NCBI GenBank assembly: GCA_027487435.1
Contig: JAIYDP010000142.1
Coordinates: forward strand, 1-58,463
Source: Verrucomicrobiaceae bacterium
Lineage (GTDB): Bacteria > Verrucomicrobiota > Verrucomicrobiia > Verrucomicrobiales > Akkermansiaceae
Direction: 5' to 3'
DNA length: 58,463 nucleotides
Under the pieces are notes generated by a model, which saw nothing but the letters and a program-made list of their open reading frames with translations, was not told the origin of the DNA and did not search any database. This document shows positions 1 to 58,463 of the stretch, in pieces. Position 1 is the stretch's first letter; each line of letters begins with the position of its first letter. Both the position numbers and the translations under genes were made by a program.

Positions 1-1
1 A

Positions 2-634
2 GAGTCTCCCGTTCACGGCTTTCTCATTGAAGCAGTTCTGGAGGCGCCGCTAGAAGACCTGCTGGTTCTCATAAACGAAGTCGACCTTTTTCAACATTGG
101 CTTCCATTTATTTCCAAATCCCAGGTGCTCTCTAGACCGTCCCGGACTTGCAGAGTCGCAAGCGCTAGGATCCGTGCTCCATGGCCGATGAAGTCTAGAG
201 AGGCCATCCTTCGAGGAGATGCCATCGACGGCCTCGACGAGGACGACTGCGTCGTCATTGTCGTGCGCGACGCTTCAACCTCGGACACCAGCTACGTTGA
301 AGCCAACGACGGCACCGTCCGCATGCACATCAAGTACGGCGGCATTCAACTCACGCCAATCTCTCGGATGTGCACCAAAATCAGAGGCCTCTGCCACGTT
401 GACCCGCAGCTCAACTTCGTCCCTGCTTGGCTCATCAATTGGATAGCCGCCCGGGTTTGCTATGTAGGAGTACAACTCTTCGAGCGGCAGGCGCGCCACG
501 TCCGCAGCGGCCACACGGAGTCCGTGCACATGGCGAGGATGCACGGCGACAGAGCTTTCTACGGCTGGCTGGAGAGCCGATTGGCGGAGTATTGGCGCCG
601 GCGAATGGAGGCGCCGCATCATCAGACTCTGTAA
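2..634 (+). CDS. START-domain lipid-binding protein, 3' part (5' end outside window)
   Basis: An open frame runs from the left edge through to a TAA at 632-634, giving 210 visible residues. START domains bind single lipids or sterols in a deep pocket. Visible START features include the ...FQHWLPFIS segment near the left edge, the PWPMKSREAIL segment around nt 180-215, an acidic DEDDCVVIVVRD strand, a GGIQLTPI strand, and the C-terminal helix signature VDPQLNFVPAWLINW around nt 400-440. A GTG-TTGCAG stretch at 125-153 looks like an intron, but the START frame reads straight through it, so I keep it as coding. The 3' end faces the PX gene with a 68-bp gap. What precedes the START domain (pleckstrin homology, ankyrin or nothing) cannot be seen. 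Family assignment rests on motif recognition only. Confidence 0.7.
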   Translation, partial: ESPVHGFLIEAVLEAPLEDLLVLINEVDLFQHWLPFISKSQVLSRPSRTCRVASARIRAPWPMKSREAILRGDAIDGLDEDDCVVIVVRDASTSDTSYVEANDGTVRMHIKYGGIQLTPISRMCTKIRGLCHVDPQLNFVPAWLINWIAARVCYVGVQLFERQARHVRSGHTESVHMARMHGDRAFYGWLESRLAEYWRRRMEAPHHQTL

Positions 635-702
635 AATGCAATTCTGAATACAATTTATACACACTCTACATGCTCATGATTTGAATGAAACTATGTGATA
701 CT

Positions 703-2233
703 TTAAGTCTTCGACGTAGGAGCGCCTCCGTTCATCGTTGCTTTATAACTGGATGACATCGCAGACTCGGACGGTGTTTGAGCCAGCACTTCCATCGTTC
801 GATCCTCCTTGTTGGCCGACATCACGGCCAGCTCCGCATTCACTGTCAAATGAGTTCCATTTGGACACACCCAAACGAGATTGCAAGAGCTCTTTCTTTT
901 CTTCCAAGGTCCGCAGCAATTGATCATGTTCCGAGTCAAGCGACTCAATCTGTGATCGTCAAGAGACACCAGGCTATCAAAACTTTTGCCGTAAGCCCCA
1001 TAATGTCTTGATCTTGCTCCCCAACAGTCCGCTCGTGCGCTTGTAGCTGCCGCTGACTCTCACTGAGCCGATTTCGCAGCATTTGATGCTGTCGCTGCCC
1101 TGCGGGATCAAAACAAGCAGGCAAACCCTGTGAACGGTCGCTGTTCTGCGCCTTGAGCTCGTTCAGCTTGGCTTGAACTCTTCATCGTCAGACAAGCTTC
1201 TGCGCGCAACCTTGCAAACTCGATGTTGAACTCCTCGTACTTGCTGCTCACCTCGCCGTGCTCTTGAGCCTTCCTCGCATACACTTTTCGCCAGAAAGAC
1301 AGTTTCTCATTCGTCTTTTCAAGTCTAACGCCATCAAACCACGAAAGTTGAGAAATTCCAACTTCTCCGCCTGATCCGTCAACCGCGGCGTCAATGACCG
1401 GATCTCATCTTCGTACGACCTCTCACGCACAGTCAGCTCGTCGTGGATGCGGATGAGCTTCTCAATCTGTGCATCTAAGCCCACCCTCAGCGACAACAAA
1501 CATTTTCTAAAATTTGACGATTCTCGAAGTCTTTCTGGTGGAGCATCTCGACAACCCGAGAGTTTTCAAATTGAATGGCACCTTGACGCTCTCTCAAAAT
1601 TTGAATTTGCTTCCGCAGGGCGATTGCCTTGAGGGTTAGGACAGAAATTAAATCAGTACAGTTGCATTGGCTTCGAGGAAACGAAGGAGCTCATCGGTCA
1701 TGCCCGCCTCTTGTGTGGCACACAGCCTTTGAAGGTAGCTACTGGCTTTAGGATCACAGAAACGACCGCTCCTACACTTGAAGTCGGATGCGACGTTGCT
1801 CTACGAATTCGGGTTCCATCACACCAAACACTTTGGGTTCTGGAATGTCTGGAATATTTCTAGAGCCCAGCCGCTGACGTAACTTCATGTTAGCTGGCAA
1901 CAATGAGGGGGTAACCCGAATGTGGAGCGCCTGAAATTGGCTGTACCGCCGCCGAACAATCCATGGATGACAACCGGACTGCTGGGAAAACACTTCGATG
2001 TGATATGCAGTGTAGTGCTTCTGGGTTTCTGGAACAAATACACTTTGAGTAGCGACTATCTTGACCACAAGTGGGACGAAATCGTTTGTAGGGTACCTGG
2101 AGCTGCCATGAGACCAGTCTGCGCTGCGCAAAGACAAGTTCCCAAAGTTTTGCCCAAAGCTCGTTGAACTCAGGTCAGTATGAATTGCAGCACTTGAAAG
2201 ATGTGTCTGTAATGCTGGGACGGGAGACGACAT
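703..2233 (-). CDS. PX-domain protein with C-terminal coiled coil (sorting-nexin-like)
   Basis: The start is the ATG at 2233-2231 (minus strand) and the stop is the TAA at 705-703. After about 50 low-complexity residues comes a phox-homology domain, which binds phosphoinositides on endosomal membranes. The visible core is VVKIVATQ, then YHIEVFSQQ, then RRRYSQFQALH (the basic lipid-binding motif), a proline-rich turn, and LLRFLEANA at the end of the domain. The rest is helical with heptad-like stretches such as EKLIRIHDELTVRE and LLRTLEEKKELL. At least five introns of about 22-35 nt are needed, including ones near 1755, 1640, 1490 and 880; exact ends near 1190 are uncertain. Length is about 440 residues. 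It could be a sorting nexin or another PX/coiled-coil trafficking protein; I cannot choose. Confidence 0.65.
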
Positions 2234-2577
2234 CTAATGCCAAAGAATAAAAAACAAATATTTGGGGTTGTTAATAAAGTTGCACGAGCCCTTTGCAAAC
2301 CCAGCCTCGTTATGCTTCATCTGCGCAATTGCATCCCCCATGAAAGCAACCTTTTTGAGCTGTCAATCCATTGTGCGAAGCAGGTGCCTCGAGTTCGGAA
2401 TTGCAACTCATTTACTACCTCCGATTGAATTGGGAAATGGGAGAGGAGGAATCCGTGTTACTTCGGCATTATTGCGGCATCTCATCTTCATTTCGGCTGA
2501 CTTTCTGCACCACGGTGCACAACGACCATCAATCATAGTCAAGTCAAAAAACGCTCATCGTCAGTTTTGGGGTCAGC
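2234..2577. promoter_or_regulatory. Divergent intergenic region between PX gene and channel 1
   Basis: This 344-bp stretch separates two divergently transcribed genes and must hold both upstream regions. It is somewhat richer in A/T than the flanking exons. I see no convincing open frame, repeat or named promoter element in it. Confidence 0.5.
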
Positions 2578-5500
2578 ATGAGGGAAAACAGAAGTGCTCC
2601 TACAGAGACTGTAGGGGACTCTGGCGATCCTCTTGCAAAACTTCCTCTGAAACAATTGAAGCTTCCAAAGCTGAAGCTTTCAAATGTTCGGGGCAGCGCC
2701 ACTGTAGTTCCACTCGGCGAAGATGGTTCCCGGTCTGGTGCGGAACCAAAGAGAGTCTCGATTGATCCGAACGCGATCAAGGACGTCATGGACAGAGCTG
2801 AAAACTCTCAGATTGAACCGGATGCGAGCATCAAGGAGACGCAAACACCAGAGAGCTTGGCGTCATTCGTCGCCGATTCTTCTGTCGATGCAGCGGGGCT
2901 TGGATCGAAGGAGAAGCGGTCTTTCAAAGACTTTCGAAGAAGCTTCAGCCAACTCATTTTGCGAGAGGAAAAGAAATCCGGTGAGACCGAAGAAGATGCT
3001 TTGGTCAGATCGCTGCTCTTTGCACTCTCTCACTCATTCAGCGACGGACGAAGACCCTCTTCCTCTTCGGAAATCAAAATTTATTCCGAAGATACGCTCG
3101 CAACATCGTCCAGTTCCCCCTGTTCGACTCTTTCATCCTCCTCGCCATTTTGCTCAACTGCGTGTCCCTTGCCGTGCAGGACCCCCTCTGCGACGACAAC
3201 CGCGTGCCGCTCCCTGGCTACGAAGACATTCACGTTTGCTCTGATGTAATACCACGCATTTTGGATTCCTCGGAATATGTATTCACCGCGATATTCACCT
3301 TCGAAGCATTTCTCAAAGTCATCTCTTTTGGTGTCATTTTGCACCCCGGGGCATACCTTCGCAGCGGCTGGAACTGGCTTGACTTCATCGTCGTAGTCCT
3401 CAGGTTCGCCTCGTCCGCGTGAGTGCTCACAGCCCGCAGCCTCCTCTCCCTGTCCCCATCCATCAGCAATTACTCCGCCCTCAGAGCCTTCCGCGTGCTC
3501 AGACCCCTCCGCACAATGACCCGCATCCCAGGTGCCCCAGTTGCGACTGCCCTTCGCTCACGCTTTGCGCAGGTATGCGCGTCCTCGTCAACGCCCTCCT
3601 CAAAGCAATCACCCCTCTTGGAGACATCCTCGTCTTCGCCATTTTCTTCTTCATCCTCTTTGGGATCCTTGGCACGCAGCTCATGATGGGCACTTTACGG
3701 AACCGCTGCGTCTTTCAGGATGGCCCCTTGAGAGGTCTCCCTGCGGAGGGACTCCACGAGCGCTGTTCCCTCTCCGTTTTTGGTGGACGTGTGTGCGGTT
3801 TGGTGGGGGGATACTCGACCGCATGCCGCGAAACTGACGTTACCGGCATGCCCTTCGAGAACTCACCCCAATTCCGCGGTGCCATTAGCTTTGACAACGT
3901 TGCGATGGCGTTCTTGACGTTGTATCAAGTCATTTCGAACGAGGGCTGGACAGAAGTCCTCTACTTGGTCCCCCAGCTCACGGTCAAATCCTGACCCTTC
4001 AAGTTCCAAGACGGTTGGTCGCTGCATGGTGCACGGCTTTATTTTTTCTTCTCCAGCCTCATTGGCGGCATTTTCTTGACCAACCTCGCCCTCGTCGTCG
4101 TCTCCTCAGCCTTCGACTCCGCCTCCCTCGACGACGCCGTGCAGACCCTTCGGCAGCAGCGCCGCTTAACGCTCTTCCAATCCCGCAGAGGTGGCCAGGA
4201 CTTTCTGTTCGCCCTCTTTGCCAACGAGTGACTGACCTCGCAGGCTTTGGCTGCGGCTGCGGAAGCCTGTCATCCAGTTTGAGAGGTTCGTCAGATTCGT
4301 TTGGAACTACGAGTTCGAATGCACGCACGCAATGCGGCTGCGGCTGCAGCCTTTCCTCGCCCGCAAGGTCGTGCAAGCGGTTGTTATTTTTGCCATTTTG
4401 GTCAACACGATCGCCCTTGCGATGGAGAATTATCAGCACGACGTGTTTGTTGAAAACTACAGCACCTATTGCGTCTCCTCCTTTTGCGCAACGGCGGACC
4501 TAGCAGACCTTGGCATGCCGTCGTCATTTAAGAGTATTTTAGGTCCACAAGCGACTTTGATGGATGAATTTTGACACCTCTGCAGAGAACCTCAACTTGG
4601 CGTTGACGGCTTTCTTCTTCCTCGAGATGCTCCTCTCCATGCTCGCCTACGGTTTCATCAACTACTGCAAGGACTCCTCCAACCTCTTCGACGCCCTCAT
4701 CGTCACCGTCTCCATCGTCGAGATCATCCTCGGCTACGTCATTTCCCTCGGCAACACCGGCCTCACCGTCCTGAGGGGGTTTCGACTCCTCCGCGTCCTC
4801 AAACTCGCCAAGTTCCTACACTCTCAGCCCTCCGCCCCCACTCACACCTCACAGGTCATGGACGTCCCTCCGAAAGATCATCACCGCCGCTCAGAAGGCT
4901 CTCATCTCCATTTGGCCCCTCTCCCTCCTCCTCGTCATATTCATGTTCATCGTCGCCCTGTTGGGGATGCAAATGTTTGGCGGTCGCTTCGTCAGTGTCG
5001 ACCCGGACGGCGCCATCACCATCAGCCGCTCCAACTTCGACAGCTTCTTGCCCGGCAGCACCGGGTTCGGAGCTTTCATCACCGTGTTTCAGGTGACCCT
5101 TGCCATGACGCGCATCTCACGCTGCGGTAGCTCCTGACGGAGGAGAACTGGAACGACGTACTGTGGGACGCCATCAACTATGTTGGCTTCTACAGCGTGT
5201 TCTTTTTTGTCATTGTCAACCTCATTGGCGGATGTATGCAGGGTCTTGTCGAACCTGACGTCCCCAGATATCATTCTCAACCTTTTTCTTGCTATTCTCA
5301 TCAGCTCCTTTGTCGATCATTCCTCCAGCGTAGAGGACCAAGTGAAGAGTGTGGAGGAGTCCAAACAGTCCGTCGTCGTCAAGATCATCACCAACAATGT
5401 CATCTCCCGCTTGCAGGCGGCTCGCATGGACTCTGCCCTCGCCATGTCCGCTCGCGGCACTGCTCCATCGGACTTTGTCTCCAGCTCCGTCTCCCCCGTC

Positions 5501-8500
5501 CCGAAGGGCCTCAATTCAAGACCAGCAGAGCCGCACAGTGTCCGCGCTGTCTTTCGCCAGACTGCTGCGAGGGTGCATGCGGCGCTGACGAAGTTCTACA
5601 AGTCGTCGACGTTCTGGTGGATGACGATGAGCATGGCGTTGCTGTCCTCTGCTCTGCAGTTCAACGACCACCCCAACAACCCCATCGACAACGAATTTGA
5701 GAAAGTAGGCCGGGGCACTTGTTGAGCTCACAGCCTCAGATCATCGCCTACATTGACATCGCCATCACGATCTATTTCGCAGTCGAGTTCTTGTTCCACC
5801 TTATCGTTTGCGGGGTGTGGAAAGGAGACACGGCATGCATGCGAGACCCTTTCAGCTGGCTTGACTTGGCCATTTTAGTCGTCAGCTCCTCCCTCTCCTC
5901 TCGCCTCTTACCCTCCGAGGTCCCCTCCGTCCCCTACGTCCTCGAGTTCTCCATCGATTCGACAACATTTGGCCCAGTGGCGACATACCTTTGGGTCGGC
6001 CGGTCGTTTCGCCCTCTTCGCATCCTCAACCGCTACTTGCCCATGAAGGAGTCGACGTGGTTTATCATCTCCTCCGTCCCGGACATTGTCAACGTCTTCG
6101 TCGTTGTCCTTCTCTTCTTTTTCCTCTTCGCCGTCCTGGGCGTTCAGCTCCTCAAGGGCTCCCTCTGGAACTGCTACGTCCCTGGCATGTATCCCCGGCA
6201 GTTGCTCACCCGTGCGGCCCCCCTCCGCCTTAGCTCACCGTTCGCAGAGTTTGCGAACGGGACTGAGATTTCGAATTTCATCCATTGCGCCTCTGCGGGG
6301 GGGTCGTGGGAGAACGTCGAATGCAACTTCGACAACGTCGCGCTCTCCTTGAGATGCCTCTTTGAGACCTCGACCTTCGAGGGTTGGACGATCGTTTTGC
6401 GCAACGTCGTCGACAGCATCTCCGTACATCGCCTTTTGATGCCATCGCTCACCAAAACCAGGCTGGCGTCGCTCCCCGGCAGAACTCCAACCCGGCCATG
6501 TCCGCGTACATCGTCGTCTTCCTTCTCATGGGCTCCTTCCTCCTGATCAACTTGCTCGTCTCGGTCGTCGTCGAGAAGTACATCCTCTACAAGAAGCGCC
6601 ACCATGGCGAGGAGAATTTAAACGCCACCCAGACCCGCTGGCTTGGTTTTTCCAAACGCTTTTGCGCCTGAGTCTTTTAGAAATTCAAAAGCAAATAGTC
6701 AGAATTCGCATTCCCCGCATCTACACCCCCCCCCGCAATGTCATTCGTCGTGGGTTGTTCCGTTTTATGCAGCACAAGTGGTTCGAGCGCTTCAACACAA
6801 CCGTCCTCCTCACCAACGTCGTCATCCTCGCCCTCCCTTACTTTGGCATGACGCCGTGGTACGAGGAGCTGCTCAGTACCCCCCCCCCCCTACCTCCTAA
6901 CTCTTCAGCAAATCTTAACATCGCCTTCATCGTCTACTTCCTCATCGAGATGACCCTCAAAGTGCTTGCCTTCGGCCCTGCGGACTACTTGTACGACATC
7001 TGGAACCGCTTCGAGGCCCTCGTCAACGTCCTCTCCGTCCTCGGCTTGTTCTTGGAGATCTCCTTCGCTACGGGGAAAGAAATCTCCCTCATACGCATCA
7101 TCCGCGCCGTCCGCGTGTTGCGCCTCATCCGCGGCCTCAAGGGCCTGAATTTTCTCTTTCAGACCATCCTATATCCGCCCAATACTTCCTCTTCTTTCAA
7201 TTCTCATTTCATTGCCTCACCTTTCGTTTGTTTTTGCCTTAACTCTGGTCACTATGTCGACCAAAGCGCTGCTCACCATTGGCGGGCTGCTCATCATCGT
7301 GTATGCCGTGTACGCCATGCTGGGGGTGTTCCTCTTCTACAACGTCGCACACGGCGCGTACATCGACGACCACGCGAACTTCGATAACTTCGGTACTGCC
7401 TTCATGGTCATGTTCAGGTCAGCTGGAGCTCTTTGACGTTGTTGCTGAGATGGCCCTCAGGTGCAGCACGGGGGAGAACTGGAACTACCTCATGCACGAG
7501 TGCCGCAGAGGCCTTTGCAAAAACCCCTCCAACCCCGACGGCTGCGGCGGGGAGATCGTTTCGTTGGTCTTCTTCGAGTCGTTTCAGCTCTTTTGCTCCT
7601 TCATCATGCTCAACCTCTTCATTGCTATTATCCTCGACAATTTCAACACCACCGTCGCTGATGACAACTCCATCCTCCCTGCCGTAATTGCATCTTATTG
7701 ACTGCAGCCATCAACCCCGACCTGTCTACATGGACCTGATTCCGCAGGATGCGATCGAGTTCTTCACAGCCAAATGGTCTCTCTACGATCCCCACGCCCA
7801 GGGCACCATCTCCTTTGAGCACGTAGGCAAGATGATCCAGCAGCTGCCCCCACCTCTTGGCGTCGGCATGAGATACAACGAAATCAAGATTTTGAAGGCC
7901 TTGCGCACCCTCCCGCTCCACATTTGGCATGGGCGCGTGCACTACATCGACCTCCTTCATGTCCTTGCTGAGAGAGTCGCTGGAACAGAGTAACCCCCCC
8001 CTTGCGGTGGACAGATGTTGAGCCTCTCTCTTTATCTTTCGTTTATGTTGTTCAGCATATTCCAGTTCGATGTCTGACCTGACCAGAATGCCCTTTGGGA
8101 TGGCCGCTCAACAAGACCTTTCACGATTCCGCATGAAGATGCTTCGGTCGGCTATGAAGCCATTCCGGGCAGATGGACAGCGGTGGCTGATCCGGGAGGT
8201 GTACGCTTCGATGACAATCGCGAGATTTTATCGGGCGCACCGGGAGGTCAAGAAGGAGGCGTTGTCGAAGAGGAACAAAGAGGACATGCTGAAGGAGGCT
8301 CGAGAGGTTGTGCAGCGCGCGAAGGACACTGGCCAACTTGACTCGAACGTTGCTGTTGACTACACCGTCATCCAGGACCGCATGTCGGTTGTTGTCAATG
8401 CCAAGAGCGGTCAGGTGATGGAAGTCAACCGTTCGCGGCTTACCGTCGTCAACGACAACGGGATGTCGAAGGAGGTCGACACGGCCGCAATTGGAATGAT

Positions 8501-9014
8501 GGGCCCAGCGGCAACTGCAGCAGCAGCAGCTAAGTTTCGCCGCCGTGCCAAAGTCCAGCCGATTGGAACAGATGCAAATGTGAGCCCGTCTGGTGCTCGG
8601 AGGAAACTGAAGCCGCTGCCGACGGCTTCGCTCAGGCAAAGCCCGCCTGGGACCAAGTCGAACGACACGGTCATGCTCGAGATCACAACGCCGACCATGC
8701 CAAACATGATTCCCTCCGAGCAGTTTGTGGAGGATGACGCTGGAGGTGCTGCGTTCGCGCCATCGCAAAGATCGGTTCCGGACATTTCAAATCTTGTTTC
8801 ACGGTCGGGGTCGTCGTTCGATGCGATCAGCCGTGAGGCCGATAAGCTTCGCTTGGAAGCGCAGCAGGGGAGGACTCAGCCGCGGCTGCCGGCTGCATTG
8901 GAGGGACTTGCGGAGTCGCGCCCTGGAGTCGTCGTCGACAGCTCGAGGGAGGCCCTCGCGAAGCCGCCAGAGGCGCCGACGAAAAAGAAGATCCGGCCGC
9001 TTCCGCGCAGATAA
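2578..9014 (+). CDS. Four-domain voltage-gated calcium channel alpha-1-like (EEEE filter, EF-hand and IQ tail)
   Basis: This is a pore-forming subunit of the Cav/Nav superfamily, acting in the plasma or ciliary membrane. Seventeen introns (33-43 nt, plus 64, 76 and 82 nt) join to an exact frame of 1,894 residues from the ATG at 2578 to the TAA at 9012-9014. The four repeats start near 3080, 4340, 5610 and 6770. S4 voltage sensors are regular: LRAFRVLRPLR in I, LRGFRLLRVLK in II, GRSFRPLRILNR in III, RAVRVLRLIRGLK in IV. Pore glutamates are at 3941-3943 (SNEGW), 5143-5145 (TEENW), 6379-6381 (TFEGW) and 7474-7476 (TGENW). This EEEE ring is the Ca2+-selective pattern. After repeat IV come SILPADAIEFFTAKW and LPPPLG (the EF-hand and pre-IQ region of Cav/Nav tails) and IREVYASMTIARFYR, an IQ-like helix expected to bind calmodulin. 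The N-terminus (about 140 residues) is disordered. An 82-nt intron in repeat IV appears to be AT-AC (separate entry). Confidence 0.9.
7171..7252 (+). other. AT-AC (U12-type-like) intron in channel 1
   Basis: The intron lies between ...FQTI and the S5 helix of repeat IV. It begins ATATCCGCCC at 7171 and ends TCTGGTCAC at 7252. The sequence TGCCTTAAC (7235-7243) matches the U12 branch consensus TTCCTTAAC at 8 of 9 positions, and its branch adenosine at 7242 is 10 nt from the 3' end. Removing it in phase 2 gives FQTILMSTKALLTIGG, which aligns without gaps to the S4-S5 linker of animal Nav repeat IV (ALMMSLPALFNIG, from memory). At 82 nt it is about twice the usual intron length here. One in-frame GT-AG alternative exists (7230-7266, 37 nt) but would insert some 20 extra residues into the S4-S5 linker. 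Confidence 0.7.
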
Positions 9015-9234
9015 AACTTACTTGAGTTGTACAGTTCAATCTTTTTTTTTGTGATATTGATATGATGATGTCCGTTTCGTCATCGTTGTTTGATTGACAA
9101 ATGTTTGAAATGATTTGATGAGATTGGAATTCCGAAACCCAATCATGTGAAAGGCCGTACGCTCTTTTCAAAGACTTAGCCAGTACACAGCTGCTACTTG
9201 GAGCTCGTCTATTTACACTAGCTGGTTTTGCTCT

Positions 9235-9259
9235 ATTCTACATGAGATCCATGTAGAAT
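9235..9259. repeat. Perfect 10-bp inverted repeat between convergent channel genes
   Basis: ATTCTACATG at 9235-9244 is the exact reverse complement of CATGTAGAAT at 9250-9259, separated by AGATC. It lies in the 288-bp gap (9015-9302) between the stops of channel 1 and channel 2, where both 3' ends and polyadenylation signals must be. It could fold as a hairpin in either transcript. Otherwise the gap holds only an A/T-rich tract with a run of T at 9042-9050. Confidence 0.8.
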
Positions 9260-9302
9260 CTTGTTAGGTTGAACAAATTTCATGAAGGGGAATAACCATC
9301 CT

Positions 9303-12300
9303 TCATTCGCCACTTCCTCGAGTCTGCACCGACTTCACAGCCGCGGAGAGGTCGTCCTCCTCCCGCCCTTCGAAACTCCGGCCTTTGAGCGCATTCATCG
9401 CCGTTGCCCCTGGCCGAACTCGCGCAAACACGTGAGCCGGCAGCTTCTTCAAGACAACCTTCCTTCGAGGGCCAGCAGGCGGAGGAGGCGGAGGTAGAGG
9501 ACGGGCTGCCTTTGCTTTGGCGCTCTTCTTCCATCGAGAGACGATGAGGTAGAGGGTGGACTGCAGGACATTTTCGGAGACGAAGACGCTGGAGTTCGAC
9601 TCCACATCTGAGAGTTGCTGCATGAGGACGGCGACGATCAAATTGAGCATGATGAAGCATGTGAGGCTGACAAAGAGGATGAAAAACAAAGGGGAGCCCA
9701 AAGGCTGTCCACAAGTCCCGTCGCAGAGCGGGTCCGAAGGGTCACATAAACCCAGCGACTCGACTTCAGCGTCAGTCAAGCAGCCCGGTAGTGCGTGCAT
9801 CACACCAGCAACGTCTCCGCGCTGGAGAGCGTCGCGGGCGCTTGAGAGAGAATTGCGTGCGCGTGAGCCAGGCCCAAGAGCACAAGCGGTCATGAGGGGG
9901 CCCCAGTTGTCGGCGGTGGAGAGGCGGAAGAGAGTGAGCAACGCCATGCCAACGTTCTCAAAGGTTGCATGGGCATTGAGCCGAAGGGGGGGCGCGACGA
10001 ATGCGCATTGCGGGCGACGGTCGTTGACAACGCAGAGGCGGCCGAATAGTTCGACCGCGAGGACTCCGAAGACGAAATAGAGGAGGGCCAAGAGGCCACC
10101 GAGGTTGCCGACTTGAGGAAGAGAGTGCACAAATGCGTTGATGATGTTCCGGAGACCGTTAAACGCCTTAACAATGCGGAACGCTCGAAGCACCCGCACA
10201 ACGCGGACGATGCGGAGGGAGCGAAAGAGGGTGGGATTAATGATGGAGGACGCGCCAATCGCATCGGCGACGGTGGTTGCAAAGGAGATGAACACGAGAG
10301 AGGCGTCGAAGAGGTTCCAGCGGGAGGAGTAATAGCCGCGTGGTGTGAGGGCAACGAGCTTGAGGAGGGCTTCTGCGGCGAAGAGGAGGGTGAAGAAGGC
10401 GTTGGCAAACTCGATGAGAGTGCCTTGCCAATGGCCCCGGCGGAAGCTTTCAAACGCCATGGCGGCGACGTTGAGGACGATGAAGCTAGCGACGAAGGCG
10501 TCAAATGCCGTCGATTCGACGACGAGGCGGAGGGTCGCGCGCCAGGACGTGGACGCGTCGTTAGGATCGTGTGAGACTGCCATGGAGGCGTCGCTATTGA
10601 TGGCCTTGAGGGCGTTGCTCTTGCGGAGGTCCTTCATTTTCTTGTACACGTCAGCGGCGGCCAGATGGTAAGAGTCGACAAACACGCCGATGAAGATGTT
10701 CAAGACGAAGAAGGAGCCGACGATGATGAAGGCGACAAAGAAGATGGCGACAGGCTCGCTGTTGTACTCGATGGCGCCACTGGCCTTGCCCGTCGATGCA
10801 ACGCCGTCCCAAACAAAGTCTGACCAATTGTCCTGCGACACAAGCGTGAAAAGGGCAACCATTGAATTCAAAAAATTGTCGAAATTGACGGCACGATTGT
10901 ACCATTCACGTGGAGTTCCGTCAACTGCAGCCCCAACGCAATCGCTGCGGTTGAGGACCGATGGGTCCGAGCATTTGTAGAGGCTGCCGCCAAGGATTTC
11001 AGTCCCAAGGATTGCGAAGATGGCAAATGCAAAGAGAGCGATGACGGCTGTGTTGACGATGGGCTTGACGGAGCGAGAGATTGTCGCGATAACGACTCGT
11101 AAGCCTGTGGCGCGGCTGATCAATTTGAGGGGCCTCACTGCGCGGAAGACTCGCAGGGTGCGGAGAATGCTGAGGGCGGAGGACGTTCCGGTCTGAAGGG
11201 AGATGACGGTGTCAGCGACGGAGGAGGCGACAATGACGAAATCCAGTTGATTCCAGCGGGACGAAAGGTAACCCAGAACACCAAGCCCTAGCATTTTGAT
11301 GATGGCTTCAAGCAAGAAGATGGCGTTGAGGATGAGGTTGAGCATGTCGATGGCTGCAGCCTCTGCATGGGACTTGCCTGGCCGATCAATAGCAAGGGCA
11401 AGCGAGGAAATAACGATGACGGCTAAGATGGTGTTGTCAAACGACTTGCGTAGCAATAAGTCGCGGATGATTCCACGCCATTTCGACGTCGGCGGAGGAA
11501 GAGGCTGCGAATCAGCTGGGAAGATCTTGGTGGAAAAAAAGTAATGAAGGAGAAAGCGGCGGATGGAAGATGCGAAGGTGCCGAACCGAGGGGCCACCTC
11601 CACGGGCGACTGCTCAGCGAGAAGATGGGGGTCGTCCTCATAGTTACCAACCTCTTCGATGACTACTGCAACAAAGAGGTTGAACAGCAGATAATTGCCG
11701 ATGACGATGATGAGGACAAAGTAACCAGCGCTCCAGCCGCCGAGGGCTCTCTCTGCGAGAAAAACGAAAGCCGGCCAATCATCAAATGTAAGAACTTGCA
11801 TCACTGCAATGGCGGCGCGGCCAACAGAGTCAAAGTTTTTCCTGGGAACAACGGATGCGATGAAAGCTTCATCTGAATCAGAGGAAGAGGTTGACAGCCA
11901 CTCAGTTGCTGGGCGGGTCGTCTGTTTGAAGGTGTAAGTGACTTCATATGGCGCGAACAGGCGGGAAGCATTGATTGCGCTGACGGAAGCAGGAAAGGTC
12001 GTCGTGACGCCATTGACGGCGACATTAACACTCGTGCCGAGGACGATCTGGACTTCTGATGGGACATAGGAGAGTTTCCCGCCGAAGAGGGAGTTCCCGA
12101 GGATAGCAAAGATGAGGAGAAAAAGAAAGAGCAAGAGAACAAGGGAAGCGACCGAAGCTGTGGACTTGACAATCATTCGCAGCTGTCGCTGGAGCGATGG
12201 AAAGGACTTGAAAAGGGCGAGGAGGCGCAAAGCTCTCAGCATCCGCAGCGCAGCGATGCCACTGCGGCCGCTATCACAGTCTGTGGCGGACGCGGCAGCG

Positions 12301-14337
12301 GAGACAGCGGAGAGGCAGCACTGCAAAGACTTGAGGGCTAGGGGTACTTCAGCCAAAGACACGCCGACAACTGCAAAGTCCATGACGTTGTACCAATCAC
12401 AGATGTATTTGACTGGCCCAAAGGCTGAGACTTTGAGCAACATTTCAACAACAAAAAAGGCCGTAAACGTGAGGGTCGCGATCTCTTGGCCGGCATGAAA
12501 GTACGGACAATAAGACTGTGTGCCGCAGTCGTGTTCGGCCATGAAGACGATGAAATTGAGGAGGATTACAAAGATCATGACCTTGGCAACAACGCCGTTG
12601 ACAAACTGAACGAATTTCTTGTGGTGGGTAAGGCTGCAGCGCCACGACTGCGGGAATTAGGCGGAAACGACAAGGGCGCATACGTTGCGAGAGGCTGCGA
12701 GGGCATGGAGGACGCTGGATTTGTTTGCATCGGATTCGCCAACCTTGGATACAAAAATGAAGACAGCCTCCTTTGTCTCTGTAAACTTTGACGATATGAC
12801 GACAAGGAAGAGTTGAATACATAACAGAGGGCCGACAAATGCAAGGGTTACAAAGTAGACGAAGACCCAGAAGGAGTGCACGTCCTGAACCGAGTACATC
12901 AAGTCAGTCCAGTTGGCGAATGTCATGACTTGCAACACGGATATTAACGCATGGCCAATGTCATCGAATGAGGCGGCAATATTGGAGGGATTCAGCCCAA
13001 GCGCCAAACACTCGAAGCCGTCGGGGCAAGACGCCATACCTCCGTCTGAAGCCATGCTGCAAAGGCTCCCTCCTTCCATCAAATTGAAAGTCGAAATGCT
13101 GTAGCACCGCTGACGGAGCTTTCCCTGCCAAAGTTGAACGCCAACGAGGCCAAACACAACGAATATGAAGGCGACGAGGGCAACAACATTAACGAGGTAG
13201 GGAATACACTGAAGCTAGCGGGTAAGATCAGGGACTGCGTGGGGCAACCAAAAGCACGACAAGAAATCGAAGCTCATCAAAGCGACTGATGGCGCGCAAC
13301 GGCCGCAGCACTCGAAATGCCCTGAGCACAAGCACGGACGAGATTGAAAGGGAGGGGATAAGATCGATGACACCCAGGAGGACGACGACAAAGTCGAGTA
13401 CATTCCAGGGGTCTCGAAGGTATGTCCGCTTTTCGAAGACAAACCCGAGAGCAACAATTTTGATAACACATTCAACTGCGAAGAATACTGAGAAGAAGAA
13501 ATCGGCTGTGTCCAGGGTCTGGCGCTTCTCTGAGATCGGATTGACTTCAGGGATATCGAGAGGGTCAAAAGCTGCCATGAACGCAACGTTGACGAGAATA
13601 ACGAGCAGTACAAATCGGTCGAACCATTTGTTCTCAATGAGGCGAATGAGAGCAAGCCTCAGCGGGTTCTGACGGCCCAAAATAAACAGCGATGAGACCG
13701 CAAACCTGCCAAAGTCGACTCCATCGGCTTTGCCCTTTGGTTGTTCCACAAGCTTTGCAACCTCAAGCAACTACGACGTCAGTACCAGCTGGATGCAGCA
13801 TCTTACTCTCTTCACTTGCTGCGCACCGAGCTTTGCAAGAGACGACTGAATCGTCTTCGGCTTGGCTGCAGCGAGCTTCTTTGACAACGTCTGCTGCGTC
13901 CTGGGAGTGACCATAATGCTGCTTCTGCGACCGCGCCTGTCATCATGGCGGGATGCAGTCGGAGAGGGCGTCGTGTGCTCGATCATTTCGGAGATCCGGT
14001 TTTGCATTGATGAAAAATCCAATGCTGTCGTTGCGGACGAAACAACTCCAAGCGCATCAGGGCTTGAACTTCTCGAGACAATCGCACCTTCTCCGCGAGT
14101 TTCTGATTTGTCTTCCTCAGGACTGCCTACGACGCGGCTGAATCGTTGTGCTGGAGGCCGCAGAGAAGTGAACTTGTCAGATGGGAGGGGCAGTGGGACC
14201 AATCTTCTCTTTGGAGGTATTCTGAGAACTTGCTCCGAAGCAGTTTCAATCAAGTCGGGCGAATGCTGCAAGTTTCGTTCCAGCATTCGCCGCAGCTTGA
14301 AGATGTCCTCTTCGTTGAACGACCCCTCTCCATCCAT
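9303..14337 (-). CDS. Four-domain voltage-gated cation channel with A/D/D/D filter (paralogue A)
   Basis: The gene starts at the ATG at 14337-14335 and ends at the TGA at 9305-9303. Three introns (13771-13815, 13215-13248, 12648-12683; 45, 34 and 36 nt) leave 1,639 residues. The N-terminus is about 170 disordered residues. Repeat I begins NKWFDRFVLLVILVN; its S4 is LRAFRVLRPLRAISR. The 1,091-residue main exon holds the last S1-S6 of the remaining repeats with intact S4 helices (LRALRLLALFK, LRTLRVFRAVRPLK, VRVVRVLRAFRIVK). Filter residues are Ala 12915-12917 (TFANW), Asp 11781-11783 (TFDDW), Asp 10830-10832 (SQDNW) and Asp 9909-9911 (TADNW). The family usually has EEEE (Cav), DEKA (Nav) or EEKE (NALCN). 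The loop before the last S6 has the Cys-rich TCGQP motif seen in the family. The tail is short with a polyproline run. It is convergent with channel 1 and head to head with its paralogue at 14913. Confidence 0.9.
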
Positions 14338-14912
14338 GTAGGGCCGTCAGTTGGCAAACGTTCCGTAAACAAGAGAGAGAGAAAAAGATGCGACTTGTAT
14401 TCAAATCGATGGGTAAATTGGAAGAGGTCACGCTCACAACATGGGCACCACGAGCACTTTTACGTTCGAGTAACTCCTACCATTCTTGAATCAGATCCAA
14501 CACAATAAAGCAATAGCAGCTGCAGTCAGCAACAGGCTGCTTCATCGACATAAAAATAATCGAAGAATTGTGTTCAGGGGCGGGATGCTTGCAAATTGCA
14601 CCACCTCTATTTCCTTAAAATTTAATCCTTAAAACTTGGAGCCTTTTCTGTATTTGCAGCGTTTTCTTCAAATAATTTTTGCTAATTTTTCGCGGGCAGA
14701 GTTTCCTCTGACTCTCTGCACTCAAGCTGTGATTGTGCAAGTCGAGTCGCGGCAAGTACAATTTTACTTGCAAGCCTGCTTTGACCTTTATGCACAAGGG
14801 AAATCTGGATTGCAATCGCCGAAGAAAGGCTCACGCGTCGCTAGAACAAGAGGTTTGTTCCTCTGCCACAACGGACACCCATCAACATCAAAATCTAATT
14901 TTGTGACCAGAA
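14338..14912. promoter_or_regulatory. Shared bidirectional upstream region of the two A/D/D/D channels
   Basis: These 575 bp separate the start codons of two divergent channel paralogues, so both promoters lie here. The middle is A/T-rich. It contains the repeated element TCCTTAAAA at about 14612-14620 and 14626-14634. No convincing extra exon of either gene was found, though a short untranslated exon cannot be excluded. Confidence 0.55.
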
Positions 14913-17900
14913 ATGGTGGAGGTTGGGCCGTTTGTTCCTGGGCGGCCTACTGATATCCCCTTTGACGAACAGGACTTTTCCCCGACCGATTCCCATGAGT
15001 TGAGTGATGTCCCCAATGAGGAGTTGGAGCAGCGCCTCGGCGAGTCAAGCTCAGTGTCACAAGAACGGCTTGAGCGTCATGGGAAGCCTGTTGCTGATTC
15101 ACCCTCTCCATTCGTTCCAAACGCACAAGTGGCTAGTGCCGAAGGTCAGCGGATATCTCAGAACAATTTCCAAATGCAGCCTTTTGGCGATTCCGTGGGT
15201 CCTGTTGTTTCGGTTCGAAGTGATCTTGTTTCCGGGCATGCAGGCCCTGACACTCCCATTGACGATCTATTTTTCCCTAAAGAAGCTCAGCTCCCTGGAG
15301 CAATCGATGAGTCTGCAGAGGAAGAAGAAGACAACCCTGGCAACAGTCACGAGTCTTTTATTGCAGCCAAGCTGCAGGGCAGTCTCAACAGGTCGCCCGT
15401 GCCAAAGGGTTCCTCTCCCACATTCTCAAAACCCGAGGACAAAGCTACCGGGGGTAAAAATCGTCCACGGTTTGCATATCAAACTTCTTCGGCTCAGCTT
15501 TGGAGGTCAGGCAAAAAGGACCCTCGAAAGGAGACAACGAAGGCTGTTGCGAGGACGTTGAACCAACTCGGCGCTGCGCCAGTCCAGCAGGTGAGCTGGC
15601 TTCCCCGCGTGCTCTGACCTGGAAGCTGTTGGAGGCTGCGAAACAGCGGACGACGACTGCCCAAGTGTCGGACATAGATTTTTCAAAATACAATGCAAGA
15701 TCCTTGTTCTTGCTGACGCTTGGCAATCCATTCCGCCGAGTCCTGATTCGAATGGTGAGCAACAAGTGGTTCGAACGCTTTGTCCTCGTCGTCATTCTCG
15801 CGAACGTCGGCTTCATGGCCGCCTATGACCCCGTCGATTCCCCCGTCGTAAATCCCTCCTCGCCCCGACGTGCCGTCCTCGAGATGGCGGATGTTGTTTT
15901 CTCCATCTTCTTTGCAATCGAATGCGTGTCCAAGATCGTTGCGCTCGGCTTCATCGTGGGTGAAAAAACGTACCTAAGAGACGTGTGGAATGTCCTTGAC
16001 TTCATTGTCGTGCTGCTTGGAGTAATCGACTTGTTGCCCTCCCTCTCGATATCCTCCGTCCTTGTGCTTCGAACATTCAGGGTCCTGCGGCCTCTCAGAG
16101 CGATCAGTCGTTTCGGCGAACTTCGATTCCTTGTCATCCTTTTGGTAATGTTTTGTTTTTTGGCCTGAGTCATGCAGTTGCAGTGCATCCCTCACCTTGT
16201 GAACGTCGTCTGTCTCATCGCCTTCATTTTCGTAGTGTTTGGGCTGGTTGGTGTGCAGCTGTGGCAAGGCAAGCTACGGCAGCGCTGCTACAATGTTCTT
16301 TCTTTTGGCGTCATGCCCAACTCGCCTGTCTGCTCGTTGCCATTTGATGCCGGAATGTCGCTCTGCCCGGATGGGTTTGAATGCCTTTCCCTCTCGACGA
16401 ACCCGCTGACAGTGGCAACTTCGTTCGACACAATTGGAGACGCCATGATCTCAGTCTTGCAGGTCATGACTTTTGCAAATTGGACAGACCTTATGTATCG
16501 AGTGCAAGACACGCACTCCTTTTACATTTTCGTCTATTTTGTGCTTCTCTCCGTCGTTGGCCCCTTCCTGTCCGTCCAGCTCTTTCTGGTCGTCATCTCA
16601 ACCAAGTTCACCGAGGCAAAGGCTGCCATCACCGCTCTCGTGGGCCCTGCCAACAAGCGAGCCTCCTTCATCGTGCGCCGCTTGTCCCGCCTTGGTGGAA
16701 GCTCCGTTGATGTCCTCATGCTGCACTTGCAGACACCCACTGACCATTCCGACGGTTGGCTTAAAGTTATCAAACGTCTTCGGTTGATTATATTTAGAGC
16801 CGTCATGTCCCCCCGCTTTACGTACACGATCATGTTTGTCATTTCCGCCAATTTTGTTGTTCTCGCATTGGAGCACGATTGTGAGGGCCAGAACTACTGC
16901 CCCGATTTCAATTTGTTCCAACAGTACTCGTCCCTCGTCTTCACCGCCTTCTTCTGCATTGAGCTCGTCCTCAAAGTGTTTTGCTATGGCCCCAAGGAAT
17001 ATTTTTTGGACAAGTACAATCTTCTTGATGTTGCCGTTGTCGTCGTGTCCCTCATTGAGGTGATGTCTTGGCCGTGCAATCACTCACGCCCCGCCAGGTC
17101 CCACAGTCGCTTCTGTCCATTCGATGCAGCTCAGGTGTAAGAGACGTCTCCTTAATCGACTGCGACAGCGGACGAAGCGGCATCGGGGCGATTCGTATGC
17201 TTCGAATCCTCCGCTTGCTCGCATTGTTCAAATCCTTCCCAGCCCTCCAACGCCAGCTCCGCCTCATCGTCAAGTCCACCGCCTCCGTCGCCTCCCTCAT
17301 CGTCCTCTTGGGCCTCTTCATCCTCATTTTCGCCATTCTCGGCAACTCTTTGTTCGGCGCAAAACTCTTCCACTTCCCCGACGAGGTCCCCATCGTACGG
17401 GGCACCCTCGTCAACATCGCCCTCCCTTCCGTCGACGCAACCTACCCTGCGGCTGTCGAGGACGTATTTGTCGCCCCTTCGGGTGAGTTTTTGTACAACG
17501 TGTCCTTTCGCTTCGCTCCTCCAACGCAGGCTGCCATGACCGCAGCTGTGTCGTCACTCCAAAGCGATTCCATGCCATTCATTGCGTCCGTCGTCCCTCG
17601 CAAGAACTTTGACTCAGTCGGGCACTCGTTCATCGCTGTGCTCCAAATCCTTACGTTCGATGATTGGCCTGTCATTGTGTTCCTGACTGGTCGTGCTTTG
17701 GGTGGTTGGGCTGCGCTGTACACTGTCATCATCATCGTCATCGGCAATTTCCTTCTTTTTAACCTTTTCGTCGCCATTGTCATCGAAGGTCTCAGCAACG
17801 ACGGGGACATTGCAGACCCTGCTGACCCAGTTCAATCGAGCGAAGAAACTGTGACCAAATCGTTTTCCCACCGAGTCTCCGCTTTCAAAGCGTCTTGCGT

Positions 17901-20592
17901 CCGCATGCTTTGTTGCTGTCGGTCGGGCGCTGCAGCGACAACGTCAGACACCCAGTCGGCGACGGACGCTTCCACGCCTGATGCGATGCTCAGCTTGGGC
18001 TCCATGTCCATGGAGACCTTAGACCGTGTCACCCACATCAATGCCCCTTCGCTGATTTCTCGCCGACCGCAGCTGGACCGTTCGCTTTTCATATTTTCGA
18101 TCGACAGCAGGTTCAGACGCTTCCTCCTCCGCGTTGTGTTCCATCCGCGCTTCGACCACTTCATCCTCTTGTGCATCATCATTTCCTCCTGCTCTCTCGC
18201 CGTGGAGCGCCCGGTGATGTCGCTGAACGAGCGATTCGTCCTCGACATGATCAATTTGGTGTTCAATGCCATCTTCCTCTTGGAAGCTCTGATCAAGATC
18301 GTGGCCATGGGGTTCCTCACGTACATCCGGTCGCATTGGAACAAGCTTGACCTGCTTGTGGTGGTGTCAGCTGTCATCGACACGTCAATCTCCTTCTCGA
18401 CAGGCGCATCATCCTCCTTCCGCATTCTTCGCACTCTCCGCATTTTCAGAGCCTTGCGACCCCTCCGCCTCATTTCCCGTGCCACCGGCCTTCGCATTGT
18501 AATGTTGACCCTCTCGCACTCCCTCCGCCCGATTGTCAACACAGTCGCAATCACTCTTTTCTGCTTCGCTATTTTTGCAATCCTCGGCATGCAGCTCTTT
18601 GGAGGCGCCTTGTCGTCATGCAGCGACGTGACCATTCCCATGCAGCAGATGTGCGTTGGTGTTGCAGTTGACGGCACTGTCCGCAAGTGGGCAAACAGAG
18701 CCGTCAACTTTGACAACTTCCTGAATGCGATGGTGTCCGTCTTCAGCTTGGCGTCGTTGGACAATTGGACTGACTTCCTTTGGGACGGCGTGTCCTCCAC
18801 CGGACGGACGACTGCTCTTGTCGAATATGCCAACGAAGCAGCCGCTCTCTACTTCGTGCTTGTCATAGTCCTCGGTGCTTTCTTCATCGTCAACATCTTT
18901 GTCGGCGTTTTTGTCGACGCTTACCACGTCTCGTCAGACTTCGTTGCGAGAGGCTACCTTGCCTTCCGCCGCCGAGCTGCTGCCCAGCGGCACGGACAAG
19001 TCCTTGCGAAGCTTGCCGAGGCAAAGCACGCACACGAATTGGCTGACATGGTTGGAGAAGACGAAAACGGCGAGGTTGGGGCAAGAGGAGTTGCCCCCCC
19101 TGTTCCCGGCGCGTTTGACATGTTTCGCAGCATCATTTTGGACGTCGTGTCGCACACCTGGTTTGACGGCTTCTCCGCGTTGATGATTCTTCTGAACGTC
19201 ATCACAATGATGTTTGAAACGTACCGGTCGTCGTCATGGCAGATTCAGTTCATAAACATTACCAACTACTTCTTCACACTCCTCTTCGGTGTCGAGGCAT
19301 TCTTCAAACTCCTCGCCTCCCACCCCACCCGCTATTTCGCCGAAGGTTGGAACATTTTTGACTTCTTTGTCGTCGTTGTCTCTTTCGCTGGCGTTCTGTC
19401 GGACAGCTCCGGCGTCAACGTCGCCATCAACCCCACAATTCTCCGAACTCTGCGAATCTTCCGCATCTTCCGCATCCTTCGAGCCTTTCGCGTCCTCCGA
19501 GCGACGAAAGGGCTGCAGATGGTGGTCACTGCACTGCTGCGGTCCCTCCCCCAGATCGGAAATCTCTTTGGCATGCTCGTGCTTGAGTTCTTCGTCTTTG
19601 CTGTTCTCGGAGTTGAAATTTTCTCGCAAGTGTGTCTGGTGGACGACGTCCGCAGGCAATGCGCGTTTGTCGACCCTGCCGTCCTCGTCGACAGTCACGC
19701 GCATTTTCGAGACTTTGGCTTCGCTCTGCTGACTCTTTTTCGAATTGCAACTGCAGACAATTGGTCGCCCCTCATGTCATCAATGTCGACCACAACAACC
19801 GCTCGTGTCCCTGACGCTCTTGCGCAAGCTCGCGTTGCGATTTCACAAGGAAACGTCACCGGCGTGTTCGCGTTATTGGGGGGCTGCGTTAGCGACGCCG
19901 AAGTCGAAGCACTTGGCCTCTGTGACTCCAGCGAGCCATCGTGCACCGGGACGTGTGGCCAACCCGTTGGGGCGCCCATCTTCTTCATCACCTTTATTTG
20001 CCTTACGAGCTTCATCATGCTGAATCTCGTCGTCGCCGTTCTGATGCAGCAGCTGTCGGATGTTGAGAGTTCGCCAGCATCTCGGATATCTGAAAATGTC
20101 GACTCGGACATGTTTTTTCGCTTGGTTGCTATTTGGAAGAAGAATGCCAAGGCAAAGCTTGCGTCGGGAGTCAACAGCGCGGCGCATAAGGAGATGGAGG
20201 TGCGGCTTTGGATGACCAACAGGACGATGTTGGCGTTTGTGAGAGCCAAGCGAGCGCTGAAAGGGCTGAAGGCGGAGATGGACGAGCTCCCAACGTTTCA
20301 CGAAATCGTTGAGGACTCGTCAAGTGCTGGCGTTGGCTGCAAGGGCGACGGAGATGCGGGCGATCTGTTCCCCCGGAGGAAAGACCAAAGAGTGGACAAA
20401 GATCTTACGGACTACAGCTCCGTGTCTCGAGGCAGCGGGCAGCCTAATTTTGCTGTTGAAAACGAGAGCGGGGTTGACGCAAACTTCGTTGGAGTTTTCA
20501 GAGACCTGGATGCAAATGGAGGCGTTTCAATTGTCGATGGGAAATCGCCCATCCCAACTGAAATGCATGAGCCTCCTCTCGCACAAGCGTAG
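14913..20592 (+). CDS. Four-domain voltage-gated cation channel with A/D/D/D filter (paralogue B)
   Basis: The ATG at 14913 and TAG at 20590-20592, with introns of 35 nt (near 15591-15625), 33 nt (16145-16177) and 38 nt (17060-17097), give 1,857 residues. It is the same architecture as the minus-strand neighbour: an acidic disordered N-terminus of about 230 residues, then four six-helix repeats with full S4 sensors (LRTFRVLRPLR, LRILRLLALFK, LRIFRALRPLR, LRIFRIFRILRAFRVLR). Filter residues are Ala 16475-16477 (TFANW), Asp 17659-17661 (TFDDW), Asp 18760-18762 (SLDNW) and Asp 19756-19758 (TADNW). The repeat IV pore loop keeps the CVSDAEVEALGLC...TCGQP cysteine pattern of the paralogue. The C-terminus is longer than in paralogue A and ends with DLDANGGVSIVD at 20504-20539, which fits a single EF-hand loop. 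It is a cation channel by family; its selectivity cannot be predicted from this filter. Confidence 0.9.
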
Positions 20593-20932
20593 AGGTCGTG
20601 AATGTGTTCGCTTATTCGGAATCTTATTTTCTTATTGTTTATGTGAAATGACTATGTTGGACGTAAGTCTTGTAAACATCATCTGACTGTGCATGGTCAA
20701 AGCGCCAGCGCACCACGCAGACACGCAGAGGCCTCCCGTTCCAGCTCCCCTTGTTCAATTGATTCCGCATCACATAGCACATTGCCAACAGCAAGGCAAG
20801 GATGTGGCGGCCAAGAGAATATGCTCCGGCATGTCCGAATGGAGAAGGAACCAGAAGGACGTCGCGAAAAGCAAGAGGCAGAGATATAAACGGAGGAAAT
20901 TGGGAATAGTCTTTAGGACCGTTTAGGCAAAA
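20593..20932. other. Intergenic region between channel B and the tetraspanin-like gene
   Basis: This 340-bp stretch contains the 3' end of the channel gene and the upstream region of the next gene on the same strand. Short open frames here show no family resemblance and no consistent splicing. I see nothing supportable. Confidence 0.5.
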
Positions 20933-21729
20933 ATGCCATCGTGCACAAGTGATCCCGATTTGCCACGGATTTGCTTGCTTTCCTTCTCCACACTGACTCT
21001 CGTTCGATCTCAATTGTTTGAGCTTAGCATCTAGTTGATTGGGTTGGGTCTACTTGGTGTTGGCGCATATTCCTTCGCGACGAACATCAGTGTGCTGGAT
21101 TCCGTGCTGTCAACCGGAAGCTTGAAGGTTTTAGCAATTTTCAGCCCTTACGGACTAAGGGGTCGACGCTTACTAAAGAACTCACTCAAACCCCTGCTGC
21201 CGTCGTGATGGGCCTTGGAGGTGCGATCGCCCTCATTTCTCTGTGTGGGTGCGTTGGAGGTGCTTGGAAGAAGTCTAAGTTGCTGTGCACAGTGAGTACA
21301 GCGCTCGCTCTATCCTAAAGCCTCAGTTCATTTGCGTTGTTACCATTGTAATCATCATTGAAATTGTCATCGCTGTCCTCGCTCTTCTGCTCGCTAATCC
21401 TTCTTGGACGGGAAACTTCCTTAATGAGACTGTTTACATCATACCAAGCAGTCTCATTTTTGCAGATTATTTCGTACTACAATGGCCTCCCGCCAGATGT
21501 CAGGGCATCGATACCGTCACCGCAAATGTTGATCAGCTTAATCGTTGCCAACCTTGACATTGTGGGAGGGATTGCGATTTTTCTGCTCGTGATTCAGATG
21601 GGAGGATGCATATCTGCAAAGAAGACTAGAAGCTTGATCAACAACAGAGGCAAACGAGCAGTGCCACCCCCCCGCAAGGGTCGCGAATTGGACGTTTTGT
21701 CTGCCTCACATCATGAGTCCATGGCTTAA
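20933..21729 (+). CDS. Tetraspanin-like four-pass membrane protein with minimal second loop
   Basis: Four introns (33, 32, 35 and 34 nt; first 21002-21034) join to 220 residues from the ATG at 20933 to the TAA at 21727-21729. Helix 1 is STLTLLIGLGLLGVGAYSF. Helices 2 and 3 are close together, GLGGAIALISLCGCVGGAWKK followed by LLCTFICVVTIVIIIEIVIA. Helix 4 is VANLDIVGGIAIFLLVIQMG. The CGC-type turn after helix 2 and the helix 2/3 spacing are typical of tetraspanins, which organise membrane microdomains. The second extracellular loop between helices 3 and 4 is only about 40 residues and has no cysteine, so the CCG motif that defines classical tetraspanins is missing. It may be a reduced tetraspanin or a tetraspanin-like family. 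The tail is basic. Confidence 0.6.
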
Positions 21730-21817
21730 TTTGTGTAATCTGATCATTTGTACAATAGAATTCACGCACTCAGTTTCCAGATCTTACTTTACTTGACAAG
21801 AGAAAGCCTCCTTTCTA

Positions 21818-22679
<862 letters not shown>

Positions 22680-22783
22680 CCAATGATGAAAAATATTGAA
22701 AAGTACCCACCCATTGTCAAGACGAACTGTCAAATTTGGCCCAAAGTTAAAGAATTTGGTATAGGAGACTTTGTTAGTGTGAC

Positions 22784-23088
22784 ATGAGCTTGCGCGAGGA
22801 ATTGAAGGAACTCATTTCGAAAAAAGACGCATTGGAGCTTGAGATTAAGGGCATCACAGAAGCACTCAATGAGCAAGGCGTCGGAGGCCCTAATTCAAAG
22901 CTCGTTGATAAGGATGGCTTTCCTCGGAGCGACATCGACGTTTCAGGAATCTCCCATTTGAGAAGCAGACTTGCAAGTTTGGCTGCTCATTCTAGTTTTA
23001 CACTGCAGCACTACAGTATGATCACGTGAACCTAATGAAAAAAATTGAGACTGGCCTTCATGCGCTTCATGCCTCAACCAAGATATAG
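22784..23088 (+). CDS. PSMD9: PSMD9/Nas2-like proteasome assembly chaperone, N-domain only
   Basis: One 32-nt intron (about 22975-23006) gives 90 residues. Coiled residues 1-30 (LREELKELISKKDALELEIK) are followed by KLVDKDGFPRSDIDV and LQYDHVNLMKKIETGLHAL. This matches the N-terminal domain of PSMD9 (Rpn4/Nas2), which holds the Rpt5 ATPase during assembly of the 26S base. Family members usually have about 200 residues with a C-terminal PDZ domain. Here a TAG at 23086-23088 ends the frame after the N-domain, and only 29 bp separate it from the stop of the convergent kelch-BTB gene, so there is no room for a PDZ domain. The assignment of the N-domain is good; the truncation could be real or reflect an unseen splice. 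Confidence 0.75.
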
Positions 23089-23117
23089 ATGCGAATAGGT
23101 TTATCCTGATGGTGCTG

Positions 23118-24963
23118 TTACTGCAGCGCGGCCTCAAGGATCATCCGCAGTGTGTCCTTATCGAGCGTAAAGAATTCCTCCTGTCGACATTACTCCAATT
23201 TGAACGTTCTTTTACGAACCTCTTGAATCATAAGCTTTGCCCGTTTCGACATGAATTGAATGCAAGAGCTTCGAAGTTTATCTGCATTGAGTCTGATAGC
23301 TGACTAGGAAGTCAAGTTATGAAGAGATATTCAAACGTTGTAGAAAGAAATGACGTTTCCAGGACAAATCATCCCGTTGATGGAATCTGAGCATAAATCT
23401 TTCAGAGAGTTCTGGATGGTCAGCTCTATCTCATCGATAGCAACTAGCAGGTACTCATCTGCCGCCACCATCACATCAGGGGCAAGGTCGGTCGTAATCG
23501 AAACATTTCCTACACACAGTTATTTCGTTGGGAGGCCGTTACGAACCAGTGTAAATGTATTCAAGCAGAATGAGAAGCACCTTCCGATTGATCGGGAGAT
23601 GAACTGATGGTTGTGAGCTCTCTTGAAAGTGATCTGATCGCAGCATTGCGCCAAACTTTGGGCAACGGACAGTGAGAATGCACCGGTGACACCGGATAGG
23701 GCGGGTGTCATCTTCTGCAATGAGGCTGATGTCTGAAAGGTCCCCAGTTTCGAGCAGCGTCCGCATGTCAGCAGCCAACGTCCCAACCACAGATTCCGCC
23801 CGCAGTGTGGGTCCATGACTCACAGTCAGAATGTGCAAGTCGTTGTAAAATCGCCGCCCTTCTCTGTACGCATAGCCTCCAAAGACAACGACTGAAGACT
23901 GAAAGTGGACAAGGGTATGCTGCGCACGCGGGTGCGGAGGGTTCAGCGGCGATAGCAGTGTCCACCGCTGCGAAATGAAGTCAAAGATCAAACTGTCCCC
24001 AAAGTAAGTACTGCGGCCGGTGAAATGCACGCCACCAAAGAGGAGCATGCGAGAGGGGGCTTCAAGAACAACTGCTGCATGTGCGCATCTTGAGCGTGGT
24101 AAGTCTCCTTCACTGAATGGGGTAAGACAGGGCGATGCTAAGAGGAACCATTGAACGAGACTCCAAGACATTGTGTTGAGATCGAGCTGAGTGAGATCAT
24201 CGAAGTATCGCCACGCCCTGTCACGATAAGAGGGAGGGTAGCGGGTGTGTACGAGCCGTCGAAGTGTTCCCCTCCAAAGATGTACATGGCGTGGTTGAAC
24301 AGGACAGCGCTGTGCATTGAGCGAGGACTTGGTATCTGGCTTGTTGTTGACACGATCGTCCAGTTTTGGGAAGTGAAGTTGAATGCCCAGACGTCGTTGA
24401 AGTAGACATACTGTCCAGAACTGAATGTTTGGCCCCCGAAGATGTACAGGCTACTCTGGTAGACGATGGCTCAAGTTTCAGAATTGCTACGATCGGAGGA
24501 TACCTGAAGTCCCAGAGCGCCCTGGCGGTTTGACGCTGGCAGGCACAATCTCAGTCCACGTAGACGTGAGGAAATCGAACTCAAAGAGATCATTCAGAAA
24601 CTGAGATGTCGCATGTCCTCCAGAGCCGCGAGTTCCTCCAAATATGTACATCTTATCTCGGAAGATAACCGCCTTTGCAAACGCTCTCATGCTGGGAACC
24701 TGCCCGGTGCTTTCGATGCGACTCCAGGAGTTCGAGGACAAGTCGAACTTAAACAAATCATTGAAATATCTTTACCGTTAGGCGTCCAATGAGCAGAATT
24801 ACTCGGCGCCAACCATTGCCTGATCCCCAACAGTTCCACCAAAAACATACATAGCTCTTGTGGATCAGGCAGTTGCAAATCAGACAAACCCATTGTACAC
24901 AATCGCGCTGTGCTGCGCCCTCGCGCGAGGTCCGTCACTGGAGGCGATCGCAGACCATTGCAT
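23118..24963 (-). CDS. Kelch-repeat protein with C-terminal BTB and BACK-like domains (LZTR1-like layout)
   Basis: The likely start is the ATG at 24963 (MQWSAIASSDGPRARAQHS) and the stop is the TAA at 23120-23118. At least five kelch blades are visible with their diglycines: MYVFGGTVG, MYIFGGTRG, LYIFGGQTF, MYIFGGEHF, MLLFGGVHF, VVVFGGYAY. The BTB domain follows (LSDISLIAEDDTRPIRCHRC... through LLILLEYIYTG), then a helical BACK-like tail (EYLLVAIDEIELTIQ... and LRMILEAALQ). Such proteins usually act as substrate adaptors for Cullin-3 ligases; LZTR1 has the same order of domains. About eight introns of 30-46 nt are needed; one at 24470-24503 starts with GTATCCTC. Only 51 bp separate its start from the RIT1 start on the other strand. 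The first intron (near 24900) is the least certain. Confidence 0.8.
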
Positions 24964-25014
24964 TGTCGCTGCAAGACGATACCCAAATTTCTCTGAGTAG
25001 TTATTTGTTAACGA

Positions 25015-26778
25015 ATGTCACGATTCGACCCCTCACAGTGGAGCGAAGTACGCATTTGCGACTGAAATCTCATGCGTGCAGGCCCAGAGTTGCATCCACG
25101 ACTCAGTTCGTCGCCATCTTCCTAATTTCCTTCATTCGATCGAACATGACTCTCGCTTCGTTGCCTCTGTGACGTCGTAACGTTGCCACCTTCCTTATCG
25201 TAACGATTGTCGAATGTGGCCACTGTGTCCAGTCTTCGGAAACCTTCGTTGCGGTGCGTGGTATACCTCCTCGTTCAGGCGATGTTGCTTTAAGGTATGT
25301 TTGAGTCAAACACATCACAAATGACTTTTGCAGTCTTGCGATGGGCATTATGGACAGTGGGACTTCAGCTTGAGAAGGCTCAACCTTCAAGTCTTGGAGG
25401 CTGCAACAATCCATAGTGGTGTGTTCATCGTAGATGCCACCCGCTCTGGAAAGCGTTTTCCAGACAGGTTCGTCAGGCTTGTCTAGGTTGTCAAATCTTT
25501 AGCTTTTCGAAAACGATTCCGACCTGGTGTGCTGTCTTCAACAGCGCTGTGTTCGGGATAGAGAACGTCAAAGATAGCACGTCGCTGTGTTCGCTGGCAT
25601 TGCACCGTAGCGTCCCTCCCTCCGAGCAGTCCGTGATTCTCTCTCGCCTCTCGGAATGGACAGAGCGACTCAATGTGGTCGCTAGCGTGATGTTGGCTTA
25701 CCCTTCAGAAGTCCGGCATCTCCATCAGCGAACTGTCGTCCATATTGAGAAAGCCTCTCCGCCCTCTATGGGTGTCGCCTCATTCCATCCCCACAGACGA
25801 AGAAGTGACTTCATGGCCAAGTCTTTCCAGTGACGTCATTCTTCATCTGACCGACCCATAGGCCTCCCGTTCATCCCAGTCGTGTTGATCACTGCCTCGC
25901 GAGTGCGTGACCCAGTCCCTTCCCTGACCTTTGAGACCAGAGGAGACTTTGTCAACGATGGCGCTGTCAACGGGCAGTGGGAGTACATTCAAGGGGCTGG
26001 CGATGACGAAGAGGCTTGGTCGGGAGTGTTGACCTGTTACGTTGCGCTGATCTGCAAGGGGCTGACACCATCATTGTTCTGGGCCAACAAGGACCTTTTG
26101 CTTGCCGCGTCGTGGTTTCTCCTTGTCTCCTTTCTTACACCACCGAGGCATGACGACGTTGTGCCACTTGTCCAGAAAATCCTGTCAGAGTCGTCGCCGA
26201 TGCAGACTGCCCTCAGCGAGTTGCCTTCTTTCCGAATCTCAATTGGACCGTCCTGCCGATCTCGGCAAGCTTGTCACGATTTTCCGTCTCGGCCCATTGT
26301 TGACCTCTCATGGAAATTGCTTGACAAAGGGGCCACACATGTTGAGTTGCATCAGCCCATGCTTTCAGTTGGAGTGGTAGCTTGTGCAGTTTAAATCTCA
26401 CAGAATAGAATGCAGGCGACCCGTTGGCCCTCTTGTTTGTTCTTGACTCGGTTCTCCATGTCTACTCTTCATCCGCAGATGGGATTTCAATTCTTTGTGA
26501 AGACGGTTCGCCCCTGTCCATTTTTGATAACGGCTGCAGGCACCACTCTCTCTCCCGCTGCGGCTGCAGCGGTTCTCGTCAAGTCTACCAAAGGTGCTGG
26601 AGTCGTCACGAAGAGTGACATCACCGCCGCGTCCGTTCTTGTTCAAAGCGCCCATGCAGAGTCGAACATCCCGAGGCGACTTTTCCGCTTGCTCTGCACG
26701 TACTTTCTCACACCACGGACACAATGGCCAAGCCCAAAGAAGAAACTACAGCCCGGGATATCGAAAGGAACGGAATGA
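25015..26778 (+). CDS. RIT1: RIT1-type initiator tRNA 2'-O-ribosyl phosphate transferase
   Basis: In fungi and plants RIT1 adds a phosphoribosyl group to A64 of initiator tRNA so that it is not used in elongation. Family hallmarks in order: NLRCGAWY (about 25243), CFKSCDGHYGQWDFSLRRLNL, the DATRSGKRFPD and FSKTIPTWCAVFN segment, LPFIPVVLITASRV, then EYIQGAGDDEEAWSGVLTCYVALICKGLTP in outline with LFWANKDLLL, and a phosphatase-like C-terminal domain with CEDGTTLS and VTKSDITAASVLVQ. Introns of 34, 39, 35, 57, 32 and 34 nt fit. Odd: the frame ...DSRFVASV... runs into a TAA at 25178-25180 before CRMWPLCPVFGNLRCG, and no AG acceptor in the right phase exists (see findings). Either a non-canonical intron, a sequence error or a damaged gene. 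Expected length about 498 residues. Confidence 0.85.
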
Positions 26779-27168
26779 TTCTCCCTCAGCTCGCCCACGG
26801 TCAGAGCTTGTTCCCACCTGCGGCTGTACAGCGCGCTCGCTATCACAGGGAAAGTTGTTGGACCATGGCATCCTGTAAAAATGACGGCAATTGATGTTGA
26901 TTGATGCCCCCTTTGACTTTGACTTCCCATGCAGGATCTCAACGGTTTCGTCTTCGTCGATGATCCTGCCAGCTCGGGTGAGTGTTGCCCTTCTTCTTAA
27001 CCCCAGCGCAGCTCTAGCTGCCCATTTAAACTCTCCCTTTTTGTTGTTATCATTTCCGTAACGCCGTCTGGCCCATACCCTCTGCTTTCATACACGCGTG
27101 ATCGTCAAGCCTTGCGCTTGACATTGAATACGCATTGTGATCGCCCGCGTCTTCTGATTTCATCTAAG
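26779..27168. other. Gap between RIT1 and the EF-hand gene; doubtful small gene
   Basis: This 390-bp stretch has no gene I can support. An ATG at 26724 inside the 3' end of RIT1 opens another frame (MAKPKEETTARDIERNG) that could continue here through one or two short introns, with candidate acceptors at about 26852 and 26939, and end near 27060. No family is recognisable. The rest is pyrimidine-rich and may be the upstream region of the next gene. Confidence 0.3.
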
Positions 27169-28541
27169 ATGCGTCCCCGCTTCCGAGCCGCTCTCCGCTG
27201 TCAGTCGTCGTTGACTGCCCCGGGGTGAGACTGGATTACCCTTTCTTCGTCTGCTACTCTCCCAGCACCGTCAGATCTCCAAAAAGCAGAGCCCCAAGCC
27301 GCCTCTCTCCAATCCCGGAGCCACACCGCATGAGCGTTTCGAAGACAGCAAGCCCTGTCAAGAACGCAATGGCAAAAAGTTTGAGGCCTTCGACAGAGGC
27401 GATTCCTCGGCGCCTCAATGGCCCGCCATCTGAAGGAACTGACAGACGTATCCCGCGGAAATCGTTTGATCTAGCCGTTGATGGCTCCCTTTTCCAAAGC
27501 AATGCCCAGGGCGATGACTTCCCGTCCCCTCCGCCATCACGGGCCATCTCACGAGGCCTCTTGCCTCTAAGCCCTTCCACGCATACCCGAGCCAATACTC
27601 CGAGCTTTGGTGACAACAGCCGTCCTTTCTCGCGAGCGGGACCGTCAAGGCCACGGACTGTGGACCCCTTGACCGCAGGTGCACTCGCCGGGTCGCCACC
27701 GTCTCGATCGCGAGACCGCGAACGAAGCCCGTCTCCTCCTGACGCGATGAGATTTTTCCTGGAGCAACACAAAGAACTTGTCGATGAGTTACGCGCTGGT
27801 CGAAGTTTTGATGTTGAGGACGAAACGAGATGGGAGAGCGTTACGAGGCAGCAGAGGGAAGTACTGAGAGACTATTTTAGAAGGCGACTTGACCAACAGA
27901 AGGCCCGCCTGGCTGGCATGCTCAAGTCAAAGACTTTCTTCAACTCAGCTGTGGCGCTGCCGCAGATGCGGCGCTGGATGCGGACAAGAGGGAAAATGAT
28001 TAAAAAAGAGATCAGGAGGGACGAATTTTTGAAAATGAAGCAAATGTTCGGCGCTTTGGATGCTGATGGATCAGGTAGCGGGCAGTGCCATTGCCAGTGA
28101 CTAAGATGACAGGCGAAATAGACGCGTCTGAAATTCTTGATGCGTTCAGACGTGAGGCTCTGCTTGCTTCGGTCGTCTCACGCAGCAGTCCTCGGGTTCA
28201 AGTACTCCCGCGAAGACATCGAGTCCATGATCATCAACGTTACGGGCAGTCGTCAGAGTCGCTTCGATTCGCGAGCGTTGACTGATTTCTCAGACACATC
28301 CCTCACCCTCGCTGGATTTGTGGACCTCATGACCGACGACCGTTCCTCCCATTCGTCTATCATCCCTTATGCCTCAGAGCTTTCCTCAGAGTCAAACCTC
28401 GTGTCGAGCTTCCCAACCCTCGCCAAAATGTACGAGATGCGTACCCTCGTCGACGACTTGGTCGAGCGGCGATTTGAAAAGCTGGAGCAAAGCTTCGGGA
28501 TTTCTGACGAGCAAATGAAGCTGGCAGCAGGGGAAGGCTAG
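27169..28541 (+). CDS. EF-hand protein with disordered Ser/Pro-rich N-terminus
   Basis: Introns of 41, 38 and 34 nt give a closed frame of 419 residues from the ATG at 27169. Residues 1-180 are rich in Ser, Pro and Arg with repeated SPPSR/RSPSPP-like patches, typical of a phosphorylated linker. A helical region follows (ALPQMRRWMRTRGKMIKKEIRR), then FLKMKQMFGALDADGSGEIDASE, a canonical calcium-binding loop split by the second intron. A second, degenerate EF-hand follows (LGFKYSREDIESMI... LTLAGFVDLMTDD). The C-terminus is an acidic helix. A calcium sensor of unknown partner. The start could be later (ATG at 27330) if the first intron is wrong. Confidence 0.65.
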
Positions 28542-28591
28542 AGCGGATGCTATTTATTCACGGCAAATCAACAGACTAACTATTACAAGGT

Positions 28592-30112
28592 TCATGAGCA
28601 CTCTGAAGCCACGGCTGCACGCAATGTGGTTGGCAGATTCGCAACGTCCTCTTGCGTCAGCTCAGCGAACTTCTCCAACGCGCCGCTGATCCGTTCAAAC
28701 ACTCTGTCCTTCACTACCGTCTCGTTCCGCCAAAGGCGCGTTTCTTCTCTTGCCTTCCTCGCGTTAAACCATTGCACGTCGAGGCTCTCATCAGCATCTG
28801 TCTTGCCAATCTTTCCAAAGCTTGGTGGTGCGATTTGCCATTGCCGCACCGCCGTGATAACTCGCCGAGCCAGTAGGGGGGGGTTGAGAGAAAGGAAGTC
28901 CAACGTGACGTTTTCGTCCCTTGTCAAGTCAGCACATTGGATTGATGTGGATTCATTTGATGGCTATCACAAGTAAACCTACCAAGGACAATGCTCCCAG
29001 TAGTCGTATGCAGGGACATGCAGAAGCCGCGTCGCCTCCGATCGACACAGCGCGTTGGGGTCGTCCTCAAACATGACAACATTGTCCAGACGCGTCCAGC
29101 GGAAAGCCAACTTTGAGAAAATGTGCAACAAACTCTTCTTCGAGCGGAAATGAGGGTTGTGATCGATGCAATCGGACCGCGGAAAGAGACGGTAAGAGAA
29201 CTTTCTGCCGATCACAATCTCGACAGCTTCGAGAACTTTAGACGCCCACTTGCTTTCCGAGTGAGTGTAAATGACAATGACACCGCCCAAACGGACAATG
29301 TTGTCCACAAGTCGACCAAACCCAGGCCTCAGCATTCCACGCTCCATGAAAGGGACAATGTCGTCAACTGTCAAGCCCCTCTTCACGCCGTCAGGCCAGA
29401 ACGTCCACTCGATGTTCGTCTCCAAATTGTCTCGATCGGACAGGGTCTCAAGGTCTCCAACAATCGTCTTATCCAAGTCGAAAACAGCCAAGAAAGTTGG
29501 TCGTTCACAAAGAGTCACATCAATCGGCGGCTGCGTCGCTCGAGGGGTCACCAACGGGATCATGCATGAAGATCCGTCAGGCCCAATATTTTCCATTTGA
29601 TCAGTAGCCGACGGATCCAAAACAGAATGAGGTCCACTAGTAAGCTCTTGCAGCGGTGCATCCCGTGGTGACCCACTGTTGGTACAAATTTCTCCCAGGG
29701 CGTCTTCAAGGGAGAGTTCCATTGGGTCGTCGTCTGGTCGGTCAGATGACACTGTGATTGGAGGGCTTGGATGTGCATCTGCTGTTGCTGCACGCATTGC
29801 CAGTTCTCGTTCTGGTGGGATCGGATCGTCAAGCTGCATTTCATCTGGATAGTCCTCGCCCGCTGATGGCGACGCCATTACGGTGATAACGGGACTTGGC
29901 TCCACCCCCGCCATTATGTGAGAAATCGAGTCACTAGAAGAGCTCAATACAGTCGTCTCATCAGCTCCAGAACTGTCAACAACTGAGGATATGACCACTT
30001 CGGATGCGTCTCTGCGATCAACAGTGTGGCGGCGTTTCAACAAAGGATGGTCCTCATGATTGGAACTCTCTATTAGGTCGACCACAATAGAGGCTCCTGC
30101 TGCATTTTCCAC
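28592..30112 (-). CDS. HAD-family protein phosphatase of FCP1/NIF type
   Basis: The large exon (30112-28979) has about 200 acidic disordered residues and then a phosphatase domain starting LAVFDLDKTIVGD. The DLDKT at 29464-29478 (complement) is the catalytic DxDx(T/V) motif of FCP1/SCP phosphatases. VIVIYTHSESKWASKVLEAV gives motif II, and FEDDPNALC with DYWEHCPW are the downstream loops. This class dephosphorylates the RNA polymerase II tail or related substrates. A 63-nt intron (about 28917-28979) joins to a second exon ending at 28592, giving 485 residues. The second exon is helical and not recognised. The first codon shown is GTG, not ATG; a short upstream exon in 30113-30240 is likely, since an intron-like tract ending in CTCAG precedes it. 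Confidence 0.75.
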
Positions 30113-30451
30113 TGAGGACGTTAGAATAAAAAGGCCACTGAATACTGTCAGTCTAATGCACAGTCTCGTCTGAGATAAATTAACAGAACGGAGAAAGCTG
30201 TTTGACCAAATGCACGAAATTATCCCTTAACTGAACATTTATTTCACAACGCTAATAACAGCCGGCTAAGTCTCTTTCCAAATGAAACAAAATGGGAACC
30301 GCCGCTTGAGAGACCGATTCGGATCTGAATGAGTAGCGGAGCCCTTGGCAGACTTCGTTGTCTTACTCCATGAGAATTGCCTCCGTTGACGACGTCGTGC
30401 TTGGAGGTGCCGAGAAAGCTAGAAGTGCACTTTTGAGGGACCAGTGTACAA
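30113..30451. promoter_or_regulatory. Divergent region between HAD phosphatase and helical-protein gene
   Basis: These 339 bp lie between two divergent genes. On the minus strand, CTAACGTCCTCAG just upstream of the phosphatase frame looks like the end of an intron, so a first coding or untranslated exon probably lies here; the only minus-strand ATG I see is near 30233. No other signal is evident. Confidence 0.4.
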
Positions 30452-32936
30452 ATGACTGAAAGAGATTTGCAGAACATTTTGGTCGACCCCTCGCTGACTC
30501 CTGAGACTTTTTTGGGTTCTCTGAGGTCTCTCTCGAGTGCTTTGGCCTCTAAGGTAGATTCCAGAGGCTTCATTGACGTTCAGATTTCTGAAACCGAAAA
30601 AAAGCGAGCATTGAGGAAGCCTGCAGCAGTTGTTGCAAACGAGCTACAACAAGTGAGAGAAAAGCAATCAAGATTGAAGTTGCGTATTGCTGCAGTACAT
30701 CTTACATTGCTCCTCTGATTGAAAAGCTCGTAAATGACGACACCATGTTTCGCGATCTACTTCAGATGGTTGAACAAGAAGAAGAGGCCTCTCTTCGACG
30801 AGAATTCGATGCAATGACTGACTCTTGTCGCTCTCTCATGCAGTTATTACCATCCTCTACGCTCTCTTCGTTTGCCACATTGTGCCGTGACCTGTTGCAG
30901 GCATGCCCAACAGCGTGCCTTGAGTCTGACTGCGAGAACGCCACCATCTGAAACTCAAGTTTGCGAGGGGAAGTCATCTCTTCCATCAAGAACAGCTGGG
31001 AAGGGCACTCTGGCTCCCTGAAGCAGTCATTTTCTCCAATCGTATCTTGACATTCTCGCAGGACGATCCAATCCGAGCTTGCCGCGCTCGACTACCCGAC
31101 CCTCTCGCCTCGGGCCGTCCCTTCCGGCCAGAACTCGATCGCCCCATCTGCGGCCCTGCGTCTTGCGGCCCAACAGCTAGACTCCATCGATCAGATGTGC
31201 TGCTCTGCGTTACGATCTCACTCCTCAGAGGCCGCTTGCATTCAGATGCCCCACGCCCCCTTCTGCCGGACCTTCTTTTTCAGCCCCTCAACGATATGCT
31301 CGTCGTCCATTTCGCGTCGCCATCTGAAACAAATCGCCCTGATAAAGTGGCCGCAACTGAGCCATCTGACCCCAACGCAGCCCGAGTGGCTCTTTGCATT
31401 CTGCCTCATGGCCTTGAAAGCGTCCCTTCCACTTGTCTCCGCTCTCAGCGACGACGCTGAAGGACTGCTTGTCTCCAAATTCACCGGCTTGATAATAATT
31501 CTCTAGGAGGAGTTTCTGCGGCTGTTTTCGGACGCCGTGGTCTCCAAAATTGCCGCGGATCTGGCGGCCATTCGATTGGTTGCGGATTCTCGTGAGGGCG
31601 CTGGTGGGATTTGCGCTGAGGACCATGTTTTCCGTCACTACATCATTCAAATGACCAAGTTCGACGCGAGCTCTATGGAGACTACTAAATCCTTGTTCCC
31701 CTCTGTGTTTCGGGTGTTTGCTGATGAGGCGCTGCTCAAGAGCTGGATTTCTGTTGAAGCCAAAGGTCCTTCAAATTGTAGCCAACCTGATCGCCAAGTG
31801 ATTGATGACTTCGTTGCGACAAGTGCTCAGCAGGCGTCTAGTTTTAAGGCAAGCGACCCCTCCGTTTGCGTTGACGCTTTGAAAGACTCTTCGCATCGCC
31901 GCAGATGATTTCCCCCGATGCGCATTCGCCGAGTCGGTCTTCGAGTTCGGCCTCGAGTCGTTGGAAGAAGCAGCCGCCATCGGAGCGACGGGCCAAAGGG
32001 GCGCTTTCGTTGCCGCTGTGACCTCTAGGCTTCTTGACGACACGTTTGCTGCGTTGGCTCGACACTCTTCAGAGTCGTTCCAATCGCTGCTGGAGGCAGT
32101 CAATGCGGCGCACGCCGTTGCAGAGATGTCCCTCGAGTGGCCGCTCGTCCCTCAAGTCGCGGCAATTCTCGACGACATGATGGTGGAGCTGTTCGATTCC
32201 ATTCATTCCTCTGCTGTCGCTCGCGCAGACGAGCTGATGGGTTTTTAATGGAAGGCGGTCATATGACACTTAAGGAATTGTCATTTCTAGCGTTTGCGAA
32301 GATTTTACTGAAGGGCTGCAGGTCGCATCGCGCGCGACCTCAAAAGGGCTTTTCGGCTCAGTGGAGCGTCCAACTTCCAATCTAACCTTGCAGTTCAAGC
32401 GCGTCAAGGTGGAGGAAGTGCACGAGCTGTCCTTCAAGCTGTTTCAGGCGTATGACGTCCTGAGCGAGAATCTTGTCTCGTTACAGTCCATTCTTGCCCC
32501 AGCCTTGTTGCGGAGATACGAAAGCCGAATTAGAGCTCAGATAGACCGTATCGTGTTCGCATCATTCATCGAAAATGCGTCGTCAGTGACACGGTGCGAA
32601 CGCGTGCCCCAATTTGGTTTAAGTCGCAGAGCGAGCCTAGAGCAAACGCGCTTGGATGTTGCGACGGTTTGATGTGTTTTCGACGATGTCTTACTTTCAA
32701 AAGTTGGAGGAGTTGATGACGAGCGCGTTGCGGCATAAAGTGTCGCTCTCTTTGTGCGCTGTGAGGGTGGCAGGTTCTCACAGAGCAGAGTTCAAGCGGG
32801 TTTGACGGTGCTGTCTTGGAAGCAAGACGACGTTGCAAAGCTTCAGGCGGCACTGCAGTCCAACTCGTGGGAGGGTGAGCGACGTTTGCTCGAACGGTCT
32901 CACTTTCGAAAGCTGTCCTGTCAGCCCAAAGCTTAG
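30452..32936 (+). CDS. Unassigned alpha-helical protein, possibly a vesicle-tethering (COG/CATCHR-like) subunit
   Basis: The ATG is at 30452. A 32-nt intron (about 30695-30726) gives LKLRIAALVNDDTMFRDLLQMV. Further exons cover 30727-32650, and the last is at about 32650-32936, ending HFRKLSCQPKA. All translated parts are amphipathic helices without transmembrane segments: SLRREFDAMTDSCRSLMQLL, FGLESLEEAAAIGATGQRG, LSFKLFQAYDVLSENLVSL. The stretch around 31930-32060 loosely recalls COG7. That likeness is weak and from memory, so no function is claimed. Splice sites between 30950 and 31550 were not fixed. Confidence 0.4.
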
Positions 32937-33056
32937 ATTGCCTGACTCGAGCGAACGTTGAGCTGCTGTGCAGCAAACGACGTCAAGAGCTTTGATTGCA
33001 CCCGGTTCCTTGTACAATATGTGAATGTCTGGTTTACTCATCGAAATCGTGAGCTC

Positions 33057-34278
33057 TTACGACTGCGTGACTTCGTGAATGTCATTGAACAGCTCCACGT
33101 CCTCCATCGCCGCCTCCTCCATCCCTCGCTCAAGAATCGCCTCCTCAAACTCAGGCACGGCCCAAACACAATCGCTCTCAATGCTCAGCGGATTGTCACC
33201 GCGGGTAATCCTGAAAAACCCGTTCTCCCCCCAATACGACCCCCAGCTATTGCGACCAACCCAAAACGGAGTCCCGTCGTCATCCTCACCCCATCCGACG
33301 ACAGATACGACGTGGCGGATGGTCCAGTCTCGCGCCGGTACTTGAAAGTCAAGTTAGAAGTGGAGCATAGCCACCTCGGAGAATGCCCCCTTTATAGTTG
33401 AAGAAAGCCTTATTCACGCCAACGGAGCAAGCGATGGGTCTGTCAAGGGTATCAGAACGACGATTCGGTACAAGAAACCCGCGGGCCAGAATTTCTGCCA
33501 TCATGTTCCTCTCGCCGAACACGCTGCCGTATTCGGACACTTTGTACACGCTGGGACGATCTACCGAGGTGCAAATATGCTGAATCGTGAAACAAGCAAC
33601 CAGACCTCTACGCTGTGGTTGCAAGTCTTGCAAATGTTAATGGCCGTGCAGTTGTGCCTCTTGGCCTCATACGGGCTGCACCTGCCAACGTAAGCATGAT
33701 GCCGAAGAGCCTCGTACGTCACGTCGGTGACGCCGTGGCGATGAGCAAGCTTGTATGTCGCGTGAGTAAAGCCTAACTAGAGTCACAAAGGACAAGAATT
33801 GTCACCCCCGGAGCAGCCGACGTCGTCGTCAACAAAAGACCCAGCGCAGTTGATCACCACTAGGACAAATTAGAATGCTTGAAGGTTGATCTACTTTGAG
33901 GGGAGAGAACAACGTCTGGCCACGAGGCCTTCCTACGGATTTTGATGCGATCTGAGAGGGCGGACAACGGAGCAAACGCCCAGCAAGCACCGCAGTAGAC
34001 CGGAACATGCTGATTCCTTCATGTTGAGAGGAGCACATACAAGTCTCATACTGAACATCTGTGACATAATTTTTGCCTTTAACGTTCCTCCAATCAAACT
34101 TTTTCGGGAGATTGGTATCGTTCAGCTTCTTGTCGGGTCTCTCAGATATTTCGATGCAATCAATAGGCGAAGCAGAGGGAACAAAGCAGGCAGGGATATC
34201 TGCATCTTCTAAATCTTCTGCAGTTGCTGCATACGCGCATACCGCAGCCAACAACAACAACCCAAAGCGGGCCAACAT
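33057..34278 (-). CDS. Cathepsin X/Z-type papain-family cysteine protease
   Basis: A signal peptide ([17 protein letters not shown]) and short pro-region with one cysteine lead to [20 protein letters not shown], the start of mature cathepsin X. The catalytic cysteine is in [13 protein letters not shown] (about 33965), followed by LSDRIKIR and MVINCAG. The histidine lies in [16 protein letters not shown] and the asparagine in [16 protein letters not shown], near 33260 and 33220. The block [21 protein letters not shown] matches the X-type lineage, which acts as a carboxypeptidase in lysosomes. Several introns of about 34 nt interrupt the gene, including one after the SPQ segment. The C-terminal extension past the fold is acidic. 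The stop TAA is at 33059-33057. The start lies 32 bp from the divergent small gene at 34311. Confidence 0.9.
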
Positions 34279-34310
34279 AACTGAATTAGTTAAATGTTTA
34301 GTTAGGCAGT

Positions 34311-34571
34311 ATGGCGAATGTTGTTAGCAGAAGAGCGGCTGTGTTCCTCGGTCTTGCTGTTGCGGGAACAGCTGCGTATTCAGTAGCAGCTCCGAAAAGA
34401 AATCTCTCGCTAGCATCAGCGAAAAAGAACGTTGTCGAGAGCGAGTATTGTGACTGCAAGCCTCTGTGGGACTGCATTCAAGAGGGCGGACAAGAGTGTG
34501 ATCGCTTGGATAAGGATCTTAGAGCATGCCTCATACGATCGGTTTCCATCAAAGAAATTGATTTTCACTAA
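34311..34571 (+). CDS. Small hypothetical protein with N-terminal helix and CX9C-like cysteine pattern
   Basis: A single-exon frame of 86 residues. Residues 1-30 form a hydrophobic, basic N-terminus (SRRAAVFLGLAVAGTAAYSV) that could be a mitochondrial anchor or signal. The second half has six cysteines: CDC, C-x5-C, C-x7-C, C-x9-C (ECDRLDKDLRACL). Spacing of this sort occurs in mitochondrial intermembrane-space proteins folded by the Mia40 pathway, but the pairing is not a strict twin CX9C. No family is recognised. It could equally be a small ER protein. Confidence 0.45.
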   Translation: MANVVSRRAAVFLGLAVAGTAAYSVAAPKRNLSLASAKKNVVESEYCDCKPLWDCIQEGGQECDRLDKDLRACLIRSVSIKEIDFH

Positions 34572-34765
34572 TTTCTCAGAAAAATGCCGGCGCTTCCGTG
34601 TAGTGTAAAGTTCTGTAGTGATGGCGATAAACTGCCATGCCTTCAAACAGTCGCATTGTCGTGAGCTCTTATCCCTTTTCATCTCATGAAAAATGACATC
34701 CTGACTAAATTCTGCAACCCACAGTTTACTTTCCCCAAGAGGCACCGCACTGAGCACTTTTGTAT

Positions 34766-35682
34766 TTAGTTCATTGAGCGAACAAGAGCATTGATCCTGT
34801 CCTCACGGTTGCCATAGTCACCACCCTCAATGAAAGAGATTCCCTTCTGCTTCATACCACCGACAGGGCACGACAGCTTGAATGGCCACAGGAAGTGATT
34901 GGCCTCCTTGAAGTGAGGGCCCACAGTGTAGATTTCGTGGATAAGATCCTCAACGCAGACAATGCCAAACTTGCCGAGATGCTCCTCGATGACGGCGTTG
35001 TCATTGATGGGGATACGGTTGCCCTTCACACTTGCGTATCCACGCTTGTAAATGAGCTCCCGCACAGTCTTCAGGTTGGGAGATCTGGAAACTGTGAGAC
35101 ATCGGAAACCAAGAACGAACCCGAAGGTGATGTAAGGCTGCACAAGGTGGAGCATATTGAGGGTGGCCTTGTTGACCTTGACAAAGGAACCATTATTGAT
35201 CTGGCGAAGGCGCAGCAGAGTGAGGATCTTGCGCGTGCGAGGGTCAACTCCGTTGATACTACAAAAGGTCATGACATACCCAACCTATTGTCACATACCC
35301 GCGAATGCGGACAACAAAGACAACCTTAGACTCGGGCTCCACGTAGTAACCGCCAGCATTCTTGGCCTCACGGCGAGCCTTGACGAGGGAGGACTGGGCA
35401 TTCCGGTACTCCTTTGCGTAGGTCTCGGCCTTCTTGAAGATGGTGGTCTTCTTGACTTTGTTGGCCTACCACTAATTACAACATATCGTCTAGAACAAAC
35501 CTTGCGAGCGGCGGAGGTCGCCTCAGCCTTCTTCGCCTTGAGGACATCAAGACTCTTCCTCTTCTTCAGGATGTGCTCAGGAACAGGGGCGTCCCTACAA
35601 TGCTTAGGAACAAAAGGTCACGGACACAATCGAAAATTTGCACGGGAAAGCATGATCAAACAACTTACTTCTTGTTTGCCAT
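34766..35682 (-). CDS. RPL7: 60S ribosomal protein L7 (uL30)
   Basis: The gene starts MANKK at 35682 and then has a first intron of about 77 nt, long for this window, before [22 protein letters not shown]. Further introns lie near 35466-35500, 35275-35310 and 35076-35111. The core is unmistakable: [33 protein letters not shown], then [44 protein letters not shown] and the [31 protein letters not shown] tail in outline. It belongs to the large subunit and binds 5S/28S rRNA. The divergent LRR-IQ gene begins 77 bp away. Confidence 0.97.
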
Positions 35683-35759
35683 GGGGTGCAGTGGGCGACG
35701 AACGGTCACGAGATTTGTGGATCTTGCGACAGCCTGCGATTTGACTGTAACAGATCAAA

Positions 35760-38283
35760 ATGAGTTTCTTAATTTTAACAAATAACTCAAAATTGTCAGC
35801 TAGGCGAATGACTGAGTTGGATTTGAGTGGGAAATCCATCACCAAGATGGACCACCTTCCTGTTCACCGGTCATTGCTAGTCCTCCATCTCCGTGACAAT
35901 AAGATTAGCAAGATTGAGTGCTTGGATCAGTCGCCAGACCTTGAAATGGTTTGAAAGTGACCATCGAAACTGACTTGTCAGCTTGACTTAAGTCGAAATC
36001 GGATAGTTCGAATTGACGGAGTGTCTCACTTGAAGTGCTTGAAGGTTTTGATTTTGTGCCACAATTCAATATCCAAACTGGACGGCCTCTCCTCGCTGTC
36101 TTCTCTTGAAACGCTGGATGTCAGCGAAAACATGCTTCGGACGCTCGCTGGGCTTGAGGGCTGTAAACGGCTATCGAAGGTAGTTGCCGCAAAGAACAGC
36201 CTCGCCTCGGTTGGTGACTTAAGGTCTTGTGAGAAACTGAAAGTGTCTCCCACAGATCGCTCTCTTACTTTTGCAGATATTGGACTTGGAGGCCAATATC
36301 ATTGTATCACTAGCAGAGTTCGGTCGATGCCTTCCATCTTCTCTCCAAACGCTTTCTGTGGCAGCGAACCTCATGGAGTCCCTCTGCGAGGTCAGGTACC
36401 TGGCCTCGTTGGCCTCTGTGAGAAATCTACATCTTGCCCAGAATCCCTTCTTGGTCAATGAGCCGCGGATCCAGTCTTGATTCTCTGCTGAGGCCTAACA
36501 GCGCAGGTCTGGGTTTCGTGCGTTCGTCCTCTTTTTAATGCCCCGCCTCTCGTTTGTCGATGGCGTCGCCGTTGATCAAGCGGACAGGTCTAATACTTTT
36601 CAGCACCATGAATCACTGCTCAGGGATGCTGCGAAGCGCTTGTTCGCCGACGAAAGTGGTGTCCTGACGGACGTGTTTAATTCTCTCCTCCTCCCCCGAA
36701 ACGAGGGTGCTCTGATCGAGCACATTGCGCGGCGCTCGTCGGCTATTTCATCAACCTCGTCACCACCTCCAGTGCCGTCACTCCCATACAACTCCCAAGT
36801 ATCTACTCGAGACGTTGACGATTGGAGACAAGAAGCTGTTTCAGTCAGAAGGAACCCGTCTCCCCCTGTCCCGCAAAAAGCTCACCTGAGCGATCGGTCT
36901 TTTGTGGAGCCGGAGCGATCCTTTCATAGAGAAGATGAGTTCGCGAGGAAGTCACAATACCGCAGCGGCGATACATCGTTTGGGCCACCGCAGCAATGGG
37001 ACCGCCCGGAGCACTTTCCTCTGCGGCACGACCCTTACGGAGATCCCTACGCGGCGTACCGAAATCCACCCTATGCAGCACCAGTGCGCTATCCGCCACC
37101 AACGTACTATGAACGCGATCGGTACTACGATGCGCCACAGTCAAAGCTGCACGCTTGTGCTGATCGTCTAGGCCTCCCCGAGATCCGCTCGTGGCCAGAG
37201 ATCGACAGCAATTGGAAGAAGTGCAAAATGAGCTGGCGGTCCTCAAGTTGCAAGTTGGCTCATGTGCATGTGCTGCATCTCACGACCTAGGTTGCATCCT
37301 TGACAAGCAAATGTGCTGAGCTTGAGCAGCATTGTGCGAGAGCACAGGGTGCTGCTGCTGCCATCATTCAAGGAAGGTGGCGGAGGGTCAAGGAGGCTGC
37401 TCGTGTGAAAGTCGGACCATTTGGTTTTGCCCCTACGCGCGAGTCCCTTGCCCTGTCACAAGTCAGAGTTCATGCTTTTGTTGGGCGCGCTCGACGTTCA
37501 TGTTGCCGCACAGTGTTCTAACATCTACCAGTTCGCACACGAGAGGACCGTATGTGCTCCCGCATTCAGGCTTGTTGGCGGCGCTTCTATGTTCGTCGCG
37601 CCTTCGTTCGAAATCGTGTGCTTTCCTTCGCTGCCACTGTTGTGCAAGCAGTTTGGTTTTGTAATGCGTGCGCATGAACCTGACTGTCCGAGGAAGGGTC
37701 ACCGATGCCGACGGCGCTGGCAAATGGCTCTACTCCGCAAGCGGGTGTACATCTTATCCCATCGTCACGTCGGGAAATCGTCCACCCCGCCGGAGGCAGA
37801 AGACGTTCGCCCGCAGGTTGTGACAATTCTTTCCAGTATCCGAAACGTACTCCAGATGGTTTGTCTCTTCCATCCACTTTGACACTCACACGCATTCAGA
37901 TAACTCCACCGTCTACTCGGCACACGAACGCGGCAGTGAAGCTGCAGTCAATATTCCGCGGTCATGTTGAGCGGCTTGTTTCTTGACGGAATGCATTTCT
38001 AATGTCACAGCTGTTTCGGTTCTTGAAAGAAAAGTTGTCATCCTTTAAGCAACTCATCGGCTCATGTGTCCTCATTCAAGCGGCCATCCGCCGTCGCAGC
38101 TCCGCGATCATTTCGCTGAATCCCTCAGGGAAGTGCTACGTACGATTCGTCGTCTTTGCCAGGCGCCGTCACCATTATGCAACTCGGCTGCAGAGCCTAT
38201 TTCGAGGATTTCGAGTTCGGAGGCAACTTGCCCCACAAATGCGGTTCCTTCGCCTTCAGGCTGTGTCGAGATACTTGACGTAG
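35760..38283 (+). CDS. Leucine-rich repeat and IQ-motif protein (CEP97/LRRIQ-like, probable centriole or cilium)
   Basis: The ATG is at 35760. Introns of 33-34 nt near 35950, 36244 and 36475 join the repeats. Seven or so SDS22-type repeats are visible: LVLHLRDNKISKIECL, LDLSRNRIVRIDGV, LILCHNSISKLDGL, LDVSENMLRTLAGL, ILDLEANIIVSLAEF, LHLAQNPFL. A cap with FVLFLMPRLSFVDGVAV resembles the segment following the repeats in CEP97. The middle is a disordered Pro/Tyr-rich region (DPYGDPYAAYRNPPY). The last third carries at least four IQ motifs that bind calmodulin, such as IIQGRWRRVKEA, LQSIFRGHVER, LIQAAIRRRS and LQSLFRGFRVRRQ. CEP97 controls ciliogenesis; LRRIQ1 and LRRIQ3 are alternatives. Exon joins in 37250-38000 are approximate. 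Confidence 0.65.
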
Positions 38284-38371
38284 GTTGCAGGGTGTCGAAG
38301 TGCTGTTTGTAAGATTAGATACAAGACCAACTGCACTACTTAAACACACACATGTCAACGCCTCACAGCCC

Positions 38372-40407
38372 TCACTTCTTTTTCCTCAAAGGCCCTCCAG
38401 CCCTCACTTTGGACCCATCTTCCTTCTTCTGCTCCGACGGAGCCACAGCTTTAGCACTGGCGTCCAAAACCTGGGGCTCCGTGACCGCTGCAGCTATTTT
38501 TTGCCCGCCCTCCGCTTCCTCATCCTTCTCTTTCTCCTTTGACACCACAAAGGCTTCTTCTTCGTCATTTGCCGCAGAATGCGACAAAGTTGCCGAGTTT
38601 TCGAAGTCGTCGTCATAGGAGGCAGACTTGGCGCCATCCGTCGGAGGCTGTGCCTCAACTTGCGCACCCTCCGGCTCCCCGGCATCCAAGTCAGTGGGGT
38701 CCTCTGCTTCCATGCCAAGATTTTCTTCCTCGGCATGATTTTCCAAATCTCTGTCCTCTAGGGCCATTAGAAACGTGCGCTGATGTTTGCGTCACCTGGA
38801 AACACTTCCGCTGCTGCGGCGGGGACGTCCGCAGGCTCGCCAACCGTGCGGGCACTCTCTTGCTGAGATGGCGCTGCATCCAGTCGAGAAGAGGTTGTTG
38901 ACTTTCGGGACGACGCTTGCGGAAGAATCGAAACTGCGGCGACGTTGATGGGAGGGATGTTTGAGTGCTCCGTCTCAATGCTGAGCCGCGTCTCTTGCTT
39001 CACCTGCAGCTGCCTCTGCAGCTTCTTGATGTGGACAGCGTGAAGCCGAAGCTCTTTTTCTCGTTCCTGCATGGTCACTAGCAGTTTACAACGCCGTCAC
39101 CTTGTACTGCACCTGCAGCTCATCGAGCTCCTTCCGCAACTCCTCCACTTGACTCCGCGCCTTCTTCATCGACACCTTGAACGAGCGATGCTCAGACTCC
39201 TTCGTTCGCTCCAACACCTCATTTTCCCTTCGCAATCTCTACACAAGCAATCAGAACAGAAACCCAAAGCATTCAACGAAAGAACTCAGACAAAAACAAC
39301 AAATTCCTCCCTTACGTCAATGATCGCAGCTTTTTCTTCGAGCTGCTTCTTGTAAAACTCCTCGCCCTTCCCATCATCCTCCGACGACCCAATCTTTGTC
39401 TTGAGACGCTCGATGTCCTTCACAAGCTTGTCAGCCTCTTTTTGCTGCAGTGAGATGATTTTCCGCTGCTCTTCATAAATTTCTTTGTATTTCTTCAAGT
39501 TCGCCTTAAGCACGCGCATGTCCTCCTTCAATTGATGGTTCTTCTCCTCAAACCCAGAATCCGCGTCGCTTGTCTCCATGAGCTTCTTCTCGTGATCTCG
39601 CTTGATCTTGAGCAGCGTCCGCTTCTCTTCCTCAAGCTCCTTGATGTGCTTCTCTTTGTCAGACAGCATCGCCTCAAGCTCCTCCAACCGCTCATTCCTG
39701 ACAGCACTGCGGGGTAAGCCTTTGTTTTCAATCTTTAGAATAGCAAGTCGATCTAAGCAAAACACAACTGCAGTGTCGCCGCCTTACATGGACAACTTCC
39801 GTCGAAGCATTTCAGCAGCCCGTCTGAAGTGATCCCGTTCTGCCAAAAGCTGCTCCACATCCTGTTCGCCTACTGATAAAAGTTAGCAAAGGACATTGAT
39901 TCTAACAGTCTGCTGCTTCGAGCTTCGGTAATGGTGGTCGAGTCTGGCCATGTCAGAACAATCTGACGTCACGTATACAATTTCCTTCTTCTTCATGATA
40001 GTTCTCTTCGGTTCCACAATAGATGGTAGTTCTGCTTCAAGCCTCTTCAATTTTTGCTCGTGACTAATCATCCCTTCATGGACTTTCTGGGCTGGAGGTC
40101 TGATGTTGGAATTCTCCGATCCCAGAGATTTTGAACGGGCGCCACCCTTGAAACCGAATTTTGAGTCCGAAGCGCCACCGTTGATTACTCGCCGCTCAAT
40201 GCGCTTCTCGACGACAACAACAGTGCCATCCTCCTTCGTGTACGACGTCGATGTCTCCGTGTGCTCGTCCTCATGGAAATCTTCCTCATACTGAGGACTT
40301 GGAGAGGACACTGTGGAGTTACGTTAGTAATCAATACAACCCATACTTGTCGGCCCTGGGGGAGGTGCAGGCTTGCCCGCTGGCTTGAAACTAAACTTGG
40401 TTGCCAT
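38372..40407 (-). CDS. Coiled-coil protein with acidic YxxDFE motifs (probable axoneme or centriole component)
   Basis: The first exon begins MATKFSFKPAGKPAPPPG at 40407 and joins to MSSPSPQYEEDFHEDEH. The centre, about 39800-39080, is a long coiled coil with charged heptads (LEELEAMLSDKEKHIKELEEEK, YKEIYEEQRKIISLQQKEADK, RENEVLERTKESEHRSF in part). It ends with QEREKELRLHAVHIKKLQRQL, which has some likeness to the end of the lebercilin coil. The C-terminus is acidic and carries SASYDDDFENS, mirroring the N-terminal QYEEDF; such motifs are frequent in microtubule-associated ciliary proteins. Introns near 39768-39790, 39240-39300 and 39065-39090 are implied. No firm family. Confidence 0.55.
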
Positions 40408-40695
40408 CAGCCGTTGGGAGGTTAAAGAATCTTTTTGAAGAAATTTGAGTATCGTCCTGCTTTACATATTTTGGGATTCAAGTTGCATCATAAGAAACAT
40501 TGAGAGGTATAAGTTACACGAAACGAGACTGACCCTAAGTGTGGGGACGCTCTGTAGTTATGAATGCTACGATGTCAGTACATCGTTGGAGCGAAGAAAC
40601 TTTTCGAAACTCCCCGAGCTGACTGTGCTGCCACAATTTTCTCGTCAATAGCGGCTCCTCTATCAACTTTGTAAAGATCCCGAGCACTTCCAATA

Positions 40696-42780
40696 TCAAC
40701 GCAAGAGCGACAAATCAAACGATTTTAAAATCTCGGCTTGCTCTGCCATGTGTCGCGCGACAATCTCATTGCCGTACGTCACAATGTCTCGCTTCTGCTG
40801 CTCTTTGCCGTGAATTAGTGAGACGAGCGAGGGCAGACCAATGGCTTTCTTATGCAGCCTTGATGCTGGGATTTCAAGTCCTGCTTTGATCACCGCGGTG
40901 TCATATTCTTCCAGCGAAATCATGAAGTGCTTGCACAAATATTCAAAAATTTGCTGCACGTCGTCCCTTCCAAAGTCGTTACACAAGGCAGGCTGCTCAG
41001 TAAGACTTTACGTGCGAACATGAACGTCTTTGTATTGCCCGACTAATTCTTTGACCGTCACTTGGGTGAAAATGACGCCATCCCGAATCATGCTAAGATC
41101 ATTGAGGAAGAAATGAGGGCAGGGGCAAACGTCTTGATGATCGTCAACAGACGGTCCTCAGCATCTGACGCCGATCCATCCTTTGCAGTGACCCGAATGA
41201 GTTCGTTGTACCAGCGCCGATTCTGCATCAGCCGCTTGTTGCTTTTCCGACGATCGCGCTCGGCCAAAACTCTCATGCCAAATATTTTCTCACTTGCAAC
41301 GTCCGTCGACGCCTATGACATCATTAGTGGCAATATGACGCGCACTGAATTCTCAAACGCCTTGTACTTTCTTCGAAATGTCGCCATCCGCTCGTTTTCT
41401 TGTCTTTGGTGGCTCAGACTCAAAAAGGACCTGCAACCTCTTCAACTCAGCGACCAGCCCCTCATTGGTGCTCTGCACTCTCTCTCCGAACTCATCGAAT
41501 ATGACATGGAACTTCCTCGTCAGAATATAGCAAACAGGATTGGGGACCTCAGGAATGACGGCAGTTCTCGGCGAGATGACACCCGCCTGGCCTGCAACAC
41601 AAGAGTCCATTCCGCCCTTTCGATTTGGCGACATTTCGAACTTGGGGTTCCTTCCCCAATGAGACGTTCATTTAAGAGGCTAATACGATGTCGTAAAATT
41701 GACGATGCTTTCATATGATTGTACAACCGCGTCGATAGGGAGCCGCGGAACCTTGCATATCAAATCAGAACCAAGGAGACACACACATTGTGTTTCTTCC
41801 GTGTGAAGCCGGCGTCAGCTACGAAGTAAGCTGCAGCATTGCCGATGCAGCACCTCTCTTGTCGGGAGAAGTTGACATAGCGCTATTAAACACGGCCATG
41901 TCCTCTGAGTCTGGCCCTATCAGAAAGAAATGACGCCAACAGGACCTGCGAGCAGCGCGTGCTCCGATTGCATGATGAAATCAATCAAAGAGCCTGCCTG
42001 AACCGTCAAGGCAGCCACAGTTTGAGCACTTTTATTTGTTTCTTTCGCTCATCGGACTCCCTCATGTGGTCTTTGAAGCATTCGAAAGATTTCCGCGTAC
42101 TCCGCAGCCCTTTTCGCAGTCCTTTGTGCTCAGTGGGCAAAGTTTTTAAACACCTCGAAATGGGTGAAGCTCAGCTTCCTTTTTCTTCAGTTCCTCGGCG
42201 TCAGCTTTAGGCTCTAATGCAATCCCAGTCCTTCCTACTCAGAGAAATGGTTTCACATGAACCTTGGAGATCTCAGTGACCTTGCCCGTGGAGTTGAAAC
42301 AGGAGGAGCTGGCTGTAGCGAAGGCTTTTGAATATTTAGGATTGGCGTTCCTGAGGGCATAAGATTTGTGCAGCAGAAGCTGACCGAGAGGACGATAGGG
42401 CTCAGCGAACGTCGATCTCCATCCTTTCTGCGAACGATCCTACCTTTCAGAGCGACTTCACACAGCTTACCATGATCCTCCTGACTTCTTCATCTTGGTG
42501 AATCAAGTCCTCAGATAAAATAATGTCGGAAGAGCGAAAGTACGTTCTGGGAGTTTTGTAAACATCTCTCATCCCAGGCGTTACGTCACGACTATTGTTG
42601 ACAGAAAATTGAGCAGTCCAGTCTCCAGCACGCTGCTACAAAAGAGTGTTTTCTTTTGATCAAATTTTTCAAGCAATGCCTCCCCCTACCGTTTGGGTAC
42701 AAAATCTCGCAGCACATCAAAATCATAGTTTACAGATGAGCCGCAATTTTACAGATCGGTTAAAAACCTGAGGGCTCCAT
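40696..42780 (-). CDS. Unrecognised multi-exon protein adjoining the dynein gene
   Basis: Many short introns (20-45 nt) on the minus strand join to a coherent frame ending with EQAEILKSFDLSLLR at 40696. Recognisable pieces from N to C: AGDWTAQFSVNNSRDV, DVYKTPRTYFRSSDIILSED, PYRPLGQLLLHKSYALRN, EPKADAEELKKKEAELH, DAVVQSYESIVNF, FRRKYKAFENSVRVILPL, LMQNRRWYNELIRVTAKD, DLSMIRDGVIFTQVTVKEL, QQIFEYLCKHFMISLEEYD. It is helical, charged, with no membrane segment. The first ATG considered is at 42780, only 15 bp from the dynein start on the other strand. The joins between 41720 and 42300 are unsettled. Its neighbours suggest a ciliary role, but that is only context. Confidence 0.45.
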
Positions 42781-42795
42781 TCGAAAAAGTGCCGA

Positions 42796-45700
42796 ATGCC
42801 TGACTCAAGATTACAATGGCTTCGAAGCACGATACGAATTTCCCTTCAAGGATGCACAGATGCTGCTTTGGATTCCCTCATGGGGGACGCGACGTCAATG
42901 GAACTAATTCTTCGCTACCTTTCAGCGGACACGGAGGCGCAGAGCCTTCTCTTTTACATGGATGAAACAGAAGAAGGTGGAAGAATGCATATTATTCTTA
43001 TTCTCTAGAAATTGAGCAAACTGCGGTGGAGACTTTGAACAAGTTGCAATCATCGAAGCCGTCTTCGCCTTCTCGGACTTCATCGAGGGCACCCTCTCGT
43101 GGAGACTCTGCTTCATTCGATGGAGCAGCTGATGCAGCTCCCGCTGCTGTCGATGGAGAGGATGCATCGCCCACTGAAGAATCTCAGCAAGAAGTGCTAG
43201 CCGTATCCCCTGCTGCTGAGCAACTGCAAGAGCTACTGAAGCTCAGAGTTGTCAGGGTTGTTTCTGACAAGTTGCCTGATGGGATTTCGGGTTCGCGAGA
43301 AGTCCTGTACGTAGTTCGAACCAACGCGGAGCCGATTCCGAATGTTGCCCCAGAGGACATTGAAGTTGCGATGTCCTCTCTTGAAGTCGGAGTTATGTGG
43401 GGCTCAAGTCTCAGCGTCCTTGAGCAGCTTATCACCGAGATTTACGCCCCATGTATTCAGCTTTTCTTTGCAAACTCGTCCAAGCCCACCACCTCGCAGC
43501 AGCAGTCCCAACAGCAACTAGTTCAGTTGTCAGACGCGGTGCAGGCGGAATTCCTTGCAAACATTCAGAAGTTCTCTGCGCAGATCCAGAATGTATTTCA
43601 GCAAGTGAGCCGCGAAGTTCGATTAGAAGTTATTTCGATCGACACCAATCGTCGTGTCGCTGAAATCGCCTCTGATGCGACCACAGTGGCGCAGCTTCAG
43701 CTCGCTCTCGAGAACTGGATCCCTGCCATTGCTTCAATCATTGAGCAAGAGAAAGGCAAGAAAGCTGTGGGGAAGGGTCCGCTCGCCGAGGTTGACTTTT
43801 GGCGACAGAGAGCTACTGCGTTTGGAACTGTGTACGAGCAGTTGAGTACTGCGCCTGTGAGGAAGATGATGGAGGTCATGGAGATTTGCTTCGAGTTGCA
43901 ATATGGTCAGTTCAAGCACTACTTTGCCGAGTTGTCGAAGCTCTACACGGAGGCGAAGGATAACGTGAAGTTTTTGACAACGCTGGAAAGACACTTCAAG
44001 ACTATCTCTCATGGCACTCTGAGCGCTATCGTCGAGGCCTTGCCATCGATGATGAACGCACTTCGCATGGTCTGGGTGATCAGCCGGCATTACAACACCG
44101 ACGAGCGCATGGTCCCGCTGATGGAGCGAATTGCGGAGGAAATAGGCGACCGAGTTGCAACGAGTATTTCAATCCGCTCTATTTTTCGGCAAGAGCCAAA
44201 AGATGTTATTCGCAAGGCGAATGAAGCGAAAAACGTCCTTGATAAATGGCGCGAGACGTACTACAAGGTATTCGTTGTGCTCTCTTTGATGGCCTTAATC
44301 TGCAGGTGAGGGAAAAGATTGAGACGTCTGGGCGTGACCAGAGGTGGGAGTTTGATAAGCGCCGGCTCTTTGACCGCACAAACTACATGGCGATGCGGTG
44401 CTCTGACATCATTGAGGCGTCGCAGGCTCTTGACCACTTCAACAACATCATGGGCCCTCAGCTCAAAGCCGTTACAGGAGATGCGGTTGCAATCGACAGC
44501 GTCCTGAAGCGCGTCGAGCATCTAGTCCTGCCCCTTGAGGCAATCCCGTTTGATCTCTTCGACAAGCGCTTTCAAGCGTCGTGGGACGCTGTTATGCACC
44601 GCTTCCGCACCGACGTTACGGAGATTGAGGAAATGACCAAGTCGTTCATCAATGCGTCATTCAAAACTCTGCGATCTGCGGAAGGTGCCTTCGATGTGCT
44701 GACGCACTTCACGGAACTGGCCAGCAGGGACTCTCTGAATAAGCAAGTGATGGAGAAGTTCATCGATATTCTGCACCAGTTCATGAAAGAGGTCGACGGC
44801 ATCCGTGTCATTTTTGATGCGAACAAAGACAACCCGCCTTCCAGCAAGAATCAGACCCCCGTTGCTGGTGCAGTTCAGTGGTCAAGGTGATGCTCATGTC
44901 ATATTTCTGACGCGCTGACCCCGTAGATCATTGTTCAGCCGTGTCAAAAAGACGATGCTCAAACTGCAGACTCTGCAATCGATGATGCAAGGCACGGAGG
45001 AGGGCCAGGCTGCAACCAAGTCCTACGTTGCTTTGGGCAAGTCAATGAGAGAGTTCGAGAATCGGCTCTACAAAGCTTGGGTCGCAACCATCGACCCCCT
45101 TGCGCTTAGCTTGCTGAAGAGGCCGATCCTTAAATCCCCAGAGAGTGGGAAGCTTGTCGTCAACTTTGGTCAAGAGCTTGTGCAACTTATCCGTGAGACC
45201 AAGTACCTCGACCGTCTTGGGTTCACCGTCCCTGAAGTTGCGCTGAATGTGGCCCTTCAGGAAGAGAAATTCCATCAGTTTGTTGGATCGCTGCAGCAGA
45301 TGTGCGACTTGATGCTGAATGTGCGGCAGTCCATTGATCCTGCATTGCATAAGCTTGTTGCACACAAGGTCCTTGAACTGGAAGACGTTCTGAAGCCCGG
45401 CTTGACAGCTTACAATTGGAATTCTCTTGGCATTCAGGTGATTCTTTGCATTTTGTTCTGACTTGGTAGGACTTCATTCAGAAGTGCAACAAGGCCATCA
45501 GCGTGTTCCAGACGTACAAAGCGTCCATTGAGAAGAACATCTTTGCAATCAATGAGATAGCACGCACCATTGAGGAGTCTCATATCGTTCTGTTGGATAG
45601 CCAGCCGGATGAGCTGCTCGATCTCCAGGAGTTCTTCGACCGCATTGAAAAAAAGAGGCTCGAGGTGGTGGAGTCGCTCGTGTTCAAGTACCGCCAGATA

Positions 45701-48700
45701 GCGCCGCTGCTTTGCAAGATCGAAGAAGTTGTCGCAGGGACAAATTCAGGGAAAGCTCCGATCATGCGGGAGTTCTACGAGTATGTTGAGATGAAAATAT
45801 ACACAGCGATTGTGAAAATGACTCTATCCGGCATGGAGGCATTCTCAAAGTTTCTTGGGCTGTCTGGTCGGAAGGATTCCCGTCGCGCTCGTATCAAAGT
45901 ATCTGCATTGTTGCATCCTCCGGACGTTCTCATTTCCCCTGCCCTCAATGAGATCCACAAGACTGTTGGGAAGCTTCTGAAGAACTGCGCCGACAGCTCC
46001 AAGTCTTTTGTCCGCTGGCTGCGATATTCTTGCGTTGAGACTCCCCCACAGCCCCCCCCCTCTGAAGAGGAGGAGCCTATTATCTTCAGCTTCTATTCGG
46101 ATGTGTCGGTCAACCAAAGCGTTATCAAGATGATGCTTTCCATCAATCAAAGCCTGCAGAAGACGTTTGTTGCTGTGGACCGTCGTGGCGAACCCTTCAA
46201 GAAGTACTTTCAGCTGTGGAAGGATGATCGCGCTGCCTCCATCGAAAAGTTTGCAAAGCGAGTCCCGAGCAATGTTGCGTACGACGAGCATCTCTCGCAC
46301 TATCAGCACATCTCCCGCAGCGCTGAGAGGCTCCCAACCGAAGCGAAGATTGGGTTTCTTCATGTGTCGTACGCGAACGCAATTCAAAGCATTCGGTCTG
46401 AGGCCCAGACATGGATTGACACCATCGGTCGATACCTTCATGACTCATCGTTTGCGATATACAGCGGCATCAAGGACAAAGTTGGCAAGTACCACGAGGA
46501 GCTGAAGCGGGTTCCTGATTCGCTTGATGAGCTCAAGACCCTTTTGAATGCCATCACTGAGATTCTCGACGTGTCAGCGGAGACGGAGAGGGCCATCACC
46601 GATGTATGCGAGAGGTATCGCACGCTGAGCCTTTACGGTGTCACCGTTGATGCGGCTGAGCTGGAGAGTGTCCTCCTCCTTCGTGAGGAGTGGCGGCAGT
46701 TGACTGAAGCTGCTAAGGTGGTTTCGTTGAGCATTACGGGGACGAAGAAGAAGTTTGTGGCAGTGACAAGGCAACAGATTGAAGGCTTCCAGGTGCAATC
46801 TAATGAGGTACTTAAAGATTTGTTGGAGAATGGGCCCGCGTCTAACAAGATGGAATTGGACAATGCTGCGGAGATGCTGCGCAAGTACATCGTAAACGTT
46901 GTTGCCGATGCCAAACTAACTTTGAAGGGAGACATGGCAGAAAAGAAGCAATCAAGAGATCAGCTTGTGCTTGCTCAGAAGCTCTTTGACATGGAAATGG
47001 TCAAATTCGGCGATTTTGCCAAGGCGGAGGACATCATAAACCTGCTGGGGATGATAATCAATCTCTACGTGGAGTTTAAGGAAGCTGAGAAGCAGTGGTC
47101 CGGCACATTGTTTTTTGGTCAGTTGGACACCCAAGCACTTGCTTCAAGTTGGCCCTGCCATTCGTCCAGTCCATTGATTCCGCAGATGTTGAGGCGTTTG
47201 CCATCCGTCTCCGCAAGGCTCCTTCCGATGCGTCGAGATATGCTGTGTTCGATAAAGTCGGAGATGCTATTTCGAAGTTCAAGCAGTCGTTGCCGCTGAT
47301 TTCGGATCTGAAGAACGACGCGCTGAGGGAGCGCCATTGGAAGAAACTCATGAAAGTGACTGGAAAGTCGTTCGACTTGGATCCGAAGTCCTTTACACTT
47401 GGGAAAGTGTTTCAAATGAATCTCGCGGAGTTCGGCGACATGATTGGGGAGATCACCAATGAAGCTATCAAGGTGTGATGTTTGTCTATCCTCTGCTCAT
47501 AGCACTCAGGAACTTGCCATCGAAAAGGCTCTGAATCAGATCACTGAAGTTTGGAAGACGATGAGGCTGGATTTGCATAAATATGCAAAGAATGGCAAGG
47601 ACCGCTCCTACATCCTCAAGTCAACGGACGAAATCACGGTTCTTCTTGATGACAATATGATGAACCTCAACTCGATGTCAGCGTCTCGGTTTTCTGGGCC
47701 TTTTATTGAGCAAGTGCGTGTATGGGAGAAGAAGCTGTCGATGACTGGGGAAGTGTTGGAAGCGTGGATGAACGTTCAGCGCAAGTGGATGTACTTGGAA
47801 GGCATCTTCGTTGGTTCGGATGACATTCGTCTGCAGCTCCCGGAGGAGGCCCGACGGTTCGACACCATTGACAAGGCATGGGTGAAGCTGATGCAGGATA
47901 CTGCGAAGAACACAGTCGTTCTTGTATTTCCCCGTCCCTCCTAGTTGCTGATGCAACCAGGAGTGTTGTTCTGTCGACGGGAGGCTGAACTTTCTCAACA
48001 GTCTCTCAAAGGATCTTGACATGTGCCAGAAGAGCCTTAGCGAGTATTTGGAGTCGAAGCGTAATGCCTTTTCTAGATTCTACTTCATCTCCGACGACGA
48101 ATTGTTGTCGATTCTAGGCACATCAGACGTTACGAGTGTTCAAGAACATGTTCACTAGTCGTTACACTCCTCTCATTCCCCAGATGCTCAAACTCTACGA
48201 CAATTGCGCAGCACTCATTTTCGCTCGCAACAATAAGATTATTTCGGGTCTTTCGCATTGTCCACTCTCAACTGACTTCTTTGCAGGCATGGTGTCTTCT
48301 GAGAGCGAGTCTTTCAACTTCAAAAACCCCGTCTCGACAGAGGGCGCCGTTGAGAAGTGGATGACAGCTGTTGAGGCTGAGATGCGCAAAACCCTTCACG
48401 GCATTACAAAGGAGGCCATTTTCCACTATCCCAAGGTGGAAATGTGATGGCGGGCTCCTGACACCTCAGACTCCGCGTATCAAATGGATTCATGAGCAGC
48501 TCGGCATGGTTGTGAATTCTGGTTCGCAGGTTTGGTGGACGTGGGAGGTGGAGGACACGTTTCAGAAGGTACGCGAAGGCAACAAGCATGGAATGAAGCA
48601 GTTCGCCGCCAAGTTGACTTCGCAACTGACCGACCTTGTCGGTGAAGTGCAGGGCGATTTAGAAAAAAATGTTAGAAAGAAAGTCAACACGCTCATCATC

Positions 48701-51700
48701 ATCGATGTCCATGCCCGCGACATCATCGATCGTTTTGTCAGGGATTCCATTCTGGACGCGCGGGAGTTTGCGTGGGAGTCGCAGCTTCGCTTCTATTGGT
48801 CCCGCACTGTCGACGATCTGCTCATCCGCCAATGTACGTTTGATGGCAGATTCGGCTTCGAGTACATGGGCCTGAATGGCCGACTCGTCATCACCCCACT
48901 GACAGACCGCTGCTACATCACGCTGACTCAAGCGCTGTCCTTTAAACTCGGCGGTGCACCTGCAGGCCCTGCAGGAACTGGCAAGACCGAGACTGTCAAA
49001 GACCTTGCAAAGGCCATGGGACTCTTCTGCGTTGTGTTCAATTGCGGTGAAGGGTTAGACTACAAGGCTATGGGACGCATCTTCTCAGGTCTGGTTCAGT
49101 GCGGAGCGTGGGGCTGCTTTGATGAGTTCAATCGAATTGAACTCGCGGTACTTTCTGTAATCTCTGCCCAAATTAAGACGATTCAAAATTCTCTCCTTGC
49201 TGGACACAATCGATTTATGTTCGAAGGCAAAGAAATATCACTCGATCCCCGCTGCGGTATCTTCATCACGATGAATCCTGGATATGCTGGTCGCGTTGAG
49301 TTACCAGACAACCTCAAAGCTCTTTTCCGCCCGGTGACAATGGTTGTTCCTGATATGCTTCAGATTGCCGAGATCATGCTGTTCTCCGAGGGGTTTGAGA
49401 CTGCGCGAGTCCTTGCGAAGAAGATGGTTGTGCTGTACAAGCTTGCGCAAGAGCAGCTCTCGCGACAGTATCATTATGACTGGGGGCTACGTGCCTTAAA
49501 AGCGGTGCTCGTCAGAGCTGGATCGCTTAAACGAGGGGCGCTGGATCTGTCAGAGGACTCGGTCCTGATGAGAGCGCTGCGAGACATGAACATGCCCAAG
49601 TTTGTATTTGACGATGTTCCTTTGTTCATGGGGCTCATTAATGATCTGTTCCCTTCGCTCGATTGTCCTCGAGTTCGTTACGCAAGTCTTAACGACGCTG
49701 TCGAGGGTGTTTTGCAAGAGGAGGGCTATCAGCTCCTCACAGACCAAGCGGACAAGGTCGTTCAACTCTACGAGACTATGCTCACTCGCCATACAACAAT
49801 GGTGGTTGGCCCCACCTGCGGCGGAAAGAGCGTTGTTATCAATGGTCTGGCGACAGCTCAAAATCGTCTCAATCGTCCAACGAAGCTTTTCATCCTCAAC
49901 CCCAAGGCCATCAATATCTCAGAGCTCTATGGTGTGCTGGACCCGAACACTCGTGAATGGACTGATGGCCTCCTGTCCAACATCTTCCGTGAAATCAACA
50001 GGCCGATTATTGGCGACAAAGATGAGCGTCGCTACATTGTTTTTGATGGCGACGTTGATGCAGTCTGGGTGGAGAACATGAACAGTGTTATGGACGACAA
50101 CAAGTTGCTTACTCTCCCCAACGGAGAGCGTATCCGCTTGCAAAATCATTGCGCCATGCTCTTCGAAGTCGGCGACCTTCAATACGCTTCACCTGCCACC
50201 GTGTCTCGCTGTGGCATGGTTTGGGTAGACCCCAAGAACTTGGGATTCGAACCATTTATTCAGACGTGGCTATCTCGCCGAAAGCACAAGGAGCAGACAG
50301 ACTTGTTGGCGCGCCATCTTGAAAAGTACTGCAAGCCCCTCATTGACTTCATCATTTTCGGTATGAACGGGGGTGAGTATGAGCCTCGTGTCAAGACAGT
50401 TATCCCTCTATGTGACCTCAATCATGTCCGTCAGCTCTGTTGGATGCTGGAGGTGCCTTCCCGCTTCATTTCATCCATTCTAACCCCTGCAGTACTTATT
50501 GCCGGCAGACGCTGAGAAGGTGTTAGTTGAGCCGAAGCTGGTTGAAGCACTTTTCATTTTCGCCATCATGTGGTCGATCGGCTGCACAGTCTTAGAGCAT
50601 GAGCAAGATCGCTTTGATCGCATCGTCAAGAAAATCTCTGAGATTCCCCTTCAAGACGGCAGTCACGTTCGCGCAGGCTACCTTCCTCGTGGCCTCATGT
50701 ATGACTATTATTTCAATCCTGAAGACCAGTCATGGACGTCATGGGCCTCCATGGTGCAAGGTTGTCTGTGTATTTGTGTCTTTGACTCTCTAGACTTTTC
50801 GCCCCCCAAAGGTGCAAAGTTCTACTCGCTTCTCGTCCCAACTGCTGACACGGTCCGGAACTCGTGGCTGATGAAGTCCATGCTTGACGTTCCGAAACCA
50901 GTCATGTTCGTCGGAGATTCAGGCACGGCGAAAACTGTCACGATCCAAAGCATCTTGAAGCAAATGGATGTGGACAAGTTCAATCAGCTGAACGTTAACT
51001 TCTCGTCCCGTACATCTTCGATGGATGTGCAGATTATCTTGGAGGAAAACGTCGAGAAGAGGTATTCATCCACTCTACTTGAACTCACTTGACAAGGCTC
51101 AAGAACGTGTTTGGACCCCCCGTTGGCAAGCGTTTGTTGTTGTTCATTGATGACGTGAACATGCCGCGAGTGGACACGTACGGCACTCAGCAGCCGATTG
51201 CTCTGCTGAAGCTTCTAATGGAACGCGAAGGCCTGTACGACCGCACCGAGCTAGTGTGGAAGAAATTCCAAGACATTCAGTACATCGCCGCTTGTGGGCC
51301 CCCCGGAGGTGCTCGCAATGCAATGGATCCTCGATTCGTATCCCTCTTTGGCGTGTTTAACATCACATTCCCGAAGCAGGAGGCCCTCGTGAAGGTGACT
51401 CCGTCGATTCAGCTTGATGTTGACAATTCAGATTTTCTCCACGATTTTGATGGGTCACTTGGACCCTTTCAAAGACGAAATCAAGGCGGTTGGGAGCAAA
51501 CTCACCTCTGTTACCCTTCAACTTTACAACAAGATCATTTCAAAGTTGCCACCAACTCCGTCAAAGTTTCATTACATCTTTAACCTCAGAGACCTGTCCA
51601 GGATCTATGAGGGGCTCTGCACTGCTGTCGTTGATTGCTTCGACAGCGCAGCAGCTTTCGTTCGCCTGTGGCGGAATGAAGCACTGAGGATCTTCCATGA

Positions 51701-54700
51701 TCGCTTGATCAGCAATGAAGATAAGGCCATTGTCAGTGGCGCCATCGCAGAGCTGATTCAAGACAATTTCGCCAAGGAGTCCGGGTCGGCGATGGTGGAG
51801 CCCATCCTCTTCGGCGATTTCAAAAACTTAGCCGATGAAAATTCACCACGGTTGAATCAGGACATCGGCACGTACGATGATGTCAAGATGGTGTTTGAAG
51901 AGGTGCTTGTCAACTACAACACGACGAACAAGCCCATGAACCTTGTCCTCTTCGACGATGCTCTCGAGCACCTCACTCGCATCCACAGGATCCTCAGGCT
52001 TCCTCGAGGCAATGCTCTGCTGGTGGGCGTCGGCGGGTCCGGCAAACAGTCTCTTTCTAGGTAATTGTGTCCGTTCGCCATGTCTTAATTGTAAGGTTGG
52101 CTGCATATGCTGCAGGCGCTTCTGTCTTCGAGATCACAATAACCCGCACGTATGGAGAGGCAGAGTTCAGGGAGGACCTGAAGTCTTTGTATACTGTTCT
52201 CAGCAAGAAGGCGGTTGTTTTCTTGTTCACCGATGCGCACGTCGTCAACGAGGGCTTTCTCGAACTCATCAATAATATGCTCACAACTGGCATGGTGCCA
52301 GCGCTGTACGGCGAAGATGAGAAGGAAAGCTTCGTGTCGCAAGTCCGCGAGGATGTGAAACGGCTTGGGGTTCCTGACACAAAGGAAAACTGCTGGTCGT
52401 ACTTTGTGGACCGATGCCGTGACAACCTGCACGTTGTCCTTGCCATGTCCCCAATTGGAGAGACCCTGCGCCGGCGCTGTAGGAACTTCCCGGGAATGGT
52501 GAACAACACTGTCATTGACTGGTTCACTCCATGGCCAGAAGAGGCGCTGAAGTCAGTTGCGGAGGTCTTCTTGGCCGAGGAGGAACTGCCATCAGAATGT
52601 CGCGATCATGTTGTTCAGCACATGATATTGGTTTGACTTCAGTGGCACTGGCTTACTTCTCAAGGTCCATCAATCATCTCGCCAGAGCAGCTCTGACTTT
52701 GAGATTCAGCACCGTCGCTACAATCACGTGACTCCGAAAAATTACCTCGATTTTATTTCCAACTACCGCAAGCATCTTGCCACCAACAGGAGAGAAATCA
52801 TGGACCTGACCAAGCGCTTATCTGGGGGTCTCCAGAAGCTCATTCAGGCCTCTCAAGATGTCGAAGTCATGAAGGAGGAGCTAGGTCGGCAACAGCTTAT
52901 TGTGCAACAGAAGTCTCTGGAGTGCAATGAGCTGCTTGACCAAATATGTTTGTCTTTAGATGCTGCTTACTAACTCTGCAGCTAAGAACACTGAGGAGGC
53001 AACGCAGAAGCAGGCGATCGCACAGGAACAGGAAGCATTCCTCGCTGTTGAGACCGTCAAAATTGCTGATCAGAAGCAAGAAGCTGAAGGTCATCTCGCC
53101 GCAGCACTGCCTGCACTTGAGGAGGCAGCGAAGGCGCTGGAAGAGCTTTCGAAAGACGACATCACTGAGATTCGGTCTTTTGCCAAGCCCCACGTCCTCG
53201 TGCAAAACGTAGCGGAGTGTGTTGCGATATTGAAGAAGTTTCCAGAGACTGTGCACCGTTTGCGTTTCTGGCTAACTCGCACAGAGCTGGAAGGGAGCAA
53301 AGGCCATGATGGCTGACCCCAAGTTCTTGAATTCTCTTATCTTTTTCGAGAAGGACTCCCTGAAGGACAAGGAGGTCAATGCTGTGAAGAAGTACCTTGC
53401 TGACCCCAATTTCACTGTCGAAAACTTGAAGAACGTGTCCACTGCTGGCGCCGGTTTGCTGAAATGGGTTTGTGCCATGGTCAACTATTACGGAGTGGCT
53501 GCTCGCATTACGCCGATGCGAAATGCTGTGATGAAGGCCGAAAAGGACCTGATGACGAGCTCGAAACAGTTGGCGAAAGTCAAAGCGGACTTGCAGAAGC
53601 TGAGCGACACTTTGGAGCGTCTTCGGAGCGACCTCGCTCAGGCGACCGCTGAAAAGGAGGAGTTGAAGCGCAAGACTGAAATCATGGCCCGGCAGCTCGA
53701 GGCAGCTTCCAAGCTTATCGTCGGGCTGGGCTCTGAGAAGGAGCGATGGTCGAACGAAATGACCCTGCTTGATTCCAAGCGCATCAACCTCATTGGCGAT
53801 TGCCTCCTCACTTCATCCTTCCTTTCGTATCTTGGCGCTTTCTCAAACACGTTCCGCCAGTCCCTGACGTACGACAAGTGGATAGGGGACGTGCGGAAGA
53901 GGAAACTGCCGCTGACAGAGCCTTTCCGCTTGGAGACTCTTCTCACAAGCGAGGTTGAGATCATCCAATGGGCTTCCGAGTCTCTGCCCTCTGACGAGTT
54001 GTCAATTCAAAACGGCATCCTCACTACACGGGCGTCTCGCTTTCCGCTTTGCATTGATCCCCAGATGCAGGCTGTGACTTGGATCAAGCGCAAGGAGGGG
54101 AAGGACCTGGACGGCCGTGTCAAAACATTCAACGACGCTGACTTCTTGAAGCACCTCGAGATGGCTATCACGTTTGGCTTCCCTTTCCTGTTCGAAAACG
54201 TTGACGAGTATATTGACCCTGTCATCAATCCAGTGCTTGAAAAGAACATCATCATACAGGGTGCCAGGCGGAGCGTGAAATTGGGCGACAAGGATGTTGA
54301 CTGGGACCCTTCGTTCCGTTTGTACTTAACGTCAAGGCTGTCTAACCCGCATTACACGCCTGAGGTGTTTGGCAAGACGATGGTCATCAATTACTCCGTG
54401 ACGCAGCAGGGTCTGCAGGCGCAGCTGCTGAACGTCGTCGTTGGACATGAGAGAGCAGATCTGGAGGCTGAGAGGCTTGAGCTGATTCAGGAGACCTCGA
54501 AGAACAAGGCCATGTTGAAGAAGCTGGAAGATACGCTGCTTAAGGAGCTTGCAAACGCAACTGGCAACATCTTGGATAACGAAGAACTCATTTCGACGTT
54601 GGAGAGGGTCAAGGAAAAGGCAGTCGAGATTGCGCAGAAGCTGGAGCAGGCGCGGGTCACCGCCGAAGAGATCGAGGTGGCACGCTCTAAGTATCAAGAG

Positions 54701-57194
54701 CCCGCAAAGAGGGGCTCAATTCTTTTCTTTGCAATGTCCTCTCTGTCCGCGATTTCGTCTATGTACGAGTATTCCCTCGCGTCATTTCTGGGCGTCTTTG
54801 TGCTCGCACTGGAGCGATCAAAACGGGATCCAGAGCTCCGTAACCGTTTAAACAACATCATTAACACGCTGACGGAAAACGTAACGTTGTTTTGAAGTTC
54901 ATCTAACGGTTCAGGTGTACGAGTACACATGCTACGGCCTGTTCGAAGTGCACAAGCTAATGTTCTCGTTCCAGATGACAATCAAGATCCTCGAGGGCGA
55001 CAATCTTATCGATGCTGCGGAGTTGGACTTCTTCTTGAGAGGCAACACGTCCCTGACAAAGTCTGACATGAAGAAATCTGTTCCTTGGATATCTGATCAG
55101 GGCTGGGAGGATCTGACCAAGCTTGTGACTGTGAAGGAAGTGTTTGAAGCCATTCTGCCCAGTCTGTCCCGCTCTGAGGCGCAGTGGAAGTCGTGGTTTG
55201 ACCACGAAGCGCCAGAGACTTCGCCGTTTCCGGATGGGCTGTCGGAGAAGCTCACAGACTTTCAGATTCTGTGCGTCCTTCGGTGCTTCCGCATCGACCG
55301 GCTGATGATTTCCATCACTGGGTTCGTTATGAAGCGAATGGGCGAGAAGTTCGTGCAACCTCCAGTCTTGAATTACCGCAGCGTTCTGAACCAGTCCACT
55401 CCCAAGACTCCTGTCGTGTTCGTGTTGTCCCCAGGAGCCGACCCCGCTTACAACATTTTCGAGCTTGCTGAGCAGGAGGGCTGTGGCCCTCCCAAGATGA
55501 AATTCATTGCCCTTGGCCAAGGGCAGGGTCCCATCGCCCAGCAGCTTGTGGAAACAGGTGCGTCCCGTGGGCAATGGGTTCTCCTGCAAAATTGTCACTT
55601 GCTGCCTAGGTGGCTCAAGACTCTTGAGAAAATCCTTGAGAAGCTAGACAAGCCCCACAAGGACTTTAGACTCTGGCTCACTACTGATCCCACGTCTTCG
55701 TTTCCCCTCGGCATCCTTCAACGCTCCTTCAAAGTCGTCACAGAGCCTCCAAATGGACTGAAGCTCAATCTGCGCTCCACCTACTCGAAGATCTCTGAGG
55801 AGAACTTGGCTCAGTGTCCGCATGACGCCTACAGAAAGCTGGTCTATGTCCTTGGGTTTCTGCATGCTGTTGTACAAGAGCGTCGAAAGTTTGGCAAGCT
55901 CGGATGGAACGTCCCTTACGACTTCAACGACTCAGACTTCCGCGTGTGCTTCTCTCTGATCAACACGTACCTCACCAAAGCATTTGAAAACGGGGATGAA
56001 GCTCTGCCTTGGGGCACTCTTCGTTACCTCGTTGGTGAGGTGCACTACGGCGGTCGAGTTGTTGACTCTTACGACCGCCGGGTGCTGAAGACGTACCTTG
56101 AAGAGTACTTGGGCGAGTTCCTTTTCGACGAGTCAAGGCCTTTCTTTTTCTACGCAGACAACGCAGCAACCTACGGCGTGCCCGACACAGCTCACCGTGA
56201 TGTGTATGCGGATTACATCGAGACGCTCCCTCTCGCATCGTCCCCGGAAGTCTTTGGGCTCCATCCGAACGCAGAGATCGGGTACCAAACAAATACTTCT
56301 CGCTCAATCTTGCAAAACTTGATCGAGCTCCAGCCTCGCGCAACCGGAAGCTCTAGTGGAGTATCTCGTGAGGATATCATATCTGCCGCTGCTACTGGAA
56401 TCGAAGCCAAGATCCCTGAAGTGTTTGATATGGTTGTGGTTCGCAAGGGGTTCGACATTCCAACGCCAACTCAAGTTGTGTTGCTGCAGGAACTTGTCTA
56501 CTGGAACAGGTTGATCACATCCATGCGCTTGTCGTTGAAGGAACTTAAGCGCGCTCTGGCTGGTGAGGTTGGAATGAGCAACGATCTCGACGAGTTGGCC
56601 ACTTCCATTTACAACGGCACGCTGCCTGCAGCTTGGCAGAGGCTTGCCCCTCAAACACAAAAGAATTTGTCTTCGTGGATGGCGCATTTTGAGAAGAGGC
56701 AAGAGCAGTACAAGTCCTGGGTCGATCATGGTGAGCCTGTCGTTATCTGGCTGTCAGGTTTGCATATTCCAGCGACCTATCTTGCGGCGATTGTGCAAAC
56801 TACGTGTAGAGCGAAGAGATGGCCCTTGGACAGGTCGACGCTGTACACGAAGGTCACTCAGTTCACGTCACCCTCTCAAGTTCAATCTCGACTTGAATTC
56901 GGATGCTATGTCTACGGGCTCTACTTGGAAGGGGCAGCATGGGATGTGAAGAATAGCTGCTTGACCAGGCAGAAGCCAAAAGAGCTCACTGTTGAGCTCC
57001 CTATCTTGCAAGTGATTCCAACTGAAGAGCATGCGCTGAAGCTCGTCAACACTCTCAGAACGCCAGTGTACGTCACGCAGCACCGCAGAGACGCTGGTGG
57101 GAAGGGTCTTGTCTTCGAAGCAGATCTTGATTCGAAAGAGCACAGCAGCCACTGGATTCTTCAAGGCGTCGCATTGTGTTTGGACATCATCTAG
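42796..57194 (+). CDS. DNAH10: Axonemal dynein heavy chain, DNAH10-like (inner arm I1/f beta)
   Basis: This motor slides axonemal microtubules using ATP. Nineteen introns of 32-43 nt (mean about 36) leave exactly 4,569 residues from the ATG at 42796 to the TAG at 57192-57194; DNAH10 proteins have about 4,470. Residues 1-1800 are the tail, with a Ser-rich insert near residue 75. The AAA ring follows: AAA1 P-loop GPAGTGKTE near residue 1934, AAA2 GPTCGGKS near 2214, AAA3 GDSGTAKT near 2558, AAA4 GVGGSGKQ near 2904. The stalk coils and microtubule-binding tip lie at about 52750-53750, then AAA5, AAA6 and a C-terminal domain ending [38 protein letters not shown] and [11 protein letters not shown] match DNAH10 rather than DNAH2 as I remember them. 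Introns at 48248-48286 and 50761-50793 are multiples of three without stops. Confidence 0.92.
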
Positions 57195-57235
57195 ACCCAG
57201 TAAACGAACTCTCCGTTACTCTAAATTCTTTAATA

Positions 57236-58463
57236 ATGAATTGTTTGTTTGTCCTGTGCTTGGTCGCCGCTGTTGGCGGTCACGTTCCATGCCCGGCAAA
57301 GCTGGTATTGGAGCAGGCGCTTGCCCTTTTTGATGAAAGTCGCATGGAGTCATACCTTAGTGCGGCCAGGTTCGCCGCTTCTGCAGCGTCGGTGAAGAAA
57401 TGCGTTTTTTATTTCTAATCGGACAGTGTTTTGACGTCAATCCTAAGTCTCTCTGCAACCTCTCCGTCCGGCTGATCAGCACAGCTCGAAGGATGGAGCA
57501 AATGTGCGATGGGCAAGTGAGATCGTCTATGATTTCAACCTTGGCAAGAATAGCTTGTGAATGCGTTGCAGAACATGAGGCAGTCACTGCAAGGGCGTTG
57601 AGGCGTCACAACGATTCTTGCGGATGGTCAGCGGACTGCGAGTCAGTTCGAGTTGCTCTGCTCCGATCTACTGTTTGTCCAGTTGCCGATGACGTGATCC
57701 AGCCTAAGTTCTTCCTCGCCGTCGGTCTTTCTGGTGGAATCAACAACCGAAGGCGCTCGCTCATTCATGCGGTGGCTGCTGCGAAGATACTTAATCGAAC
57801 TCTCTTGGTCCCTTACGACTTGGAGGCCCCACTGCCGGACTCATTCGGTCGTTGCACCGCTGCGATTGGCTCCCTCAACAGCTATTTCGATTTCACTTCC
57901 ATATCTTCGTACGTGAATCTAGTCTTCGACGATCGCGTAGTCTGTTCCCCCTCAGATTATTTGCTTCAGATAGCCCTTGATGGAGTGGTGACCAAGTCCC
58001 CGTTACCAACGTCGATCAAGACCTTGCGGCCCCTCCTACGGCCTCTTCGTGCAGGTCGCCAGCAATTCATCAGTCCGGCGCAACTTGTGACAGCTGCGAC
58101 ATGCGCAGGTACGTTTGTCACTGTCACACCACTTTTCCGCGCCCTTGAAGACGACTCGGCTGCTCTCACAATTGATAAAGGTCGGCTCATCTCATATGCA
58201 CCGTCGTCTGCCGTTGCACGGGCAGCAGAAGCTGTTAAGATTCATCCATCTCTCCTCTCGAGGGCTCACGCTGTTATCTCCTCATTGGGACTTCATAGAC
58301 GTCCGTTCCTTTCACTTCATTTCCGGAGAAATGACGCACCTGCTGAGTGGCGCGCTTCAATCCATGCCGTCGTGTCGACGGTGAAGATAGCGTCAGAGGG
58401 CTTCGACAATCCCATCGTGTATTTGTCGACTGACGCATCCGCATCCGAACGTGCTGAGATTGG
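57236..58463 (+). CDS. Secreted O-fucosyltransferase-like protein, 5' part (runs off the window)
   Basis: The ATG at 57236 opens a signal peptide (MNCLFVLCLVAAVGGHVPC). A 35-nt intron at 57392-57426 leads to an exon that stays open to the right edge, giving 397 visible residues. LAVGLSGGINNRRRSLIHAV followed by KILNRTLLVP is the nucleotide-sugar end of the GDP-fucose protein O-fucosyltransferase fold. FLSLHFRRND matches the conserved HxR region, and PIVYLSTDAS the later strand. These enzymes work in the ER or Golgi on EGF or thrombospondin repeats, or on plant and protist glycans. The N-terminal 100 residues are helical with several cysteines. The subfamily cannot be set without the rest of the gene. 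It starts 41 bp after the dynein stop. Confidence 0.7.

Follow-up and report, generated by a model that had tools for sequence, protein, structure and literature searches.

Two head-to-head four-domain channel genes with an A/D/D/D selectivity filter and a predicted kinship with T-type calcium channels

Introduction

The selectivity filter of Cav3 (T-type) calcium channels is called universally E/E/D/D in one review (PMC6259924), and according to another, animal-type Cav3 occurs only in animals and choanoflagellates (PMC10120453). A cysteine pair in the S5-P loop of repeat IV, together with additional S5-P cysteines in repeat I, is named for T-type channels (PMC4436565), and Cav3.1 already passes about one Na+ per five Ca2+ (PMC6259924). 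The net charge of mammalian Cav filters is 5 to 7; the Gly at position +1, conserved in mammalian Cav repeats I and III, is key to the Ca2+ selectivity of CavMr (PMC7041947). Here we describe two adjacent predicted eukaryotic channel genes that appear calcium-channel-like and closest in sequence, among channels of known structure, to the animal T-type channels.

Gene models

The window, that is, the whole stretch of 58,463 nucleotides that was analysed, contains the following channel genes.

14337-9303, minus strand: chanA, predicted four-domain channel gene of 1639 aa, ATG at 14337, stop at 9303; exons 14337-13816, 13770-13249, 13214-12684 and 12647-9303 (gene model)
14338..14912: gap of 575 bases separating the start codons of chanA and chanB, a head-to-head pair
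14913-20592, plus strand: chanB, predicted four-domain channel gene of 1857 aa, ATG at 14913, stop at 20592; exons 14913-15590, 15626-16144, 16178-17059 and 17098-20592 (gene model)
2578..7644 (outer bounds approximate), plus strand: chanC, third four-domain channel gene, intron-rich, filter E/E/E/E
3935, 5137, 6373 and 7468, plus strand: chanC filter motifs SNEGW, TEENW, TFEGW and TGENW, respectively, used as an internal comparison

The models of chanA and chanB are predictions with splice sites placed by eye. Each gene has three GT-AG introns of 33-45 bases, the first two of which lie at identical protein positions in the two genes. The Pfam family Ion_trans is found in three stretches (repeats II-IV) of each long frame and, for repeat I, in every piece that was scanned, namely both pieces of chanB and the voltage-sensor piece of chanA; the models join the four repeats into one predicted chain. 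The S4 segments are Arg-rich throughout, with Arg/Lys counts over the four repeats of 6, 6, 7, 8 and 6, 6, 8, 8 in the two genes. The intergenic gap might hold a shared promoter. Scans of the window for tRNA and Rfam families found nothing. We rejected the idea that the two genes are pseudogenes, as their frames stay open over 1091 and 1174 aa and their pores are conserved while silent sites are saturated (see below).

Filter residues

12923-12909, minus strand: chanA repeat I, TFANW, Ala codon GCC at the filter position
11789-11775, minus strand: chanA repeat II, TFDDW, Asp, with a further Asp at +1
10838-10824, minus strand: chanA repeat III, SQDNW
9917-9903, minus strand: chanA repeat IV, TADNW
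16469-16483, plus strand: chanB repeat I, TFANW, Ala codon GCA at the filter position
17653-17667, plus strand: chanB repeat II, TFDDW, Asp, with a further Asp at +1
18754-18768, plus strand: chanB repeat III, SLDNW
19750-19764, plus strand: chanB repeat IV, TADNW

The gene models and motif codons bear out the A/D/D/D filter that the earlier note had read in both genes, and its statement that this filter differs from EEEE, DEKA and EEKE holds for chanA and chanB. No other acid occupies the repeat I filter position: the alignment of chanB residues 468-555 with Cav3.1 (6kzp) is gapless, and the Ala falls directly on the Cav3.1 Glu. The nearest acid is an Asp at +4, which most of the Cav3 rows read carry in addition to the Glu. 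A base error behind the Ala was rejected, since a single copied error cannot account for two different Ala codons, and a third paralogue has Ser here. Elsewhere in the filter region, position +1 of repeats I and III, a Gly in mammalian Cavs, is Asn in both genes, and neither filter contains Lys. The filter, +1 and +4 sites together hold six acids; for fish Cav3 the count is seven, plus one Lys. Set against the mammalian Cav net charge of 5 to 7, the bulk charge is not unusual.

The A/D/D/D combination is rare among the rows compared, occurring in 2 of 235, both from this window. Loss of the repeat I acid is not unique, as an animal Cav3 (P0023, Owenia fusiformis) likewise has Ala in repeat I. 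A literature search for the term ADDD with selectivity filter gave no match, slash notation not being searchable. A search with repeat I fragments alone returned three matches: one was the fragment of this window itself, and the others, P0237 and P0238, cover the voltage sensor of repeat I but lack the filter.

Paralogues and selection on the pore

A further paralogue, chanD, lies on another contig of the same assembly and has the filter S/D/D/D, with Glu at +1 of repeat I; a fourth reads ?/D/D/D. The pattern that was described as identical in two genes is thus shared by chanA and chanB as stated, but is less fixed than this implied, chanD having Ser and then Glu. The branching order of chanA, chanB and chanD is not settled by the 25-row tree described below, and the letter make-up of chanD is odd.

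The earlier note had also argued from the shared motifs that the pattern is under selection. Motif identity is insufficient for this, because two genes with 55% identity in a core of 1337 codons could share four sites anyway. Better evidence comes from the silent sites, which are saturated: chanA and chanB differ at 0.665 of 379 fourfold sites, against 0.669 expected at random. Pore loop identity is nonetheless 85% for repeat I, 73% for repeat II and 68% for repeat III, and repeat IV equals the 55% core average; the linkers are 26-30% identical, and linkers and tails together span 22-34%. Given saturated silent sites and an 85% identical repeat I pore, selection has probably maintained the alanine.

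Probable kinship with Cav3

In a search of PDB sequences, chanB matches Cav3.1 (632 bits), Cav3.2 (614) and Cav3.3 (576) ahead of Nav1.4 (429), Cav1 (415) and NALCN (136), and the best Cav3 match exceeds Nav1.4 by 203 bits. For repeats III-IV of chanC, a shorter query than chanB, there is little gap between Cav3 (274 bits), Cav1 (255) and Nav (236).

A tree of 25 channel rows contains a clade of 15 rows (support 100/100), within which three paralogues of this genome group together (100/99) with P0007 (E/E/D/D) as sister (97/91). Since three groups always fall this way on an outgroup root, the 25-row tree alone cannot prove sisterhood with Cav3, and for this reason domain trees were made from 18 of the 25 channels, rooted on the other domains and bacterial channels. 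With repeat III and bacterial channels as the root, the subtree of repeat IV joins the clade to Cav3 at 99/96; in the repeat III subtree the support is only 85/97. In both kinds of tree it lies outside the Cav3 rows, which were six animal ones. The trees thus place the clade of chanA and chanB as sister to animal Cav3. The repeat IV S5-P loop points the same way, with two Cys in chanA, chanB, chanD, their relatives and the Cav3 rows and none in human Cav1.2 or Nav1.1 (the match of columns is approximate). Counted by eye, the repeat I S5-P loop has four cysteines in chanB versus six in fish Cav3 (P0012), and the T-type extras are missing.

Asp stands in repeats III and IV throughout the clade's 15 tree rows. 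The other members are E/E/D/D (jgi sequences) or E/A/D/D and E/S/D/D (cryptophytes among them), and an acid is present in repeat I of all 11 other rows that cover it. Members of the clade have given up the acid of repeat I or that of repeat II, and none of the 14 rows (of 15) readable at both positions has given up the two together; on the tree, repeat I loss is one change, in the lineage of this genome, and repeat II loss is four. The Cav3 filter E/E/D/D supplies the Asp of repeats III and IV; the PDB search, the trees and the cysteine pair place the genes beside Cav3. A/D/D/D is probably best read as E/E/D/D with Glu to Ala in repeat I and Glu to Asp in repeat II, and not as a new all-Asp design.

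Searches for relatives elsewhere gave little. A scan of viral contigs with part of chanB found none, and among 96 related bacterial genomes, none of the nine of the same genus matched. In thirty of the 96 there were short matches, lying in frames some 266-459 aa long, and five of six inspected loci are one-domain channels with the motif TLESW.

Discussion

On balance we favour the reading that chanA and chanB are voltage-gated four-domain cation channels of a Cav3-sister clade in which E/E/D/D likely became A/D/D/D, and that their pores would carry Na+ besides Ca2+, the preference for Ca2+ being weakened. Depolarisation would move the S4 segments and open the pore. With three carboxylates in the narrow ring and not four, the high-affinity site would bind Ca2+ less tightly, and the Asn that replaces the +1 Gly in repeats I and III may loosen that site further; the repeat II +1 Asp and the repeat III Asp would preserve Ca2+ entry and passage, and Ca2+ would block Na+ less than in Cav1.

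This reading draws on Cav1 mutants (PMC12146731). After Glu-to-Ala in repeat I, the simulated Ca2+ conductance is 0.75 of the original and the Ba2+ conductance measured in experiment 0.73; the corresponding values are 0.03 and 0.2 when the +1 Asp of repeat II is mutated, and 0.37 and 0.45 in a repeat III mutant. We propose weakened selectivity because the two positions most needed for Cav1 Ca2+ conduction are retained here and a more dispensable one is gone. Several reports stand against this. Glu-to-Ala in repeats II and IV keeps 1.06 and 1.23 of Ca2+ conductance (PMC12146731), which makes other sites more dispensable than repeat I. For the +1 Asp of repeat II, work cited in PMC12146731 gives a minimal selectivity role; elsewhere it is a class marker of calcium-selective channels (PMC10120453). 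The slow-muscle dihydropyridine receptor (DHPR) of zebrafish has Gln in repeat I, and a mutant made to match it shows no inward Ca2+ current (PMC8184209), so that loss at repeat I can silence a pore instead of loosening it. The Cav1 data may also not transfer to a T-type-like pore. Some of the comparisons above count against our reading as well, namely the ordinary bulk charge of the filter, the repeat I Ala of P0023, the lack of the extra T-type cysteines in repeat I, the average conservation of the repeat IV pore loop, and the unsettled order and odd letter make-up around chanD.

It is possible, if rather unlikely, that both channels are Ca2+-selective anyway, with the missing acid offset by other Asp residues: three in the ring, one at +1 of repeat II and the outer ones. 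The +1 Asp is indeed retained, the six acids fall within the mammalian net-charge range, the Cav1 repeat I mutant still conducts divalent ions at roughly three quarters of the original level (PMC12146731), the Glu at +1 of repeat I in chanD may replace the lost acid, and an N/E/E/E filter is counted as a calcium-type pore (PMC6259924). On the other hand, any change to the EEEE ring is reported to lower or abolish high Ca2+ affinity (PMC8184209), and the +1 Gly of repeats I and III has become Asn.

We consider it improbable that Na+ is the main charge carrier, in a lysine-free sodium channel derived from the T-type. Changes around the same filter do make Cav3 sodium-permeable (PMC9694082, PMC10120453), and neutral non-Gly residues at +1 accompany sodium permeability in the beacon scheme; that scheme, however, links the repeat II +1 Asp, which is kept here, to calcium selectivity or calcium block (PMC10120453), and the filters lack Lys. 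Quite improbable, too, is a pore with little or no inward Ca2+ current in a protein that acts mainly as voltage sensor, for which the natural repeat I Glu to Gln change of the zebrafish DHPR, with its abolished Ca2+ current, is a precedent (PMC8184209). An idle pore should drift, but the pore loops of repeats I-III are more alike than the 55% core.

CatSper pores have the T/SxDxW form, which is found in three repeats of chanA and chanB, and the earlier note had remarked on the resemblance. It is superficial, and a CatSper-like pore in a single chain is scarcely credible: these chains have four repeats, find their best match of known structure in Cav3 and neighbour it in the trees (which hold no CatSper sequences), the repeat IV cysteine pair also points to Cav3, SKDGW and TGDNW already occur in Cav3 repeats III and IV, and CatSper2/3/4 are given as examples with Glu (PMC10120453).

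Returning to a Cav3-sister channel of weakened Ca2+ preference, a wider proposal can be made tentatively, and we hold it with some reserve: a T-type lineage may exist outside animals and choanoflagellates, one branch of which dropped the repeat I acid family-wide (A/D/D/D twice, S/D/D/D once), giving lysine-free voltage-gated Na+ and Ca2+ channels. If true, this would be a further natural release of the four-domain pore from calcium selectivity, beside lysine, beacon loss and turret splicing. The Cav3-sister clade itself is a natural series of mutants, each changed at one ring position, and makes the contribution of each repeat to Ca2+ selectivity testable in evolved instead of engineered pores.

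Comparison with known channels

With animal Cav3, chanA and chanB share four repeats, Arg-rich S4 segments, Asp in repeats III and IV, and Asp at +1 of repeat II. They differ in having Ala and Asp instead of Glu in repeats I and II, hence not E/E/D/D. At +1, repeats I and III carry Asn where Cav3 has Gly; the repeat III and IV motifs are SKDGW and TGDNW in Cav3 versus SQDNW or SLDNW and TADNW here. The animal Cav3 filter is a comparison absent from the earlier note.

Channels of the cryptophytes Guillardia theta, Hemiselmis andersenii and Hanusia phi, and the jgi sequences P0004, P0005, P0123 and P0007, belong to the same clade and share the repeat III and IV Asp, but the named cryptophytes have lost the repeat II acid instead (E/A/D/D, E/S/D/D) and carry EF hands. 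Among other protists, compared by description, ciliate four-domain subclade Ic has an all-Asp ring (D/D/D/D), and oomycete channels have Ala in repeat I of a filter that, unlike ours, contains Lys (A/G/K/E) (PMC5824947); A/D/D/D does not appear in the parts of that paper's main text that were covered, and may be listed in its Figure 3 or supplements.

The zebrafish slow-muscle DHPR shares natural loss of the repeat I acid (Gln for Glu) but is an L-type channel in which repeat I is the changed site, and is non-conducting for Ca2+ (PMC8184209). Cav1 and Cav2 (HVA) channels are E/E/E/E, as is the neighbouring chanC but not chanA or chanB, and the Nav filters D/E/K/A and D/E/E/A are likewise absent from the pair. 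NALCN and Cch1 (the latter by description) have E/E/K/E or E/E/E/E and an Arg-poor S4, in contrast to the 6 to 8 Arg/Lys per S4 of chanA and chanB. Finally, CatSper is built from separate one-repeat subunits, whereas chanA and chanB each have four repeats in one predicted chain.

Gene models and pore motifs

The long open frames seen in the window (two frames) are portions of two bigger spliced genes, chanA and chanB, which lie head to head with a spacing of 575 bases:

14337-9303, minus strand: chanA, spliced model of 1639 aa, three introns
14913-20592, plus strand: chanB, spliced model of 1857 aa, three introns

The introns of both genes are short (33-45 bases) and GT-AG, and introns 1 and 2 have identical protein positions in the two. 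Pfam Ion_trans matches were obtained for repeats II-IV of both genes. Among the repeat I pieces scanned, the domain matched the two of chanB and the voltage-sensor one of chanA; the pore exon of chanA repeat I aligns with its chanB counterpart. The S4 segments of repeats I-IV contain 6, 6, 7 and 8 Arg/Lys residues in chanA, and 6, 6, 8 and 8 in chanB. The pore motifs claimed in the earlier note (TFANW, TFDDW, S(Q/L)DNW and TADNW) were read again in both models, and correspond to an A/D/D/D filter (residues at the selectivity-filter position of repeats I/II/III/IV).

Alanine in repeat I

Repeat I of chanB (468-555) aligns without gaps to Cav3.1 (6kzp), so the alanine (codon GCC in chanA, GCA in chanB) occupies the glutamate position, which bears out its assignment to the filter. 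The two genes are 55% identical over 1337 aligned core codons, and their silent sites are saturated, since 0.665 of 379 fourfold-degenerate third bases differ (random expectation, 0.669). Even so, as had been proposed, the pores are alike and the other loops diverged: the repeat I pore, including the alanine, is the best conserved of the four (85, 73, 68 and 55% for the pore loops of repeats I-IV, the last not above the core average), while identity is 26-30% in the linkers, 22% in the N-terminal part and 34% in the C-terminal part.

Other channel genes of the assembly

The assembly containing the window (9.39 Mb, 506 contigs) holds two further family genes. chanD, on contig C352, has four repeats (TFSEW, TFDDW, SGDNW, TADDW; N-terminal end off the contig edge) and an S/D/D/D filter, with Glu directly after the repeat I Ser. 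chanE, on contig C329 (L010, 1-3006), is truncated so that repeat I is missing (TFDDW, SADNW, TADNW); near its repeat III filter there is an apparent frame change without an intron, either an assembly error or a sign of a decaying copy. Thus repeat I is non-acidic in all three readable cases, and repeats II-IV have Asp in all four genes. No members beyond these were found with the related protein P0004 as query against the assembly. The window contains another channel gene, which the trees place outside the T-type-like clade:

2578-7644, plus strand: chanC, intron-rich four-domain channel gene, filter E/E/E/E

The three channel genes of the window lie inside about 18 kb. A gene for a dynein heavy chain, split into many pieces, occupies 43026-57194 (plus strand). 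It shows a weak match, under the Pfam cut-off, to the coiled coil of axonemal DYH2/5/8; its source organism is likely to bear motile cilia or flagella. The assembly is filed as prokaryotic, and nine genomes of the same genus measure 2.9-4.4 Mb; spliced eukaryotic genes are found on contigs C332 and C352. It is likely a mixed bin, whose stated 0.61% contamination overlooks the eukaryote.

Filters among database relatives

From two database searches we took the best 120 of 3154 and the best 120 of 5669 matches; 232 listed proteins plus chanA, chanB and chanD gave 235 aligned rows, leaving out own fragments (P0001, P0002, P0003, P0236) and weak matches (P0237, P0238). Within these best 120 per search, the filters were E/E/D/D (223 rows), E/A/D/D (4), A/D/D/D (2) and E/S/D/D (2), with single rows of S/D/D/D, E/C/D/N, A/E/D/D and x/S/D/D (lacking repeat I). 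By name, animal Cav3 (T-type Ca2+ channels) make up nearly all of these 223 rows, many being isoforms or close kin, so the counts indicate that A/D/D/D is rare near Cav3 and are not a measure across all protists.

Among the matches listed, those closest to the window genes are the jgi sequences P0004, P0005, P0123, P0007 and P0125 (E/E/D/D), the cryptophytes Guillardia theta and Hemiselmis andersenii (E/A/D/D) and Hanusia phi (E/S/D/D), and P0006 and P0091. The last two have a repeat II Ser and have lost the filter Trp of that repeat (TASDI, TTSDL); both carry a precomputed C2 domain, which on visual inspection lies between repeats I and II. Precomputed EF-hand domains occur in the cryptophyte-type relatives P0008, P0009, P0124, P0125, P0126 and P0160 (between repeats II and III in the three inspected by eye, P0008, P0009 and P0160), and would likely serve as a built-in Ca2+ sensor. 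The A/E/D/D row, P0023 of Owenia fusiformis, is otherwise an ordinary annelid T-type channel; its repeat I alanine (SLAGW) is either a second loss of the acid or a sequence error.

Phylogenetic placement

The first tree was based on repeats III-IV of 25 chosen rows, with repeats I and II excluded from the data. chanA, chanB and chanD form one group (support 100/99) with P0007 as sister (97/91), inside a 15-row clade (100/100) that includes the cryptophytes; six animal Cav3 rows group separately. On this topology a single loss accounts for the missing repeat I acid (24 rows, since P0091 lacks repeat I), and the repeat II filter state changed four times. Forcing the window genes together with Cav3 and P0119, away from the 15 remaining rows, was rejected (p-AU 0.001), and the window genes therefore belong first to the protist clade.

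In a second tree, with repeats III and IV of 18 of the 25 channels as separate rows and five bacterial one-domain channels as root, the clade, Cav3 and P0119 are joined (99/96 for repeat IV, 85/97 for repeat III), and Cav1.2, Nav1.1 and chanC fall outside. Some caution applies to these placements: Cav1.2 and chanC are long branches, the letter make-up of chanD is odd, and the trees were built without choanoflagellate, ciliate, oomycete or CatSper rows.

Predicted ion selectivity

In Cav1, about three quarters of the divalent conductance reportedly remains after neutralization of repeat I, simulated Ca2+ conductance is undiminished after that of repeat II or IV, and the two essential positions are the Asp following the repeat II filter residue (+1) and the repeat III acid (PMC12146731), both of which chanA and chanB retain. 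High Ca2+ affinity is described as lost or lowered by any ring change (PMC8184209), and the +1 Gly of repeats I and III, replaced by Asn in chanA and chanB, has been linked to Ca2+ selectivity (PMC7041947). Cav3.1 already shows a Na+ leak (PMC6259924). Taken together, these points suggest a voltage-gated, Ca2+-permeable pore that likely passes Na+ too. Two points count against this reading: zebrafish DHPR, with a change in repeat I, carries no Ca2+ current (PMC8184209), and the Asp at +1 of repeat II, still present in chanA and chanB, is considered a mark of calcium channels (PMC10120453). Over the filter, +1 and +4 sites together, chanA and chanB each have 6 acids, chanD has 7, and fish Cav3 has 7 along with one Lys.

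Comparison with known channels

A survey of 277 channels lists D/D/D/D for a ciliate subclade and A/G/K/E for oomycetes; in the portions of its main text that were covered, A/D/D/D is not mentioned (PMC5824947). A literature search combining ADDD with selectivity filter gave no match, and searches covering cryptophytes and calcium channels gave no report of T-type-like channels in that group, judged from the listings of the best matches. The kind of channel is thus known and its A/D/D/D filter is a variant, while the protist clade beside Cav3 seems undescribed in the literature found.

Against all PDB chains, chanB scored highest with Cav3.1 (632 bits), Cav3.2 (614) and Cav3.3 (576), followed by Nav1.4 (429), Cav1 (415) and NALCN (136); for comparison, repeats III-IV of chanC, a shorter query, gave Cav3 little lead (274 bits; Cav1 255, Nav 236). 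The Cav3 filter has been termed universally E/E/D/D (PMC6259924), and always so from choanoflagellate to human (PMC10120453); our aligned Cav3 rows read T/SLEGW, TQEDW, SKDGW and TGDNW. The earlier note's filter comparison was incomplete in omitting this T-type pattern, from which the Asp of repeats III and IV is familiar. Described T-type features include a repeat IV S5-P cysteine pair and repeat I loop cysteines (PMC4436565). The pair is common to the clade and Cav3 and absent from Cav1.2 and Nav1.1, whereas the repeat I loop of Cav3 holds more cysteines than that of the clade.
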